Assembly (NCBI GenBank): GCA_029834535.1
Contig: JAQMWT010000310.1
Coordinates: 40,564-104,563 of the forward strand
Reading direction: 5' to 3'
From: Chrysophaeum taylorii
Lineage: Eukaryota; Sar; Pelagophyceae; Pelagomonadales; Pelagomonadaceae
DNA length: 64,000 nt
The notes below the pieces were generated by a model that worked only from the letters and a program-made list of their open reading frames with translations, searched no databases and had not been told where the DNA came from. Each line of letters begins with the position of its first letter. Positions within the stretch are counted from its first letter, which is position 1. The translations under genes were made by a program, and so were the position numbers. Below are positions 1 through 64,000 of the stretch, in pieces.

Positions 1-1361
1 AGGCTGAAGCGGCGCCAGCGACCTCTGCTGCCGTACAACAGCAGCGCACTTTATCCGCCTCAAGTTCAATATCCACAGACCACTGGTGCCAACCATCCGT
101 TTTCGGGAAGAAGCACCGGCCACGTCATCATGCAGCGTCTTGCAGCAGCGCACGAGACGCCGGAGCGGTGGGTGACGTGGGGGGCGTGGGAGGACGCGCC
201 GCTGAGCAAGGAGGAGTTGGTCGGGTGCGGGGTCGGGCGGTTCGGCCTTTGGTTTGTGTGGGGTCCTTCGCACTTGACGAGGGCGGAGTTGGAGCCGTTG
301 AGGCAGGTGGGGGATCCGGCGATGGACGCGGCCTACGCCGAGGCGCGGAGCGTCGATGCCCTGCTGCGGAGCGAGGCGTCGAGCTGTCGGGCGATTGTGC
401 ACGCCGAGACGCCGTCGTGGGTCGACTGGACGCTCGTCTCGCGGGGCCAGCGGGTTTGCGCGACGTACCTGCCCCACGTCGGATTGTCGCTCTACTACAT
501 CTCCCTTATCGGTGGCTTCGCGGCCGCGGCCATCGCCAAGACGCTCGCGACGTCCAAGCTCGCGGGGAGCCATCGCGCTGCCGTTCGTAGGCTGTGAGGA
601 GACGCGCGTACGTACTTTCACGCCAATCGCAGGCTGGGGACGGGGGCTTTCGTGTATCGCGTCTGCTCTATGGACCTCAGACCCGGCGGCGAAGCGTGGC
701 GCGATGCCATCCGCGTTCGCCACGTCCACGCCGCCGTCCGCGCTCGCGACCCGACCGCGGCTAATCTCGAAGATTCCATCGTGACTCTCCTCGCGTTTTC
801 CTACAACGTAATCGTTGGCATCGAAATACTCGCAGGCCATCCGATTTCTTTGGAAGAGAAGGAAGCCTACCTTCATCTTTGGCGCTACGTGAGGTCTCGT
901 GCGTGCCCCTCTGATTTTTTTTCTTTCCCCAGGTAGGGTCACTCCTCGGAATTCCCGACGACCGCAATCCGTGCTCGTCGCTTTCCAGAGCCAAGGCGAC
1001 GTTAGAGAGTATCTTCATGCACATCCTCGAGCCTGACGACTATAGCCGGGCGCTGGCCCAGAACATCCTCCGGCTTCCGCCACAGTCGCTCTTGCCCTAC
1101 GCATACCGGGCCGCCCTCTTCCGCGTTTTGCTCGGGAATCAACTTGCCGACGCCCTCCACCTCCCTCCCACGACCACCGTCGTCCGCGCGCGCGTCGCGC
1201 TTGTCCAACTCACTTTTTTCGTCTATTCCCGACTCCTCACATTCCCGGTCATCCGGCACGTCTTCATCGCTTCCCACGCTCTCGCCATGCGGATCGTTCT
1301 CGCAGCCTATCGTAGTTTCTACGAGAAGAAAAAAACACCCCGCCGTCCGCTCAGGACTTGA
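1..1361 (+). CDS. DUF2236 / ER-bound oxygenase mpaB-like protein, three exons, possibly 5'-partial
   Basis: Exons are about 1-593, 633-888 and 933-1361; both junctions are GT..AG and keep the frame. The frame is open from base 1; the first ATG in view is at 130, so the start may lie upstream. Exon 2 and the start of exon 3 carry the DUF2236 pattern: a GEAWRD segment, an R-x-x-H-x-x-VRA motif, then a long helix and PISLEEKEAYLHLWRYVGSL crossing the second junction. DUF2236 proteins (fungal mpaB, bacterial latex-clearing oxygenases) are haem-type oxygenases, often membrane-bound. A hydrophobic stretch LYYISLIGGFAAAAIA near the end of exon 1 may be membrane or helix core. Substrate unknown. It converges with the next gene, 109 bp apart. 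Family call fairly sure; exact start unsure. Confidence 0.72.
594..632 (+). other. 39-bp spliceosomal intron 1 of the DUF2236 gene
   Basis: Starts GTGAGG and ends CGCAG. Removing it joins the exon ending in AAVRRL to the exon reading LGTGAFVYRV without a stop. The only other nearby GT (587) does not preserve the frame. The length is close to the lower limit for spliceosomal introns. Confidence 0.7.
889..932 (+). other. 44-bp spliceosomal intron 2 of the DUF2236 gene
   Basis: Starts GTGAGGTC and ends in a pyrimidine-rich tract TTTCTTTCCCCAG. Splicing joins LHLWRY to VGSLLGIPDD, rebuilding a conserved part of the DUF2236 domain. Confidence 0.8.
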
Positions 1362-1470
1362 ACAAAAATATGAGAACAAGCAATAATCTGACTTGCCCTC
1401 GCGTGTGTTGGTGGTAGAACCTGGGTCATAAACGCGAGAAAAATCGACGGCTCCCTGCCTCGCGTTTTGA

Positions 1471-3243
1471 TCAATGCCGTCGATTTCGCGCGCGTAGCGA
1501 GTAGGTTTCGAGCCGAGTCGCCAGCAGCTCGGTTCGCATGGCCGCTATAGAAGCTTCCAAGACGACGGTTTTTGCATCGAGGCTGGGGGGGTTGGTTTGT
1601 TCGCGACGCCGAGAGAGATTTTTTTTGCCTCGGCGCAGCATCTCGTTTTTGTTGTCTTCTCGACTTTCGAAAACGGCAAACCCCCCGTTTGTCTTTTTCG
1701 AGCCTGCAGTAGCGTAGGACGAGGTGCCATCTGGCGTTGTCCTCATCAATCTTCGACTCTCGTTTCTTACGCAGGCTGTTGTCTCGGCGCGAGCGAAAGA
1801 TTCGCACGACGTCGTCGTCGTCTCGGGGTCGCGTAGCGCGTCTTTATGACGGGGGTAGTGATGGTCTAGTGCCAAAGTCGTGGTGACTCGTTTGCTCTTC
1901 GCGGGTCTTTCTTCGCGGGACGTCGAGACCGTCGCGGATCGCGGCGCGCGGCAGCCAAGGGCGAGAATCTTCGGTTCGACGCTATCGCTGCTCAGGTACG
2001 CCGCCGCGTCGTCGTGGTTCGAGTGGTTACTCCGCCAGTCATCTTGCTCTCGAAATGTCAGCGACGCTGTCTTCGCGTCGCCCCTCGCCGTCGGCATCAA
2101 CGAAGAAGAAGAAGGACGTTGTTGCTGGTCTTTCGTCGTACTATTCTTCCTAGTGGCGCGCTCGTTGTCGAGGTGCGACCACCCCCACTCTGACGACGAC
2201 GACGGGGGCAGCGTTGTTCGGGTAAAATCGCAGACTGGCGCGACCACGTTAGAAAAAGTCTTTCCAAGAGTCTGGACTGTCGCCGCGAACTGACGTCCCT
2301 CGAACTTTCTTTGCTTCTCCTTCTTGGCGTGGGCTTGGTGAAGCGCTGCACTCGCGACCTGATTGTCGCTTTGTGGGGCCTCTTCTCGCGTATATATTTC
2401 GACGCGGTGGGGCGGTTCGACCGCCGGGCACGTTTCGCCGGGCGATGTCGTCGATTCGAGTCCCGGCTGGAATTCGGGGATTTTATCTGTCGGCGTCCTG
2501 GTCTCGTTGCCTCGAGCCACCGTGCTTCCGACGAGCGCGCGGCGGCGCGCGGTGACGTAGGCGTCGGTGGCGCGGGCCTCGAGCAACGCGAGCCTCGGTG
2601 CGAGCAATTCATCGCACGCCTCGAGCGCCTTAACGGCTCGAGCGATAGTCCGCGCAGCTTGGTTGTCAACTTCGCAGCTCATGCCCCCAATTTGGTCGGC
2701 GATTTGGGATCGCAGCCGCTCCCCTTCGAGCAGCACGAGGTTCGCCACGAACGCCGGCACGTCCTCGGCCGTCATCGCGCGTCGTTCGAGAAGCTCGGCC
2801 ATCGCGACGGCGCGGTGCTCGCCGCGCACAAATTTGAGGTCGACCGGGCGAGACATTTGGATCATCTGCTTGAGGCCTCCAAAGGCCACAATACGGTCTA
2901 AATCGTCTAGATTGTCGTCGTCGCGTATGGCGATCGTCGCCCCGTTGACGCCGACGAGCTCGTCCGTCGGGAAGAGCGCCGAGCTTTCGTTCGGGTGCTC
3001 CACGTGCACGATCGACAGCGTGCACCACCGAGGCTCGCCGCGACTTGGGGGCGGTCGTCGTGCGAGCGCGAGCGTGAACCCGAGATTTCCGCCTGCGCCG
3101 GAGGCGTCACGGGGGTATAGGTCGAGCGGCTCGCGCCTCGGAACGATATCTCGAAACTCTTGTTTGCCGCATCGGCGGCAGCCACGTACGCTTCGAGGGC
3201 CTGCGCACACTTTTTTGTGAGGCGTGCGTCGGACCGCGAGCAC
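1471..3243 (-). CDS. PDZ-like domain protein with coiled-coil C-terminus, 5' end unresolved
   Basis: A long open frame of about 590 codons. The N-terminal third has a PDZ-like pattern: NLGFTLALARR, then a strand with LSIVHVEHPNESSALFPTDE and LVGVNGATIA, matching the PDZ order (carboxylate loop, strands, then D-E-x-V-x-VNG). A helical region follows (about residues 165-235), then a long low-complexity Ser/Thr/Arg part and a helix ending at TYSLRARNRRH. The frame has no ATG before the PDZ-like region, and codon 3243 is GTG. Another minus frame across 2907-3185 reads like protein as well (AYVAAADAANKSFEISFRG). A short intron (GT at 3243, AG near 3201) or a frameshift probably hides the true start. 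Function unknown; PDZ domains bind C-terminal peptides. Confidence 0.5.
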   Translation of the reverse strand: MLAVRRTPHKKVCAGPRSVRGCRRCGKQEFRDIVPRREPLDLYPRDASGAGGNLGFTLALARRPPPSRGEPRWCTLSIVHVEHPNESSALFPTDELVGVNGATIAIRDDDNLDDLDRIVAFGGLKQMIQMSRPVDLKFVRGEHRAVAMAELLERRAMTAEDVPAFVANLVLLEGERLRSQIADQIGGMSCEVDNQAARTIARAVKALEACDELLAPRLALLEARATDAYVTARRRALVGSTVARGNETRTPTDKIPEFQPGLESTTSPGETCPAVEPPHRVEIYTREEAPQSDNQVASAALHQAHAKKEKQRKFEGRQFAATVQTLGKTFSNVVAPVCDFTRTTLPPSSSSEWGWSHLDNERATRKNSTTKDQQQRPSSSSLMPTARGDAKTASLTFREQDDWRSNHSNHDDAAAYLSSDSVEPKILALGCRAPRSATVSTSREERPAKSKRVTTTLALDHHYPRHKDALRDPETTTTSCESFARAETTACVRNESRRLMRTTPDGTSSYATAGSKKTNGGFAVFESREDNKNEMLRRGKKNLSRRREQTNPPSLDAKTVVLEASIAAMRTELLATRLETYSLRARNRRH

Positions 3244-3628
3244 CTCGGTCGCGCGCTGGTCCTCCGCAGTCGTGTGAGCCTAATAATAATATTTAGCTTC
3301 GTAAACGTCGCGTTTACGGACTTATTATTATTATTTATTAGTGGACAACATCGTTCACTACCTGTGGTTTCCTCAGCACACGGAAAGAGGATGCGGCCTG
3401 GCGCGGGCGGAGCCGATTCATCAATGACGATGATGATAATTCAAGTCGTCCCTGCCACCTGAGCGATGATGATCTGCTGATATTATTATCATCGCCCATT
3501 TGCGTAAACATTAAAATGAAGTTTTTGAGCCGTATCCTTTACGCGCGCGATAATAATAATAATAAATAATAATAATAACAGGGACGACGACGACGACGCC
3601 GTAGTAATTTAATTTAATTTAATTTAAT
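3244..3628. repeat. AT-rich intergenic spacer with ATT/TAA microsatellites
   Basis: No gene seen. It holds several TAA/ATT trinucleotide tracts (around 3281-3293, 3325-3342, 3481-3492, 3549-3577) and a TTTAA pentanucleotide array at about 3607-3632 reaching the stop of the SAC3 gene. It is very AT-rich against the GC-rich genes on both sides. Confidence 0.7.
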
Positions 3629-6600
3629 TTAGTGGAGACTGCGGAGCTGGCGTTCGAAGACGGCGTTTGCGCGGCGATGTCGCGCGAGGGCCTCGAGGAG
3701 CTCGTGCTTGCGAGGGTGATCTCGAGGAGGGGGGGGGGGTGGTTGGATCTGATCGAATCGCGGTTGTTGTGGTCCTCGCTTCGTCGGCGGTGGTGAAAAA
3801 GTCCTCCAAGTCGGGAGGGATGGTTGGTGTCGTGGTTTTCCAAGGTCATAACGGTCGTCGATGCGCTGGTAGGCGAGTTCGGGGCAGGGGGCGAGGCGGG
3901 CGGCGACGAGGGCGGCGAAAACGGTTTGGTAGTCGCGAGGTTGTTCGAGAGCCGTTCTGAGGGCTGCTCCGAGCGCGTTGGGAGGCGACGGGTCGAGGGC
4001 CGCGACGTAGTCGTCGGTCGCAGAGGGTCGCCAGGGCGGGACCTGCGCGGAGAGGAGAGCGGCCGCGCAGCGGTCTGTTCGGTCGCGCCAGTCGGCGGGC
4101 AGCGGGGCTCCCGGGACGAGGCGGGGGCCGACGGGGACGAGGGCCGCGCGCGGGCCCGTCGGCACCTCGTCGGCGTCTATCGGCGAGTCGCGGAGCGAGG
4201 AAGCCGCGGCGGAAACGGCGTCGTTGAAGTCCCGGATCGCGCGGTCGCGGACGTCGGTAGCACTTTTTTCGGTCGTCGTAGCCCTTTCGGCCGCTTTCGT
4301 CAAGACGAGGTCGGAAGGCGCGTCGGCTCGAACGAACGCGGGCAGGCGCGCCGTGCGTAGGGCGAGCCAGCGGAGGGCCTGGTCGACGCGCGCCGGCGGG
4401 ACGACGACGACGGCGGGAGCCGCGGTAGCCAGAGGCGCGGCGTCGGCGGCGTCGAAGCAGCAGACGACGGCGAGGGCCTCGAGGGTCGTCGTTAGTTTCG
4501 CGGCGGCCTTGGCGACGATGTCGACGTCGTCGGCAATTACGGCGACGGCGGCGTTCGCGGGGGGTCCGAGGAGAACGCGGACGCCCGGGGCGTCGCCCGG
4601 GTCGAAGAGGACGGCGTCCCCCCCGAGGACCGCGAGGCGCCAGACAACGTCGGGCGGCGCGACGCCGGGGATATCGGGAAGCATCCCGAGGAGCGTTTGG
4701 GCGACGGCGCGGCTCACGTCGACGCGGAGGCGGCGCGGTTCCCGGCCCGGCAGCTCGCGGGGGCGCTTCCTTCTGTTCGGAAAAACGTCGTCGTCGTCGT
4801 CGTTCAAGGTTCGCGTTTCCCAGGCGAGACCGTGGGAAAAGGAGGCGACGACCTCGTCGAAGGCGCCGCGCTTGGCGACGCGCGCCATCGCGCGGTGATG
4901 CCAGAGCCGGAGCCAGAGGGCGGCCGAGCGCGCGGCGTCGAGGCGGCGCAGGTTTCGGCGGTCGCGCGCGCGGCGTTCGAGCTTGCGGAGCGTGGTCCTC
5001 TTCAAGTGCGCGGTCGCGCGGCGCTCGTTCAGCGCGTCGACGCGCCGCCGCTCCGCGTCTTCGAGGGCCCGGCGCTCGCGCTCCAAGGCCTCGGCCTCGA
5101 GCCGCCGGGCCTCGGCCTCGCGGATTCGCCGAGCCTCCGCGGCTCGCCGCTCGGCCTCGATCCGCCGCCTCCGGTCCTCGGCCTCGCGGAGCCTCCGGTC
5201 CTCGGCCTCGCGGCGCCTCCGGTCCTCCAAAGCGCGCCGCGCGCGCTCGGCGGCTCGCGCCTCGAGTCGCCGCCGCTCGCGGTCGAGCTCCGCCGCGCGT
5301 CGCTTTTCCGCCTCGGCCTCGAGGCGCCGTTTTTCCAGAGCCGCCTTGGCCTCGAGGTCGCGCTTGGCGCGATCCGCCGCCGCCGCCGCCTCGCGCGCCT
5401 CGCGCTCGGCCTTTTCCGCCGCGCGTCGTCGCGCGGCCCGCGCCCGGAGCTCCTCGGCCGACGGCGACACGATCTCGCGCAAGGGCGCGTCGTCGTCGCC
5501 GTCGTCAAAGATGCCCGACCGGCGGAGCGACGCGGGCGTAGGTTCGGGCGGCGGCTCGTCGGCGGCGAGGTCCTCGTCGGCCGTCTCGGCGTTGAGGTAA
5601 ACAACAGAATTGGTGCGCGCGACGCGAAGGCCGGCGTCGCGCGCCGCGTCGGCCGCGTCGGCGACCGTCTCCGAGCCGAGGACGCGCGCGAGGCGCGAGA
5701 GCGGGTACGGCTCGCCCTTGGCGTAGGCGCGGCCCATGACGCTCAGGGCGGCGGCGCGGACGCCGCGCGCCATGAGAGCGACCAAGAGACACTTGACCAG
5801 GTAGGGCGAGGCGCGCGCGATCGAGAAAAATCGGAAGTAGTCGAGGCGCGCGCGGCACGACCTCGCTGCCGCCGCCGTCGCGACCTCGGGCGCCGAGTAG
5901 AGCGAGGGCCGCGTGGCCGCGAGCCGCGACAGCAGCTGGCCCGCGTCGTGATCGTTGTCGCCGAAAAACAGAATCCAGTACGCCGTTACCTCGGCCTCGT
6001 GCTCGCTGACGACGACGCCGCGCGCGTGCGCCATGTCGTAGAACGCGAGCAGCGCCGTCAGGATTTCCGAGAGGGATTCGGCGTTGTGCTTGCCGTGCGC
6101 GGGCCCCGCGCGCCACTCGGGATGCGCCGCCATGCGCCTCTCCATCGCGATAAAGTACCGCGCCATGCGCTCGAACACGTCCACGACCGTCTCGTCCACC
6201 AGCCCGCCCTTGGTGTAGTTCTGCAGAATAAAATCCTTGCGGATCGCGCGGAACCGGTCCCACAGAAACAGGTACGTCGAGAGCCCCTCGTCGCCGCTTC
6301 CTTCTGACGACGACGACGACGTCGTCGTCGTCGTCGTCGCCTTGCTCACGACGTGCGTCTCGAGGTGGTCCAAAGTCGCGAGCAAAACCCGCGGCGGACG
6401 CACGAGCTCGGGCACGTTCTGGATGCTTCCCGCGTCCGACCGCTTGTACCGCTTGACCGCGAACTCGCGCGCGGCGACCTCCAAGTTATTGGAACTTTTT
6501 AGAAAAGCCGCGGGCGGCGGCTTCTCCCACGCGTCCAGCTCGTTGTGCCGCGCGCGCTCCTCGATCTCGCTCTGCGGGCACATTTGCTCGCACGTCCCCA

Positions 6601-8533
6601 CAATCGCTGCGGCCGGCGGCTCGTCCCCGTTCGGACGAGCCGGTGCGGGCCCGCGCCTCCGAGCCGGCCGTCTTTGCGGCGGCGACGTCGACCGCGCGGC
6701 CGCCGCGGCCGTCGCCGCCGTCGTCGTCGTCGTCGTCGAAGAACACACCCGCACGTCCAGCGGCCCCGACGAGAACGCGTCGATACCGTGGAGCTGCTCG
6801 ACCGCGAGCTCGGCGTGCGACGCCTCGTTGAACATGACGAGCCCGTACCCCTCCTTTTGAATCGCCACCAGCGACACCTCACCGAAAGTGTCGAAGATCG
6901 ACTTGAGCCGAGCCTCGGTCGCGTCTCGGGGCAGCCCGTCCACGCGCACCGTCCGGGACATGCTGCTCCCCTTGGCCTTGGGGGGAAGAACACCACCACC
7001 ACCGCCGCCGCGCGTTTTTGACTCCCCCGAAGTGTTGAAGATGGCCGTCTTGTGCTGCTTGGCGTTGATGTCCTCGCCGTAATAATAGTCCTCGTCCTCC
7101 TCGACGCCTAACTCCTCGTCCTCCTCGTCGCTCGCGTCCGGGGGACCCCCCTCGTTCGTCAGCAGCTGCGGCGGCTGCTGCTGCTGCTGCAGTCCCGGGG
7201 TCGATCCTTGCGCGCGACGCACCGTCGCGTGGATCGGCGCCGAGAACCCGGGGAAGAGGTCGGTCGAGCTTTTTACGACGCCCGCGGCCGCCGCCGCGTC
7301 GCGCTTCGTCGCGTAATTCGCCCACCCGTAGGCCCGCCCGTCGCGGTGGATCGTCTTGACGCTCTGCAGACCGCTGCTCGCCTTGCGCTGCTCGAGCACG
7401 CGCCTCAGCTGCTCGTCGCTGCAGCTCGGCGGGAGCGGCTGGAGCTTGAGGCAGTACGACGCCGCCGCCGCCGCCTCGGCCTGCGGCGGAGAGTGCGAGC
7501 CCGCCTGCGGATGGGCTTGCGCTTGAGCGCGCGCCTGTTGGACGGCGACCTGCACGGTCTTGCCCGTCTGGAAGAGGTCCGTCCCGCTCGTCTCGCGCGC
7601 CGCGCGCTCCGCTCCTCGAGCGTCCTCGAAGTTCACGTACGCGATCGGGTGCCGGCCCTGTTGCCGCGCGACCTTGACCGACCGAATCCCCCCAAACCCC
7701 TCGAAGGCCGCCCGCAGCGTGGCCTCGTCCAGCGTCGCCGGCACCCGCGACACTACCACCGCCTTGGCCGGGTCCTTTTGCGCCGCCGCCGGCCACGACT
7801 GCTCGCCCGGTTGTTGTCGCCGCTGCTGCGCCGCCGCGCGCGCGCCCGTCTTGGCGCTTTGGAACGGTCCCTCTTTCGTCGCCCCGAATACGCTGCTGCT
7901 GCTGCTGCTGCTGCCCTTCGCCGCACCGAACGCGCCAAAGCCCTCGCCGAACGACGCCTTGCTCGCCTCGCCGCCGAACGGCGCCTCCACCGCCCGTTGC
8001 CCAAACGCGCTTCCGCCGAAAACGTTGCTCTCCTCGGGCACCAGCATCCCGCCCAACCCTTCTTGCTGAGGTCGCTGCCCGAAGAACCCGCCGCCGCCGC
8101 CGCCGAACGGCTGCATGTTGCTGTTCTCCGGCTGCTGCTGGAAGCCGCCTCCACCAAAGGGCTTCTTGTTGTAGTTCTCCGGCGACGGGTCTCGTCCGCC
8201 GCCGCCGCCGCCGCCAAATGGTGAGCTCTCGTTCAAGGCGTTGCCAAAGGCGGCCGGCTGGCCCAAGCCGACCCCCCCCCCAAACGTCGTCGTCGTCGTC
8301 GTCGTGTCCTGGCTCTGCTGGCCGAAGGTCGCCCCGCCCCCGAAGATGCTGCGGCCACCGGTACCGGAAGGAAGAAGAGATGCACCGCCGCCGCCGCCGA
8401 AAGAGCCACCTCCCCCGAGGGTGGAGCCCAAGCCAAAGCCGCCACCCCCGAACGGCGACTGCTGGCCGCCGCCGCCGCCGAAGGACGCGCCGCCCCCGAA
8501 GGACGGCTGCTGGGCCCCGCTGGCTCCGAACAT
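3629..8533 (-). CDS. SAC3: SAC3/GANP-type mRNA export factor with FG-like N-terminus and RRM domains
   Basis: 1634 codons in one exon; ATG at 8533 (MFGASGAQQP) chosen because the upstream extension begins with GTG. Residues 1 to about 220 are nucleoporin-like FGGGG repeats. RRM-like units follow near 255-335 (KAVVVSRVPATLDEATLRAA), a weaker one near 360-430, and one near 520-590 (RTVRVDGLPRDATEARLKSI). The SAC3/GANP core starts at GTCEQMCPQSEIEERARHNE (about 645) with FAVKRYKRSDAGS and WDRFRAIRKDFILQNY, the conserved blocks of SAC3 proteins, which scaffold TREX-2 at nuclear pores. Residues of about 1040-1230 are an Arg/Glu/Ala coiled coil, then a less conserved C-terminal region. FG repeats plus RRM plus SAC3 resembles animal GANP (MCM3AP). 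Role: mRNA export at the nuclear pore, inferred from family. Confidence 0.9.
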   Translation of the reverse strand: MFGASGAQQPSFGGGASFGGGGGQQSPFGGGGFGLGSTLGGGGSFGGGGGASLLPSGTGGRSIFGGGATFGQQSQDTTTTTTTFGGGVGLGQPAAFGNALNESSPFGGGGGGGRDPSPENYNKKPFGGGGFQQQPENSNMQPFGGGGGGFFGQRPQQEGLGGMLVPEESNVFGGSAFGQRAVEAPFGGEASKASFGEGFGAFGAAKGSSSSSSSVFGATKEGPFQSAKTGARAAAQQRRQQPGEQSWPAAAQKDPAKAVVVSRVPATLDEATLRAAFEGFGGIRSVKVARQQGRHPIAYVNFEDARGAERAARETSGTDLFQTGKTVQVAVQQARAQAQAHPQAGSHSPPQAEAAAAASYCLKLQPLPPSCSDEQLRRVLEQRKASSGLQSVKTIHRDGRAYGWANYATKRDAAAAAGVVKSSTDLFPGFSAPIHATVRRAQGSTPGLQQQQQPPQLLTNEGGPPDASDEEDEELGVEEDEDYYYGEDINAKQHKTAIFNTSGESKTRGGGGGGVLPPKAKGSSMSRTVRVDGLPRDATEARLKSIFDTFGEVSLVAIQKEGYGLVMFNEASHAELAVEQLHGIDAFSSGPLDVRVCSSTTTTTTAATAAAAARSTSPPQRRPARRRGPAPARPNGDEPPAAAIVGTCEQMCPQSEIEERARHNELDAWEKPPPAAFLKSSNNLEVAAREFAVKRYKRSDAGSIQNVPELVRPPRVLLATLDHLETHVVSKATTTTTTSSSSSEGSGDEGLSTYLFLWDRFRAIRKDFILQNYTKGGLVDETVVDVFERMARYFIAMERRMAAHPEWRAGPAHGKHNAESLSEILTALLAFYDMAHARGVVVSEHEAEVTAYWILFFGDNDHDAGQLLSRLAATRPSLYSAPEVATAAAARSCRARLDYFRFFSIARASPYLVKCLLVALMARGVRAAALSVMGRAYAKGEPYPLSRLARVLGSETVADAADAARDAGLRVARTNSVVYLNAETADEDLAADEPPPEPTPASLRRSGIFDDGDDDAPLREIVSPSAEELRARAARRRAAEKAEREAREAAAAADRAKRDLEAKAALEKRRLEAEAEKRRAAELDRERRRLEARAAERARRALEDRRRREAEDRRLREAEDRRRRIEAERRAAEARRIREAEARRLEAEALERERRALEDAERRRVDALNERRATAHLKRTTLRKLERRARDRRNLRRLDAARSAALWLRLWHHRAMARVAKRGAFDEVVASFSHGLAWETRTLNDDDDDVFPNRRKRPRELPGREPRRLRVDVSRAVAQTLLGMLPDIPGVAPPDVVWRLAVLGGDAVLFDPGDAPGVRVLLGPPANAAVAVIADDVDIVAKAAAKLTTTLEALAVVCCFDAADAAPLATAAPAVVVVPPARVDQALRWLALRTARLPAFVRADAPSDLVLTKAAERATTTEKSATDVRDRAIRDFNDAVSAAASSLRDSPIDADEVPTGPRAALVPVGPRLVPGAPLPADWRDRTDRCAAALLSAQVPPWRPSATDDYVAALDPSPPNALGAALRTALEQPRDYQTVFAALVAARLAPCPELAYQRIDDRYDLGKPRHQPSLPTWRTFSPPPTKRGPQQPRFDQIQPPPPPPRDHPRKHELLEALARHRRANAVFERQLRSLH

Positions 8534-8613
8534 GGTTGTTGGTGTCCTCCTCGAGTCCACGCTCTCCTTACCCTACTTTAATAATAAATAAAACCCTCGA
8601 ATCATGACATGAC

Positions 8614-9987
8614 ATGACGCGGGAGTTGGTTGTGGCGTCCTACAACTTGCTCGCTCCCCTGTACGTGCGACCGATCGACCTCCGGAGCGGGAGCATCCAG
8701 GGGTTCGCAGCGTTCGAGTGGTGCAAGGACTCGGACCTCGAGTGGACAGGTCGCCGCGAGCGGCTCTGCGCGCGAATCTCGAAGCTCGCCTCCAAGGCGG
8801 ACGTGATCGCGTTCCAGGAGGTCGAGTTCGAGGCCGGCAAGCCGCCGGCGTGGCTCCTCGAGTGTGTGGAGGCCCACGGGCTGGAGGTCGCGGGCACGCC
8901 GACTGCGAGCGACCTCGATCGCATCGCGGAGCGAAACGCGCGGGTCGTCGGGCGTCGGACGGCCGTCGGGTGCTTGACCGTCGCGAGGTCCCGCGCCTAC
9001 GCCCGCGCGCTGTCGTCGACGTCGCTCGTGACGGGCCACGGCGACGGGTGGGTCGTCGCGAACGTACATCTCGACGCGACCTCGGAGATGCGGCGCCTCG
9101 AGACGGTCGAGCGCGCGATAGAAGCCTCTCGGTGGGAAGAGGGTCCCGATCTGCGGCTGGTTATCGCGGGCGACTGGAACGCCGAGCTTTTGCCCGGCTC
9201 GCCGCTCGGGGCCTTGGTGATGGTCTCCGACGCGACCGAGGCCGAGGTGCGGCGCGAGATGGCCTCGGCGCGCTGGACGGATTCCGTCGAGGCGTGGGAC
9301 GCGTCGCGCGCGCGGGCGCGCGCGGCGAGGGACCGGCTGAGGGTGGCGCTAGCGCGCGTCGAGACGGGGCCCACCAGGGTCGGTTTGGAGGAGGGGGTCA
9401 TGCGGGCGCGGTCCCTCGACCATTTGGTCTACTCCGCTCGGACCTGCGAGCCCTCTTCTCGGGCCGCGCGCTCGCTCGACTCCGAATCCCTCGCGATCGG
9501 CCTCCCGAATGCCCGGGAGCCGAGCGACCACGCTCCCGTCGCCGCGACCTTTCGTGCTCTGACCGGTGGTCCTCCTTTCCCGGGCCTCGACGATGAACTC
9601 GCCGCGCTTCTCGACGCGGAGGCTGCCGATCGGGCGGCGACCAACGCCCTCCTTCCCCGCGCGGACGGCGACCACCACCACGACAAGGGGAAGAAGAAGA
9701 AGAAGAAGAAGAAGAAGGAGGAAGAGATTACCACCCAAAGTCCGGTGGCAGAACAGATCCGGGAGGCCCGGAGACTCCGAGCCTTGTGCAAGGAGCGCGC
9801 GGCATCGCGACGTCGAGATTTTGTCGAGCGCCACGGCCTCGACGACGGAGCCGGCCACCGGCCCGCGCGGGACTGGTTCGAGCGGTACCTCCTCGCCATG
9901 AGGCGCACCCCGACCATGTCGGAGCGTGGAGACGCCCCGCCCGGGGGTGTCTCCATTCTCGTAGACGCCTGGGTCAAACATTATTAA
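8614..9987 (+). CDS. Endonuclease/exonuclease/phosphatase (EEP) family protein
   Basis: 457 codons, ATG at 8614. The EEP catalytic blocks appear in order: SYNLLAPLY at the N-terminus, ADVIAFQEVEF (metal-binding Glu), VVANVHLDA, VIAGDWNAE (Asp and Asn), SLDHLVYS, and PSDHAPVAATF with the catalytic His. This is the fold of CCR4 deadenylases, DNase I and sphingomyelinases; the SYNLLAPLY start is closest to the CCR4/nocturnin/ANGEL group, so an RNA 3' exonuclease or phosphodiesterase is the best guess. After about residue 325 there is a Lys run coded by AAG repeats, then a helical extension (RDWFERYLLAMRRTPTMS) unlike the core family. It starts 80 bp from the divergent SAC3 start, so the two may share a promoter region. 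Confidence 0.88.
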   Translation: MTRELVVASYNLLAPLYVRPIDLRSGSIQGFAAFEWCKDSDLEWTGRRERLCARISKLASKADVIAFQEVEFEAGKPPAWLLECVEAHGLEVAGTPTASDLDRIAERNARVVGRRTAVGCLTVARSRAYARALSSTSLVTGHGDGWVVANVHLDATSEMRRLETVERAIEASRWEEGPDLRLVIAGDWNAELLPGSPLGALVMVSDATEAEVRREMASARWTDSVEAWDASRARARAARDRLRVALARVETGPTRVGLEEGVMRARSLDHLVYSARTCEPSSRAARSLDSESLAIGLPNAREPSDHAPVAATFRALTGGPPFPGLDDELAALLDAEAADRAATNALLPRADGDHHHDKGKKKKKKKKKEEEITTQSPVAEQIREARRLRALCKERAASRRRDFVERHGLDDGAGHRPARDWFERYLLAMRRTPTMSERGDAPPGGVSILVDAWVKHY

Positions 9988-10197
9988 TTAATTTATATTA
10001 AAATCCCCCCCCCTCCTCGTCGGGCTGGAACGGTCAAATATTTTCCTCACCCGACCGAGCTCTCTCTCGGAGGGGAGGGAGGGAGCGCCACCCTCATAAC
10101 ACACCACCAAACATTAGATTACGCGGCGCCGTCCGTCGCTCCCTGGTGTGGAGCACCGTAGAAATAAGGATGGGGCGGTGAATAAAGAGTCGTCGAG

Positions 10198-10809
10198 ATG
10201 ACGTCGTCGTCGCGGCCGTTCGACCTCCAGATCAAGCTCCTCATGATAGGGGACAGCGCGGTAGGGAAGACGTCGCTGTTGTTGCGGTACGCAAACGACA
10301 CCTTCTCGAGCACCTTCATAACGACGATCGGGATAGACTTCAAGATAAAGACGATCGACCTCGACGGGAAGCGCGTCAAGCTCCAGATCTGGGACACGGC
10401 AGGCCAAGAACAGTTTCGGACCATCACCCGGTCCTACTTTCGCGGAGCTCAGGGTATCGTTCTCGTCTACGACATCACCGACCGCGGCACCTTCAACTCC
10501 GTCCGGAGCTGGATGGCCCAGATCAACGACCACGCCGACGCCCAGGTCAATCGGGTCTTGATTGGGAACAAGGCCGACTTCGAGACGGCCCGCCAGGTGT
10601 CGACCGAGGAAGGCCAGAGGCTCGCCGACGAGTACGGCGTCAAGTTCTTCGAGACCTCGGCCAAGAACGACGTCAACGTCACCGAGTGCTTTACCACAAT
10701 CGCCCGCGAGGCCAAGGCGCGCATCCCGACCGACCCAAACAACAATCGACAGGGACAAAGACTCAACTCGGGCCGCGCTTCCGGCTCTAAGCCCGGCTGT
10801 TGCAAATGA
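10198..10809 (+). CDS. Rab family small GTPase (Rab8/RabE-like)
   Basis: 203 codons, the usual Rab length. All G motifs are present: GDSAVGKTS (P-loop), TTIGIDFK (switch I), WDTAGQEQF (switch II), GNKADF (base recognition) and ETSAK. The [20 protein letters not shown] block and overall pattern are Rab8/Rab10/plant RabE-like, which act in post-Golgi transport to the plasma membrane. The C-terminus GCCK gives two cysteines for geranylgeranylation. Two small oddities: Gln follows the GQE of switch II where Arg is common, and the G4 motif is NKAD rather than NKCD. It should be functional. Confidence 0.93.
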
Positions 10810-10943
10810 TCTCATCATCACCTTTCTTCCAAATTTCGAGCGACCGACCGCGTGGTCGTTTTTACTCTTACTCCCCCCCAAAGCTCCTGGTCTCGCGTCG
10901 CCGAATTCCGAATTCCGAATTGAATTCGCGACCGCTCGAGGTC

Positions 10944-10986
<43 letters not shown>

Positions 10987-11576
10987 TTATAATTTGATCC
11001 TGCATCCTCCTTCTTCTTCTTCTTCTTCTTGCTGCACGTCCTCCGCGCCTCCTCCTATGTAGAACAAACGAACGAATCAATGCCTTTTCGCGCACCCCCG
11101 GCTTTTCGCGCGACCCCTTCTTCTTCTTTCTCTTCCGAGAGGCTCGGCCGCACCAAATAACTAGGGACAGCCAACCTGCGTGCCGCGGTCTCCTTCCTTC
11201 CTTCCTTCCTCCCTTCCTTCGTCTGCACATCGTACATCTTCATCGTGTCATGGTCGTGAGGGCGTCGTCGATTTCTCTGGCGGCACGCGCGCGCGGCACC
11301 ACTCACGTACCCACCGCCCTCCCCTCGCAGCGCAGCGCAGCGCGCCACGACCATTCGGTCCTCGTGTCTTCTTCATTCCTCCTATTTTAGTCCTGCTCGC
11401 TTCTTCGTCTTCTTCTTTGTTCCCACCATCAAATTCTCTTTGCCACCACCACCACCACCACTACCACCTTCGTCTTCTTCTTATAAGAAGTGGCGGTCTA
11501 TGCCCGGCCCGCGGTCGCGTCGCGAAGGAGAAGAACTATAAGTCAATAAGTCTATATCCTAAAGTCTATATCCTAT
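10810..11576. other. Intergenic spacer with trinucleotide and CT-rich tracts
   Basis: No convincing gene. It holds a GAC/CGA array (about 10943-10985), CTT-rich stretches (11009-11030, 11115-11140, 11400-11490) and a CTTC array (11188-11220). Open frames here are repeat translations. Just before the next gene, AAGTCTATATCCTA is present twice in tandem (11541-11577) and may include a TATA-like element. Confidence 0.55.
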
Positions 11577-12773
11577 ATGCCCCCGCCTCTCGTCCGCAAG
11601 GCCTTGACGCGGCTGGTCGCGGTGTACGAGCAAGAGCTCTCGCGCGTCGACGAGCTGCTGGGCGAGTCGACCCCCACGCTGGGCTACGAGCTGTCGCGAT
11701 GGAAGGAGAAACCAAGCCGCGAGACGACCACCACGGCGCTCGCCGAGGTCGCGAGGTCGGTGCGCGGGCGCGCCGAGTCGCGTGCGAGATCGAGGGCGGC
11801 TCGGGTGTGCGATCTGGACGCCCAAAGGCGACAGCACGCCGCGCACGTCCAATGGCTGCGGCCGAGGAAACCCGAGCTCTCGTCGGCCGTCGCCGAGCGC
11901 GCCGCAATCCTCGGTAGAAAAGCGACGCCCCGAGCTGCGGGCGAGTCGGCGTTCCGACGCGCGATGCGGTTACCGCCGCGGCGACGACCGCGCGGCTGCG
12001 GGACCTTCGTGCTCGTGCCGGCGAGCGAGGATTCCGAGGCGCGCGCGGTTATGGACGACGCGGTCAGAGCACGCTCGCGCTTCGAGGCGCGCTGGAACTC
12101 GGTCGCGAGCGTTTTGGTCGTGCTCGAGGCGAGGCATCTCCGAGGACGCATCGGAGTCGACCTCGCGACGCGACTCCGGAGGGCGGCAGGCGGGGAGTCG
12201 ACGGTCGGCCGCGACCAGTTCGTGCGTGCTATCAGTCTTATTTTCGACGGCATCTCCGAGCGAGCGGCCAACACGCTATTCTCCTCCTTCGATCCATTCA
12301 TGACTGACCGCGTTTCCTCCGGCACTTTCGTTGCGGCTTTTCTGGCCGTGCGACCGGCGCGATTTTTTGACAGAGTTCCCCCGACCTGCCGCGACGACGA
12401 CGACGACGACGACGACCCGCCCGAGCAGCTCGAGGATCTCGCATCTTTTTTGCGGACGGCCTGCCTCGCGTATCAAGATCCTCAGCAGCTCGAAGAAGAA
12501 CACCGCCTCGAAGTCGACGAGGCCCACGAACTCCTCTCCCTCTTCGCCGCGGACCAAAGTACCCTCGCGGCCGTGCTCGACGCACTATACCGCCACGTCA
12601 CCCGCCCGCTCACAACGGACGACCTCTTCGCCACCCTCCGAGCCGCCCCCGACCTCCTCCGTTTGTTTCACAACCAACTCCTTGCCTTCCGCGCAAAAGT
12701 CCAGGCCGCCTACGTCGACAAACTAAAGAAGCGAAACAGGGCCCTCGCCGACGCGAAGATCAACCACGCCTAA
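11577..12773 (+). CDS. Hypothetical protein with EF-hand-like helical pair
   Basis: 398 codons, ATG at 11577. Residues 1-60 are helical (LVRKALTRLVAVYEQELSRV). A middle segment (about 200-265) reads VGRDQFVRAISLIFDGISER followed by FSSFDPFMTDRVSSGTFVAA, resembling an EF-hand pair in which the first loop is lost and the second keeps only some acidic positions; calcium binding is doubtful. An Asp run coded by GAC repeats precedes a C-terminal helical part ending in a Lys/Arg-rich tail. Codon use matches the host genes. No family assignment; it could be a cytoskeletal or flagellar protein, but that is a guess. Confidence 0.65.
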   Translation: MPPPLVRKALTRLVAVYEQELSRVDELLGESTPTLGYELSRWKEKPSRETTTTALAEVARSVRGRAESRARSRAARVCDLDAQRRQHAAHVQWLRPRKPELSSAVAERAAILGRKATPRAAGESAFRRAMRLPPRRRPRGCGTFVLVPASEDSEARAVMDDAVRARSRFEARWNSVASVLVVLEARHLRGRIGVDLATRLRRAAGGESTVGRDQFVRAISLIFDGISERAANTLFSSFDPFMTDRVSSGTFVAAFLAVRPARFFDRVPPTCRDDDDDDDDPPEQLEDLASFLRTACLAYQDPQQLEEEHRLEVDEAHELLSLFAADQSTLAAVLDALYRHVTRPLTTDDLFATLRAAPDLLRLFHNQLLAFRAKVQAAYVDKLKKRNRALADAKINHA

Positions 12774-14009
12774 ATTTCTTCTTTCTTTCTTTCTTTCGTA
12801 AACGAACAAGGGAGACTGGGCTGGGGCTGTTTATTATCGATGTCGGACGAGCCTGAGTTCCAAAGTTTCGAACGCTGGCACCAAACGTCCGTCTTTGGGA
12901 GATAGCGTTGTCGTCGTCGTCGATACCGCCGACTTTGTCTTCACCATCCAACTCTACGCGCGCTGCTGCGCGTCGTGTTGGTCAACACACATACCACATC
13001 CGTCTGCGAACCGCCTGCGTACAACAAACACAAAGGCAAGCACAATCCACGGGCCGTCACGCAAGGATATCGTCTGTGCCTGTGGTGTTTCGTTGCCTTC
13101 CGCGCGTTAGCCTCGATCTCCAGTTCACCACGTTCCCCGACCACCGCCAGTTTCCCCACAGGATTCTACATGGCAGGCGCTCGCGCCAAGCAAGCTTTCC
13201 CAAGGCCCCAAGTCCAAGAGCTAAAGGCAGCCGACGTCCAACTCGACCGAAATGGTCCACAGACCCTCGCCTCGCTGACGAAGACGACGACGAAGACTAC
13301 TCTTCCTCCGATTCACAACGCTCTGAGCACATTCTTGTAGGGCCCGCTGCGCAACACATGCTTTGTATTCATTCCTGTGTGACTCATTGTGCGCTTATTC
13401 GCGCGGAAATGGCCTCCAACATGTAGCTTATCAACAACAACGAATGGGCAACCCCTGCATGTACAAACGTTGGGCGGTAACCCACACCGTTTTGGCGCGT
13501 GCTCTGCCGACGCGCCGTGCGTTATGCCTTCTACGTCGTGACTCCTGCTCAAAAACAACCCCGCCTAAAAGCGAAACAGACGAAAGGTTTGCGGCTTTCG
13601 ATGTGCTTGCGCGAACGCTGGCGATCCTTGCGTCGCAAGCGCAGTCCAACAACGTGAGGCTTCGAGCTCGCGACGACGCCGGGCTGCGCGCAAGCCGACC
13701 TTCGAATGTTACGCGCGAGGTGCATGCCTGATGGCGCGGTGCGAAGCGCGCAACAACGTGACCTCGCGAGCGGTAGCCAAGAAGATCTCTGGTTAGAGTC
13801 ACAAAGCCCTCAAGCACAGCAACGCCCGCACCCCTGCTGCTGCCAAATCGCACGCATCACCCCCCCCCCGTTGAACGAAACTACTACCGGTGCGCATTTT
13901 CATACACAGAGTACTTAGCGCCCAGCGTCTTCACTTTCGCACCCCTCCCTCCCTCCCTCCCTCCCTCCCTCACAGCAGTCGACCTTTACGTACCCCGACA
14001 GTTATTCAT

Positions 14010-14205
14010 TCATGGGCGGCCAAAGTCGCGACCGGCCAAGGTCGCGACCGGCCATTTCCAGCGCGACTTGGGCTTACTAGCAACCTAGCACTCTTTCGCC
14101 GCTTTCTTTCATTCATGAGCGGACGAGGTCGCGACCGGCCAAGGTCGCGCCATTTCCGGCGAGACTTGTGATTAATAGCAAATTAGCACTATTTCGCTCC
14201 TTTCT
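14010..14205. repeat. Tandem duplication, about 100-bp unit, two diverged copies
   Basis: Both units start with GGTCGCGACCGGCCAAGGTCG-type sequence, then CCATTTCC, GCGA(C/G)ACTTG, a TTA-rich AGCAA segment and TAGCACT(C/A)TTTCGC before a TTTCTT tract. Copy 1 is about 14025-14112 and copy 2 about 14124-14205. The GTCGCGACCGGCC core is itself repeated inside each unit. Confidence 0.7.
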
Positions 14206-14884
14206 TGCGTGTGGTTTGCGCATGGGTGACGACCAGCCGGAGAGCACCCACCCAAATAGGGAAATTGTCATTATATACAGAAGTTGACCTCGGTTATCAA
14301 GCTGCTGCATGTGCCATTTCTAGGGGCAGAACGCCCAGCACGGCCTTTTTTTGCCGTGCATGAGTGCCGGGGTTCCTCGAGCCGTCGACACGGCGCTCAT
14401 TTTCGCCAAAAATGATCCACATTAGCCGCAGGGTTTTTTAGCAGCTCGCGGCTCTGAATGCCGACAGCAAGATGCCAATTATGCGCTTTCCTTCGCTCTT
14501 CTTTCCTTTCCGAGTTGCAGCGCGAGAATTTGCAAAATTCGCCGAAGCCCATCGCCCCGCCAAGGTCACGGCCAGTCCTATCACACATCCCACTCTCCAG
14601 ACCTCCCTCCGCGCAGCCAGAAGCTCCTTCTCCCTTTCCCGAGCTGCAACGTCGGGCTGTGCTCAGTACTTTGCTTGGACGCACTACGCCAAGCACGGTA
14701 ACATCATGTCGACTAAGAGTCATGTGGTGGTCCATATTATGGTGGTCCTCACGTGATGAGGTCCCTATATTCATGGCCCAAGCGAACGTTATGTGGGCCA
14801 TCCGTGTGGCCCATATGACTCTAGTAGCCCCATTGTGCGCCCATTGACCTTTAAACGCACATGACCCCCGATCGCGCACCGTTA

Positions 14885-15085
14885 TGGTCGGATGGAGGAC
14901 GATGCCTTCTGAACCTATGCCTTGCGAAGGTATCGGCCCTCCCGGCGTATGTTGGCACCTTGTCGCTTCCCGAACGGGCCGGCTGGCAGCCGGAACGTTC
15001 GCAGCGGGGCGGGGTATGGCCATGGGGCGCAGAAAGAAGTTGACGACGATACTGATGGTGAGTCCGAATGTCCGCGGTCTCCAAA
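14885..15085 (+). repeat. Dispersed repeat family, copy A
   Basis: Shares GATGGAGGAC, CCTCCCGGCGTA, GTTGGCACCT and AGCCGGAACGTTCGCAGCGG followed by GGGGTATGG with copy C (34375-34515), and the segment from the AGCCGGAACG motif to CGCGGTCTCC with copy B (17388-17490). Three copies within 20 kb point to a mobile or formerly mobile repeat. No coding potential seen. Confidence 0.75.
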
Positions 15086-15921
15086 AACGAGGCGGAAGAA
15101 ATTAGAGTACGTACGGCCGGGGTCTCAACAGGGCATTCCGCAAATTCCACATACCAGCGAAGTCATAGTACTCCCTCGCTCAAGACCGTGACAACTGGCG
15201 ACAGAGTATCAACTTGCCCTTCGAACGCCCGGTGACTCCGATTATCAGCGCCGTGGCGCGTGATATATCAGGCTACGCCCCACGCCTCTCGATAATTAGG
15301 CCCAAAGGCCGTAGATCCCGAGATCTTGGAGAGTAGAAAACAATCGCACCCCAGTGCGGTGGTGTCTACCAATTACGGAGCACATAAGTTTAGGCTTCGG
15401 ATACGAAGATGCCTCGAAACGCCGTAACGCCGCTCTCCCTATTCTCGCTCCTCTCTTGTGATTTAGTTTGTAGGTTCTCTCTTCGTCGTCCCCTGTGGTC
15501 CTTTTATTCTTCGTGATCCTGGCCATTTGAACCTGTTAATAGAATGGGCATGCTGCCCATGGTGTGCGGCGCGCCGAGAGCCGTGTCCGCAACTTCAAAG
15601 AACCACGCATTGGGCTTATCTAAAGAGATATGTGCTCCCAACCAAAAGAATGGTTCCCGCAATTCGCCTTCGCCGGTTCTGTTTGGATATTGAAGTTTAC
15701 GTAGGCGAGTGGAGGTGTGACCACATACTGACGCTCTTATTATTATTTTGCTGCGTGGCTTTAAAAGCCCTACGTCCCCCTGTGGCCTACGCACGCAAGC
15801 AAAATAAAGAATTAGGCTGAGAGATTTTAATTACTTTTGTGTGTGAACATGCGCAGAAGGTGAGCGTGCTGATGCACAGAGTGGTGCGCAGCGTTAGGCT
15901 CGTCCCGTTTTCGTCGCGATA

Positions 15922-16326
15922 ATGTCGCTTGCAAGCGATGACCTTCAAACAACTCCGGAGACACCGATGCGGCGAATCGTGGCGACGGAACCCCCCCCGC
16001 TTCGCCGCAAGAAGCGACGCTGCAAATCGCTGCAGCCACGTCTCGAGTCGATCGGCAAGAAAGAGATCAAACGCCTCCAATCCATGTTCACAGCGACGTG
16101 CGAATACGGCGCAAGGCATCTGAGCGACGGCGAGGACGAGCCCGTGTCGTGGCGACCGCCGGACACGACCTCGTGGGCACCCAGGTGGAAACCGATCGAG
16201 CCGTGCCGGCAGGGCGCCCCGCAGGAAGGAGCCAAGAGTTGCGTCGAACGCGGCTCGCCGCCCCCCTCATCATCCCGCGTCAACGAAGCCCCGAAGAAGC
16301 TCCTCGGGACGCGCGCGATGTCTTAA
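15922..16326 (+). CDS. Possible small hypothetical protein
   Basis: 134 codons from an ATG at 15922 to TAA at 16326. The N-terminus is acidic (MSLASDDLQTTPETPMRR), followed by a basic stretch (PPPLRRKKRRCKSLQP) that could be a nuclear-localisation-like signal, then helical and Pro/Ser-rich parts. It is the most protein-like frame in this gene-poor region, but there is no domain or neighbour support and it may be chance. Confidence 0.3.
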   Translation: MSLASDDLQTTPETPMRRIVATEPPPLRRKKRRCKSLQPRLESIGKKEIKRLQSMFTATCEYGARHLSDGEDEPVSWRPPDTTSWAPRWKPIEPCRQGAPQEGAKSCVERGSPPPSSSRVNEAPKKLLGTRAMS

Positions 16327-17084
16327 TTTGTACTCCGTGTGTGCCATCGATCGTTCGCGTGTTTGACTTAGTTCGGGTTGCTGCGACCTGCGACACTACG
16401 TGTTTATTATCACCCGCGATACAATCCATCATCTACTTGCCGAGGGCAGACTGACCGCCCCCTTCAACGCTCGCTTCGTGCGCTCCGCGTCAGGCGCGCC
16501 AATCGAATGCTCGCGCCCCCAACCTCAAGCGCACCCCTCGGGGTAGTTCGACACCCCCTTGAGTGTGGCACATCCTTACGTAAAACCGAACTGCCCCGCT
16601 CCTTATTGACGCTCCTAGCCGACCCTACCTCCCCCGAGAGCAAATATATTTTAACTCGCTCGAGCATTCGGCAAAGCCTACAAATGTCCTCATCCGACCA
16701 CCAAAAAAACGGGCCCCTCCTGCCTCGGAGGTCCACGGAGCTTTCTCTTTTCTGGCTAGAGCTGTTGTCGCTGCAGGCGATCGCGCCGGTAAGGTCGTGG
16801 AATTTTCGCAGACACGTCGGGTATGTGTCGAGCGGGGGGACATCATCGCGGCACAGCAGCGGCAGCGGCAGCAGCAGCATCGCCTCCGTTCGAACTACGC
16901 ACGGCACGCGCGCGTGAATATTCAGAACGAGCAGCGGGTGCTACTGGCGGCCGGCTTTTCTGCACCGACCGTGCGAGGCCCACGGCGATGATACCACCAA
17001 CCCCGAAATTCCCCCCCAAAAAAAATCTCTCAAGTTGCTTCGTAAGCCCCACCTTAACTCAAAGTTTGCCCCAATTTGTTTGAA

Positions 17085-17350
17085 ATTATTTTAGATAAAA
17101 TTCCAAAGATATCTTTGCACGATTTCAATATGTTTTTGCCCATAAGTATGTTGTTCCAAAGATATCCGTGGCAAATTTCAAGATGAATTTGCCCATAAAG
17201 AATCGTGCTTGTTGAATAGAACTGTTCAGTATGATATTTTGTTTGCACATTTTTGTGGAGTACTTGATGTTAGAGTCGTTGTTTCGATAGAATTCGATAG
17301 AACACGCAAAATCAGTGCACACTAGTCGTTGTAGTAATCTGCGCATAATA
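17085..17350. repeat. AT-rich island with imperfect 54-bp duplication
   Basis: TTCCAAAGATATC is followed about 20 bases later by ATTTCAA and then TTTGCCCATAA, twice: 17100-17146 and 17154-17201. The island is much richer in A+T than all surrounding DNA. It could be debris of a foreign or mobile sequence. Confidence 0.6.
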
Positions 17351-17387
17351 CTTTCTAAAGCATTGTAGTACTATTTTTGCCGCCCTC

Positions 17388-17490
17388 CTGGAAGCCGGAA
17401 CGTCCGCAGTTGGACGGGGTATGGACGTGGGACGCAGAAGGAAGTTTACCACGAAGTTGATTCTCAGTCAACCCGCGGTCTCCGCGCTGC
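17388..17490 (+). repeat. Dispersed repeat family, copy B (truncated)
   Basis: Begins CTGGAAGCCGGAACGTCCGC and continues GGGGTATGG, GCAGAAGGAAGTT and CGCGGTCTCC, matching the right half of copy A. The left half seen in copies A and C is missing. Confidence 0.65.
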
Positions 17491-18323
17491 ACAACGACAA
17501 GCCTGATATGACCACGCTCCGCCGACTCACCTGTCGGCGCCCCTCGTCTGAACGTCCCATTCTTCTAATCCCGCGAGCTTCGTCGTTGGGAATATTAGTT
17601 AGGAATATTAGCCCACACCCCATGCACTCGGCAGGCCTATAGTAACTAACTTACTAACTAGAGGCCAGCCAAATGCGTGAGGCGTAGGCTAATCCCAGGG
17701 CCATGGCGCGCGGGAGTAGGGCCACTGGGCGACGACTGGCTTGTGGATAATAATTTAATGAGCCGGTTAGTATATGCGGCCTACAGTTCTGGTCGAGCTT
17801 GGCGAGGACCCCACGGGAGTCGGCACAGGTTGAGCTTATCTGCGTCTATCCACAGGCTGCTGCCGTTCTAAAGCTTCGTAAGGAGACTACGAGCGGAGTA
17901 CAACCCCCCCCCCCATCCCAGCTCGGATTGGACGTTACGCGAGGTCGTCCGGGCGTGGTCTATAAAACGGCCTCTCGGACCTGAAATTGCAAAATGACCT
18001 CTATTGGTGTCCCCTCGAAGATAAGTCGCACACCTTTCCTATGCGGCAAGACAGGGGCAAATCTAAAAAAAAAATATCGACCGAACCGACCAGGCCAGCT
18101 CATCGAGGTGGTATTTTCGGAAAGCGTAGTGGGTCACATCGACGAATTTACCTTCCTACCACCCCCCCCCGAACCAGTCTGCGGTCACCTCCCGCACGCG
18201 ACGCTATCACTCAAACTAAATGATCCCCCCAGTGACAGGCGCCTCCCAATCAATGGCCTGCCACGTGTGCAAAAGGCTGGCGGCGCTAGGGGGTTCGGGC
18301 TAGAACTCGTTCCATTTCGCAGG

Positions 18324-20327
18324 TTACGCTTGGAGCGGCAGCATTCTTTCGTGCATGATGATGGCACGAATGTCAAAGGTGCTGTTGCTCCGCATAGGGT
18401 CGGCGATACGACAACTGACGGAGGCTAGGCGGAGGAGCGTGATCCGCGAGGCATCGTTATCGGAGGTGTCGCCATCGAGGTCGGAACTCCAGCGGTCGTC
18501 GTCGAGTCGCGCCACGGTCTGCGCGACGTAGCGACCACCCTTCGCATCAGAATTAGTGATGCACCGCGTCGCGTAGACTGTCCTTGCAACATCGGTCGAG
18601 GTGCAGCAAAGTGTCTGGTTGGCGTCGCTTGCGACAAATCGGTAAAGGGATACCGCCGTGATCTGGTGGCTATGGTCGTCGTCGTCGTTTTCCATTTCGA
18701 TGTCAAGCGTCGCTCCTGGGCGGAGACGCAGAACGATCTTGACGTCGACGCGCGTAACGCTTGGCATGAGGTCGTGGAAGTTCCAGGACCCCGCCAAGTC
18801 GAGCCGGACCTTGTCAAATTTGACGCTGGCTGTTGCGTTGTCTCTGTTATGGCCGTTGTCGCTTGATAACGCGAGAAGGCTTTCCCTCTTTGAGAACTTG
18901 GTCGCCGCGTCGCTGGCGAAGAGGCACGACGTCTGCTGGGCTACGTTCTCCCTCGTCTTCGTCGAGTTTATCGAATCGTCGTCGTCGTCGTCGTCAAGAT
19001 AAAGACCGCGTCGCGCCAGCAAGCCCGTCGTGTGACCCAGGTTGTCCGCGATCCCTCCAAAACGAGATATGCTGCCTTTATTTCTCTCGTCCTCAAGAAA
19101 GGCGTGAAGGAGGACGGCGATCCAGGCATGCCCAAGATCATTTGGATGGCCGTTGCGCTCGCCTCGGCGGTTTGCGATGAGCAAAGGTAGCGCCGCCTTG
19201 AGCGTCTCGCGTGACTCGGCCGGCGCGCACTGCAGACTCGGAGCAAAGCTCGCGCGAGCGTCTATGACGGGCAAGTCGTATAGGTCGGCGATGGCGCGCA
19301 TCGACGTGTACACAGCGCCCGGGTCGTCGACGGGCTCTATACCGGCGAACGCGTTTGCGCTCGAACCGCACCGTACGTCGAACACGGGTTGCGGGCACCG
19401 CGCGGTGCGCGAGGATTCGTGCATTTTACCGTGCTTGTTGATCCCAGGCTGGAGTTCGAGAAGCAGCACGATGACCGCTGGGGCTCCTGGTAAGCCAAGG
19501 AGTCGTCTCACCAGTCGTTCAAACTCCGCGGGCTCGTGGCCGAGTGCGCAGTCATTCACGTAAAATTCGAGGATCCAGGCGTCATACGCCCCAAGCTCGA
19601 CGTCCACGGGACCGTTTGCGTGAACGCACGACGCCGCATTGCAGCGTGACGAGACGATATCCTCGAGACATGCGGCCGAGAACGATGACGTCGTCCCACC
19701 TTCGGCGTAATTGAACGCGTGTCGCAGCGAACCGCACTGATTGTGCCACAAGGGGCTAATCCGCTCGAACTGTTGGTACATGTTCCAGTCACTCCAACAC
19801 GAGCTCTCCATCAAGCATGCGTCCGAATCTCGAGGAATGGTCGCCTTGTGCTGTCGTTTCGGCCCTAAATCGGTCGCGCGAGATTCCACGCCAAACTGCT
19901 CGTCGGCTGGGCGCCACTGCAAGTACTCGAGAAGGTGCACGTAGCCAAAGATTCTCTGTGTCGCTCCGCCGCCCGCCGATATGCTGCCGCCGAGCACGGC
20001 GATTCGCGGCTGACCTTTATTTAAGGTCGTGGCGACGCGGTCGGTCACGATTTCGAGTCGGGAGAAAGCGCACCTCACGCACCCCGCCGACAGTAATGTC
20101 GTCAACGCGGATTGCGCACGACTTTCGTGCGCAGCCACCGCCGACATATTCAGCACTTCCATCGTCCGCGCCTCGAGATTGTAGTCATCAGTCACAAAGG
20201 TGTCTTTCTTATAAAATGGCCAGCTCGCCTCGAAAAAAAAATCGTCAGACCTCGCGGGGAAGGCGTCCACCATTGCCCTCGCGACTACTGCGATCATGAT
20301 CGTCGTCGCCATCATCGTCATCAACAT
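18324..20327 (-). CDS. Secreted SGNH/GDSL-type hydrolase with C-terminal beta-rich domain
   Basis: 667 codons, ATG at 20327. The N-terminal hydrophobic segment (MMATTIMIAVVARAMVDAFP) looks like a signal peptide or anchor. SGNH blocks: block I IAVLGGSISAGGG (nucleophile Ser, residues about 108-120), a Gly in NYAEGGTTSS, block III WILEFYVNDC with the Asn-Asp, and block V NGHPNDLGHAWIAV with the catalytic His. Many cysteines in the catalytic half fit secretion. Residues of about 500-667 form a beta-rich region that may bind carbohydrate. SGNH enzymes are esterases or lipases, often acting on acetylated polysaccharides; substrate unknown. Confidence 0.8.
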   Translation of the reverse strand: MLMTMMATTIMIAVVARAMVDAFPARSDDFFFEASWPFYKKDTFVTDDYNLEARTMEVLNMSAVAAHESRAQSALTTLLSAGCVRCAFSRLEIVTDRVATTLNKGQPRIAVLGGSISAGGGATQRIFGYVHLLEYLQWRPADEQFGVESRATDLGPKRQHKATIPRDSDACLMESSCWSDWNMYQQFERISPLWHNQCGSLRHAFNYAEGGTTSSFSAACLEDIVSSRCNAASCVHANGPVDVELGAYDAWILEFYVNDCALGHEPAEFERLVRRLLGLPGAPAVIVLLLELQPGINKHGKMHESSRTARCPQPVFDVRCGSSANAFAGIEPVDDPGAVYTSMRAIADLYDLPVIDARASFAPSLQCAPAESRETLKAALPLLIANRRGERNGHPNDLGHAWIAVLLHAFLEDERNKGSISRFGGIADNLGHTTGLLARRGLYLDDDDDDDSINSTKTRENVAQQTSCLFASDAATKFSKRESLLALSSDNGHNRDNATASVKFDKVRLDLAGSWNFHDLMPSVTRVDVKIVLRLRPGATLDIEMENDDDDHSHQITAVSLYRFVASDANQTLCCTSTDVARTVYATRCITNSDAKGGRYVAQTVARLDDDRWSSDLDGDTSDNDASRITLLRLASVSCRIADPMRSNSTFDIRAIIMHERMLPLQA

Positions 20328-21022
20328 CCCGAGGGAGGGAACAATTCTCAGTGCTTGAATTTCTGTTGTCTTCTTGAAAAGTAAAAGCCGAGGTAGGACA
20401 TATTCTTTTTCTTCTTCTTCTCACAAGTATTTGTTTTTAAGAGGTCGACTGCTAACAAGAGGGGGGGTGCTGTGTATTCGTTCCTAACCACACGGAACAT
20501 CTTAATGATTTGGCCTTTACAGTTCGTGACGTAAAAGGAACGCCGCACGCAAAAGCTCGCGCAACCCCCCTCCTTTAAATGACCCCGGCAGTTACCCCCT
20601 CCTAGTAGTCGACCTTTAAAAAAAACCCAGGCGGCAGTGCAACTCACGCGCGCAGCCAATACACCCTGTGGGCTCGCTCGCCGAACACGCCGCCATTTCC
20701 TATAATATAAACAGTATGGTCAGCCACGCCCAGGGCGGCACACGCAGCGGGCGGACATGACGGTGGGGATTGGTCACTCTCGAGAAACTCTTCGTTTAGC
20801 AACAACAACAACAACAACAACCACAACAACAAAAGTTCGGTATTGAGTGACAAGTCGAACGACGACGGTGGGGGTCGAGCGCAGCACAGCGCAGTACTTA
20901 GATATTAATTGAGGCGGACGATACAAACAACACACGGTAGGTTGGTTCGAAGACGAGATGATCGCACCACACTATAGATCGATCGCATCGCATCGGATCG
21001 GATCGGATCGGATCGGATCGCA
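20328..21022. other. Intergenic spacer with CAA and GATCG tandem tracts
   Basis: No gene supported. Contains a CAACAA tract (about 20800-20830) and a GATCG pentanucleotide array (about 20984-21023) directly next to the stop codon of the sugar transporter. Two GTCGACCTTTAAA-like motifs (one in reverse) resemble the motif repeated at 55740-56035. Confidence 0.5.
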
Positions 21023-22558
21023 TCACGGGAGGTCGATGGTCGCAGGAGTTGTCGTGGTGGATCTCGCGAAGAGGCGCTCGATGTCGTCGAGGGAGACCCC
21101 TTTAGTTTCGGGGAGGTAGGCGTAGACGAAGAGAACGCCGCAGGCGCAGACCGCGGCGAAGAGAAAGAAGGTGCCCTCGGGCGTGAGGAAAATGACGGCG
21201 GAGGCGTAGGACTCGGTGATAACGAAGGACATGAGCCAGTTGATCATGGTGGCCGCGGCGGAGGCGGCGGTGCGCGCGCGCGTAGGGAGGAGCTCGGCCA
21301 TGAGGGACCAGGGGAGGGGTCCGAGGCCGATCGCGAAGGAAGATATGTAGACTACGAGGGCGACGAGGGCGACGGGCGGGGCCGTTCGTACGGAAAAGTA
21401 CACCCCCATGAGGGTCGCGGCGAAGGCCATCCCGGAGAGCGAGGCGATGAGAAGGGTGCGGCGGCCGAGCCTGTCGACGAGGGGGACGCCGACGGCCGTC
21501 ATGACGAGCTGGATGGCCATGACGACGACGCCGCCGAGGTCGCGATTGGACATGCCGGCGTCTCCGAGAATGTCGCCGGCGAAGAAGATAACCGCATTGA
21601 CGCCCGAGAACTGTTGGAAGAGCATGAGGGCGAGGGAAATTCTGAGGGGTATGCGGCAGGCGACGTCGACATCCGCGGGGGCGCAGGCGTAGGGGAGCAT
21701 CATTTTGAAGACGTCGATCGCGGCGCGCTCCTCCGTTTTCGAGCTCGCGGCGTTGGCCGCGAGGTCTTCGAGCTCGCGGCGCGCCTCGGGTCCCTCGAGG
21801 CATCCGCCGCGAAGCACCGAAAGAGCCCGGCGCGCCGCGTCCATCTTGCCGCGGCCCGCGAGCCAGGTCGGCGTCTCGGGCAGCGCGGCGGCGCCGACGG
21901 CGAGCGCGGCGCCGAGTCCCGCCCCAATCCACGCGACGAGGCGCCAGCCGCTCGGATGGATGGACTTGGCGTGCGCCCCGCAGCTGTACTCGCGGCGGGA
22001 GTGCGGGAGCGAAAACCCGACAAAGTATATGGAGAAAATACCAAAGGTGACTGCGAGCTGGTTGGCCGACAACAACGCGCCGCGGAGGCGTCGCGGCGCC
22101 GTCTCGGCGATGTAGACGGGCGTCGTCGAGGAGCAGAGACCAACCCCCAGGCCCACCACGACGCGCGCCACGATCACTTCGGCGGCCGTGCGACTGAGGG
22201 CTGTCGCGGCCCAGCCGACGACTAGAGCCGGAGCGGCGGCCGTTACGAGCGCGCCGCGTCGGCCGACGGCCTCGACGATCTTGCCGCCGCCCAGGGCGCC
22301 CGCGACGCCGCCGATATTCAGGATCGACGACCACAGGGACCCCAGGCTCGAGCTGACCGAGGCGGAGTCGTCGTCGTCGCCGCATTTGAGGTCGTGGAAG
22401 ATTGATCCCTGCATCGCGGGGAGCGTGGGGCTCGAAAACCCTAGCGCGAACCCGAACGACACGGCGCCGAGAGCCGCGAGGGCCGTCGCCAGGATGGCCA
22501 CCGACCACCGTTCCTTCTCTTCAGAGATGAGAGCCTGGCCGAGGTCCTCCGCCATCAT
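21023..22558 (-). CDS. Major facilitator superfamily sugar transporter
   Basis: 511 codons, starting MMAEDLGQAL. About twelve hydrophobic segments are visible. Sugar-porter signatures: the loop 2-3 GGKIVEAVGRRGALV, YIAETAPRRLRGAL after TM4, PETPTWLAGRGK before the central loop, VPLVDRLGRRTLL after TM8, and the C-terminal PETKGVSLDDIERLF. These place it in the glucose/xylose/hexose porter group. The first extracellular loop is short, with acidic residues coded by a GAC-type repeat. It should move hexoses across the plasma or plastid membrane; direction and substrate cannot be read. It diverges from the FUN14 gene across a 132-bp spacer. Confidence 0.93.
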   Translation of the reverse strand: MMAEDLGQALISEEKERWSVAILATALAALGAVSFGFALGFSSPTLPAMQGSIFHDLKCGDDDDSASVSSSLGSLWSSILNIGGVAGALGGGKIVEAVGRRGALVTAAAPALVVGWAATALSRTAAEVIVARVVVGLGVGLCSSTTPVYIAETAPRRLRGALLSANQLAVTFGIFSIYFVGFSLPHSRREYSCGAHAKSIHPSGWRLVAWIGAGLGAALAVGAAALPETPTWLAGRGKMDAARRALSVLRGGCLEGPEARRELEDLAANAASSKTEERAAIDVFKMMLPYACAPADVDVACRIPLRISLALMLFQQFSGVNAVIFFAGDILGDAGMSNRDLGGVVVMAIQLVMTAVGVPLVDRLGRRTLLIASLSGMAFAATLMGVYFSVRTAPPVALVALVVYISSFAIGLGPLPWSLMAELLPTRARTAASAAATMINWLMSFVITESYASAVIFLTPEGTFFLFAAVCACGVLFVYAYLPETKGVSLDDIERLFARSTTTTPATIDLP

Positions 22559-22690
22559 TCGATCGTTCTGCTGCTGCTGTTTCTTCGCAACAATCCAATC
22601 AGCCTTTGTAGTAGCAATATCAGCCTTTGTAGTAGTAGACAGTAGTAAGTCTCAGCTCTTTCTTTCAAAACCCTCCTTTTTTCCTTCCTG

Positions 22691-23227
22691 ATGTTGCTTC
22701 TTTTCCTCGTGGTCGTCGGTGCGTGCGGCGCACGGCCCTCCTCCTTCACGTTCCAGTCGATCTCGCGCGGCGGGGTGGCGACGGCGACGCTCCCGGCGCC
22801 CCTCGAGTCGCTCCGCGGGAAAAAGATCCACAAGTCCTGGTCGGGGGACGCGCTCGACACCGCGAAGAGCGGCGTCGTCGGCACCGGTACCGGTCTCCTG
22901 TGTCGGGCGGCCCTCAAGGTGGCGAGCGGGTTCGCCTTCAACCTGGCCTTCACCGCGACCGTCGCCGCTGTCGGGGTGTGGTCGGGGGTCGTGACGATCG
23001 ACTGGCGGCGCGTCCGTGGCTTCCTGGCGAGCATCGGCGTCCCCGAGTCGATCCTCCAGACAAAGCACTCAATCCTCCGACGCATCGACGCCGATGGCGA
23101 CGGCCGCCTCTCCTCGCAGGATGTCGAGGTTATGAAGAACGAGCTCCGGCGCCTCGCGACCCGGAACGAGCACTCGACTCTGGGCGGGCTCCTCGGCTTC
23201 GTCCTCGGCTTCTGCGCGATCTTATAA
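22691..23227 (+). CDS. FUN14-like membrane protein with an EF-hand
   Basis: 178 codons, ATG at 22691. The first 15 or so residues (MLLLFLVVVGACGARP) are a likely signal peptide, suggesting ER or plastid targeting. Residues of about 60-115 fit the FUN14 pattern: glycine-rich TGTGLLCRAALKVASGFAFN, a second membrane segment, then VVTIDWRRVRGFL. Residues 136-147 carry a complete EF-hand loop, DADGDGRLSSQD. A final hydrophobic helix follows (LLGFVLGFCAIL). FUN14 proteins sit in organelle membranes; in animals FUNDC1 is a mitophagy receptor. The EF-hand suggests calcium control, an inference. It converges with the ankyrin-like gene, 21 bp apart. Confidence 0.72.
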   Translation: MLLLFLVVVGACGARPSSFTFQSISRGGVATATLPAPLESLRGKKIHKSWSGDALDTAKSGVVGTGTGLLCRAALKVASGFAFNLAFTATVAAVGVWSGVVTIDWRRVRGFLASIGVPESILQTKHSILRRIDADGDGRLSSQDVEVMKNELRRLATRNEHSTLGGLLGFVLGFCAIL

Positions 23228-23248
23228 ATAATAATGATAATACTAAAG

Positions 23249-24601
23249 TTAGTCGTCCGGCTGTTCTCGGACCCAAAAGCGGATGGCGTCGTGGACCGAG
23301 CCGGCGCAGACGTCCTTGTCCCACGGGCAGCCGTGGGCGCGCGCCCACTTGAGGAGGTCAAGGTCGCCAGTTCGGGCGGCCACATAACAGGTCATCGCAT
23401 CCCAGTCGCAGCCATTGGCGCGCGCCCACTGGAGTACCTCGAGCTGGCCGCCGTAGGCGGCGAAGGAGCAGGTGGAGGCATCCCAGGGGCAATGGTTCGC
23501 CCTGAGCCAGGCGAGGACGTCGACGTGGCCCGATCGCGCCGCGTAGCTACAGGTGTTCTCGTCCCACTGGCAGCCGTGGGTTCGAGCCCACTGGAGAAGC
23601 TCGAGATGGCCCCCGCAGGCGGCGTAGGTGGTCGTCCAAGAGTCCCAAGGGCAGCTATGCTCGCGAGCCCACTTGAGGACCTCCAAGTGGCCGAATCGTG
23701 CCGCTCGCGAGCACGTGACCGCGCTCCACGGACAGCCGTTTGTCCTAGCCCAGACGAGAACGTCGAGGTGTCCTCTCGCGGCCGCGTACGTACACGTCTC
23801 GTCCGTCCACGGGCATCCGTTCGCGCGCGCCCACTGCAAGATCTCGAGATGGCCCCCTTGCGCCGCCTCCGAGCAGGTCCAGTGCGACCATGCGCACCCG
23901 TTGGCCCGCGCCCACCGGAGCGCGTCGAGGTGACCGGCGCGCGCGGCGTGCGCGCACGTCTCGTCCGTCCACGGACACCCGTTGGCGCGCGCCCAGGCGA
24001 GGACCTTGACGTCGCCCACGGCGGCGGCGACGTCGCACACGTGCTGGGCGAGGCTCTCGGTCCGCCCCACGAGCCAGGCGATCCATTCGACCGCGCCGTA
24101 CCTGGCGAAACCAAAGAGCTCCGCTTCGGTCCCAATCGCCCCGCGTCGCACCCCCGGAGGCAGCTGCACATTCTCGTCGACGTAGGGGTCGTAGTCGTGC
24201 CCTGGGACCATCACCTTGAGCAGCTCGCGGACGTGGTTCGCGACGCCCACCTTGTCGAACAGCTTGGAGATTTCCACCACGTGCGACTGGGTCGTCGCTC
24301 GCTCCCGCGCAAGCGCCTCGAGGGCGCCGTCGCACACGCCCTCCAAAAACCCAAACACCCACTCCTCCCGCGCCGCAACCATCCCCACCAGCACCTCGCG
24401 CTTCTCGGCGTCGGTTTTCTCGTCGTCGACGCCGTTCAGCATGGCAAGCGCGTTCATGCCGATCAGGACGCGCAGCACCCGTCGCTTCGTCTCCTCCCCC
24501 ACACCGTCCTCTTCTTTTCTCGCCACCCCCCCCTGAATCCTCGTCGTCGTCGTCGTCGTCGTCTTGGCGCGTTTCGAGGCTCGGGAGGTGGCGACCATCA
24601 T
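23249..24601 (-). CDS. Ankyrin-like repeat protein (WARANGCPW repeats)
   Basis: 450 codons, ATG at 24601. Residues of about 1-190 form a helical N-terminal domain with a Thr run coded by a GTC array. From about residue 195 there are some ten units of roughly 26 residues built on GHLEVLxWARANGCPWDxxT and C-x-x-AA. These are divergent ankyrin-type repeats forming a helical solenoid for protein binding. Such families are very large in stramenopiles and some large DNA viruses. The repeats are alike at DNA level, so unit gain or loss is likely. No catalytic domain. It shares strand with the F-box gene upstream (140 bp gap). Confidence 0.88.
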   Translation of the reverse strand: MMVATSRASKRAKTTTTTTTRIQGGVARKEEDGVGEETKRRVLRVLIGMNALAMLNGVDDEKTDAEKREVLVGMVAAREEWVFGFLEGVCDGALEALARERATTQSHVVEISKLFDKVGVANHVRELLKVMVPGHDYDPYVDENVQLPPGVRRGAIGTEAELFGFARYGAVEWIAWLVGRTESLAQHVCDVAAAVGDVKVLAWARANGCPWTDETCAHAARAGHLDALRWARANGCAWSHWTCSEAAQGGHLEILQWARANGCPWTDETCTYAAARGHLDVLVWARTNGCPWSAVTCSRAARFGHLEVLKWAREHSCPWDSWTTTYAACGGHLELLQWARTHGCQWDENTCSYAARSGHVDVLAWLRANHCPWDASTCSFAAYGGQLEVLQWARANGCDWDAMTCYVAARTGDLDLLKWARAHGCPWDKDVCAGSVHDAIRFWVREQPDD

Positions 24602-24741
24602 GGTCGTCGTCGTCGTCGTCGTCGTCGTGTTAAGAAGGGCTCGTTGACGACGACGTCAGTTCAAACTGCATCTTGTACTTCTTACCCTTCGTTGCCCCCC
24701 CAGTCGTCGAAGACGACGACGACCTTTATTAATAGATACCC

Positions 24742-25887
24742 TCAGACCACGAGGACCACGTTGGTGTGGGCCTTGTCGGGGTGATGGATGACGTAGTGTT
24801 CCTTTTTGGTCGAGGCACCAACCGAGGGGTGGGTCTTGGCGTTGACGACGTGGTGGCCTGTACCAAGGTCGAGGGCGGTGAGGGTGAGGCCGTGGCCACA
24901 TAGCCAGACGAGGTCGGGGCCGTGGCGTCGGCGCTGCACGGCGATGCCCCAGGGTCGGGAGGCGGGGGGGACCGCGTCGAAGGGCGAGGCGGCGATGGGG
25001 AAGTTGGCCGTGTCGTCGAGGAAGTTCTCGATGCGGAGGACGCCGCGGCGCCAGTTTGGCTGGTGGGGGATGGCGCTCGGGGAAGAGTGCAGGAAGGTGG
25101 TGACGAGGAGGTCGTCGCCGAGGCAGGCGATGCCCGAGGGACGGTTCAGGGAATTCTGGGTGATGATCCGGTCGAAGGAGATATCGCCCGTATTGGGGTC
25201 GACGGCGCATCGCAGCACGAAACCGCCCGGGAGCGCGGTCGGCTCCGTGTACTCGAACGCGTCGAGGGGGACGCAGTGCGCGGCGAGGTAGAGACGATCT
25301 CTCACGAAGGTGACGTTCCAGAAGACAGAGTTCCGGTAAGATATGGTGCGCAACACGACGCCCGCGGCGGCGTCGACGCTCGCGACGGTGCCGCAACACG
25401 TCGCGACGAGCAGCAGACCTCCGTAAAGCGCGAGGCCCTCGGGATAGTCCAACGCGGGCGCGGCGATCGTGCGGTCGTAGACCAGCAGGGCGCGGTCGTC
25501 GAGCGAAAACACCAAAACACCACACACCCGGTATTGCGAGACGAACAACCGCCGAGCGTTCGCGACCGTGCACGTCGGCCACAGCGGCCGCTGCGACTTG
25601 CTCGGCTTGAGGAGTTCGACCTTGCGTCGCTTCTCGCCGCACACGTCGAGCCGCGAGGCGCGCTTCCACGGCATCGCGGGGATCCGGCACCGGAGCTCAC
25701 CGCTCTCCCCGAACACAAACACGGCATTCAACTTGGAAGCCGTCACCAGAATTATCGACGCAAACTCGGCACGCCGACACTGCCGCCGCCACGTCCTGCT
25801 CACGCACTGCGCGCACCTCACGCCGCACCACCGGCTCAGGAACGATAGGACTTTCGCGCCCACTTCGCGTGGCAGCGCCTCGATCAT
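24742..25887 (-). CDS. F-box protein with NHL/beta-propeller-like C-terminal domain
   Basis: 381 codons, ATG at 25887. The N-terminus (IEALPREVGAKVLSFLSRW then CAQCVSRTWRRQC) matches the F-box helices that bind SKP1. The remainder is beta-rich with regular repeats such as YPEGLALYGGLLLVAT, VRDRLYLAAHCV, PSGIACLGDDLLVTTF and RPWGIAVQRR, each pairing a PxGIA-like turn with a hydrophobic strand, as in NHL or YVTN propellers. A role as substrate adaptor of an SCF ubiquitin ligase is inferred. The next gene on the same strand ends 21 bp upstream of this ATG. Confidence 0.72.
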   Translation of the reverse strand: MIEALPREVGAKVLSFLSRWCGVRCAQCVSRTWRRQCRRAEFASIILVTASKLNAVFVFGESGELRCRIPAMPWKRASRLDVCGEKRRKVELLKPSKSQRPLWPTCTVANARRLFVSQYRVCGVLVFSLDDRALLVYDRTIAAPALDYPEGLALYGGLLLVATCCGTVASVDAAAGVVLRTISYRNSVFWNVTFVRDRLYLAAHCVPLDAFEYTEPTALPGGFVLRCAVDPNTGDISFDRIITQNSLNRPSGIACLGDDLLVTTFLHSSPSAIPHQPNWRRGVLRIENFLDDTANFPIAASPFDAVPPASRPWGIAVQRRRHGPDLVWLCGHGLTLTALDLGTGHHVVNAKTHPSVGASTKKEHYVIHHPDKAHTNVVLVV

Positions 25888-25908
25888 AGCGTGGGCAGAC
25901 CAAGAACT

Positions 25909-26478
25909 TCAATACTGACGTGGCATGACGTGTTTGTTCTTTCGAGGGGGGGTCGTCTTTTTAGTCGTCTCGCGGCCGCCGCCGCCGCCGCAGGGCCTCG
26001 ACGCTTTGGCGAAAACGACACCCGGGGGCGCCGGCATCGTGGGCGCCGTGTCGCGGCGGGAGCCGACTATGAGGCGATTGGTCCTCGCGTCGGCGCCGAG
26101 ATCGACGAGAGGCCGGGCGCGCTCCTGCGCGTCGGCGACGGCGAGGGCGGCGGCGACGGCGGAAGTCCTTCTGCGGCGCGGCGGCGTGGTGGGGGTTCTG
26201 CGAGTCGGCATGCGGCTTCGGAGGAGCCGCGGCCAGACGGTGCGGAGCACGCGGCGCCGCGCGGCACGCAGGACGAGCCGCAGCGCGCGGCGCGTGCGCC
26301 ACGGCACCACGCGGCGACGCGGCGCGAGTCCGCGGAGAAGCCGCGCGTACTTGAGTGCCACCACCAACGCCGGCCACGCGGCCACCCCGCCGCCGCAGAT
26401 TTCGAGCTGGCACGCGTCGCAGACGGCGAGGACGGCGTCCTCCGGCCGCTCGCTGCCACACGTAAGGCACCTCCCCAT
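25909..26478 (-). CDS. Small Cys-rich (zinc-ribbon-like) protein
   Basis: About 189 codons, with ATG at 26478 chosen because the frame upstream begins with a non-ATG codon. The N-terminus MGRCLTCGSERPEDAVLAVC continues DACQLEICGG, giving C-x2-C and C-x2-C pairs about 16 residues apart, as in a short zinc ribbon. A hydrophobic helix follows, then a very Arg-rich stretch and a basic C-terminus. The Arg-rich part could be a composition artefact of GC-rich DNA, so the true 3' end is unsure. Function unknown; nucleic-acid or protein binding is possible. Confidence 0.45.
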   Translation of the reverse strand: MGRCLTCGSERPEDAVLAVCDACQLEICGGGVAAWPALVVALKYARLLRGLAPRRRVVPWRTRRALRLVLRAARRRVLRTVWPRLLRSRMPTRRTPTTPPRRRRTSAVAAALAVADAQERARPLVDLGADARTNRLIVGSRRDTAPTMPAPPGVVFAKASRPCGGGGGRETTKKTTPPRKNKHVMPRQY

Positions 26479-26961
26479 CGGGAAGTCAACCGTCAAAAGG
26501 TTAAGGATTGCGGGGTGTGTCTGTCGTTGCAACCGTTGTGTTTTGTTGCCGTTGTTGCGTTGCCCAGGGGGTGTGGATCGATCCTGAGAGATACTGCTGG
26601 GTCACAAAGTCGACGAACCAGGAGGCAATAAATACGATGCGTGGGTTCAAGATGCATATGGCCCGAAAGTCCTGACACAATAATTTTCGGGACACAGTGT
26701 TTGTTTTTTTTTTCCTCGGCACGTGTCAGGAGGCATCACCATGATGATCTGGTACGTACGGGTGTCTATGCCGGACCTCGACGAGCCAGCAGACAACAGG
26801 GGGATTTGTGGTTGAAGAAGCATATGGCCCTGAGGTACTCGCGCGACACGATTCGAACGTGGAAGACCGGAGTATTTCTTAAATAATATCGTGCGGCTTC
26901 TAAAGAAAAGAACACTGGATGTAGCGGCGGGCGCTGCACTGTACTACCAGTGGTAATACAT

Positions 26962-27720
26962 ATGGTGAAAGTAGTTAAATTCGTGCGGAAGGCCGCCGCC
27001 GCCGCCGCCGCCGCCGCCGACAGCACGACGGCATACGAAATCCGGGAGTCGACGTACGCATTTTTCGCCAAGTCGAAGGACCCCATCCTAGGCGAGCTGC
27101 GGGAGGCCCCGACGAAGAAACGTGTCGACGACGAGGACGATGGTGATAAGATAAAACCAACTGAAGGCGAGAACGAGAAGTTCGTGGCGTCTCGCCGTGG
27201 GATCCGCAATTCCGCTTGGACCCAGTTTTGGAGGACGGCGACCCTTGGGCTCGTCAATCGGACTGGACGACTCGTTATGGTTATTCTCCGCATTCCGGAA
27301 GTGAACCGGTCCGAAGCCGTCGCGCGCGCCGAGTTTAAAGACGTCGGGTTGTGTATCCCCGTGTGCACGATGTGGTGCAAAAGGTCCGTCGAGGTCAGAC
27401 AACAAAGGAATATCCTCCGAAAGACACTCGCGGACGGCGAAAGCAAAACTCTCACCTTTGGCGAACCCAACACCCTCCTCGAGATGTACGTCTTCGCCAA
27501 GAAGCCAAACGACCGATTCGCTTGCTTCCTGGTCTTTGAAGTCAACACCTTTCTCGTTATGGAGATCATCCTCGAGGACACAGACATCCAGGATGGCAGC
27601 GAACTCCCCATCTCGGACAAGGCCCTCGTTCGACTCGACTTGCAACCCGAAAAATTCGACGGCTTCGATACCAACTACCAAATCCAGGACGACGACTATC
27701 CGGGCGATGCTCACACTTAG
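26962..27720 (+). CDS. Hypothetical protein with alanine run
   Basis: 252 codons, ATG at 26962 (MVKVVKFVRKAAAAAAAAAD). After the Ala run coded by GCC repeats there is a mixed alpha/beta protein with hydrophobic strands such as GRLVMVILRI, GLCIPVCTMWC and RFACFLVFEVNTFLVMEIIL, and an acidic C-terminal end. The opposite strand also has a long frame, but it is Ser/Arg-rich and looks like a shadow. No family recognised; the strand order could suggest a C2-like or immunoglobulin-like fold, but this is weak. Confidence 0.6.
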   Translation: MVKVVKFVRKAAAAAAAAADSTTAYEIRESTYAFFAKSKDPILGELREAPTKKRVDDEDDGDKIKPTEGENEKFVASRRGIRNSAWTQFWRTATLGLVNRTGRLVMVILRIPEVNRSEAVARAEFKDVGLCIPVCTMWCKRSVEVRQQRNILRKTLADGESKTLTFGEPNTLLEMYVFAKKPNDRFACFLVFEVNTFLVMEIILEDTDIQDGSELPISDKALVRLDLQPEKFDGFDTNYQIQDDDYPGDAHT

Positions 27721-29765
27721 AGCAGTAGTGGCCAAAAGAAAAAAAAAGACGAAGAAGAAGAAGAAGAAGAAGACTGTGGCGACCAAGGACAAGTAGGTAC
27801 GGAAGGTTTTTTCACACACAGACGGACATGATGATGATCCTGTAAAGATGGGTAAGCAAAGCCTCGATATTCCCATGCACTAGTACCCTGGTGCCCCGGA
27901 GTTTATCGCAATTCACTGCGCTATTTGATTCATATCGTCCAACCGCACCGAGCTCGAGCAAGGAAAGCGCTCCAACTGAACTATAATCCGTTTTGGTCTC
28001 AGTGCAATAGAAAATAGTCATATTCTCTTTGACCCTCACCACTCCACCAACTTATGGCCTCCCGCCTCGCCCCCCAAACACAATAATGAAGAGAAGCCGC
28101 TTGGACTTGGTAGCCTTTGATTGTTCGCGTTGTCGAGTGTCATGCGTTGGCGGGTCGGAAGATAGGTCGCGACTCTTCCGTCGAATTTCATCGAGGACGC
28201 CCTCGAGGAGGAGGCAGGGCTAGTCCATTGTCACGAGTTCTTCGGGGGGCAGCTACGATGCCTGCCATAAATCTGAAGACATGGTGCCCGACGCTGGGAA
28301 CGGTGGATCCCTTGACGCAGGCGAGATCCACAAGTCCTCAGGCTTGCCGGCGAAGAGGAACGCGCTCGAGAGAAGAAGCTGACCAAGGCGGGGCGGCGGA
28401 GGACCTCGTATGTATGCGGCCTGATCCCCGAGGCCCAGAAGAGGTCGTAGCTTTGGCGGACGTCGCCTTTGTTGCGAGCGCCCCCGGCCAAGCTTGCCCA
28501 ATCAATTGGGGGCGATGCGAGGACGACGCTCTTGATCTGCTTCGGCCCGTCGCAGTCGTCGGCTTGGCGCCGCTCCAAGTTCGTTGCGTCGGGCGCGACG
28601 TCAACCGTTTGGGCTCCGGTACAGGTTTAGTTTCCGGATCAGAAAGCCCTGTATTAAGGATACGAACTTATATTAGCTGGTCATCTTGTTCGAATCTCGG
28701 TATTCGCGTGAAAGACCTCGCGCCGCCGCGAGCGTATCTCCGGCTCTGTATAATTTCAGTTGCCATGTGTCCCCGTCAATCGACGTTTTAGAAAGATCAA
28801 GGACCAGAGGTGTCGGTATTCGACTCTCAACATCGACTCGAGCATCCTCCAATGCGATTTAACACTGTCCAAATAAATAAGCCTCTGACAGCCTGTGTGT
28901 TCTTTGTCGCCGAGATTGTCCAGGCCACTCGATCAATAAAATGCATGCTCGAGGGCTTCCGCACTCAACGACGGATCGATGTCCACGCGGGCGATCCGGT
29001 CAGCAGAAATCTCGCCGACGGCTTTGAGAATCGTACGGTGCGCTTAAGATGCACTCGCGCTCGCAATTTGATTTCCGTCGGCGTCCCAGAAGAATCCTTA
29101 TTCCTCCGGCGGCCGGGTCCAGCTCCAGCACTACTTCCTCCCGATGATGAAGATACTAAAACCGCCGGATGAATTCGACCGTCGCGTTGTCCCGGAATTC
29201 CTGATGTTTCGCACGCCACGCCCGAAAAACGTGCGCGTCCGGGCATCGCCACGGCATGATTCCTGGATATCCCGGGCCAGCGCTACCCCGTGCTCTGGCG
29301 CTCCGAAGGGAACCTTCCCGCGGGAAAGTTCTTCGAGATGACGTTCACTCTCGGCGGGACCCGACCGCGTTACCGTCTCCGGCCGCGGGGTCGTCGAAAC
29401 GCTGGATCTTCTGATCGTAGTCCCGTATTCTTTGAAACTGACCCTATTCTCAGTTTTCCATGAAAAGTCTGCATTTTTTTAATATTAGACTTATTAATAT
29501 GTATGTGCCTTTCTCTCGTTATGCCAGAAAAGCTCAAGACCGAGTAGTTCTCCGTATTCTTTGAAAAACTGTCCCTATTCTCAGTTTTCCTCGAAAAGCC
29601 TGTATTTTTTTTATCTAAGACTTAGAGACTACCATATTTTTTTTATCTAAGACTTAGAGACTACCATTGTTAGTTAGGTCTCTGTGCGGTTAGAAAACGG
29701 AGAGAAGCATCTTCCCGAAGGAAGGGCTGTCTGCAAAGAACGACACCAACCCAAGCACATCATTG
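27721..29765. other. Gene-poor spacer upstream of the caspase-like gene
   Basis: No supported gene in about 2 kb. An AAG array lies at 27750-27770. Frames in 28230-28620 and 28810-29170 contain protein-like stretches but lack starts, domains or consistent frame, so they may be old pseudogene pieces. A duplicated AT-rich unit occupies 29428-29670. Confidence 0.45.
29428..29670. repeat. Duplicated AT-rich unit with short tandem tail
   Basis: GTATTCTTTGAAA, CCCTATTCTCAGTTTTCC, GAAAAG(T/C)CTG then a T run appear at 29427-29480 and again at 29552-29612. The second copy is followed by a direct duplication of TTTTTTATCTAAGACTTAGA plus GACTACCAT (29608-29636 and 29638-29666). Confidence 0.7.
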
Positions 29766-32349
29766 ATGATGACGACGACGACGATCGCCACACTTTGGTT
29801 GTTGGTCGTCTTCCTCAACAAAACTACGGGAGCTGCTCTGACGACAGTGAAGACGTGGTCTGAACTCGATGGGGCGTTGTCGAGCGGGGCAACGCGGATC
29901 GAGGTCGTCGGCGAGGTCGCGGTGGCGTCGACAATGGACTTGCGTGATCCATTGTTGGAGATCCGGGAAGGTACGCTGAGCGCAGGATACGGGCGTCGGA
30001 TCGCAATCGTCCGAGAAGAGGCTACCGCGACGTTTTCGAACGCGACCCTCCGGCGGGGATGGGTCGACGGCATTCAGGAGACGGAATTTTTGGTCCGCGG
30101 CGGCGCGATTGTCGTCGACGGCGGGGTGTTGATCGTGGTTGGATGCGACTTCTTCAACAACTTCGCCCGGTCCGACGACGCCTACGGCTACGGCGGGGCA
30201 ATTTACGCGCGTAGGGGCGCGACCGCGACGGTGACCAACTCGCGATTCGGTGGCTCGAAATTCCTCTACAACGCCGCCGGGACGGAGGACCAGTTTGGCC
30301 TCGGCGGGGCCATCTTCGTGGAGGACCAGGTCAAGCTCGTCCTCGCGTCGAGTTCGTTCATCCTCAACTGGGCCGACCACGGCGCCGGCGGTGCCGTTGG
30401 TGTTATGGACTCCACCGTCGAAATCTCCGACTGCAACTTCGAACAGAACCTCACGCCGGACAACGGCCAGGGCCTCAGCGGGGGGTACGGCAACGTGGAA
30501 GCCGCTTTATTTCCCCCAATTACCGGGAACGATATGTTCGGCGGGAACCTCTACGTCGTGCGTTCGATCGCAACGATCTTCGACTCCAAATTCCGCGGAC
30601 GGTACTTCGGGGACACCCTCTGGATCGGTGTCGACGCCTGGCTCGGTGGGGCGATCTTTTCGGCGGCGTCGACGACCTATGTGTACCGAACCACAATCAG
30701 CAACTTCCGGACCTACGAGGGCGGTGGAGTCTTCGCGAGCGAGGGTTACGTCGAGGTTGTCGAATGCACGATCGAAACGAACGAGGCAAACGAGGTGTTC
30801 CTCGGAACCGACATTTTCATCGACGACGCCGGCTTCGGCGGTGGCCTGTACGTGACCGACGGTACGGAGGCTCTCGTTCACACCTGCACCTTCGACGGGA
30901 ACTTCGCCGGCGGCTGCTGCGCGAAGGACCTCGAGGCGCGAGGAACAGGCGTCGACGGCGGGGACTCGATGTACATCGAAGCCGGCGCAACCGTATCCAT
31001 CGCGGCGACGACCGCCGATTCCGACAGCGCATTCTGGGTCGAACCGGGGGGCCGACGTTCAAATCTGCGACTCCCCGACGGTCGAGGTCGACGGGGCCAT
31101 CGACGAGGTCGTCACGACATCCCTACCCTGCCCTTCCACAGAGTTCGCCTTGACGAACGCCACGGACGAGACTTTTGGCCACGCCATCATCAACAACCCG
31201 CCCAGCAAGAAGCAAGCGACGAGGGGGATCCCGTTAAAGGTGCTCGTTCCCGTGGTCGTCGCCTGCTTTCTCGCCGTCATCTTTACCAGGTTTTTGTGCG
31301 CGCGCAAAATAATCTGGGTTCCTTTGGTCCCGGACCGGAGACCCAACACCTTCTTCCCCCGGCGAAAGATCGCCCTCCTCATCTCCGTTGCCGACTACCG
31401 CGAGGACATCGGCGCCCTCGAGGGCCCGCCGAACGACCGCCTGGAGCTCAAGCGTCGCCTCATAGAAGACTACGACTTCCACCCAGATGGCATCGTCGAA
31501 GTCTACGACGGGACCGAGAATGGCACCAAAGAGCGGATCACGCTGGAGTTGGCCAAATTCGTCGACAATCTCACGCAACGGACCTTCGGCCTCGTCTACT
31601 TCACGGGCCATGGCCTTGGCGTCAATAGACCCGATTCCGGCAACAACCTGAGGCTCGACCACCCGCCGTTCATCGTGCCCCGAGATGCGACTCCCGACGA
31701 CCTGAAAGAAATCAACATCGACGAGCTCCTCGTCCGGAAAGTGCGTCAGAGCAAGCCCGAAACTTTCGTCCTCCTCGTGCAGGACTGCTGTCGCCGCTAC
31801 GACCAGTTCGACAACGAAGCCGGCACCCAATTTGGTGTCCGCCCCGAGGAGCTTCGTAGTGGGACGGCAAACAACGACAACGAAGGAGGCCCGAGCCGGG
31901 CGCCACAAGAACAAGAACAAGAACAAGAACAAGAACGAGCTCGGGAAAAAAGCAACGGTACTACGAGTGGGCCAGGCGGCGGCATCGTTCGGTACTGGTT
32001 CGCCTGCGTCGCGGATCGTGCCGCCAAAGAGAGAAACCTGAATCATGGCCGTCGCGGCCGAAATCCCTACTGGCAAAGCGTCTTCACAACGGCAATCCTC
32101 GAGGGCCTGGACCATTTCGCAAAAAGCAGGGCCACAAGCAACCAAGTATACCTAAGCGACCTCATGAACTTTGTCAACATTAACACGAGCCACAACGACC
32201 AGTACGCCGTCGGGAGTAGTGGCATCGCCGCCAGCGCTCACGATGTCCTCATTAAGTGCGACGGCTCCGCTCGCCTCGACGACGACGGCGATAACTACCG
32301 AGCCGAAGAAAGTAGTCTGACTACGAAGACAGATCTGCACGACCAATAA
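29766..32349 (+). CDS. Beta-helix ectodomain / transmembrane / caspase-like (C14) protein, one frameshift
   Basis: Frame 1 starts at ATG 29766 with a signal peptide (TIATLWLLVVFL). To about residue 425 it has right-handed parallel beta-helix repeats: GGAI(Y/F) with FxNNxA-type turns, as in pectate-lyase-like proteins. At a G6 run (31046-31051) the reading moves to the frame ending at 32349; one G fewer would make a continuous protein of about 860 residues. The second part has a membrane helix (VLVPVVVACFLAVIFTRFL, about 31240-31300), then a caspase fold: RRKIALLISVADY, LVYFTGHG with the catalytic His (codon 31609-31611) and VLLVQDCCR with the catalytic Cys (31786-31788 or the next codon). Topology suggests an outside beta-helix sensor and an inside protease. 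The G-run shift may be sequencing error. Confidence 0.78.
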
Positions 32350-32523
32350 CCACCCTCTCAACCGCAGCCCACTCTTAAACGAACGGTTTTTAAAACCCAA
32401 CAGCTCTAGTGACTAGGCCCCGCCTTTCAGGTATCCCTCGCGTCTTCATCGCCAACCCTTGAACGGAATACCTTCGCCTTTCCGGAATCTCTCACGCCTC
32501 CACACGACCCACATACGCGCGCG
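32350..32523. other. Short spacer before the first retrotransposon
   Basis: Pyrimidine-rich sequence without a gene. It ends in CGCG directly before the target duplication of the LTR element. Confidence 0.4.
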
Positions 32524-32528
32524 CCCCT
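32524..32528 (+). repeat. Left target-site duplication (CCCCT) of element 1
   Basis: CCCCT lies directly before the LTR start TGTGGCGGC and is repeated at 46203-46207 directly after the right LTR end. Five bases is the usual length for Ty3/gypsy integration. Confidence 0.75.
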
Positions 32529-32643
32529 TGTGGCGGCAACTCCTGACCACTAAGGCTTACCCTCCCTTTCTCAAGGCTTGATACCCGTTCAATGGGACGC
32601 CTTTCCCCACCTTCCTAGTGACATCATACCTCTCTCTTGTAAG
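32529..32643 (+). repeat. Element 1 left LTR, 5' part
   Basis: Starts TGTGGCGGCAACTCCTGACC and aligns along its length with the start of the right LTR (45878-46000), including AAGGCTTACCCTCCC, CTTGATACCCGTTCAA and ACATCATACCT. Similarity stops at about 32643, where the nested insertion begins. Confidence 0.85.
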
Positions 32644-32684
32644 ACTAGTAAGGCCAAGTCGGGTTTTTTTCGGCCTTTTTCTCG

Positions 32685-32800
32685 GGGGGCAAGCCCCCCG
32701 AACCCCCCGAGAATTGGGGGGCTCTGCCCCCCAAACCCCCCGCCGGGGGACACCCCCGGACCCCCCACGGCCCCCCCAAGCCCCCCCGGGCCTCTGCTGG
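32685..32800. repeat. Extreme C/G homopolymer-rich inverted repeats
   Basis: GGGGGGC followed by GCCCCCC, then CCCCCCGA, TTGGGGGGC and GCCCCCC, CCGGGGG and CCCCCGG, so nearly every G6 has a nearby C6. The transcript could form stacked hairpins or G-quadruplexes. No gene. Confidence 0.75.
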
Positions 32801-33119
32801 CGCGCACGGACGCGGGTGCCGACCGCCGTCGCACGCCGTGGCAACGGTTTTTTTTCATTTTCGGTTCTTGAACATGTTGAGATCCGTTATGAGGGTTTAT
32901 GGTAGAGCGTGTGGCTTCTGCGGTAAGGCTTATGCGTGTGTTATTTTCGGCTTTGCGTGCCGCGACGCGGTGGACGTGGCCGCCGACCACACGCCCGTTT
33001 TATTCTCTTTCTTTGCCGTGGGATCATGTGGGAGGAGACAACAGGCTCGGGGTAGAGGAGGCGGACTCCCCATTGGGGAGTTTTAGGCCTTGGGAATAAA
33101 GGGTGTAGTAGTCTTTTAT

Positions 33120-34280
33120 TAATATCCATGGTGCGAGTTGGAGGAGGTAGACAGGGATGAGGCGGTGGAGAATGGAGCGCGCACCGTTGGAGTTGACAGG
33201 GCGTGGGTTTCGAAGGAGCACGACGGAGATTTATCCGTGTGGCCGACGGTGGCCGATGGTCTAGACGTAGATAGCGGACGTCCCGTGTCGGTCGACGGTC
33301 GAGCGTGGTTCGGGTCGAGGACGACCCGCGCGAAGAGCGAGGCGTGGCGGTGGATACGGGCTCCGTTCCCTCGGCGATGGCCAGACCGCGGCCACGGGCG
33401 GTCGTCGTGGACGCGCGCGGGCGCGCGGTCGGTCGTCGGCGCGTGGGCGCGCGGCACGGTCGTCGCGGTCGTCGCCGCGTTTTTCGTGGTCTTCGATCCG
33501 TAGGCGCTCCAGCAGTAGGTCGCGAGGTTTGCGATGGCCAGAGCCCGGCCAGTCCCAGGTCGTGGCGCGACCACCGTCGACCAAAGCGTAATCGCGGTCG
33601 CGGACGCGTCGAGGTCGACGACGCCTCGACGAAGGCCGCGACTTTACGGCGAGCCGTTGTCGCCCGCGGGGGAGAGTCCGAGGCCGCGGTCGGGACGGCG
33701 GTGGCCGCTCGCAGCGGCGACGAAGACGCCGGCACGCATCGTATCGAAGCGCCGGGCCCGGCGGCGCGGCGCGCCGCCCGTCGAGCGAGCCGCCGAGTTT
33801 TTTTTCGGGTTTGTCGACTGGACGTCAACCCGCGGGCGAGTCCGAGACCGCGGTCGCGACCTCGATGGCCGCTCGCAGCGGCGACGAAGCCGGCGGCACG
33901 CATCGTATCGAAGGTGAAACGATGTTCGATCCACCGAGTCGAGGGTCGAGTCTCTCGACGGCCCGTCGGAAGATCGAGTCGTAGCCGGGGAAGCGGGCTT
34001 TGACCGCAGACGCGAGCGCGGCAAGCCCTTCTCGATTTCGGTGGCCGGTCTCCGCGGCGACGAAGACGGCGGCACGCATCGCGCGCGTGCGTACCGAAGA
34101 GTTCGCGTGCAAAAAAGGCGAAATCGCGTCGCATTTTTTCACGCGCCAGAACCCCGAAAGAACCCCGAAAGATAAGAGGGAGCCAGCCGGCATGCCATGC
34201 CGGCGTCGAGGCTCGCGTCCCTGGCTCGAGCGCGTCGTGCCGTTTGCCGGGCGAAGGCTCCATCGCCGTCGCACGCGTCA
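33120..34280 (-). pseudogene. Decayed coding-like region with three repeated units
   Basis: On the minus strand the phrase MRAAxFVAAxSGHRxRD recurs in different frames near 34080, 33910 and 33740, about 165 bp apart, and further weak matches lie nearer 33120. The best unit reads MRAAVFVAAETGHRNREGLA and continues into a helical stretch. Frames break between units. The parent protein is not recognised. This looks like a gene fragment that was duplicated and is now broken. Confidence 0.35.
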
Positions 34281-34374
34281 ACCTTACTTCAAAAAAAGAT
34301 CGGCCGAGGGTTTGCTTCTTCGAAATAATCTCGATTTTTACGACTACAACCTTACCCTGATCACTGACTGCGGT

Positions 34375-34515
34375 TGCGATGGAGGACGGTGCCTGACGAA
34401 TCCTGAGCCTTGCGGGGGCATCCCCACCCTCCCGGCGTAGGTTGGCACCTATTCGCCTCCCGGGCGGGCCGGTGGGCAGCCGGAACGTTCGCAGCGGGAC
34501 GGGGTATGGTCTTCA
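34375..34515 (+). repeat. Dispersed repeat family, copy C
   Basis: Matches copy A (14885-15040): GGAGGAC, ATCC-TGAGCCTTGCG, CCTCCCGGCGTA, GTTGGCACCT, then AGCCGGAACGTTCGCAGCGG and GGGGTATGG. Its presence inside the nested insertion shows that the family moves or is carried by other elements. Confidence 0.75.
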
Positions 34516-34761
34516 TAACAAATACTACGGGTTTTCTTCTTCGAAATACTCTCGATTTTTTCGACCACCAGCGTCCAATTTACTACTACGGTAATCGAAC
34601 TCGAAACCAGGGACCTAGGCGCACTACGTATCCGAGTCTTCGCCCACGCTCCCCAGGCTACTACTCTCAGCATTACGAATCGACCACCAGGATCCGAACT
34701 CGAGACGTACGTACGGCAATAACCCCAGATTCTCGCTCAAACTTCTACGCTTTCTCCGATA

Positions 34762-35172
34762 CAAGTGCAGGCCAGTAAGTTCGCCAGTAAGTTCACCTGG
34801 TCCCAATCTCTAACCCCAGTAAGTTCACCTGGTCCCAGTAAGTTCACCTAGTCCCAATCTCTAACCCCAGTAAGTTCGGCGTAAGCCCACTCGTGCTCAC
34901 ATCCACTCACCCCACTCTCCTTCGAGCTCGTCGCTCTCACCTCCGCCAATCTAAGCTGCTTTGATCCGTACACGCCGCTAGCCTTTGCGTTCACTCTAAA
35001 AACCCCAGTAAGTTCACTTGGTCCCAGTAAGTTCACCTGGTCACTAAGTTCACCTAGTCCCAATCTCAAACCCCAGTAAGTTCACCTGGTCCCAGTAAGT
35101 TCAACTACAGTGCGCGTCCCAATCTCAAACCCCAGTAAGTTCACCTGGTCCCAGTAAGTTCAACTACAGTGC
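34762..35172. repeat. Tandem AGTAAGTTCACCTGGTCCC repeat region
   Basis: About ten copies of an AGTAAGTTCACCTGGTCCC unit, alternating with CAATCTC(T/A)AACCCC. The whole stretch is also present in inverted orientation at 56760-57086, including the non-repetitive island CCGCCAATCTAAG-TGCTTTG between unit groups. Confidence 0.8.
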
Positions 35173-35790
35173 GCGTGTACACGCCGGGAGGGGGCTTATC
35201 GGTATTGCGCAGCACGTGTGGGGTAGGGTGGAGTCGTCGACTCAGAAGAGGATATCCTCGGGGTTGCCGATCGACAGAGAGCCACGTAGAGCTGGACGTG
35301 GCAGAAGACGGGCTTCGCCAAGAGGACGCCGACCTCGCGGGGCGTCTGGCCCTGGCTCTTGGTGATCGTTTGGCGTCGGCGGGCCTTACGGGATACAGGT
35401 TGGAGGAGCCTCGGTGACAACGACACGATCGATCATGTATCTGGTACCGTTGCAGTGGCCGTGCGACGGGTCGAGGTTGCGAAGACTTTAAGCTCGCGAT
35501 CAAAGTCAGCATGCCGTTGGTTGTCAGGGAGTTCAAAACTCGACTCTTGAGAGCGAGGCGGCGTCTTCCGACCCAACCTAGTCGGTCGAAAAGAACTCCG
35601 ACGCCTCGTCTCCGGGAAAAAAAGGCCGCGGTCATGCGCGCGTTGTCAGCATCGACAACATCGTTTCGACGGGGCGTGAGAATGGCGCGCTGAAAGAGCC
35701 GCCGCGGGTCGTGGAAATAGTCTGCGAGGTCGCCGTAGACGGCTTGGAGGATCAATGTGTGGCTCGCGGGCCCACATGATCCTTACCCTA
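35173..35790 (-). pseudogene. Decayed PIF1/Helitron-type helicase C-terminal fragment, copy 1
   Basis: One minus frame reads YGDLADYFHDPRRLFQRAIL and continues TPRRNDVVDADNARM, then VLNSLTTNGM; a second minus frame reads TITKSQGQT and KPVFCHVQLYVALCR. These match the C-terminal blocks of PIF1-like helicases of Helitrons (L-x-x-RAILTP-x-N, LNSL-x-x-x-GM, T-IN-KSQGQT, PVFSHGQLYVALSR) in the right order. Frame changes and lost residues show it is dead. An inverted copy lies at 56160-56747. Confidence 0.75.
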
Positions 35791-35798
35791 AATCGAGG

Positions 35799-35800
<2 letters not shown>

Positions 35801-35838
<38 letters not shown>
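35801..35838. repeat. ACAG tetranucleotide microsatellite
   Basis: About nine uninterrupted ACAG/GACA units next to the helicase fragment. The inverted copy of this region has the complementary TCTG array at 55851-55906. Confidence 0.9.
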
Positions 35839-35842
<4 letters not shown>

Positions 35843-36016
35843 TCTGTCGATTAGTAGTTAAGACTACATGCTACAAGGCTCTCGCCGCAGATGGCAAGAA
35901 GAAAACATTTTATAAACATTAAGGCTTTCGGCTCATACATTTAGCAAAGAACAGAAAGTAGGCCGCGGGTTGAAGTTTTGACTTTAATTTGACTTTACAA
36001 AACGCAGATTTTGACG

Positions 36017-36215
36017 GCCCGTTTCGAGCATACATAGGGAAAAGAACAGAAAGTAGAGTTCCGTTAGAGTTCTGTCACACACACACTGACATTTCCCAAT
36101 TAATTATTGTGGATCGGCCCGTTTCGAGCATACATAGGGCTTTGAACAGAAAGTATAGGTCCGTTAATCTGTTGTCACTGACGGACACACGTTTCCCAAT
36201 TAATTATTGTGGAAG
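36017..36215. repeat. Tandem duplication, about 103-bp unit
   Basis: CGGCCCGTTTCGAGCATACA then TAGGG, GAACAGAAAGTA, TCCGTTA, CTGTCAC and TTTCCCAATTAATTATTGTGG occur twice (about 36015-36113 and 36116-36213). The second copy abuts the resumed LTR sequence. Confidence 0.8.
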
Positions 36216-36420
36216 CATTCTTGTAGTATTCTTGTAGCATTCTTACTTTCATATACCATCTCTCCATCGTGTTGAGAGGCTTGGTGAGCGCGAGCATGGT
36301 GTGTGGCGAGCATATCCGACCGCGAGTCCGTGTTTTCCTCGTTCAGTGAGGTCTAGGACGAGTCGGTGAGTGCCCCCTTTGTCACCATGTGGTCGGGAGC
36401 GGTTTTTCTGTGCCGCCATA
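36216..36420 (+). repeat. Element 1 left LTR, 3' part
   Basis: Aligns with 45999-46202 of the right LTR: ATTCTTGTAGCATTCTT, ATACCATCTCTCCATC, GTGTGTGGCGAGCATATCCG, CCGTGTTTTCCTCGTTCAGT and the end GTGCCGCCATA. The LTR ends TGTGGCGGC and GCCGCCATA are near-perfect inverted repeats. Confidence 0.88.
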
Positions 36421-36422
36421 CG

Positions 36423-36440
36423 TGGTGGAGTACACGAGAT
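36423..36440 (+). other. Primer binding site of element 1
   Basis: TGGTGGAGTACACGAGAT begins two bases after the LTR end. TGG at this place complements the CCA end of a tRNA; the expected primer tRNA ends CTCCACCA. Element 2 has the matching sequence TGGTGGAGGA at the same distance from its LTR. Confidence 0.7.
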
Positions 36441-36859
36441 CGTGCGACTACATCGGTCGCCGACGAACGAGTGCTGCCGTACGTATTGTATTACGCGGCC
36501 CGGATCTGTACGTGTGCCCTGATCAAGCACGCGGAGTTCCAGTGAACCGGCTTGCGTTGAGAATATACGCGAACGTTGTTGTGTTCGTGCGTTCCGGGTG
36601 ACGACGAACACGCGTGCGAGTTGGAAATCGCAGCGCATTCTCCCGGGAGTTGATTTTGGTAGAGCTGAACGGCGGAAGCTGTTAGCGAGTGGGATCGCTA
36701 CCCACGGGCATTTTGGGGCATTTTGAATTGCCAGCGGATTGGAATTCCGCGAGTGCTGTGTTTACAGCGACAGATAGCGTTGTTGGAATCAACGTGAATT
36801 ACTTAAAGTGATCGGATCCGGACGTATTTCGAGATTCCTGATCGATATTTTGATGCAGT

Positions 36860-38394
36860 ATGGATATAATTGCAGACGTGCGTGAGGAAGAGTCTCCTCC
36901 AGTTCTTCCCGCCGCCCCTGAGATAGGCCGCGAGGAAGGTGAATCAAGAGAGGCCGAGGCAGTCGACGTTGCTGACGTGCCCCCTGACGTGCCTCCGGAT
37001 ACTGCCATTTTTTCGCCGTTGAGTCCAACGACCCCGGACCGTGGCGAGCGTGTTACTATTGAGCGCGCGTCTGCAGCCCGACGTCGACTTCGTGAAGACC
37101 TCGAGCGGAGACGTCGCGAAAATGAACGATTAGCTGAGCGTTTTGCTCGTGAAAGGGCTGAAGCGAAAGAGGAAGCGGCTCGACGAGAAGTTGATATGCT
37201 CAATGACGCATTGCAGCAAGAGATTGAGACATCGAAGACCCTACGTGAAGAGGTTGAACGATTTCGTCGTGAACGAGGTGAATTGTTAGCCGATCGTACG
37301 CGTCGTGAGAGTAGCCGCGAACGACCCGTGAGTCGACCCGAACCGGAAACGCCCGTGAGGCCGCCTGAACCGGAAAGGAACACTGAAACGGGGAATGAAC
37401 CTCCGCCCCGAGTCGATACGGAGACTGAGGGTAGGGCGGAAGCTGAGGATGAAGGTACGAAAATTTTACGGGGATTATCGCGGGGAATATCGCAGACGGT
37501 TGCGGACGCCTTCGAAAAGGGCAACCTGAGCCGATCCCGTCGACCCACTTCTAGTTTGAAGCCGGACAACTTCAAACTCGTCATCGACGGCCGAGATCAA
37601 CGGCAATTCAATTTGGATTCGGCAGCGATGATGCATACTTTAGCAGATGACCATTACTCGGTCGAGAAATTATGCTACCTACTACCCGAGCATCTACGGG
37701 ACACCGTTGCACCAATTTTTCACCAATTTTTGAGGAATACTTGCAGAAATACGAGGAGCTCTGCGATGAGCTACCGCACGGTCCGTCGTTTTACTTGAAA
37801 TTGGACGCTGACGATGAAGAGCACGGAGCCTCGGTTCGTCGCATCCGTCGTCTTAATAAGACGTATTGCGATAAAATTCTGGATTACTTTAGATCGACTT
37901 GCCGACCTCCGAGCACGCAGCAGGAGCTGCTCGACAAGCTGCGGAAGGTCACCCAGGCTTCAGTTCCGAAGAAGTCTGGGGAGCGGCACGTCCAGACGTA
38001 TTGTACCAAATTCCAATCGGAAGCCTTGGCTTTTTGTTCCGTGTCCAGCCGCACGATGGATGATGTCGATATCCTCGACCAGCTTATCAGTGGGTTGACA
38101 TCCAAGGAGTTGAGGACCCGTGTGCGGACTATGAGGAGCGGACATCCGGATAGTTACTTGACTCTTAAGTCGATGGTGGCGCTTATTACGCGGCTCGAGA
38201 ACGACGTACGAAAGTTAATGGAGGAGGAGAAGGACCAAGGCCCTCCTAAAACGAAATCGAAAAAACCGCCGCGAGGGCGGGGAGGTCGAGCTATGGCCTC
38301 CGATCAACAAGCCAAGCAAGATGCGGATAAACCGTCTGGGAATACGGATCCGCTGATCTTACAAGATCCTTCTTGGTGGTGCAAGAGGACGTGA
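36860..38394 (+). CDS. Element 1 Gag, one homopolymer frame break
   Basis: Starts MDIIADVREEESPP. It has an acidic N-terminus, a long coiled coil (about residues 70-150, ERRRRENERLAERFARERAE) and then a capsid-like helical domain from SLKPDNFKLVIDGRDQRQFN to about residue 460, of the retrotransposon-gag type, ending in a basic Lys/Arg/Gly tail (KKPPRGRGGRA). The frame changes once at the T run 37727-37731; one more T would keep it open. It ends at TGA 38392-38394, after which the same frame stays open into the protease part, so the TGA may be a readthrough stop or a mutation. Confidence 0.75.
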
Positions 38395-40526
38395 AGGACT
38401 GCGGATTCTTCTGGACCAACCCATGATGAAGATGAACACGGAAATCGCGTGGTTTGCAACCGCGATCCGGACCGTTATTACTGTGCGATGTGGAAGCGCA
38501 TTCGAAAGCAGAAGAAGCAACCCATATCGCGTTCCGATTGGGAGAAGCGTGATGATGCATCTCATGCGAACGCCACGCGCGGATCGGAGCCTTCTAATGA
38601 AATTCAAACGGCCCTCACCGAGCTTGGAACCACAATGGCGACCATGGTGAGCGAGGTCAGAGGCATCAAGGATAGCAAATCGTCTTCTACACGACAGCGA
38701 GACGGACGACCACCTTCTAGACGATCGTCGCGCCGACATCGAAGCACGAGCCCTGATCGAAAGGCCAATACTCCTCAAACCAGCCCGAGTCCCCGCCGTC
38801 GCCGCCATAGCCGGAGCTCTAGTCGCAATTCGCGCCGGCGCAGACGTCATCGACAGCGCGATGACGAATATGACGGAGGCCGATATCAGGATAGTTCGGG
38901 ACATTCGAGCGCAACTTTCGCGTTCCAATCTTTATGCGACGCGCCGCCATCGTCGGGAGTTGTCTTTTACCCGACGGCGCGCCCCGCCCGAGTCTCCGAT
39001 GATGTTGCCGATGTCGCTGTGACGAGCAGCCATCGCTTGCAACAGGAGCAAAATACCACCAACGCTCGGATCGTTCGGTGGCCTTCTACATCGTATGTGG
39101 AAGCAATATCAGATGCCACTTTGGATTCTCCGCACTACTGGGAAGACTCAGACTCGGAGACCGACGAGCCGCAGGTTCCAGTGTCCCCCCATTCGTCAAT
39201 GTGCATGTCTTGCAGGGCAGTTCACGATGATGACGTTAGACCTTTTGAGTTGACGTCGGGGACGACGTCTTCTTTTCCTACGCCCCCCCCCGAGACCGTT
39301 TTAGCCGAGACCGTTTTAGCCGATGTTGAGACCGTTTTAGCCGATGTTTTAGCCGATACAGTTTTGGTCGCAGCAGAGCAGACCACAGCGGCGCCGATGG
39401 AGGAGAAGTTGACGGGAATGTCCGATTTGATGGACGAGAAACGACGATTGCCAGAAGAGATAAAGGAGGATATATATGTGCCTCCGATTGAGAAGTGTCA
39501 GAATTTGTTGTCAGCGAAACTGGGGAATGAGGAAGCAGCCGAAGCGGCGAGCGCCAATATAGATTCAGAGGCGAGATGTGGAACGCCAGATATGGCAGCG
39601 GTGACGATGCAGATGCCGGGCGATGCGAAACCGGAGATACGATGTCATCACACTGCACTTTCGCCGAGCGATGGGGAAAAGATCGAGCAAGACCTCATCA
39701 CCATCGGTTGTTTGGACCCTGGTACACTTACGTTTATAGTTGGTCATATTTATAGACGACGAGACGGGCCGAAGTTCGCAACGACTTTAGGCGTGGATGG
39801 AATGGCTGATGTCTCCTATATTTGTCGTGGGATGGTCGAAAAACTGGCAAAGGATAGCATCATCCTTGACCGGGGCGATCTTCCAGTCGAGCGCACCCTG
39901 TACGGGTCAGGATTGAACAAGACGACTATCCACAAATGGGTCGCATTGCGGATTGCGCTTGCGGACGACGTGGCCGTTCCAGTTGTTGCTATTGTGGCCG
40001 ATACTAATCATCTATTTTGCTGGGAGCGCGCGATATTCGGGTGTTGGGAGCCACAGTGGACTACCCGCGAAATCGCATTGGGCTTCTCCGCACACAAGTC
40101 GCCTATGGGCGCAAGATGTTAAAGGTGCAGGATCGACGAGTCGATTCTCCGATTTTGACGTTCAGAACAACTTATGACGAGCGCAATCCCGTGGTAGTTC
40201 AGGTTTATGGGCAACAGCACCATGCGATGCAAAAGAGCCTGTGCACAGTTGAGCACCGAGTATACGCTCGCTTGTGCAAGATTGAAGACCTCCAGCGTCC
40301 ACCGCCGAAACGAGCGGGAGCTTCGACGACTTGGGGAGTCCCTCCAGTTACGCCTTCTCAAAGTTCGAACAGCGATGCCTATGAAGTGATAGCCTATGCT
40401 GCGCGCACGATGAAGGTCGAGCCTGGGCGCGCCTACTGCGTGCCAGTCGCTCTTCCAGAGCCCATGGAAACTGGGCAAGTTTTCGTTGCTACGTCTTCTG
40501 GGTACGAGCAACTCGGGGTAGTCGAT
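38395..40526 (+). CDS. Element 1 Gag-Pol linker, retropepsin-like protease and beta domain
   Basis: Open after the TGA at 38392 up to the T run 40015-40018, then open one frame over to the TGA 40527. Cys residues near the start (VVCNRDPDRYYC) could be a zinc-binding remnant. An Arg/Ser-rich and acidic linker follows, with a short DNA repeat coding ETVLADV units (39292-39370). The protease-like part has TTLGVDGMADVSYICRGMVE and then IVADTNHLF; element 2 shows the matching LGGRDIRVLGAIVDF. This is the retropepsin order, but the active-site triplet reads D-G-M-A, not D-S/T-G-A. A beta-rich domain (VEPGRAYCVPVALPEPMETG) links it to the methyltransferase. Confidence 0.65.
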
Positions 40527-40529
40527 TGA

Positions 40530-42446
40530 GTGTGTTCTTCTCCTGAGGATCATGACAAGATCGCAGCTCGAGTGGCGATATCCTATACCCAGGATGTGCC
40601 GACCGTGATTACTCAAGGTGAAGTCCTTGCTTTGGGCGATATTGTTCGTTTTGATGACGAGCTGAATGCTGAGACGGCCGACGATTTAACGAAGGATGGT
40701 GAAGCCGAATCTAAAAAGGCTAACCTATCATTCACTGTTTCGATCGCAAGCCATCTTACTCAAGGCGATGCGGTTCCCGAACCGATGCTTTTGAGCTCGG
40801 TGCAGAAGGCGTCTCCTTCTGCCGATCAGAAGAAGAATTCTCGTCGAGAATCGCTCGGTGACGACGATTTCGACCGACGAACTGACGAGGAGGAAAAGAA
40901 ATGCCGAGAAGTTACAGAAGGCGAGATTCGCCGAAGGTTTGAAAATGTCCACTTGGTGCCGATCACGTATTGCAAGGTTGTGATGCTCTTTAGCGGCGCC
41001 GGAGGGAGTACTTTAGGACTGCAACGAGCGAACGAGTTGTGCGGGACGTCGTTTCGAGTCGTCCTTGCTCTTGACTCTTCAACAGCTGCCAACAAGGTTC
41101 ATCAGAAGAATTTTCCGAAGATACCTGTGGTTCAGCACACGCGCTGCGGACGATATGACCCGACCCTCCGATTGATCAAGGCTTATTTGCCTGAAGCGGA
41201 ATGGTCATCGTCGATGTGTATAGCGTCTCCACCCTGCGTTCATTCAGCACTCTGCAACTTGACATCCAGAGATGTTGGCAAGGGTGTTACGGCCACTAAC
41301 TGGACGATGAAGCTGTGCAAAATGGCTGGCTTCATGATGTGGCTGATTGAACAGGGGGCGTCCATTATTTCTTATATAGCGCGCTTACACCCTTACGTGT
41401 ACGTCGTCAATTTTCATGATATCACGCCCACTCTGATGAGCTCTCGCGTGCGATTGTTGGTTTCCAGTCACCCACTGCACTTGCAAGAGGCTCCGAAGAC
41501 ATGTGTGAACATGCAACAAAAATTTGCTGCAGCTTTAGGTTATGCTCATGAACGCCACCTGCTCCAGCTGAATAATCTCGGCTCGTCCCGAGAAGCAACA
41601 GATACGGCTTACACCGTTACGCGAGTTCCTCTTCGTTTGGGACCGCATCGCTCGGACACTCAGCCTTTGACTCTCGAGATGACGGCCGAGTTGCTCACGA
41701 TGCCGGTGGACCATGATTGGGCTAGCTTGTCTAAGACAGATTCGTTCAAACATTTAGCGTCTGTCGTCCCTCCAGACACTCTTGCGATTTTAGCAGTCGA
41801 TCTGCACAACTCCGTGACCAGAGGTTTCCGCCAAAGTGGCGAAGTCCTGCCGACCGCGTTGAGCCCGACAGATCGATCCTTTGAGCAGTATTTGCGAATC
41901 TCCGACACCACCTTTCGTCACGTACAGATTCCGCTGTTAAATACGCGTACTCGTGTCGTTAAGTGGGTGTCAAAAGATGATCTCCAGGATCCCACTAAAT
42001 GGGAACCGCCAGAAGTCCCTATGCTTCCGCTTCCAACAGATGCGCCGGGGACGGCTCATGCTTTTCCTGCCCCCCGACAATCAAAGGTGGACGTTCCGCC
42101 GGATCCTGAACCTGAACAGGAGCCGAAAGTAAGGAGCGAGCCGAATGTGCGCGTCAAAGGTGAAAAGATCAATAAGAGCCACCCTGAGGTGAGGTTCAAA
42201 TACGAAGAAAAGTTCGATGTGCCATGGAAGGATGCGCCGCGCGATGCGGACGGTGTACCGTTACCGCAGACTCCCGAGCACGTCAAGGACAATGAGGCGA
42301 TGAAAGTCGTAATTCCGACGAAGGAAGAAGTCGAAAAGGTTGTTCGAGAACTGGGAATTCCCGACAACCCGCATCTGGATGATGATGCGAAGATGATGTT
42401 GAGCCACTGCGTGCAATACGCGTGGGCTTTTTTGATCCGATTATGA
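40530..42446 (+). CDS. Element 1 C5 cytosine DNA methyltransferase part of Pol
   Basis: 638 open codons directly after the TGA at 40527, in the frame of the upstream beta domain. The methyltransferase spans about 40968-41812. Motif I is VVMLFSGAGGSTLGL (FSGAGG codons 40989-41006), then VVLALD with HQKNFP as in the post-motif-II loop, motif IV IASPPC with the catalytic Cys codon at 41235-41237, a motif VI-like MMWLIEQ in place of ENV, motif VIII SSRVRLLVSS, a short target-recognition region, motif IX-like LEMTAELLTMPVDHDW and motif X SVVPPDTLAIL. This is the full C5-MTase order. An acidic linker (from about 42000) leads to RT. The frame ends at the T6 run 42428-42433 where one T seems missing; in element 2 the RT continues in frame. 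Confidence 0.88.
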   Translation: MCSSPEDHDKIAARVAISYTQDVPTVITQGEVLALGDIVRFDDELNAETADDLTKDGEAESKKANLSFTVSIASHLTQGDAVPEPMLLSSVQKASPSADQKKNSRRESLGDDDFDRRTDEEEKKCREVTEGEIRRRFENVHLVPITYCKVVMLFSGAGGSTLGLQRANELCGTSFRVVLALDSSTAANKVHQKNFPKIPVVQHTRCGRYDPTLRLIKAYLPEAEWSSSMCIASPPCVHSALCNLTSRDVGKGVTATNWTMKLCKMAGFMMWLIEQGASIISYIARLHPYVYVVNFHDITPTLMSSRVRLLVSSHPLHLQEAPKTCVNMQQKFAAALGYAHERHLLQLNNLGSSREATDTAYTVTRVPLRLGPHRSDTQPLTLEMTAELLTMPVDHDWASLSKTDSFKHLASVVPPDTLAILAVDLHNSVTRGFRQSGEVLPTALSPTDRSFEQYLRISDTTFRHVQIPLLNTRTRVVKWVSKDDLQDPTKWEPPEVPMLPLPTDAPGTAHAFPAPRQSKVDVPPDPEPEQEPKVRSEPNVRVKGEKINKSHPEVRFKYEEKFDVPWKDAPRDADGVPLPQTPEHVKDNEAMKVVIPTKEEVEKVVRELGIPDNPHLDDDAKMMLSHCVQYAWAFLIRL

Positions 42447-45400
42447 GACTCGTGGACTCGCCACCGGTTTCTCTACGATTTAAAGACGCAAACCCACGAC
42501 CGATCAAGATGACGCCTTATAGGTTGACGCCAGCAAAGCTCGAGTGTCTCAGAAAGCAGATCACTGAGTGGTGTCGCGATGGAGTCATCCGACCGGCGAA
42601 CTCTCCGTGGGGATTCCCTGTACTGATGCTGCCTAAGAAGGGAGCAGAGGCCGGGACGTCGAATGCTTTTCGTGCTGCAGTTGACTTGCGTCAGCTCAAT
42701 GATCAGCTGGTCAATGACAGTTGGCCGAATATTCGTCAAGATGATGCTTTGGCTTTTCTTGCCATGCGCCGTTGGCGGACGTGCATTGATATTCGATGGG
42801 GTTATCATAACCTACGTTTGGACGCCGCCGCTCAGGACGCCGTTACGATGGTTAGTCCACTTGGAGCCCATAGTTTCTTGCGCTTGCCTCTAGGAGTAAA
42901 AACAGCAGGAGCTCTCTTTTGTAAGCAGATGGCTAGCGATTTGTCCACATGGATGTATAAGGACTTGGTCGCGTTTGTCGACGATATTATGATGGGATCG
43001 GATGAACTCCACCGACATTTACAAGTTTTGATTGAAGTGTTGTGCCATTTAGCGCAGCGAGGATATAGTGGACGAACTTCGAAGTTCCACCTCCTCAAGG
43101 ATGAAATCGAGTTTTTGGGACACATTTCGACTCCGGAAGGCTTGAAGCCGAATCCCAAGACGTTAGAAGCGTTGCAGCAGATGCCGATTCCCGGTACGTT
43201 GCCTAATACGTCCCCGAAGACCCAGATTCGATCTTTCATTGGCATGAGCAACTATTGCCGCCGATATGTGAAGAATTATTCGAAGATTGTGGAGCCGCTT
43301 AGGCGATTGTGTCTTGAAGGCGTTAAGTTTGAGTGGACGCCTGAGTGCCAAAAGGCATGGGACACGATCATCGAAGCTTTGGTGGACTCTCGCGGAGTTT
43401 ATCATCCTGACTACGATCTTCCTTTTCAGATCCGCTCGGATGCTTCCAAGGATGGTCTGGGCGCGTATCTTTTTCAGCTCGTGGAAGTCAAGGACGAAAC
43501 CGGCAAGGTGACACGAGAGGAACGAGTAATTGAGTATTGGAGCCGAGCTGTGCCGAAAGAGATGCGGAACTATGAGCCTCGCCGGCTAGAGCTACTGGCA
43601 GTTATTCTTTCTCTTGAGCATTTCCGCTCTTATATCGAAGGTCACAAGACGATCCTTGAAACGGATCATCGCAACTTGACGTTTTTACGAAAGGCGAAGC
43701 ACTCGTCTGGGCAGTTGGCTCGATGGGCGATGCGGCTCGCCAACTTTGATCCTGAATTGGGTTACAAACCAGGGAAGTCGCCGGGAATGAGTATCCCTGA
43801 CTGTCTCTCTCGCAATCCTATAGATCATGTCATCGAGACGGACGAGTTTGGTGAACCCTTGAACCACGCGTATCTAGTGTGCCAAGAACTCCCTCGCCCT
43901 GTCGATGATGAAGGAGTACCTTTACCTGGGTGCCATGTCATTCTGTCGTTTGTTACGACTGAGTTGCCTGTGGAGGAAGAGGAAGGAGACCTCGATGATC
44001 CGATGCAATTGGTCACGTCTCATGCTACGAAACTACATCAGAAGCAACGTCTGCAGACCCAGCCTAGTATTTTCCGTGATGCCGATGATTACCAAGAGTA
44101 CATCGACAAGATCCCGGATAATTTTACTTTGGAAGAGATAGCCAATGAGCACATCACTGATGCTACTTGCGAGGACATTCGTTATCGCATGGCTCAGGGC
44201 CATTCTCTTCGTCGGTACGGAGCCAATTATCGCTATCAAGTGGTGAAAGGAGTTCTCTACCGTGCCGCACCTGACTTGCACCCGATGATAGTCGCACCCC
44301 GAACTTTACGGACGCGCATCATCCGATTGTACCATGACACACCTCTCAATGGTGGTCACATGGGTCGTCAAAGTACAGTGCAGTCGATACTTGAACGTTT
44401 TTGGTGGCCCCACATGTCTAATGAGGTGGGCGCTTACATTGCTGGTTGCATAGTGTGCAAGAAAGCTCGTACGCCTGAACCAAAGAGAGCAGGTCTGCTT
44501 CAGCAACCGGTGTATGATGGTGATTGCGCCGTCCTTTGTATGGATTTGTTTGGACCTTTGCCCAGTGCTGGTCCCGAGACATATCTGATCATCTTTTTTG
44601 ATCCATTTTCTCATTTCTTGATTCTTGACGTACTACACCATAAGACTGCTGAGTCAATCCTCGAGTCTTTTGTCGCGAATATATTACTCAAGGGTTATCT
44701 ACCTCAGAGGATTCGTACCGACAATGGGAAAGAGTTCGTCAACAAGTTGATGGAAGAGTTTTGTCATCTTTTCAATGTTCGGTATAGTACCACGATTCCG
44801 CATCATGCTCAGGCTAATCCAGCGGAAAGGGTCAACCGCTTTATCAAGGCTTTCCTCCGTGCGTGCCTTCAAAACCGCAAGATCACGGAATGGCCCGAAT
44901 TCGCGGAGTACATTGCTTTTTGCTACAATCGTAAGTTTATTCCGGGAACTCAGATCTCACCTTTCATGCTTCGTCTTAACCTGCAGCATTTATTGCCAGC
45001 CGATTATACGATCATGGATCTTGATGTCCGCCGCCTGCTGAAAACTCGCTCCGATGTTGTGGCAGAGACTCGCGAGAAGTTGAAGTTCTATACCGCTACG
45101 GTGAACGAAGCTCGCGAGAAGGCACTTCGTAAACAACGTCTCGCTTACAATGCGGACCATGTCGATGTGGAATATGAAGAATGTTCACATGTTCTGCTCT
45201 ACATCCCTTTTCTTCAGAACAAGCTTCGACCGGAATGGCGCGGTCCATTCGTTATTTTGGAACGCTTGTCTCCGGTCACTTACAGGATTGAGTCTCTTGA
45301 TTCTCCTCCTGAACGCCGCTGTGTTCATGTCAGTCAGATCACCCCTGTGATGGTTTCTCCAGTGGTCGATCGAGCTGTGCCCAAACCCAAGGAGACCTTC

Positions 45401-45847
45401 CGGGATGATTACAAGCACGGTAAGTTCGTTGTCTTTCGGATTCCAGATAACAAACGGTCCGATTGGCGAAAGAAGATTTACGTAGCTGAAGTTCATGAGC
45501 CCTATGATTTTGTCAATGATCGAGTCGCTCTGCATTTTTGTGCTGATCTTGGTCCCCATGACAAGGTTTCTTCTTATTACAAGCCTACCTCACATCTCTC
45601 TACTCGCAAGCTTAAGCCGGAATACGAGGACGTGGACGGTCGCAGTTTCACCGACAAGACCAAGGTCAACAACAGTACCACTCCTTGTGTCACCGATTTC
45701 GCCCCGCATGATATCGATGTGTTGATTCCTAAGTTCACTTTGCGTGGTGGACGCGTTCCCGAACCTGTCGTTGAACGTGTCTACAAGAAGATTCGTTCCC
45801 GAGATGCTCATTCAGCCAAGGCTCGTGATTCTCGCCGGACTCGCTGA
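42422..45847 (+). CDS. Element 1 reverse transcriptase, RNase H and integrase
   Basis: 1141 open codons; the start is not a real initiator but the other side of a one-base break. RT: MTPYRLTPAKLECLRKQI, PWGFPVLMLPKK, AVDLRQLND and the catalytic FVDDIMMGS (YxDD variant, about 42973-42999). RNase H: FQIRSDASKDGLGAYL, a catalytic Glu in RRLELLAVILSLEHF, and LETDHRNLTFL. Integrase: HxxxH with C-x2-C zinc finger (HDTPLNGGHMG and CIVCKKA), then the D-D-E core at CMDLFGP, RTDNGKEFVN and HAQANPAERVNRF. After the integrase there is an extra C-terminal domain (GKFVVFRIPDNKRSDWRKKI and following), ending RRTR. No breaks across 3.4 kb, so this part could still be functional. Confidence 0.95.
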   Translation: MGFFDPIMRLVDSPPVSLRFKDANPRPIKMTPYRLTPAKLECLRKQITEWCRDGVIRPANSPWGFPVLMLPKKGAEAGTSNAFRAAVDLRQLNDQLVNDSWPNIRQDDALAFLAMRRWRTCIDIRWGYHNLRLDAAAQDAVTMVSPLGAHSFLRLPLGVKTAGALFCKQMASDLSTWMYKDLVAFVDDIMMGSDELHRHLQVLIEVLCHLAQRGYSGRTSKFHLLKDEIEFLGHISTPEGLKPNPKTLEALQQMPIPGTLPNTSPKTQIRSFIGMSNYCRRYVKNYSKIVEPLRRLCLEGVKFEWTPECQKAWDTIIEALVDSRGVYHPDYDLPFQIRSDASKDGLGAYLFQLVEVKDETGKVTREERVIEYWSRAVPKEMRNYEPRRLELLAVILSLEHFRSYIEGHKTILETDHRNLTFLRKAKHSSGQLARWAMRLANFDPELGYKPGKSPGMSIPDCLSRNPIDHVIETDEFGEPLNHAYLVCQELPRPVDDEGVPLPGCHVILSFVTTELPVEEEEGDLDDPMQLVTSHATKLHQKQRLQTQPSIFRDADDYQEYIDKIPDNFTLEEIANEHITDATCEDIRYRMAQGHSLRRYGANYRYQVVKGVLYRAAPDLHPMIVAPRTLRTRIIRLYHDTPLNGGHMGRQSTVQSILERFWWPHMSNEVGAYIAGCIVCKKARTPEPKRAGLLQQPVYDGDCAVLCMDLFGPLPSAGPETYLIIFFDPFSHFLILDVLHHKTAESILESFVANILLKGYLPQRIRTDNGKEFVNKLMEEFCHLFNVRYSTTIPHHAQANPAERVNRFIKAFLRACLQNRKITEWPEFAEYIAFCYNRKFIPGTQISPFMLRLNLQHLLPADYTIMDLDVRRLLKTRSDVVAETREKLKFYTATVNEAREKALRKQRLAYNADHVDVEYEECSHVLLYIPFLQNKLRPEWRGPFVILERLSPVTYRIESLDSPPERRCVHVSQITPVMVSPVVDRAVPKPKETFRDDYKHGKFVVFRIPDNKRSDWRKKIYVAEVHEPYDFVNDRVALHFCADLGPHDKVSSYYKPTSHLSTRKLKPEYEDVDGRSFTDKTKVNNSTTPCVTDFAPHDIDVLIPKFTLRGGRVPEPVVERVYKKIRSRDAHSAKARDSRRTR

Positions 45848-45867
45848 GGGCGGCTCGTATTCTCACC

Positions 45868-45877
45868 AGGGGAGTCC
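45868..45877 (+). other. Likely polypurine tract of element 1
   Basis: AGGGGAGTCC sits directly before the right LTR start TGTGGCGGC. The purine part AGGGGAG is short, and the three bases TCC before the LTR are unusual, so the exact primer is unsure. Confidence 0.5.
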
Positions 45878-46202
45878 TGTGGCGGCAACTCCTGACCGCT
45901 AAGGCTTACCCTCCCTTCTCAAGGCTTGATACCCGTTCAACGGGACGCCCTTTCCTACTTTCCTATAGTAACATCATACCTATCCCTCGTGAGAAGCGTA
46001 TCTTGCAGCATTCTTGTAGCATTCTTGCTATCGTATACCATCTCTCCATCTTGTTGAGAGGCTTGGTGAGCGTGAGCAAGGTGTGTGGCGAGCATATCCG
46101 ACCCCGAGTCCGTGTTTTCCTCGTTCAGTGAGGTCTAGGACGAGTCGGTGAGTACCCCCTTTGTCACCCGGGGGTCGGGAGTGGTTTTTCTGTGCCGCCA
46201 TA
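45878..46202 (+). repeat. Element 1 right LTR
   Basis: 325 bp from TGTGGCGGCAACTCC to GTGCCGCCATA. It matches the two left LTR parts with scattered substitutions. It contains a duplicated GCATTCTTGTA motif and TCGTTCAGTGAGGTCTAGGA. Confidence 0.9.
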
Positions 46203-46207
46203 CCCCT
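46203..46207 (+). repeat. Right target-site duplication (CCCCT) of element 1
   Basis: Same five bases as 32524-32528, directly after the LTR end. Confidence 0.75.
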
Positions 46208-48582
46208 GTTCGCACCCCCCCTTCCTAGCACTTGACTTTAAAGACCCCCAAGAGCTATGGAAATTAAGAAAATAGTTTCTCAAACCGTCGTTATGTCACA
46301 TTTGTAGTCACGGTGGAGGCCCGGACCCAACATCCGGCCGCCCCTTCCGCTGTCGCGCCAAGAGTCCCGCTCGCAACCTGCAGGTGTCTTTGCTATTCAA
46401 TTCGGCCCCCGGTCATTGGAGGGGGGGAGTTGGTCGTGATATACGGGCCATTCGAGGCCGTGTAGTGTACTTTGCGGCACGGAAGTTACAAAAGAGGCAG
46501 TGTCGCGCCGGGTCAGTCATTTTGACTGACCAGGCGCACTCAAGCCGGCCGCTGAGAAGCGTGATGGCCTAAGTACTCTACAATTCGCGCGAGGGGCCGA
46601 AGGTCCCTGAAGAGAGCCGGGCGTCCTCGGAGCGCAGACTCCACGGAGGTGAGGAGAAGGCAGGCAAAGAAGAGACGAGGAGACTGGACGTGCTGGGCGA
46701 AAGACCCCTGCAGCGCAAGGACGCCCATCGTCATCTCGGAATCCTTCATAGTAGTTTTTAATCGGTCATTTGTCGGTTTCGGCCACCCGCCAGTCGGAGG
46801 AGCGCTTTCTTCCCCCCGACACCTTCACAAAAAAAAACAGAAAGATGTAGGCCATGACCTTCAGGTTCATCTCGGCGTCTTTCCTCTTTTTTCGGGTGAG
46901 CGGAGAGCGGGGCATTCGGTTGGGGTTTTGCTGTGTGCTTTTTTCGGGGATGATGTCTTCAGGGTAGGCGCTCCCGATTTTCATTGGGCTAAATCATCGC
47001 AGTTTGCGTCTGACAGATCAAAGAGCGAGTATGGGCGCTGCGCATCTCGAAAACCGCGCTCATAATCCAGCGCGATTTCGTAGAGGTCCGAAACATGCGC
47101 GCAAACGACACGTCCCCGGCATAACCGTCACCCTTTCAAGCAAGTCCCGTTGGCGCTGTTCACGGGGAAGTAGTGCGCCGTGCTGCTCATCGACTATTCA
47201 AGAGCGACACGCGGGGCTCAAGAGTTCGATGCGTATCACAAGAATGAGAGCGACGCTCGGCCGGTTCGTCGACGAGGACTTCTTTTGTTTCTTCATTGGT
47301 GCAAGCGCTACGAGTCGCATAGTGGCGTCAGCGCCTCTGTTTCGTCGTCGGCCCCCAAGAATACCGCCGGATATCCTTGCCACGCGGACGGAGCGAGCGA
47401 CGAGCCGTCGCTCGCTTTGAACTTTGAACAGCATTGAGGAGGTGCTCGAAGAGTGCGTGCTCGAGGGTAAGTCCGCGAAGGTGGGCGAGCACGAAGCCGC
47501 GGTCGAGGAGGACCAGGCTGGCGACATTTTGGCGGCGGATCTCAGGAAGCAGCCCAAGAGCTGTCGCAGCTAGCGCGGTCGACTCCGCCGAACGCGCGAC
47601 GACGCAGCACGAGCGCGCGATGGCGCTACGGATGGAGGAGGGTCTTGCGAAACTCAAGGAAGTTCCAACCAATCGCACTCCGGGTTTAGCGGGGCAGACG
47701 GCTTGACGCCCGAACACTTGGAGGACCGCGACCAAGCAGTGCCCGCGACGAGAACCCGCGAGCCGAACAAGGGAAGGTTTCGCGTCGAGTCAAGAGTATA
47801 TAAGACACGCACATTCGCGTAAGCGGCTTAGCGAAGTCGATGGTCACAACTTCCTCGCGTGCCTCGCGTACGATCGCGTGAATCGGCTTTGGGGCGGCGA
47901 AGACGAGCTGTCTCTGTGGAGCACCGATGCGACTACGCTTTTTTTTCGGTGAGGCTATGCCTCCTCGATTGCCTCGAGCGATCCGAGCTCAACAATAACG
48001 AAGCGCGCGAAAGCCGGATTTTGGGTCAAGTCGCGGACCTCGCAGCACGAGATTTCCGGGTTTCTCGAGTCCATCACTGACTTGGACTCGCCAAGCTTTT
48101 CGTCGAGACTCTACCTACCGACGTCGCACGTCTACGCGCTCGACGGTCCAGCGCATCGTTCATCGATCCGCGCGCTACAGCAGCAAAACGTCACTTCGCA
48201 GCACCAAAATTCCTTCTGACCCATCTCTCGCGGGTGTTTCTCCTACCTTGGTCGGAAAGCGGGACGTCGTCGACATGCCGGGACGCGGTGTGGCTTCGAA
48301 TCGAATCCAAGAACAACAAGGGGCCTCAAGCGCAGCCGTCGCATGTTCAAGCGAGACACCCTGTCTGGAGATCAAACGTGAGTAGGAGTTCGGTTCGCCG
48401 CAGTCGAGGCTGAAGGCCGCGAGCCCCGCGGACTTGACGCTCTACGACGTGGACCACCAACCACGCTATATACGAAGAAGAACCGTCCTGTTCGCTCGAC
48501 CCTTAACCTATATATATTCCTAGTGATGAGATGTCGCGCTTATACGACGACGTCGTATAATATATAACACGCAGGCTGCGCA
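46208..48582. other. Gene-poor spacer between element 1 and the TPR-DnaJ gene
   Basis: No intact gene seen in 2.4 kb. The stretch 47427-47706 has two adjoining plus frames that read like a decayed helical protein (SIEEVLEECVLEGKSAKVGE, then AERATTQHERAMALRMEEGL), with a stop and frame change between them. A further plus frame near 48215-48400 is also protein-like but without start or domain. Confidence 0.4.
48541..48576 (+). promoter_or_regulatory. Palindrome and TATA-like sequence upstream of the TPR-DnaJ gene
   Basis: TATACGAC and GTCGTATA form an 8-bp inverted repeat with GAC between (48541-48559), followed by AATATATAAC (48559-48568) a few bases before the ATG at 48583. A further TATATATAT lies at 48511-48519. 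Promoter role is inferred from position only. Confidence 0.25.
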
Positions 48583-50328
48583 ATGGAGGTGGTGCTGAAA
48601 GGGGCGTGTCCCTCGCTGAAGATGACGCTGCCGGCCCGGTGGGTGGAGGCGCCGTGCTCGAAGCTGGTCGAGACGTGGCGCAAGAAGTACGGGGCGTCGT
48701 CGGACGCCGTGCTGCAGAGCTCCGAGGGGACGAGGATTCCGATGGAGTGGCCGATCGAGGCGGCCCTGACGCTGTACGGGTCGACTTTGTGGGTTGTCAG
48801 CTTAGAGGTCGAGGAGATGGCGTCGCGGGCGGAGGCACTCTACGAAGCGGGTGATTACGGCGGGGCGATCGCCGCGTACGCGCGCGCTCTCGAGGCGGGG
48901 GGTCGGTCGTGGCGCGGGCGCGGGCGCGCGCTCTCGAACCGGGGGGCGGCGGCGCTCATGGTCGGAGACTTCGCGCGGGCACGGATCGACTGCGAGGCCG
49001 CGGTCCCGCTCCTCCCGGAGAGCGACCGGCCGGGTATCCTCGCGGGGCGGGCGTGCCTGCGGCTCGGGGAGTTCGAGGCCGCGCGCGAGGTCTTCTCGCG
49101 GGTCCTCGAGAAGGGGGAGGCGGCGCGCGGAGAAATGGGCGAGGAGGCCCAGCGGTTTGCGCTCGAGGCCGCCCGGGGTGCGGAGGAGGCCGCGGCCTGC
49201 CGCGCGGAGCTCGCCAAGGCGGAGCGCGAGCTCTGGGCGAAGAATAATCCGTCGACGGCCGCCAAGCTGGCCGCGCGCGTCCGGTGCCGCGCGTGCCTCG
49301 GCGCGCCCGGTCGCGTCGTCGCCGCGCGCCTCGAGGTCGCGGCGCTCGCGAGGCTCGGGCGCTGGGAGACCGCCGCGGACCTCCTCGACGCCGAGTTCCT
49401 CGAGCGCCCGCCTAAAGGCGCGCTCGAGGGGACCCTCGACCGCGACGCGTGCCGCGCGGCGCTGCGCGCTCTGTCGATGGTCGGCCGCCTCGAGGACGCC
49501 CGGGCCGCTTGCGAGAGGTGGACGCCCGCGTGGTGCCGCGAGGAGGCGGCGTCGCTCGCCGCCTTGCTGGCGGCCAAGGCGGTCGCCGACGGTGCTTTTA
49601 AACGAAACGACTTCGCGGCCGCGGCCGCGGCCTACGCCCGGCGCGACCATCCCGTCTTCCACTGCAACCGCGCCGCGGCGCTCCAGGCGCTCGGCCGGTT
49701 CGACGAAGCGGCGCGCGCCTGCGACCAAGCTCTGGCGGCGCGACCCTACTACCTGCGGGCGCGCCTCCGCCGAGCGCGGTGTCTCTCGAAGGCGGCCGAC
49801 GACGGTCCTCCCGACGAGAGTTTCGACCTCCTGGAGCGCGCCGCCGCCGACTACCGCGTCTACTCGCGCGCCGTTCCCGAAGACCAGGCCGCGCACCAGG
49901 AGGCGCGCCGCCTCGCAGACCGCATCGCCCGCGGACCCGAGCGAACGCGGCGGGCCCCTCGGTGCGCCGCCGCCGCCGCCGAGGACGATAAAAAAACGGA
50001 CGCGGCAGAGTACGCCGAGTACGAGGCCTACGTACGCCGCTTCCAGCAGCGCCAAAGAAGCCCGGGGAATGACGGCCCCGGGAAGAAGGCACCCCGCCTC
50101 TACGCCCTTCTGGGTCTCGCCAGGGACGCGACCCCCAAGGATATCAAGAGGAGCTACCGCGCGCTCGCGCTCAAGCTCCACCCCGATCGCAACCCGTCGG
50201 ACGACGCCGACGACCAGTTCCGCCAAATCCACGCGGCATACGAGGTCCTCGTCGACCAACACCGTCGCAGGGCCTACGACCTTGAAGAAGAAGAAAAAGA
50301 AGAAGAAGAAGAAGGCCGCCGATTATGA
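48583..50328 (+). CDS. TPR and J-domain co-chaperone (DNAJC7-like) with ubiquitin-like N-terminus
   Basis: 581 codons, ATG at 48583. Residues 1-72 resemble a beta-grasp/ubiquitin-like fold (LKMTLPARWVEAPCSKLVET and TLYGSTLWVV), which is tentative. Residues of about 80-440 are tetratricopeptide repeats: AEALYEAGDYGGAIAAYARA, RGAAALMVGDFARARIDCEA, then AAALQALGRFDEAARACDQA. Residues of about 505-565 are a J domain, RLYALLGLARDATPKDIKRS with the HPD motif in LKLHPDRNP. DNAJC7-type proteins bind HSP70 and HSP90 through TPRs and stimulate HSP70 through the J domain, in the cytosol. The tail is a Glu/Lys run coded by GAA repeats. Its 3' end overlaps the next gene's 3' end by 6 bp. Confidence 0.9.
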   Translation: MEVVLKGACPSLKMTLPARWVEAPCSKLVETWRKKYGASSDAVLQSSEGTRIPMEWPIEAALTLYGSTLWVVSLEVEEMASRAEALYEAGDYGGAIAAYARALEAGGRSWRGRGRALSNRGAAALMVGDFARARIDCEAAVPLLPESDRPGILAGRACLRLGEFEAAREVFSRVLEKGEAARGEMGEEAQRFALEAARGAEEAAACRAELAKAERELWAKNNPSTAAKLAARVRCRACLGAPGRVVAARLEVAALARLGRWETAADLLDAEFLERPPKGALEGTLDRDACRAALRALSMVGRLEDARAACERWTPAWCREEAASLAALLAAKAVADGAFKRNDFAAAAAAYARRDHPVFHCNRAAALQALGRFDEAARACDQALAARPYYLRARLRRARCLSKAADDGPPDESFDLLERAAADYRVYSRAVPEDQAAHQEARRLADRIARGPERTRRAPRCAAAAAEDDKKTDAAEYAEYEAYVRRFQQRQRSPGNDGPGKKAPRLYALLGLARDATPKDIKRSYRALALKLHPDRNPSDDADDQFRQIHAAYEVLVDQHRRRAYDLEEEEKEEEEEGRRL

Positions 50329-51246
50329 TGAGTCGATTATACCCAGGAGGCGGCGGCCGTGGTCCGTAAGGCTGGCGTCGTCTAGAGCCATCGTCATAGC
50401 TTGGTCGACGTCGCCGCGCCAGAAATCCGGCTGAGGGAGGCCTTTTCTGCAGCGGTCGAGCTGCGCTGCCGCGTAGTCCCGGTTGACCTCGGGTCCCCTC
50501 GGCAAGAAGCCGCCGTAGATGACTCGACGCGGTACGGGCGACGCGTTCCGGCGAGCGTTGGCGTGCGGGACGCGTCGATCCCAGAAGAGCGCAGCCCCCG
50601 GCGGCACGGGGACGTGCTCGAAGCGTCGCAAAATCTCGGGATCGGTGACCGGCGAAAAGTCGCCGACGCACCTGACAACAGGGCGGTCGCGGTAGTAGGC
50701 GTCGAACTCGCGGTGGAAGCCCCTCACCGCCTCGAATCCGCCTTGGTCCGGTCCCGCGCCGCCCGAGAGCGCGACGAGGCACTGGATCGGCCGCCACCGC
50801 CGCCGCGAGTACATCTCGCTCGGACAGCAATCCAGGTGCGGCGAAAGGTGCCTCTGAACGCGGCCGACGGCGTCGGGGGCGCGGAACCCGACGCGATCGA
50901 CGTGAGCCCACAGCCCCTCCACTCGCCCCATCGGGTGGGACCAAAGCGTGTCGCGCGACCCCGCGTACGTTGCCTCCAGCAAGCCCCACATGACGGCGGC
51001 ATACCGCTCGTTCAGCACCGTCGCCTCGACCTTCCAGGCCTCGTAGAAAAACTCCATCACGCCCCCCTTGGCCGACGAGATGCGCCTGAGCGCCTCGAGA
51101 CTCTCCCCCAGATCATCGACATCCACGCCGCGCCGCCGCAGCGACGCGTCGAATCCCCGCACGGCGCGCTCCACGCCCTCGCGGTCGAGAATGTCGGGCA
51201 CGACAACCCACCCGTCGCGCACGAACGACTCTACGTACCCTTCCAT
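50323..51246 (-). CDS. Phytanoyl-CoA dioxygenase (PhyH)-like Fe(II)/2-oxoglutarate oxygenase
   Basis: 307 codons, ATG at 51246. The N-terminus YVESFVRDGWVVVPDILDRE is the usual PhyH opening. Metal ligands fit HLSPHLDCCP (H-x-D) and the distal His in VPHANARRN, with the 2-oxoglutarate-binding Arg likely in the same block. LVALSGGAGPDQGGFEAVRG matches the core strand and substrate loop. PhyH enzymes hydroxylate lipids or small molecules; the substrate here is unknown. It overlaps the TPR-DnaJ gene tail to tail, so the two transcripts must overlap in their 3' regions. Confidence 0.82.
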   Translation of the reverse strand: MEGYVESFVRDGWVVVPDILDREGVERAVRGFDASLRRRGVDVDDLGESLEALRRISSAKGGVMEFFYEAWKVEATVLNERYAAVMWGLLEATYAGSRDTLWSHPMGRVEGLWAHVDRVGFRAPDAVGRVQRHLSPHLDCCPSEMYSRRRWRPIQCLVALSGGAGPDQGGFEAVRGFHREFDAYYRDRPVVRCVGDFSPVTDPEILRRFEHVPVPPGAALFWDRRVPHANARRNASPVPRRVIYGGFLPRGPEVNRDYAAAQLDRCRKGLPQPDFWRGDVDQAMTMALDDASLTDHGRRLLGIIDSS

Positions 51247-51348
51247 TTTCTTCTGATAGATAGATATCCCCTATTTGTTGCGCCCGACAAGGTTCCGTTC
51301 CGTTCCGTTCCTTTCCTTTCCTCGTGCGTGAAATTAATAATAATCACC

Positions 51349-51921
51349 CTATTTTTCTTCATCCGCCTTGCCGAAGGGCGCGCCGTTGCGCTTGAGGACC
51401 TCCCGGGTCCCGAAGACCGCAATGAGGGAGCCGACAGCGGCGGCCTGGCCTAAGACCCGGGTGTGGATGATGGCGTGCGAGAAACGCCACCCGGGGGGGC
51501 GGGGCTTGGAGAGCTCGTGGCCGAGGATCATTCCGTAGAAGGGAATGACGACCCCGAGGTACGCCGAAAGCGTGTTTTCGTAGAAGTAGTTGGCCGCGCG
51601 AAGTTTAAACGCGAGTTCGGACCGCGAAACATCCAAGCCGTCCTTCGCCTGCTCGTCGAGGGATCGCGACAACGCGCCCTCGATCCCGACCTCGGAGAAA
51701 TAGCTCCACGCGGCCATGAACGGCGAGATAGCCAGCGCGATCTTACCCGATGGCCCCACCGCTCGGCTAAAGCTCGACCATTGCTTGTGTGCGTACCAAA
51801 CGCCCCCGAACGACAATAACCCCACGGGTAGCGATTTCCACAGACCGTTCGTCACGGCGACCCACGTCACGTTCGTCGTCTTTTCGTCGCCGAACTGCGA
51901 CTTCGTCGAATTCTCGCTCAT
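51349..51921 (-). CDS. HIG1-like small membrane protein
   Basis: 190 codons, ATG at 51921. Hydrophobic segments lie near residues 28-45 (GLWKSLPVGLLSFGGVWYAH), 60-75, 118-135 (LSAYLGVVIPFYGMILG) and 155-172. The C-terminal part IIHTRVLGQAAAVGSLIAVF resembles the R-x-x-AQG helix of HIG1 domains, which stabilise mitochondrial respiratory complexes III and IV. The N-terminal half is unlike known HIG1 proteins. Mitochondrial role is inferred and uncertain. The 5' flank has a long CTT array (51926-51957). Confidence 0.5.
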   Translation of the reverse strand: MSENSTKSQFGDEKTTNVTWVAVTNGLWKSLPVGLLSFGGVWYAHKQWSSFSRAVGPSGKIALAISPFMAAWSYFSEVGIEGALSRSLDEQAKDGLDVSRSELAFKLRAANYFYENTLSAYLGVVIPFYGMILGHELSKPRPPGWRFSHAIIHTRVLGQAAAVGSLIAVFGTREVLKRNGAPFGKADEEK

Positions 51922-53406
51922 CTTGCTTATCTTCTTCTTCTTCTTCTTCTTCTTCTTCTATCTAGCTGGGAGTCAGCAGCCTTTCAGCATACATACCAGC
52001 AGTTGTAAAATGATCATACTTCAACCTCAATAGCAACTGGATCTGCTGATTTCGAATGGGCGGCAGTCCACGACGATCGATGATGAACTTGCTCCGACGC
52101 GCGCGGCGCCGCCCGTGCATGGCGCCATGTGCTCGCAACGACGGAGATAGAGATACGACCACCACCAAAATAGTCCGCACTGGTGGCAAGTTTTCGTGCG
52201 CCTCGTTGTTACTCTTGGGTCGGTGGGGGTCGATGGGATTGACTGTGGATAGGAGATCGTCAACATCAGCTGTGATCTCCTCAGACAACGAACGGCCCCG
52301 GGATGGAAAGTAGTGTCGCGAGGCGTTTTGGACGTGGGCCTCTACGCCTCAGGCCTAAGATAGTCTCGCGATTTTGCGAGTAAAGGTGCCGTGAGTAACG
52401 CGACGAAAGCCTCCTGACACGTTACACAGTGTATCCGGAAAACAAAGGCCGCGATCAATCCATCGACCGGGTGTCAAAAGCATCACGTTTGCCAGGTCGT
52501 CATCTGCGATAGATGACGCTGCCGCGCGCGTTCGTTCGAAAGTGAGGTCGACGTCAGAGCACGCCGACACCCCGCGCAACGGCGGTTCGCACCGCGTGCC
52601 GCTGCTCTCGCGCGGCGCCTGCATCGGTCAATTGGGTGCAACCGTGCAGACCTTCGGACTGCCTGATCACGAGTCTATTTCCACAATTCCGTCATCGGCG
52701 ATCCCTCTCAGCCCAACACGCGCGGAGAGGGATCGCTCTCCGGCCTGCGAATGTTTGGCGGCCTTGGATTTCCCAGTCTCCCCGGGTGGTAGAGGCGACA
52801 ACGGGGGTTGTGCGGCCCTGCCTCTGAACCAAGTCCCAGTCTCTTTCACCTCGACCACCTTAGTCCACATCCGCCCCTTGCTTCACGATCTGCACCTCTC
52901 TTACGCCTAATCCTACCATGCACTCGTTTTGCTGTCCCCTATAATATGCATCTCTCTTGCACCTCTTCCCAACATGCGCTCTTTTCGCTGCTCTCACTAC
53001 GCTTCCTCTTTTTGCGTTCCCGTCTCTCCCTGCCTTTTCCCGTTTGCTTTACCTTTTTGCTTTCGCCTTCGCCGTCCTCTGCGGTCGTCCCTGGTCTTCT
53101 CTCCTTTTCCTTTTTCTCTTCCTTTGAGCGATCATCCATTCTGGCTCTATGAGCCTGGGAGTTGCCCACCTTACCTAACTGCCCACCATAATAGCTTAGA
53201 ATCTGCCAGGAACAAACTTCCTGACTGGAGGATTGCGGAGCGAGAGAACGAAAGAAAAGAGAGCGCCGAGGTCCGCACAGAAATGTGCAGGAAACGAGCA
53301 AAGGGAACGGCTCGAGAGAACGGCTGGAGCGGAGAGAAAATGGAGAAGCAGGAAATGATCATCAGCAGGAAATGATCGGGGATTTTCTGGGTTTCGACGA
53401 CGCGAA
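51922..53406. other. Spacer with CTT array and pyrimidine-rich tract
   Basis: No supported gene. A minus frame across 51962-52288 starts LSEEITADVDDLLSTVNPID and is protein-like, but has no ATG and may be only an exon or remnant. 52930-53140 is strongly pyrimidine-rich. Nothing else recognised. Confidence 0.4.
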
Positions 53407-54480
53407 CTAGAAGGGGTAGGTATCGTACTCATAGGGTGGGTTGGCGTAGAGAGCTCTGCAGACGACATATGGCGTGTCAGGTATACCGTCGGCCCCGTCG
53501 GGAAGAATTTCGTTGGTCGCGGCGTCAACCATGTCGATTTTGGGGTAAAATGGCTCGCGGATACCATGGCCTTCGGGTGTTTCCTCATCATATCCGCCGC
53601 AAGGATCGGCGATGGTCGCCACAAACCGGCCCGTCTTAAAGGCCCAGGCCTGCCAGATGCGTTCGATGTTGGAGTGGTGAAGGTAAAAGACAGGGTCATT
53701 TGGGGAAGTGGCGAGGTCGGCGCCGTCGAATCTCACTAACGAATCTCCGACGGTCGCGTAGCCAGAATACCACCCGTGCACTTGACCGTGAAGGCGGCTT
53801 TCGCTAGTGTCGTTGGTAGAGTTGCAGGAATCCCGCGCATCTTCATCATAAAAGACGCAGCACCAAAAGTCGCGGAACGAGGTCGTGTCTCCGCACGCTT
53901 CGACCATCTTGGCAGTCGCCGGTGGATCGAAATACATAGTCTGATTCGCGATGCGGCCCACGATCTCCGTGTTCAGCGAGAGCGACTCCACGCGAAGCAC
54001 AGTCTGGTTCTCGGGCACCCACCCTAGGAAGTCTTCGTTCGCCACATCTGCGACGTATCCCACCGGATAGTTGGCGAAGGCGCCATTGAGAATCACTCCC
54101 GTCGACTCGTCGTACTCGCCCATCAACTCGGGCGTGAAGATGGCACTCGGATCGTTGGACCAGTCCCAATAAATGCTGCTCGCGTTTGGATACCAGTACT
54201 GAAGCCCCATCTCGAACGCTCGGATCAATAACGCGTGCAGCGGAATAAAATTTGCGCCCTTGTGCGCCTGATCGTAGGTCTCGTTCAAAGTCGCAGCCGC
54301 GTGAAAGGCCGTGATCGTCTGGAGATTCGGGAACATAAAATCAGGAATCTTGTTGTCACGAAATTTGTGAAGCGCTGTGCTCCACTCGTAAAACTCATCG
54401 GTTGACAGCGATCGTATCTCCTTGCGTAGAACATTTGCGATGGTGGGCTGAGCGAGGGCAGGAACCAGCAGCAGGATCAT
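53407..54480 (-). CDS. Secreted tyrosinase-family copper oxidase
   Basis: 357 codons; ATG at 54480 chosen because it opens a signal peptide (MILLLVPALAQPTIANVLRK), while the upstream frame has no ATG at its 5' end. CuA: ITAFHAAAT, then NFIPLHALLIRAFE, matching the tyrosinase F-x-x-x-H-x-x-x-x-x-x-FE block, and IYWDWSND. CuB: LHGQVHGWYSG (H-x3-H) and PNDPVFYLHHSNIERIWQAW. All six His ligands can be placed. Several N-x-S/T sites and cysteines fit secretion. Tyrosinases oxidise phenols to quinones. The usual Trp in FLPWHR is Leu here. The gene is less GC-rich than the other host genes, a possible sign of transfer or of a different mutational environment. Confidence 0.88.
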   Translation of the reverse strand: MILLLVPALAQPTIANVLRKEIRSLSTDEFYEWSTALHKFRDNKIPDFMFPNLQTITAFHAAATLNETYDQAHKGANFIPLHALLIRAFEMGLQYWYPNASSIYWDWSNDPSAIFTPELMGEYDESTGVILNGAFANYPVGYVADVANEDFLGWVPENQTVLRVESLSLNTEIVGRIANQTMYFDPPATAKMVEACGDTTSFRDFWCCVFYDEDARDSCNSTNDTSESRLHGQVHGWYSGYATVGDSLVRFDGADLATSPNDPVFYLHHSNIERIWQAWAFKTGRFVATIADPCGGYDEETPEGHGIREPFYPKIDMVDAATNEILPDGADGIPDTPYVVCRALYANPPYEYDTYPF

Positions 54481-54899
54481 CTTGGCTTGTAGTTCTTCTG
54501 ATCTCGGCGTTTGGAGGAGAGGTCCTTTGTGTTTCACCGCCTCCTTATCGTTGAATTTCAATTATCGTTCAATTCAACCTTCTTGCTGCGTTTTTGCAAT
54601 CAACTTTTTGGCTAAATGTCATAGTATTACAGAATATCCCTTTATTTCGTACAAATCGTGTATAAGAAGTCTGGAGTGTTCATATTCGTGGTTATTACAA
54701 GTAGAGTCTAAGTTTTCAGTAGGATTTTCAGTATGATTAACGGACGCGTCATGACATCGGTCGGCCTTTTGAGTCGAGGCCCTCGGCGTTGCACCGCCTA
54801 CTTATTCTAGTTGAATTTCAACCTTCTTTCTCCGTTCTTACAATTAGGGTCGGCGCGGCAGGGCTTTGGTTGAAAAAAAAAAAAAAAAAAGTTAGAAAG
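54481..54899. other. AT-rich upstream region of the tyrosinase gene
   Basis: No gene seen. AT-rich with a long A run (54864-54881) followed by a G run. ATTTCAA(T/C)-containing segments near 54555 and 54814 are similar (TTGAATTTCAA) and may be a diverged repeat. Confidence 0.4.
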
Positions 54900-55446
54900 G
54901 GGGGGGTGGAGCGCTGCTGGTGACTACCACCAGCTGCTTTAGCTTCCCTCCGACTCTCGCGGCATACGGCGTGGCGCAGACGATCACTCTCGCGTTCGTC
55001 CTCGAGCGCGCGCATCGCATCCTCGTCGCCGGCGTGCGCTTCTTCTAAACGTTTGTCGCGCCTTGCGACGTGGCGCAGACGATCAGCCTCGCGTTCGTCC
55101 TCGAGCGATCAGCCTCGCGTTCGTCCTCGAGCGCGCGCATCGCGTCCTCGTCGCAGGCGTGTGCTTCTTCTAGACGATCATCACGCCGTTCTGCAATTGC
55201 AATACGCTTGGCCTCGCGTTGACGCTCAAGCAGCATCGCCGCATCCTCGTCTCCGGCGGCAAGAGCTTCACGACGAGCGGCCCGCAATCGCCCCATCTTG
55301 TCGCGACGGACCGCACGTTCGCGCTCGAGAAAGCGATCGTCTCGAACACGCCACAAGCGCTTCCACGCATCAACAGCGCGCTTGTACACTTTCTCTTCGC
55401 CATTCCACTCCTGGGCGAGGACACTCGAGTACCAGTTCCTTTTCAA
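54900..55446 (-). pseudogene. Broken coiled-coil protein fragment with internal repeats
   Basis: On the minus strand, 55446 to 55045 reads a charged helix: RLWRVRDDRFLERERAVRRD, RLRAARREALAAGDEDAAML, then RLEEAHACDEDAMRALEDER. The LEEAHAxDEDAMRALEDERE unit and ALEDEREADR piece repeat further on in another frame (to about 54950), from tandem DNA repeats of CGCGTTCGTCCTCGAGCG. There is no ATG at the 5' end. Likely a truncated gene; function unknown. Confidence 0.4.
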
Positions 55447-55629
55447 AGGAACTTGCGCCTCTTTCGTTTTCCCGCACGATCTCCCGCCTCGCCGAGCGCC
55501 GGACGGTTTGTCTCGTCATCCCGGGCCGCGCGGCGGTCCGCCGTCGCTCTCCACGAAGGGGCGAGCCACGACGCGGTGTACCGCGAGAAAAAACGGGTGA
55601 CGTCCTAAACAGTCTTGCGTCCTATAGGT

Positions 55630-55722
55630 AATTTCTTACTTGCTTTAATTACTTACTTTAATTACTTACTTTAATTACTTACTTTAATTACTTACTTTAA
55701 TTACTTACTTTAATTGCTTACA
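55630..55722. repeat. 13-bp minisatellite
   Basis: About six copies of TTACTTTAATTAC in tandem, with small variants at both ends. Confidence 0.9.
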
Positions 55723-55739
55723 GGCGGGTCCTTACTACT

Positions 55740-55847
55740 AATCGACAGATGTTTGTCTGTCTTTAAATGTCGACTGATAAGAGGGGGGGTGTGTGTGGGG
55801 AGCACGAAGGATGTGGGTGGGTTTGTGGGGTATGAGGGATGTGCAGA

Positions 55848-55902
<55 letters not shown>

Positions 55903-56092
55903 ATGTCTGTTTGTCTTTAAATGTCGACTGCTAAGAGGGGGGTGTGTTTGTCTTTAAATGTCGACTGCTTGTCTTTAAATGTCGACTGCTAAGAGGGGGG
56001 TCGACTGCTTGTCTTTAAATGTCGACTGCTAAGAGGGGGGTGTGTGTGGGGAGCATGAAGGATGTGGGTGGGTTTGTGGGGTATGAGGGATG
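55740..56092. repeat. Clustered GTCGACTGCTAAGAGGGG repeats and TCTG microsatellite
   Basis: TCTTTAAATGTCGACTG is present at about 55760, 55913, 55950, 55972 and 56009, usually followed by CTAAGAGGGGGG. GTGTGTGGGGAGCA with GAAGGATGTGGGTGGGTTTG and TGGGGTATGAGGGATGTG occurs twice (55791-55847 and 56041-56095). A TCTG array fills 55851-55906. The left edge (ATCGACAGATGTTTGTCTG) is the inverted match of 35830-35855. Confidence 0.85.
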
Positions 56093-56159
56093 TGCCTGAC
56101 GGGCGGAGATAAGTACGCGGGACCTAGTCGGGGTCATCGCCGAGGCGTCTGCTTGTCCA

Positions 56160-56747
56160 TCGATTTAGGGTAAGGATCAGGTAGGCCCGCGAGCCAAAAG
56201 CCTTCTACGGCGACCTCGCAGACTGTTTCCACGACCCGCGGCGGCTCTTTCAGCGCGCCATTCTCACGCCCCGTCGAAACGATGTTGTCGATGCTGACAA
56301 CGCGCGCATGACCGCGGCCTTTTTTTCCCGGAGACGAGGCGTCGGAGTTCTTTTCGGCCGACTAGGTTGGGTCGGAAGACGACGCCTCGCTCTCAAGAGT
56401 CGAGTTTTGAACTCCCTGACAACCAACGGCATGCTGACTTTGATCGCGAGCTTAAAGTCTTCGCAACCTCGACCCGTCGCACGGCCACTGCAACGGTACT
56501 AGATACATGATGGATCGTGTCGTTGTCACCGAGGCTCCCCCAACCTGTATCCCTTAAGGCCCGCCGACGCCAAACGATCACCAAGAGCCAGGGCCAGACG
56601 CCCCGCGAGGTCGGCGTCCTCTTGGCGAAGCCCGTCTTCTGCCACGTCCAGCTCTACGTGGCTCTCTGTCGATCGGCAACCCCGAGGATATCCTCTTCTT
56701 GGTCGACGACTCCACCCTACTCCACACGTGCTGCGCAATACCGATAA
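56160..56747 (+). pseudogene. Decayed PIF1/Helitron-type helicase C-terminal fragment, copy 2
   Basis: Inverted copy of 35173-35790. The plus frames read YGDLADCFHDPRRLFQRAIL and VLNSLTTNGM, then in another frame TITKSQGQT and KPVFCHVQLYVALCR. Frame changes are at the same places as in copy 1, so the two derive from one already broken source. Confidence 0.75.
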
Positions 56748-56759
56748 GCCCCCTCCCGG

Positions 56760-57086
56760 CGTCTACACGCGCACTGTAGGTGAGCTTACTGGGCCAGGTG
56801 AACTTACTGGGGTTTGAGATTGGGACTAGGTGAACAGAGTGACCAGGTGAACTTACTGGGACCAGGTGAACTTACTGAGGGTTTTAGAGTAAACTCAAAG
56901 GCTAGCGGCGTGTGCGGATCAAAGCACCTTAGATTGGCGGAGGCGAGATGCGACGAGCTCGAAGGAGTGGGTGTGAGCTAGGTGAACTTACTGACCAGGT
57001 GAACTTATATGAAACTTACTGGGACCAGGTGAACTTACTGGGGTTAGAGATTGGGACTAGGTGAACTTACTGGCCTGCACTTGTCG
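56760..57086. repeat. Inverted copy of the AGTAAGTTCACC tandem region
   Basis: CCAGGTGAACTTACTGG units, inverted relative to 34762-35172, ending TGGCCTGCACTTGT four bases before the element 2 LTR. Confidence 0.8.
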
Positions 57087-57090
57087 ACAC

Positions 57091-57426
57091 TGTGGCGGCA
57101 ACTCCCGCCTCCTAAGGCTTACCCCTCTTCTAGGGCCCCCCCTCATCAGGGGCACCCTACTCCGTTCCGATGATGTCAGAGTTTTCTCTGACATCATCTT
57201 CCTTTTCCGTGACATGTGTCACCCTGATTTCTGATTTCGATTATCCTTGATCATAAAGCAACAGCCGATCCTCAAGTTGAGAGGACCAGGCGCAGGAGTT
57301 GTTTGTGGTCGCGTGGCGGGAGAACGGCCATCCTCGTCCAGTGATCCCACCAAGGGCACGGACGCGATCGGCGAGCCAGGATTCGAAGGCACGCCAGGTA
57401 GCCCCTAAAATTCTCCTTACGCCACA
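57091..57426 (+). repeat. Element 2 left LTR
   Basis: 336 bp, TGTGGCGGCAACTCCCGCC to CTTACGCCACA, with perfect TGTGGC/GCCACA terminal inverted repeats. Only the first 35 or so bases resemble element 1's LTR. It contains a 13-bp perfect hairpin (57169-57198). Confidence 0.75.
57169..57198 (+). promoter_or_regulatory. Perfect 13-bp hairpin in the element 2 LTR
   Basis: GATGATGTCAGAG, TTTT, CTCTGACATCATC. The TGATGTCA/TGACATCA cores resemble bZIP/CRE-like sites, and the stem-loop could form in RNA. Role not known. Confidence 0.6.
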
Positions 57427-57490
57427 GGTGGTGGAGGATATGAGATTGAATCTCCTTACGCCACAGGTGGTGGAGGAATACGAGATTCGA
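57412..57490 (+). repeat. 39-bp tandem duplication across the LTR end and primer binding site of element 2
   Basis: TCTCCTTACGCCACAGGTGG then TGGAGGA, TA/ACGAGATT occurs at 57412-57450 and 57451-57489. Each copy contains an LTR terminus GCCACA and a TGGTGGAGG primer site, the first at 57429 and the second at 57468. Confidence 0.85.
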
Positions 57491-57930
57491 GCGACTATAT
57501 CGGTCGCAGCGAACTAGTGCATCTTGCATTCTCTACACGGTCCGGACAAGCCGTGCGCGCCCTGATCAAGCGCGCCGACAAGGAATTCCAGAAGGACCAT
57601 TGCCGTGGGAAAGTTCCCCGGCCGGATACGTTTGTCGTCGGAAGTGACGACGCGCGATTTGGTGCTAACCGACGCGCAACCCGGGTACCGCTGCCGCAGG
57701 CGAGCGGAGTGAGATCGCAACTCACGGATAAGGCATTGTTTGCCGGGCAGAGACGAGTTCTGCCGCCCACCGTACGGATAGATTTGTCGGTGGAAGACGC
57801 ACGCAACGACGATATTACGCGTGTCGTGGACGATTAGAAGTTCCGGAGCCGAAGGAGCACGAGAACGACGACGACTCAACCATTTTGGACCCGCTCTGAT
57901 CTCGGCCGACTAGAACGAGCCAGAGCCGAT

Positions 57931-60627
57931 ATGGAAGACGATGATGCTGCCGTCGAGCAGCTACGATATGAAGAACCGCCAAGCCGTCAGGATGAGACGA
58001 ACGAGCGGAATAATGATGATGATAATGATGACGATGAAGAAGAGCACGATACAGAAGTTGACGAGGAAGAAGAGCTAGACTACAACTACGACAAGCCCAC
58101 GGAGAGACCGGCGGGAGGACGATCGACAGCTCCGTCAACGCGTGCAGAATCCCCGGATGCAACGAAAATGAATGAGTTCTACGAAGCTCACTTGCGGGCA
58201 TTACGCGAAGAGAACGAACGCGCGCCAGAACGACTTTTAAAACAAATAGGGGAAGAGAACGAACGAAAAGAACGGCTACACCGGAATGAGATAAAAATAA
58301 TGCGAGAGCAACTGCGTATGGCCAATGCTCGAGCAGACGCCCTCCAAGATCAAGCAAGCGCGTTGACACGTGAAATAGATGAATTGCGTATGCCGAATCG
58401 CCCGAGGCGAGCGAACGGTCTCGAGGGAGAATTCCGAACTTCGGAGGTACCGCCGCCCACGCGAACGCGAGCGAAAGTCAGGAAGCCGCGCGACGACGAC
58501 GACGAGTCGTCCGAGATGACCGAAACGTCGTTAAACTACGATCAAGAGCAATCCAAGTCGAAGGAGCTCACCCAAACCAAAATCCCCACAGAATCGAAGA
58601 ATTTGACCGAAACGTCGTTAAACTACGGGTCGAAGCCGTCTACCGCTTCTAACCCGGTGTCACCGTTGGTGGCACGATATGATTTGTCGTCAGCTGACAC
58701 AACCCTCGGTCTTGACGACGCGCCGGAGTTATGTGTGAATCCGATTTACGAGCCCCGTGCAGCCGATGACGCCCAAAGTAAGGGACCCGCCGCTGCTACG
58801 CTCGATGCTATGAGTTTACCTCCGAACATTCAAGTGGATGGCACGTCGCCTCCACGATCGATCGACGATGCGTCGCAGAGGATTACCTCGAATGATAAGC
58901 GCGCACCTGAGTACACACCCATCGAACGTCACGTGCCCTTTGGTGGCCAGTTTTTGACAGATATGACGTCGGGGACGACGCCTCCTTCTTTTGCAGCCCC
59001 CCCCGACGAACCGACTGCAGACGTTTTTGCAGATGTTTTATTCCCTTTGACGATGGCAGACAATTCGTGTGCCGACATTTTTAGTGACGAGGCGATTGCC
59101 GATATTCGAAGCGATGGAGTGGATGAGAGGCCGAGTGAAACGGCCGAGAAAATGAATACGAAAGCGGAAGAGATGAAGAATCTTATAACGCATGAACTGC
59201 CTTTGGAGCTCAGTGAAAGCCCTGGCGTATTACTCACGAACGAAGAGTTCAAAGATTTTCAGCCTGCATATGATGATGGCTACGTGATAAAGAAAGATCC
59301 CGAACATACTATGAGGGATGAGTATAGCTGCCGCCCGGAACCGAATTTGGATGGGACGATCAGCATGGATAATAGGAAGATGAGCGTACCGACGATAAGG
59401 ATACGAGCTCAATGTTTCCTGAGGAAGAAACCGCCAGAGCGGAAAGAAGTACAATTCCGACCCCGAGGCACGGAGTTATTGGCCAACCGAGATTTAATTT
59501 ACGTTTGGTCGGAGGTTTGGCAAAAAGACGACGAAGGCGTCGATGTTTGGATAGACGAGACGATTGTGCCTGTTCGGATAGACTTGGGAGCACCAGTCGC
59601 CTACAGGGACGATCCAGAGGTACTAGGACCTGCCGAACTGACGCCAGAGAGAGACAAAGATAACAAGAGCCCCAGTCGAAGTTCGCGCCGGCACAGACCA
59701 CGCCGATCGCGCGACGACGAATACGACGGAGGCCGACACCAATATAATTCGAGTTTTTCGAGCGCAACGCTCGCATTTACGACCCCTTGCGGTCAACAGT
59801 TACCATTAGGAGTGACGGTGTACCCGAACACGGACACCCGCACCGACGACGCAGCCGACGCCCTTGCCGCGGCCGCATTCGAAGATCTTGCTCGCCCACC
59901 GATGGACGAGCCACCCAACGACGTGCTGACCAATCGTCGGTCTTTGGCACAGATTTATGAGCAGATGTCGAGCGATGAGCTCGAAGATTCGAGCGAGGAA
60001 CTTGAAGCTCCACGATACTGGGAAGGCGATTCAGATTCGGAAGATGAAGAAGCTACACTTTGTGAACCAGTGTCTACGTTAACGTTATTGGACGAGTCGT
60101 CCATGGACGACCCACCGTTTATTTTTGATGAGGAAGCCCTCGATGCCATCGGCTTATCTTTGGACCCTCCAGAGACGACCGTTGGCGACCGAACTGGCTG
60201 TGAGCCAGACATGAATTTCTGCAGTGATAGCTCGTGCGCGCATTCGACGGATGAGACGATGACAAGCGCGAGTATTGCAGACGACGATTTTACGACAGAG
60301 TTGACGTCGGGGACGACGCCATCTTTTCCTGCGGACCCCCCCGAAACGGTTTCGATTACTACGGATCGAGACACGGATACGCCGCCGGAAGAAAAGGATA
60401 GATTTATGAAGAAGATTAGCAGCGTTCTCGAGTGTGACGAAGACGAGCAGACGTGGAACCTGCAGGATTGGTGGACGAAAGCTCAGAATTTCTTGCTGAA
60501 GAAGCCACCAGAACAACCGCGCAGCTGCAGACTCAAAGCCGCAGCTGACACGGAACCGATCGCCGATGCTGATGAGGATCAGCAGGCGACGAATGAATTT
60601 ACAGATGTATTCTGGAAGACGAAATGA
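57931..60627 (+). CDS. Element 2 ORF1: acidic Gag-like polyprotein without recognisable capsid
   Basis: 898 codons, ATG at 57931. Strongly acidic N-terminus, a coiled coil (about residues 85-150, EENERKERLHRNEIKIMREQ), then a long low-complexity acidic and Ser/Thr-rich part with repeated phrases (TETSLNYG twice, LTSGTTPSFP and related twice). Residues of about 585-650 (RDDEYDGGRHQYNSSFSSAT) match the linker region of element 1, so collinearity returns there. The capsid-like domain of element 1 (SLKPDNFKLVIDGRD onward) is absent. The end is TGA 60625-60627, overlapping the ATG of the next frame as ATGA. Confidence 0.65.
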   Translation: MEDDDAAVEQLRYEEPPSRQDETNERNNDDDNDDDEEEHDTEVDEEEELDYNYDKPTERPAGGRSTAPSTRAESPDATKMNEFYEAHLRALREENERAPERLLKQIGEENERKERLHRNEIKIMREQLRMANARADALQDQASALTREIDELRMPNRPRRANGLEGEFRTSEVPPPTRTRAKVRKPRDDDDESSEMTETSLNYDQEQSKSKELTQTKIPTESKNLTETSLNYGSKPSTASNPVSPLVARYDLSSADTTLGLDDAPELCVNPIYEPRAADDAQSKGPAAATLDAMSLPPNIQVDGTSPPRSIDDASQRITSNDKRAPEYTPIERHVPFGGQFLTDMTSGTTPPSFAAPPDEPTADVFADVLFPLTMADNSCADIFSDEAIADIRSDGVDERPSETAEKMNTKAEEMKNLITHELPLELSESPGVLLTNEEFKDFQPAYDDGYVIKKDPEHTMRDEYSCRPEPNLDGTISMDNRKMSVPTIRIRAQCFLRKKPPERKEVQFRPRGTELLANRDLIYVWSEVWQKDDEGVDVWIDETIVPVRIDLGAPVAYRDDPEVLGPAELTPERDKDNKSPSRSSRRHRPRRSRDDEYDGGRHQYNSSFSSATLAFTTPCGQQLPLGVTVYPNTDTRTDDAADALAAAAFEDLARPPMDEPPNDVLTNRRSLAQIYEQMSSDELEDSSEELEAPRYWEGDSDSEDEEATLCEPVSTLTLLDESSMDDPPFIFDEEALDAIGLSLDPPETTVGDRTGCEPDMNFCSDSSCAHSTDETMTSASIADDDFTTELTSGTTPSFPADPPETVSITTDRDTDTPPEEKDRFMKKISSVLECDEDEQTWNLQDWWTKAQNFLLKKPPEQPRSCRLKAAADTEPIADADEDQQATNEFTDVFWKTK

Positions 60628-61199
60628 ATGATTTATGGGAGGGGTCCTTTGCTTCCGTGAACTACGAAGACCAGGATCCCCTACCAGCACTGATTCCCTC
60701 TGAGATTGTCTTGGAGGAAGAGCGGAAGCCGCCAGATAAAGAGGCTGCCGCGAGCATTATGGCGAAGACGCCAACAACAGATAATACGAAAGCTCAAGCC
60801 GCGGTATCGATGCCCAACCCCGGAGACGAGCGATTCAGAGCCCGATGTGCTCACACTTCGTTGACGCCGCGAGATGGCAAGACGATCGAAGATGATTTGA
60901 TTACCCTCAGTTGCTTAGATACGGGTACTTTAACGTTTATAGCCTGTCACATCTACAGGAATCGTGACGGACCGAAATTCTCGACGACCATTGGTGTCGA
61001 TGGAATGGCAGATGTTTCTTATATTTGCCGAGAAATGGTCAAAAAGTTGACCAAAGATCAGTTGATTTTCGATGAAGGCGAACTTCCGATTAAGCGCAAG
61101 CTGTACGGATCAGGGTTGAATACGACGACGATCCATCGTTGGATCGCCCTTCGGGTCGCTTTCGCCGACGACTTGCTGACCCCATTGTTGCTATTGTAG
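60624..61199 (+). CDS. Element 2 retropepsin-like protease frame
   Basis: 191 codons, ATG at 60624 overlapping ORF1's stop. It has SCLDTGTLTFIACHIYRNRD, then TTIGVDGMADVSYICREMVK, the same D-G-M-A active-site variant as element 1. The frame ends just after FADDLLTP; at the C4 run 61180-61183 one more C would join it to the 61139-63928 frame, which continues IVAIVADTNYLFLLGGRDI, the second half of a retropepsin. Confidence 0.65.
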   Translation: MNDLWEGSFASVNYEDQDPLPALIPSEIVLEEERKPPDKEAAASIMAKTPTTDNTKAQAAVSMPNPGDERFRARCAHTSLTPRDGKTIEDDLITLSCLDTGTLTFIACHIYRNRDGPKFSTTIGVDGMADVSYICREMVKKLTKDQLIFDEGELPIKRKLYGSGLNTTTIHRWIALRVAFADDLLTPLLLL

Positions 61200-63928
61200 C
61201 CGATACGAATTATCTGTTCCTGTTGGGAGGGCGCGATATACGAGTTTTAGGAGCCATCGTGGATTTTCCCCATGATCGGATCTGTTTTTGTCGAACCCAA
61301 GTCGTCTACGGGCGCAAGAAGATTAAAGTTAAGGATGAACGAGTCGATGCACCAATCGTGACCTTTCGGTCTATTTACGATCGAAATCCGATAACCGTAC
61401 CGATTTACAATCATCAACACGATGCCTTTCGGCAGAGTCTCGACCTGGTCAAGACTCGAGTTTATGCTCGTTTGAGCACGATTAAAGATCTCCGAAGCCC
61501 GCCGCCGGAACGTAAGGTAGCCATGGCTACGCGGGGACATGCTACGACCAAATTCTCCCCAGCTCCGGGAGAAGACGCGCGAGAAGTAATCGCTTATGCC
61601 GCGCGCACGCTTCAAATCGAGCCCGGTCGAACGTACAATCTACCGGTTATTTTGTCGAAGCCTATGGAAAAAGGACAGGTTTTCGTCGCTACGTTTGCTG
61701 AGAACGAGCAGTTGGGAGTTGTCGAAGGAATGTGTTCTTCTTGCGAAGAGCGCGACCGGTCCGCTGCTCGGGTGGCAGTTACTGCCACGGAAGAAGTGCC
61801 GACGATCGTCACTCAAGGCGAAGCCCTTGCGATTGGTGATATCGTTAGGTACGAAGATGAGTTGAACGTCTCTACGATCAACGAACTTACGAAAGAATGT
61901 GAAGAAGGATACGACAAGGGGAACGTTTCTTTCACCGTTTCTGTCGCTAGTCACTTGACGCGATGCGACGAATCTCCCCCGCCGATGCTGCTGAGCACGG
62001 TGCAGAAGGACGCTATGACCGCTATGACGGACAAGTCCACCCTCAAACGACCTGAAGGCAGCGACGATTTCGCTCGAAGGTCAGAAAAAGATGAAAAGAA
62101 ATGCCGCGAGATCACCGAAGCGGAGATCCGCCGCCGATATGAAAAGGTTCAATGGCTTCCAATCACTTATCGCAAGGTGGTGATGCTGTTCAGTGGAGCC
62201 GGAGGCAGTACTCTTGGTCTCCAACGAGCCAACGAAACGTGTGGGACGTCGTTTCGAGTCGTGTTGGCACTCGATGCGTCGGACACCGCCAACCAGATCC
62301 ACCACAAGAACTTTCCGAATATTCCTGTGGTGCAGCACACATTGTGTGGTCGCTATGTTACAACCTTACGGTTGATCGAATCTTATTTACCCTACGCGGA
62401 ATGGTCGTCGTCGATGTGTGTCGCGTCGCCACCCTGCGTACACTCCGCTCTGTGCAATTTGACCTCCAGAGATGTCGGGAAAGGAGTTACCGCTACCCAC
62501 TGGACGATGAAATTATGCAAGATGGCTGGTTTCTTCATGTGGTTGATAGAGCAGGAGGCTTCGATTATTTCTTACGTTGCACGTTTGCACCCGTACGTAT
62601 ACGTCGTCAATTTTTACGACATAACTCCTAGTTTGATGAGCTGTCGCGTGCGATTGTTGGTTTCCAGCCATCCGCTCCATTTGCGCGCAGTTCCAAAGAC
62701 TTGCAAGAATATGCAGCAAAAGTTCGCCGGAGCACTTGGTTACGCCGACGAACGACATTTACTTCAGATGAACAATTTAGGATCATCACGAGCCGCGACC
62801 GACGCAGCTTATACTGTTACGCGTGTCCCGCTTCGCGTAGGACCGCACCGTTCTGATTACAGATCTCTGAATCTAGAAATGACTTCGGAGTTGCTGACGA
62901 TGCCCCCTGATTTTGAGTGGGCCGGCTTCTCCAAGACGACCTCGTTGAAACACTTGGCGTCCGTCGTGCCACCTGACACGATAGCCTTATTAATGCTCGA
63001 TCTGCACAACTCTGTGACCAAGGAATTTCACCTGAGCGGCGAAGCTTTGCCGTCAGCGTTGAGTCCTGCAGACCGACCGTTTGATTATTATTTACAAATT
63101 GATGAAACCACCCTTCGTCACGTCCAAGTTCCGCTGTTAAACACGCGCACACGTGTCATACGATGGGTGTCGACTGATGATCTTCAAGATCGCACCAAAT
63201 GGAAACCTCCAGAGGTACCGTTGATTCCGCCTGCAACAGATGAGCCGGGGACGTCTCATGCTTCTTCTGCTGGGCCCCCCCGACAACCAAATTTAGACGT
63301 TCCGCCAGATCCTGAGCGAGATCGGGAACCGAAGATTAAGAGCGAGCCGAGTGTTCGTGTCAAAGGCGAGAGGATCAACAAAAGCCACCCGGAAGTGAAA
63401 CTAAAATACGAGAAAAAGTTCGATGTGCCATGGAAAGATGCGCCGCGCGATGCCGAGGGTGCACCACTGCCGCAGACTCCTGAGCATGTCAAGGACAACG
63501 AAGCGATGAAAGTTAAAATTCCTACGAAGGAAGAAGTTGACAAGGTTGTGCAGGAGCTGGGAATTCCTGACAATCCGCACTTAGATGACGAGGCGAAACT
63601 GATGCTCCGTCACTGTGTGCAATATTCTTGGGCCTTTTTCGACCCGATTATGAGACCTGTGGACTCGCCTCCTGTGTCTCTACGATTCAAAGACGCGAAT
63701 CCGCGACCGATTAAGATGACGCCCTACCGATTGACGCCTGCGAAGCTCGATTGTCTCCGCAAGCAGATCAGCGAGTGGTGCCGGGATGGAGTCATTCGTC
63801 TCCGGCCAACTCACCTTGGGGCTTTCTGTGTTGATGCTTCGCCGAAGAAAGGAGCTGAGATTGGAACGTCAAACGCGTTCCCCGTGCTGCAGTTGACTTA
63901 CGTCAGCTCAACGATCAATTGTCAATGA
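61139..63928 (+). CDS. Element 2 Pol: protease end, beta domain, C5 cytosine methyltransferase and RT start
   Basis: 929 open codons (no real initiator; it is the downstream side of a one-base break). It runs LLGGRDIRVLGAIVDFPHDR (retropepsin end), a beta domain (IEPGRTYNLPVILSKPMEKG), then the methyltransferase (about 62150-63010): VVMLFSGAGGSTLGL, HHKNFP, VASPPC with Cys codon 62435-62437, FMWLIEQ, SCRVRLLVSS, LEMTSELLTMPPDFEW and SVVPPDTIALL. A Pro/acidic linker follows and RT begins with FFDPIMRPVDSPPVSLRFKD and KMTPYRLTPAKL, all in one frame. This shows that the methyltransferase is translated as part of Pol. RT is disturbed by several small indels after about 63795. Confidence 0.88.
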   Translation: MDRPSGRFRRRLADPIVAIVADTNYLFLLGGRDIRVLGAIVDFPHDRICFCRTQVVYGRKKIKVKDERVDAPIVTFRSIYDRNPITVPIYNHQHDAFRQSLDLVKTRVYARLSTIKDLRSPPPERKVAMATRGHATTKFSPAPGEDAREVIAYAARTLQIEPGRTYNLPVILSKPMEKGQVFVATFAENEQLGVVEGMCSSCEERDRSAARVAVTATEEVPTIVTQGEALAIGDIVRYEDELNVSTINELTKECEEGYDKGNVSFTVSVASHLTRCDESPPPMLLSTVQKDAMTAMTDKSTLKRPEGSDDFARRSEKDEKKCREITEAEIRRRYEKVQWLPITYRKVVMLFSGAGGSTLGLQRANETCGTSFRVVLALDASDTANQIHHKNFPNIPVVQHTLCGRYVTTLRLIESYLPYAEWSSSMCVASPPCVHSALCNLTSRDVGKGVTATHWTMKLCKMAGFFMWLIEQEASIISYVARLHPYVYVVNFYDITPSLMSCRVRLLVSSHPLHLRAVPKTCKNMQQKFAGALGYADERHLLQMNNLGSSRAATDAAYTVTRVPLRVGPHRSDYRSLNLEMTSELLTMPPDFEWAGFSKTTSLKHLASVVPPDTIALLMLDLHNSVTKEFHLSGEALPSALSPADRPFDYYLQIDETTLRHVQVPLLNTRTRVIRWVSTDDLQDRTKWKPPEVPLIPPATDEPGTSHASSAGPPRQPNLDVPPDPERDREPKIKSEPSVRVKGERINKSHPEVKLKYEKKFDVPWKDAPRDAEGAPLPQTPEHVKDNEAMKVKIPTKEEVDKVVQELGIPDNPHLDDEAKLMLRHCVQYSWAFFDPIMRPVDSPPVSLRFKDANPRPIKMTPYRLTPAKLDCLRKQISEWCRDGVIRLRPTHLGAFCVDASPKKGAEIGTSNAFPVLQLTYVSSTINCQ

Positions 63929-64000
63929 CAGTGGCCAAACATTCGACAGATGATGCTTTAGCCTTTCTCAGCGATGAGACGATGGCGGGACATGCATTGT

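What the first reader, a model, noticed from the sequence alone, without database searches (positions are those of the whole stretch)
40968..42446. A retrotransposon Pol polyprotein with an embedded C5 cytosine DNA methyltransferase
Seen: between the protease/beta domain and the RT there is a protein with FSGAGG (motif I), a PPC catalytic motif, a R-x-R motif VIII and a VVPPDT motif X, in C5-MTase order. In the second element (61139-63928) this is in one frame with the RT. Known: C5 MTases with these motifs methylate cytosine in DNA; retrotransposon capture of DNMTs has been reported in dinoflagellates and charophytes (de Mendoza et al. 2018, from memory). Inferred: the enzyme is packaged or made with RT and could methylate element cDNA or the insertion site, either to hide, to self-limit or to mimic host marks. 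Placement between PR and RT of a Ty3-type element in a probable stramenopile may be new.
Basis: partly seen in the sequence, partly recalled or inferred. Interest (0 to 1): 0.95.

Follow-up and report, generated by a model that had tools for sequence, protein, structure and literature searches.

The report
Retrotransposon carrying its own DNA methyltransferase
A multi-copy jumping gene in an unidentified eukaryote carries a DNA-methylating-enzyme-like domain inside its own replication polyprotein, and a second jumping-gene family in the same genome carries a different one at the same place, which suggests such capture is repeatedly useful to mobile DNA.

Summary
Confirmed and extended. The stretch encodes a very divergent C5-cytosine methyltransferase-like domain (PF00145 above cut-off in both window copies; motif I-IV matches a Dcm-type protein far above shuffles) between the protease-like region and RT-RNaseH-integrase of a Ty3/gypsy element with ~214-bp terminal repeats. 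It is no chimera: 109 places carry the domain in two capped searches. PPC is invariant in 32 of 32 copies, the proposed motif-VI Glu kept in 31; dN/dS between two subfamilies is about 0.06, like RT's. New: a Ty1/copia family in the same genome (92 matching stretches) carries a different C5-MTase, with PCQ and ENV, behind a protease-like motif; the two enzymes show no detectable relationship. The genome also holds DNMT5 and DNMT2. Retrotransposon DNMTs, one in a Gypsy Pol, are published (PMC5890265), so this is a new variant of a known kind. Limits: the C-terminal half has no significant similarity, fold prediction failed, no CpG-decay footprint in family A, activity unknown, host not identified.

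The parts
36209..36421 (+). left terminal repeat (LTR) of element copy 1
   Evidence: 198/215 identical to 45989-46203; exact ends, target-site duplication and primer-binding site not determined
45989..46203 (+). right terminal repeat (LTR) of element copy 1
38395..40122 (+). ORF with gag-like region (by position only) and the start of the protease-like domain (VDGMADVSYI)
   Evidence: translation; no relevant Pfam hit; protease by motif and position only
40008..40529 (+). ORF with end of protease-like domain (LLGARDIRVLG) and beta-rich piece
   Evidence: translation; no Pfam hit
40530..42446 (+). ORF: end of beta-rich piece, C5-MTase-like domain, linker; same frame as 40008-40529
40884..41861 (+). 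C5-MTase-like core (326 aa)
   Evidence: PF00145 26.7 bits, cut-off 22 (on 40914-41861); profile match to a Dcm-type protein
40989..41006 (+). motif I FSGAGG (SAM site)
   Evidence: the three Gly kept in 31, 30 and 31 of 32 copies
41229..41237 (+). motif IV PPC, catalytic Cys
   Evidence: 32 of 32 copies
41346..41354 (+). I-E-Q in place of motif VI E-N-V; Glu kept
   Evidence: Glu in 31 of 32 copies; lines up with ENV of P0008; assignment otherwise by spacing
41445..41453 (+). R-x-R, proposed motif VIII
   Evidence: both Arg in 32 of 32 copies; assignment by order only
41763..41780 (+). VVPPDT, proposed motif X
   Evidence: first Pro 32 of 32, second 31 of 32 copies; assignment by order
42386..45847 (+). 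Pol remainder: RVT_1, RNase H, H2C2, rve integrase core, integrase C-terminal domain
   Evidence: Pfam; the reading frame differs from that of the MTase ORF in this copy
57838..60627 (+). gag-like ORF of element copy 2 (by position only)
   Evidence: no significant Pfam hit
60597..61199 (+). start of protease-like domain of copy 2
   Evidence: by motif only
61094..63928 (+). copy 2: protease end, C5-MTase-like domain and start of RT in one frame
   Evidence: RT start by identity to copy 1
62084..63061 (+). C5-MTase-like core of copy 2, 80% identical to copy 1

Best explanation
A Ty3/gypsy LTR retrotransposon family (family A) took a C5-cytosine methyltransferase gene into its pol gene between the protease-like region and RT, and keeps it under selection. 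Shown: position, copy number, selection, conservation of the catalytic residues, homology up to the catalytic motif. Inferred: the polyprotein is cut by the element's protease, the methyltransferase is packaged with RT and integrase, and it puts methyl groups de novo on the new cDNA before or at integration. In a host with a DNMT5, in the literature a maintenance enzyme, such a mark could be copied at every replication, so a new copy would arrive looking like resident, methylated DNA, and/or quiet itself. A second, copia family (B) has the same arrangement with another C5-MTase.
For: PF00145 above cut-off in both window copies, matched by 14 of 14 copies scanned; profile match to a Dcm-type protein, 73.4 against null maximum 20.6; RT-RH-IN in gypsy order; in-frame fusion in copy 2, and 28 of the 86 matches listed lie without a stop in open frames of 1,000 aa or more; PPC 32 of 32, Glu 31 of 32; omega A1xA2 0.06 for the MTase, 0.05 for RT, 0.15 for the linker; family B: PF00145 plus RVT_2, PCQ 14 of 14, VEN 14 of 14, omega 0.18; DNMT5 in the same genome. 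Literature: SymbioDIRS DNMTs can methylate CG de novo, and the authors propose methylation of cDNA (PMC5890265, abstract and Discussion read).
Against: No excess of C/T differences at CG over CHG or CHH among 25 A1 copies (0.062, 0.064, 0.062); CpG observed/expected is 1.21 and 1.39 over the two window copies, so no footprint of long CG methylation. Motif VI is not ENV. The C-terminal half shows no significant similarity to Dcm, DNMT2 or DNMT5 (at best 30 of 500 shuffles reach the score). AlphaFold gave no confident model (pLDDT 32.8). The tested SymbioLINE-Dnmt did not methylate DNA in yeast (PMC5890265 Discussion), so a retrotransposon DNMT need not be active on DNA. No expression or methylation data here. 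dS between subfamilies is saturated (median 2.19), so omega is approximate.
Confidence: 0.55

Rival explanations
1. The enzyme acts on RNA, not DNA: the element RNA or its tRNA primer is methylated during assembly or reverse transcription.
For: The PDB chains of the C5-MTase kind that the window enzyme finds are DNMT2-type (E 0.26-0.41, 0.23-1.6), at noise level: 2 of the 5 hits are unrelated GGA1 chains at 0.45 and 1.4. The profile of the host DNMT2 alone scores above its shuffles (30.2, null maximum 18.2, 132 columns). De Mendoza et al. raise RNA methylation for SymbioLINE (PMC5890265 Discussion).
Against: The match to the Dcm pair P0008 is much stronger (73.4, null maximum 20.6), though P0008 was itself found with this enzyme and two domains make a better profile than one.
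Confidence: 0.15
2. The domain no longer methylates; it is kept as a nucleic-acid-binding or structural part of Pol.
For: Motif VI N and V lost, motifs VIII and X only partly recognisable, C-terminal half divergent.
Against: PPC of the active site invariant in 32 of 32 copies and Glu kept in 31, also between subfamilies only about 80% identical; family B keeps PCQ and VEN in 14 of 14. But 130 of 326 columns are invariant in these copies, so invariance alone is weak evidence.
Confidence: 0.15
3. The enzyme acts in trans on the host: it methylates host genes or rival elements and is kept because it changes the chromatin around the element.
For: High copy number of both families; host DNMT5 could maintain such marks (literature).
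Against: No methylation data; an enzyme made as part of Pol is expected to stay with the particle (inference).
Confidence: 0.12
4. Assembly chimera or contamination.
For: None found; only one relative in the protein search.
Against: 109 separate places on many contigs carry the domain, and it lies directly upstream of 36 of the 85 best RT matches even with capped lists.
Confidence: 0.01

Closest known systems
KnitGypsy-Dnmt3 of Klebsormidium nitens (PMC5890265)
   Same: LTR Gypsy element with a C5-MTase inside the Pol ORF; several copies; purifying selection (Ka/Ks < 0.2 there, about 0.06 between subfamilies here)
   Different: There a DNMT3-class enzyme and DIRS-like repeat arrangement; here an enzyme that finds no DNMT3 chain, with I-E-Q for ENV, and terminal direct repeats. 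Sequences were not compared directly (none at hand)
SymbioDIRS-Dnmt3 and SymbioLINE-Dnmt of Symbiodinium (PMC5890265)
   Same: Retrotransposon-borne DNMTs in hundreds of copies; in SymbioDIRS in the same ORF as RT
   Different: DIRS (tyrosine recombinase) and LINE elements; here integrase-bearing gypsy and copia elements
DNMT3 members in LTR Copia and DIRS elements (PMC12344493, one sentence)
   Same: A copia element with a DNMT is mentioned, as for family B
   Different: Said to be DNMT3; the family B profile finds 11 PDB chains, HhaI and other C5-MTases, none of them DNMT3
Dcm-type C5-MTases (PF00145, TIGR00675; P0008)
   Same: Motif I-IV about 40% identical over 80 columns to the P0008 pair
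   Different: Stand-alone enzymes; ENV intact; C-terminal half not detectably similar. P0008 comes from a metagenome contig; that it is bacterial is my reading
'Orphan' eukaryotic DNMTs (PMC12344493, section 5)
   Same: C5-MTases outside the DNMT1/2/3/5/6 clades, some in LINE elements or giant-virus inserts
   Different: Defined there by a tree that could not be repeated here

Membership tests
C5-cytosine methyltransferase (PF00145) | Family HMM above curated cut-off | tested here: met
   23.8, 23.5 and 26.7 bits against 22; 14 of 14 copies match at E up to 1, single scores of the other 13 not printed; the match covers only profile positions 2-52
C5-cytosine methyltransferase (PF00145) | Motif I and catalytic Pro-Cys of motif IV | tested here: met
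   PPC 32 of 32, motif-I glycines 30-31 of 32; profile alignment through PPC
C5-cytosine methyltransferase (PF00145) | Motif VI ENV | tested here: not met
   I-E-Q instead; Glu kept in 31 of 32. Family B does have it (VEN 14 of 14)
C5-cytosine methyltransferase (PF00145) | C-terminal motifs VIII-X | tested here: inconclusive
   R-x-R and VVPP present in order, but 30 to 312 of 500 shuffles reach the alignment score in 8 comparisons
C5-cytosine methyltransferase (PF00145) | Rossmann MTase fold | tested here: inconclusive
   AlphaFold pLDDT 32.8, pTM 0.21; a second job was never accepted
Ty3/gypsy retrotransposon | RT-RNaseH-integrase order with zinc-binding integrase | tested here: met
Ty3/gypsy retrotransposon | Long terminal direct repeats | tested here: met
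   198/215 identical, 9.8 kb apart; ends, TSD and PBS not determined
DNMT3-class retrotransposon DNMT (as KnitGypsy/SymbioDIRS) | DNMT domain of DNMT3 class | tested here: inconclusive
   No DNMT3 chain among 5 PDB hits at E up to 10, of which 3 are DNMT2 and 2 unrelated; no tree and no direct comparison possible
DNMT3-class retrotransposon DNMT (as KnitGypsy/SymbioDIRS) | DNMT in Pol, kept by purifying selection | tested here: met
DNMT3-class retrotransposon DNMT (as KnitGypsy/SymbioDIRS) | De novo CG methylation | not testable with these tools
   needs an assay
DNMT2 (tRNA methyltransferase) | Clear sequence similarity over the whole domain | tested here: inconclusive
   hhalign to host DNMT2: score 30.2 above null maximum 18.2, 132 columns, but probability 16%; the part behind PPC not significant (312 and 51 of 500)
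DIRS retrotransposon | Tyrosine recombinase instead of DDE integrase | tested here: not met
   rve integrase core present
Ty1/copia (family B) | RVT_2 reverse transcriptase downstream of integrase | tested here: met
   RVT_2 97.9 and 132.7 bits in 2 of 2 frames; rve upstream of it in one frame only, 17.3 bits, below the cut-off 32.6

The most novel reading that the evidence does not exclude
In this genome two LTR retrotransposon superfamilies independently took up different C5-MTases at the same site behind the protease, and these element enzymes are the main source of new (de novo) cytosine methylation in a host whose own recognisable DNA enzyme is the maintenance-type DNMT5: the parasite writes the mark and the host copies it.
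Probability: 0.18. Interest if true: 0.92.

Novelty: new variant of a known kind. Interest (0 to 1): 0.72.

Why it matters
The cases of DNMTs inside retrotransposons that I found in print come from a few lineages far apart. Two parallel captures in one genome, in two superfamilies and at the corresponding polyprotein position, would argue that a methyltransferase travelling with RT gives LTR elements a repeatable advantage. If the enzymes are active, a DNMT5-bearing host becomes a natural test of how de novo methylation arises where the known host enzyme only maintains it.

Tried and rejected
Homologues: P0003 region 330-660 found 1 protein (P0008) among 4,960 candidates; a family B query found none among 854; the 14-row alignment A2 found none among 5,376. 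Viral contigs: none for either enzyme. Structure: one AlphaFold job on the two window copies, no confident model, so no fold search was made. Pairwise tests of the part behind PPC were not significant for A (A1 and A2 rows against Dcm domain 1, Dcm domain 2, DNMT2, DNMT5: 116, 59, 312, 131 and 30, 45, 51, 30 of 500 shuffles reach the score) nor for B (314, 68, 339, 250 of 500); family B is nevertheless supported as far as motif VIII by profile (54.8 against null maximum 23.6) and matched by Pfam in 5 of 5 rows. B against DNMT2 alone and DNMT5 alone is not above shuffles (18.6 and 15.0; null maxima 20.8 and 22.9). CpG-decay test negative for A1; in B a small CG excess (0.147 against 0.113 and 0.128; in the 18 closest pairs 0.078 against 0.052 and 0.064). 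Whether DNMT-less close relatives exist stayed open: 49 of 85 best RT matches have no MTase match directly upstream in our lists, but the lists were capped at 85-86 scored of about 1,400 candidates. LTRs of family B were not recognised inside the 9.9-kb stretches. Host name: not obtained; a guess by contig number in the literature gave nothing useful.

Full report
WHAT WAS CHECKED. The window is contig C310:40564-104563 of an unnamed 70.8-Mb, 697-contig genome. The frame 40530-42446 reads through a protein with FSGAGG, PPC, R-x-R and VVPPDT in that order. Pfam DNA_methylase hits it at 23.8 bits (cut-off 22; E 3.5e-5), but only over profile positions 2-51; copy 2 scores 23.5. In alignment A2, 14 of 14 copies match PF00145 at E up to 1 (best 1e-6; first member 26.7 bits, the others' scores not printed) and 14 of 14 match TIGR00675, the first member far below its cut-off (18.5 against 100.65). 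Downstream, 42386-45847 encodes RVT_1, RNase H, integrase zinc finger, integrase core and integrase C-terminal domain in Ty3/gypsy order. Direct repeats of about 214 bp, 198/215 identical, lie 9.8 kb apart around the element. Protease-like motifs are visible upstream but had no Pfam support.

STATE OF THE WINDOW COPIES. Copy 1 has a stop between protease piece and methyltransferase, and RT in another frame. Copy 2 has protease end, methyltransferase and the start of RT in one frame, 61094-63928. Of the 86 matches listed, 28 lie without a stop inside the match in open frames of 1,000 aa or more; two of these frames are 3,063 and 3,067 aa.

IT IS A MULTI-COPY FAMILY (A). Two searches with the domain gave 85 and 86 matches, together 109 places after merging. 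Both searches scored only part of about 1,400 candidates, so the number of places is a lower bound; on the other hand some places may be two alleles, since contigs C10 and C297 have nearly the same length and carry matches at nearly the same positions. Two subfamilies show: A1 (like copy 1) and A2 (like copy 2, about 79-80% identical in the domain), parted by a branch with support 1.000 in a FastTree of 32 rows.

IS IT A C5-MTASE? Profile comparison of family A with the two domains of the Dcm-type protein P0008 scores 73.4, and with DNMT2 added 82.1, against at most 20.6 and 19.9 in 20 column shuffles each; the alignment runs from motif I through PPC at about 40% identity. P0008 was found with family A (E 4.8e-6), so it is a favourable partner. 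The host DNMT2 alone scores 30.2 (null maximum 18.2), DNMT5 alone 15.8 (null maximum 25.2). Behind PPC nothing is significant: in eight comparisons 30 to 312 of 500 shuffles reach the score. A three-row alignment sets the I-E-Q of family A on E-N-V of P0008, and the T-x-V-P ... VPP end on that of P0008. In 32 copies, the two window copies among them, PPC is invariant, Glu of I-E-Q is kept in 31, both Arg of R-x-R in 32, PP of VVPP in 32 and 31; 130 of 326 columns are invariant in all. AlphaFold with two sequences gave pLDDT 32.8 and decides nothing. Motif names and spacing of C5-MTases are recalled knowledge.

SELECTION. By Nei-Gojobori, between 25 A1 and 7 A2 copies (175 pairs; 167 usable for the domain and 175 for the linker; for RT 125, since two A2 rows lack coverage), median omega is 0.06 for the methyltransferase core, 0.15 for the linker and 0.05 for RT. 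Median dS is 2.19, 0.96 and 1.61, so these are approximate. Within A1 omega is 0.27, 0.49 and 0.31 (292, 294, 298 pairs), within A2 0.15, 0.13 and 0.52 (21, 21, 10 pairs), as expected where dead copies are included. Between subfamilies the domain is thus held about as tightly as RT.

A SECOND FAMILY (B). Of 57 PF00145 hits in the genome, C634 is DNMT2 (E 7.7e-39 to PDB 1g55) and C621 is DNMT5 (E 7.8e-131 to PDB 7r76, recalled to be the Cryptococcus Dnmt5 structure and named there 'Rad8'). Of the other 55 I hold sequence for 14 distinct copies (among L003-L008 and L039-L050), and all 14 align to one element family; the rest were not read. Two of its long frames (1,868 and 1,935 aa) hold PF00145 and then RVT_2, one with a sub-threshold integrase core between them: Ty1/copia order, with an IDGGAS protease-like motif before the methyltransferase. 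A search with this domain gave 92 matching stretches, some copies being split in two. Motif IV PCQ and VEN of ENV are invariant in 14 of 14; omega over 91 pairs is 0.18, against 0.16 for the protease-like part (89 pairs), 0.11 for integrase (55) and 0.26 for RT (21). Its profile matches Dcm plus DNMT2 from motif II to VIII (54.8, null maximum 23.6). A against B is not above its shuffles (18.6, null maximum 23.5). So the same genome holds two LTR superfamilies with C5-MTases that are not recognisably related, each behind the protease-like part. Two captures are the simplest reading; one ancient capture followed by exchange and extreme divergence is not excluded.

METHYLATION FOOTPRINT. Among 25 A1 copies (300 pairs) C/T differences are no more frequent at CG (0.062) than at CHG (0.064) or CHH (0.062); for 7 A2 loci 0.039, 0.029, 0.037; for 12 B copies 0.147, 0.113, 0.128. 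CpG observed/expected is 1.21 over the copy 1 element, 1.39 over copy 2, and 1.00 and 0.81 in the two terminal repeats. There is no sign of decay through 5mC in family A and at most a small one in B. This does not exclude methylation (other context, rare deamination, young copies) but gives it no support.

MECHANISM. Most likely the enzyme is released from Pol, packaged, and methylates cDNA or the fresh insert; all these steps are inferred. De Mendoza et al. report that retrotransposon DNMTs (SymbioDIRS) can methylate CG de novo, that the tested SymbioLINE enzyme did not methylate DNA in yeast, and propose cDNA methylation as self-labelling, protection, or self-limitation (PMC5890265: abstract, sections 9 and 11 and passages read). 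The DNMT5 of this genome matters because DNMT5 is described as a maintenance enzyme, and Cryptococcus as lacking de novo activity (PMC10538959, passages): a mark set once could be inherited. Whether this host has a de novo enzyme is open; the PF00145 search reads no introns and scored 123 of 474 candidates.

NOVELTY. DNMTs in retrotransposons are known: SymbioLINE, SymbioDIRS-Dnmt3, KnitGypsy-Dnmt3 (PMC5890265), and a sentence on DNMT3 in LTR Copia and DIRS elements (PMC12344493, section 5 read). I found no report of an enzyme outside DNMT3 in a gypsy or copia Pol, nor of two such families in one genome, in the eight searches of the held library that bear on it (of most papers listed I saw the listing only, of PMC9998398, PMC12477816 and PMC6338049 passages). 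The library lacks most subscription journals. Verdict: new variant of a known kind.

Noticed in passing
L046:704-6307 (-), L045:4097-9901 (+), and the places: Ty1/copia family B with its own C5-MTase between protease-like and integrase regions; 92 matching stretches in the genome.
   Followed up: partly
L002 (G000:C621:15462-18998), open frame 2,086 aa: Host DNMT5 (E 7.8e-131 to PDB 7r76); whether the SNF2 part follows could not be read.
   Followed up: partly
L001 (G000:C634:8824-9801): Host DNMT2.
   Followed up: yes
families A1 and A2: RT is 93-95% identical in protein between subfamilies while the methyltransferase is only about 79%; the between-subfamily omega values are alike.
   Followed up: partly
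G000:C10 and G000:C297: Contigs of 209,419 and 210,199 bases with element matches at nearly the same positions (46945/46966; 5155/5146): probably two alleles kept apart in the assembly.
   Followed up: no
36015-36213: A 99-bp unit in two tandem copies (82%) directly outside the left terminal repeat.
   Followed up: no
54981-55187: 82-nt direct repeat pair, 88%, spacing 125.
   Followed up: no
3629-8572 (-): Long host ORF with SAC3/GANP and two RRM stretches, 1,647 aa.
   Followed up: no
L050:411-1459 and 4245-5296: Inverted 81% repeat in a family B locus, probably a nested or neighbouring family B fragment.
   Followed up: no
protease-like regions of A and B: Both show D-G-[MG] instead of the usual D-[ST]-G of retropepsins (usual motif recalled).
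   Followed up: no
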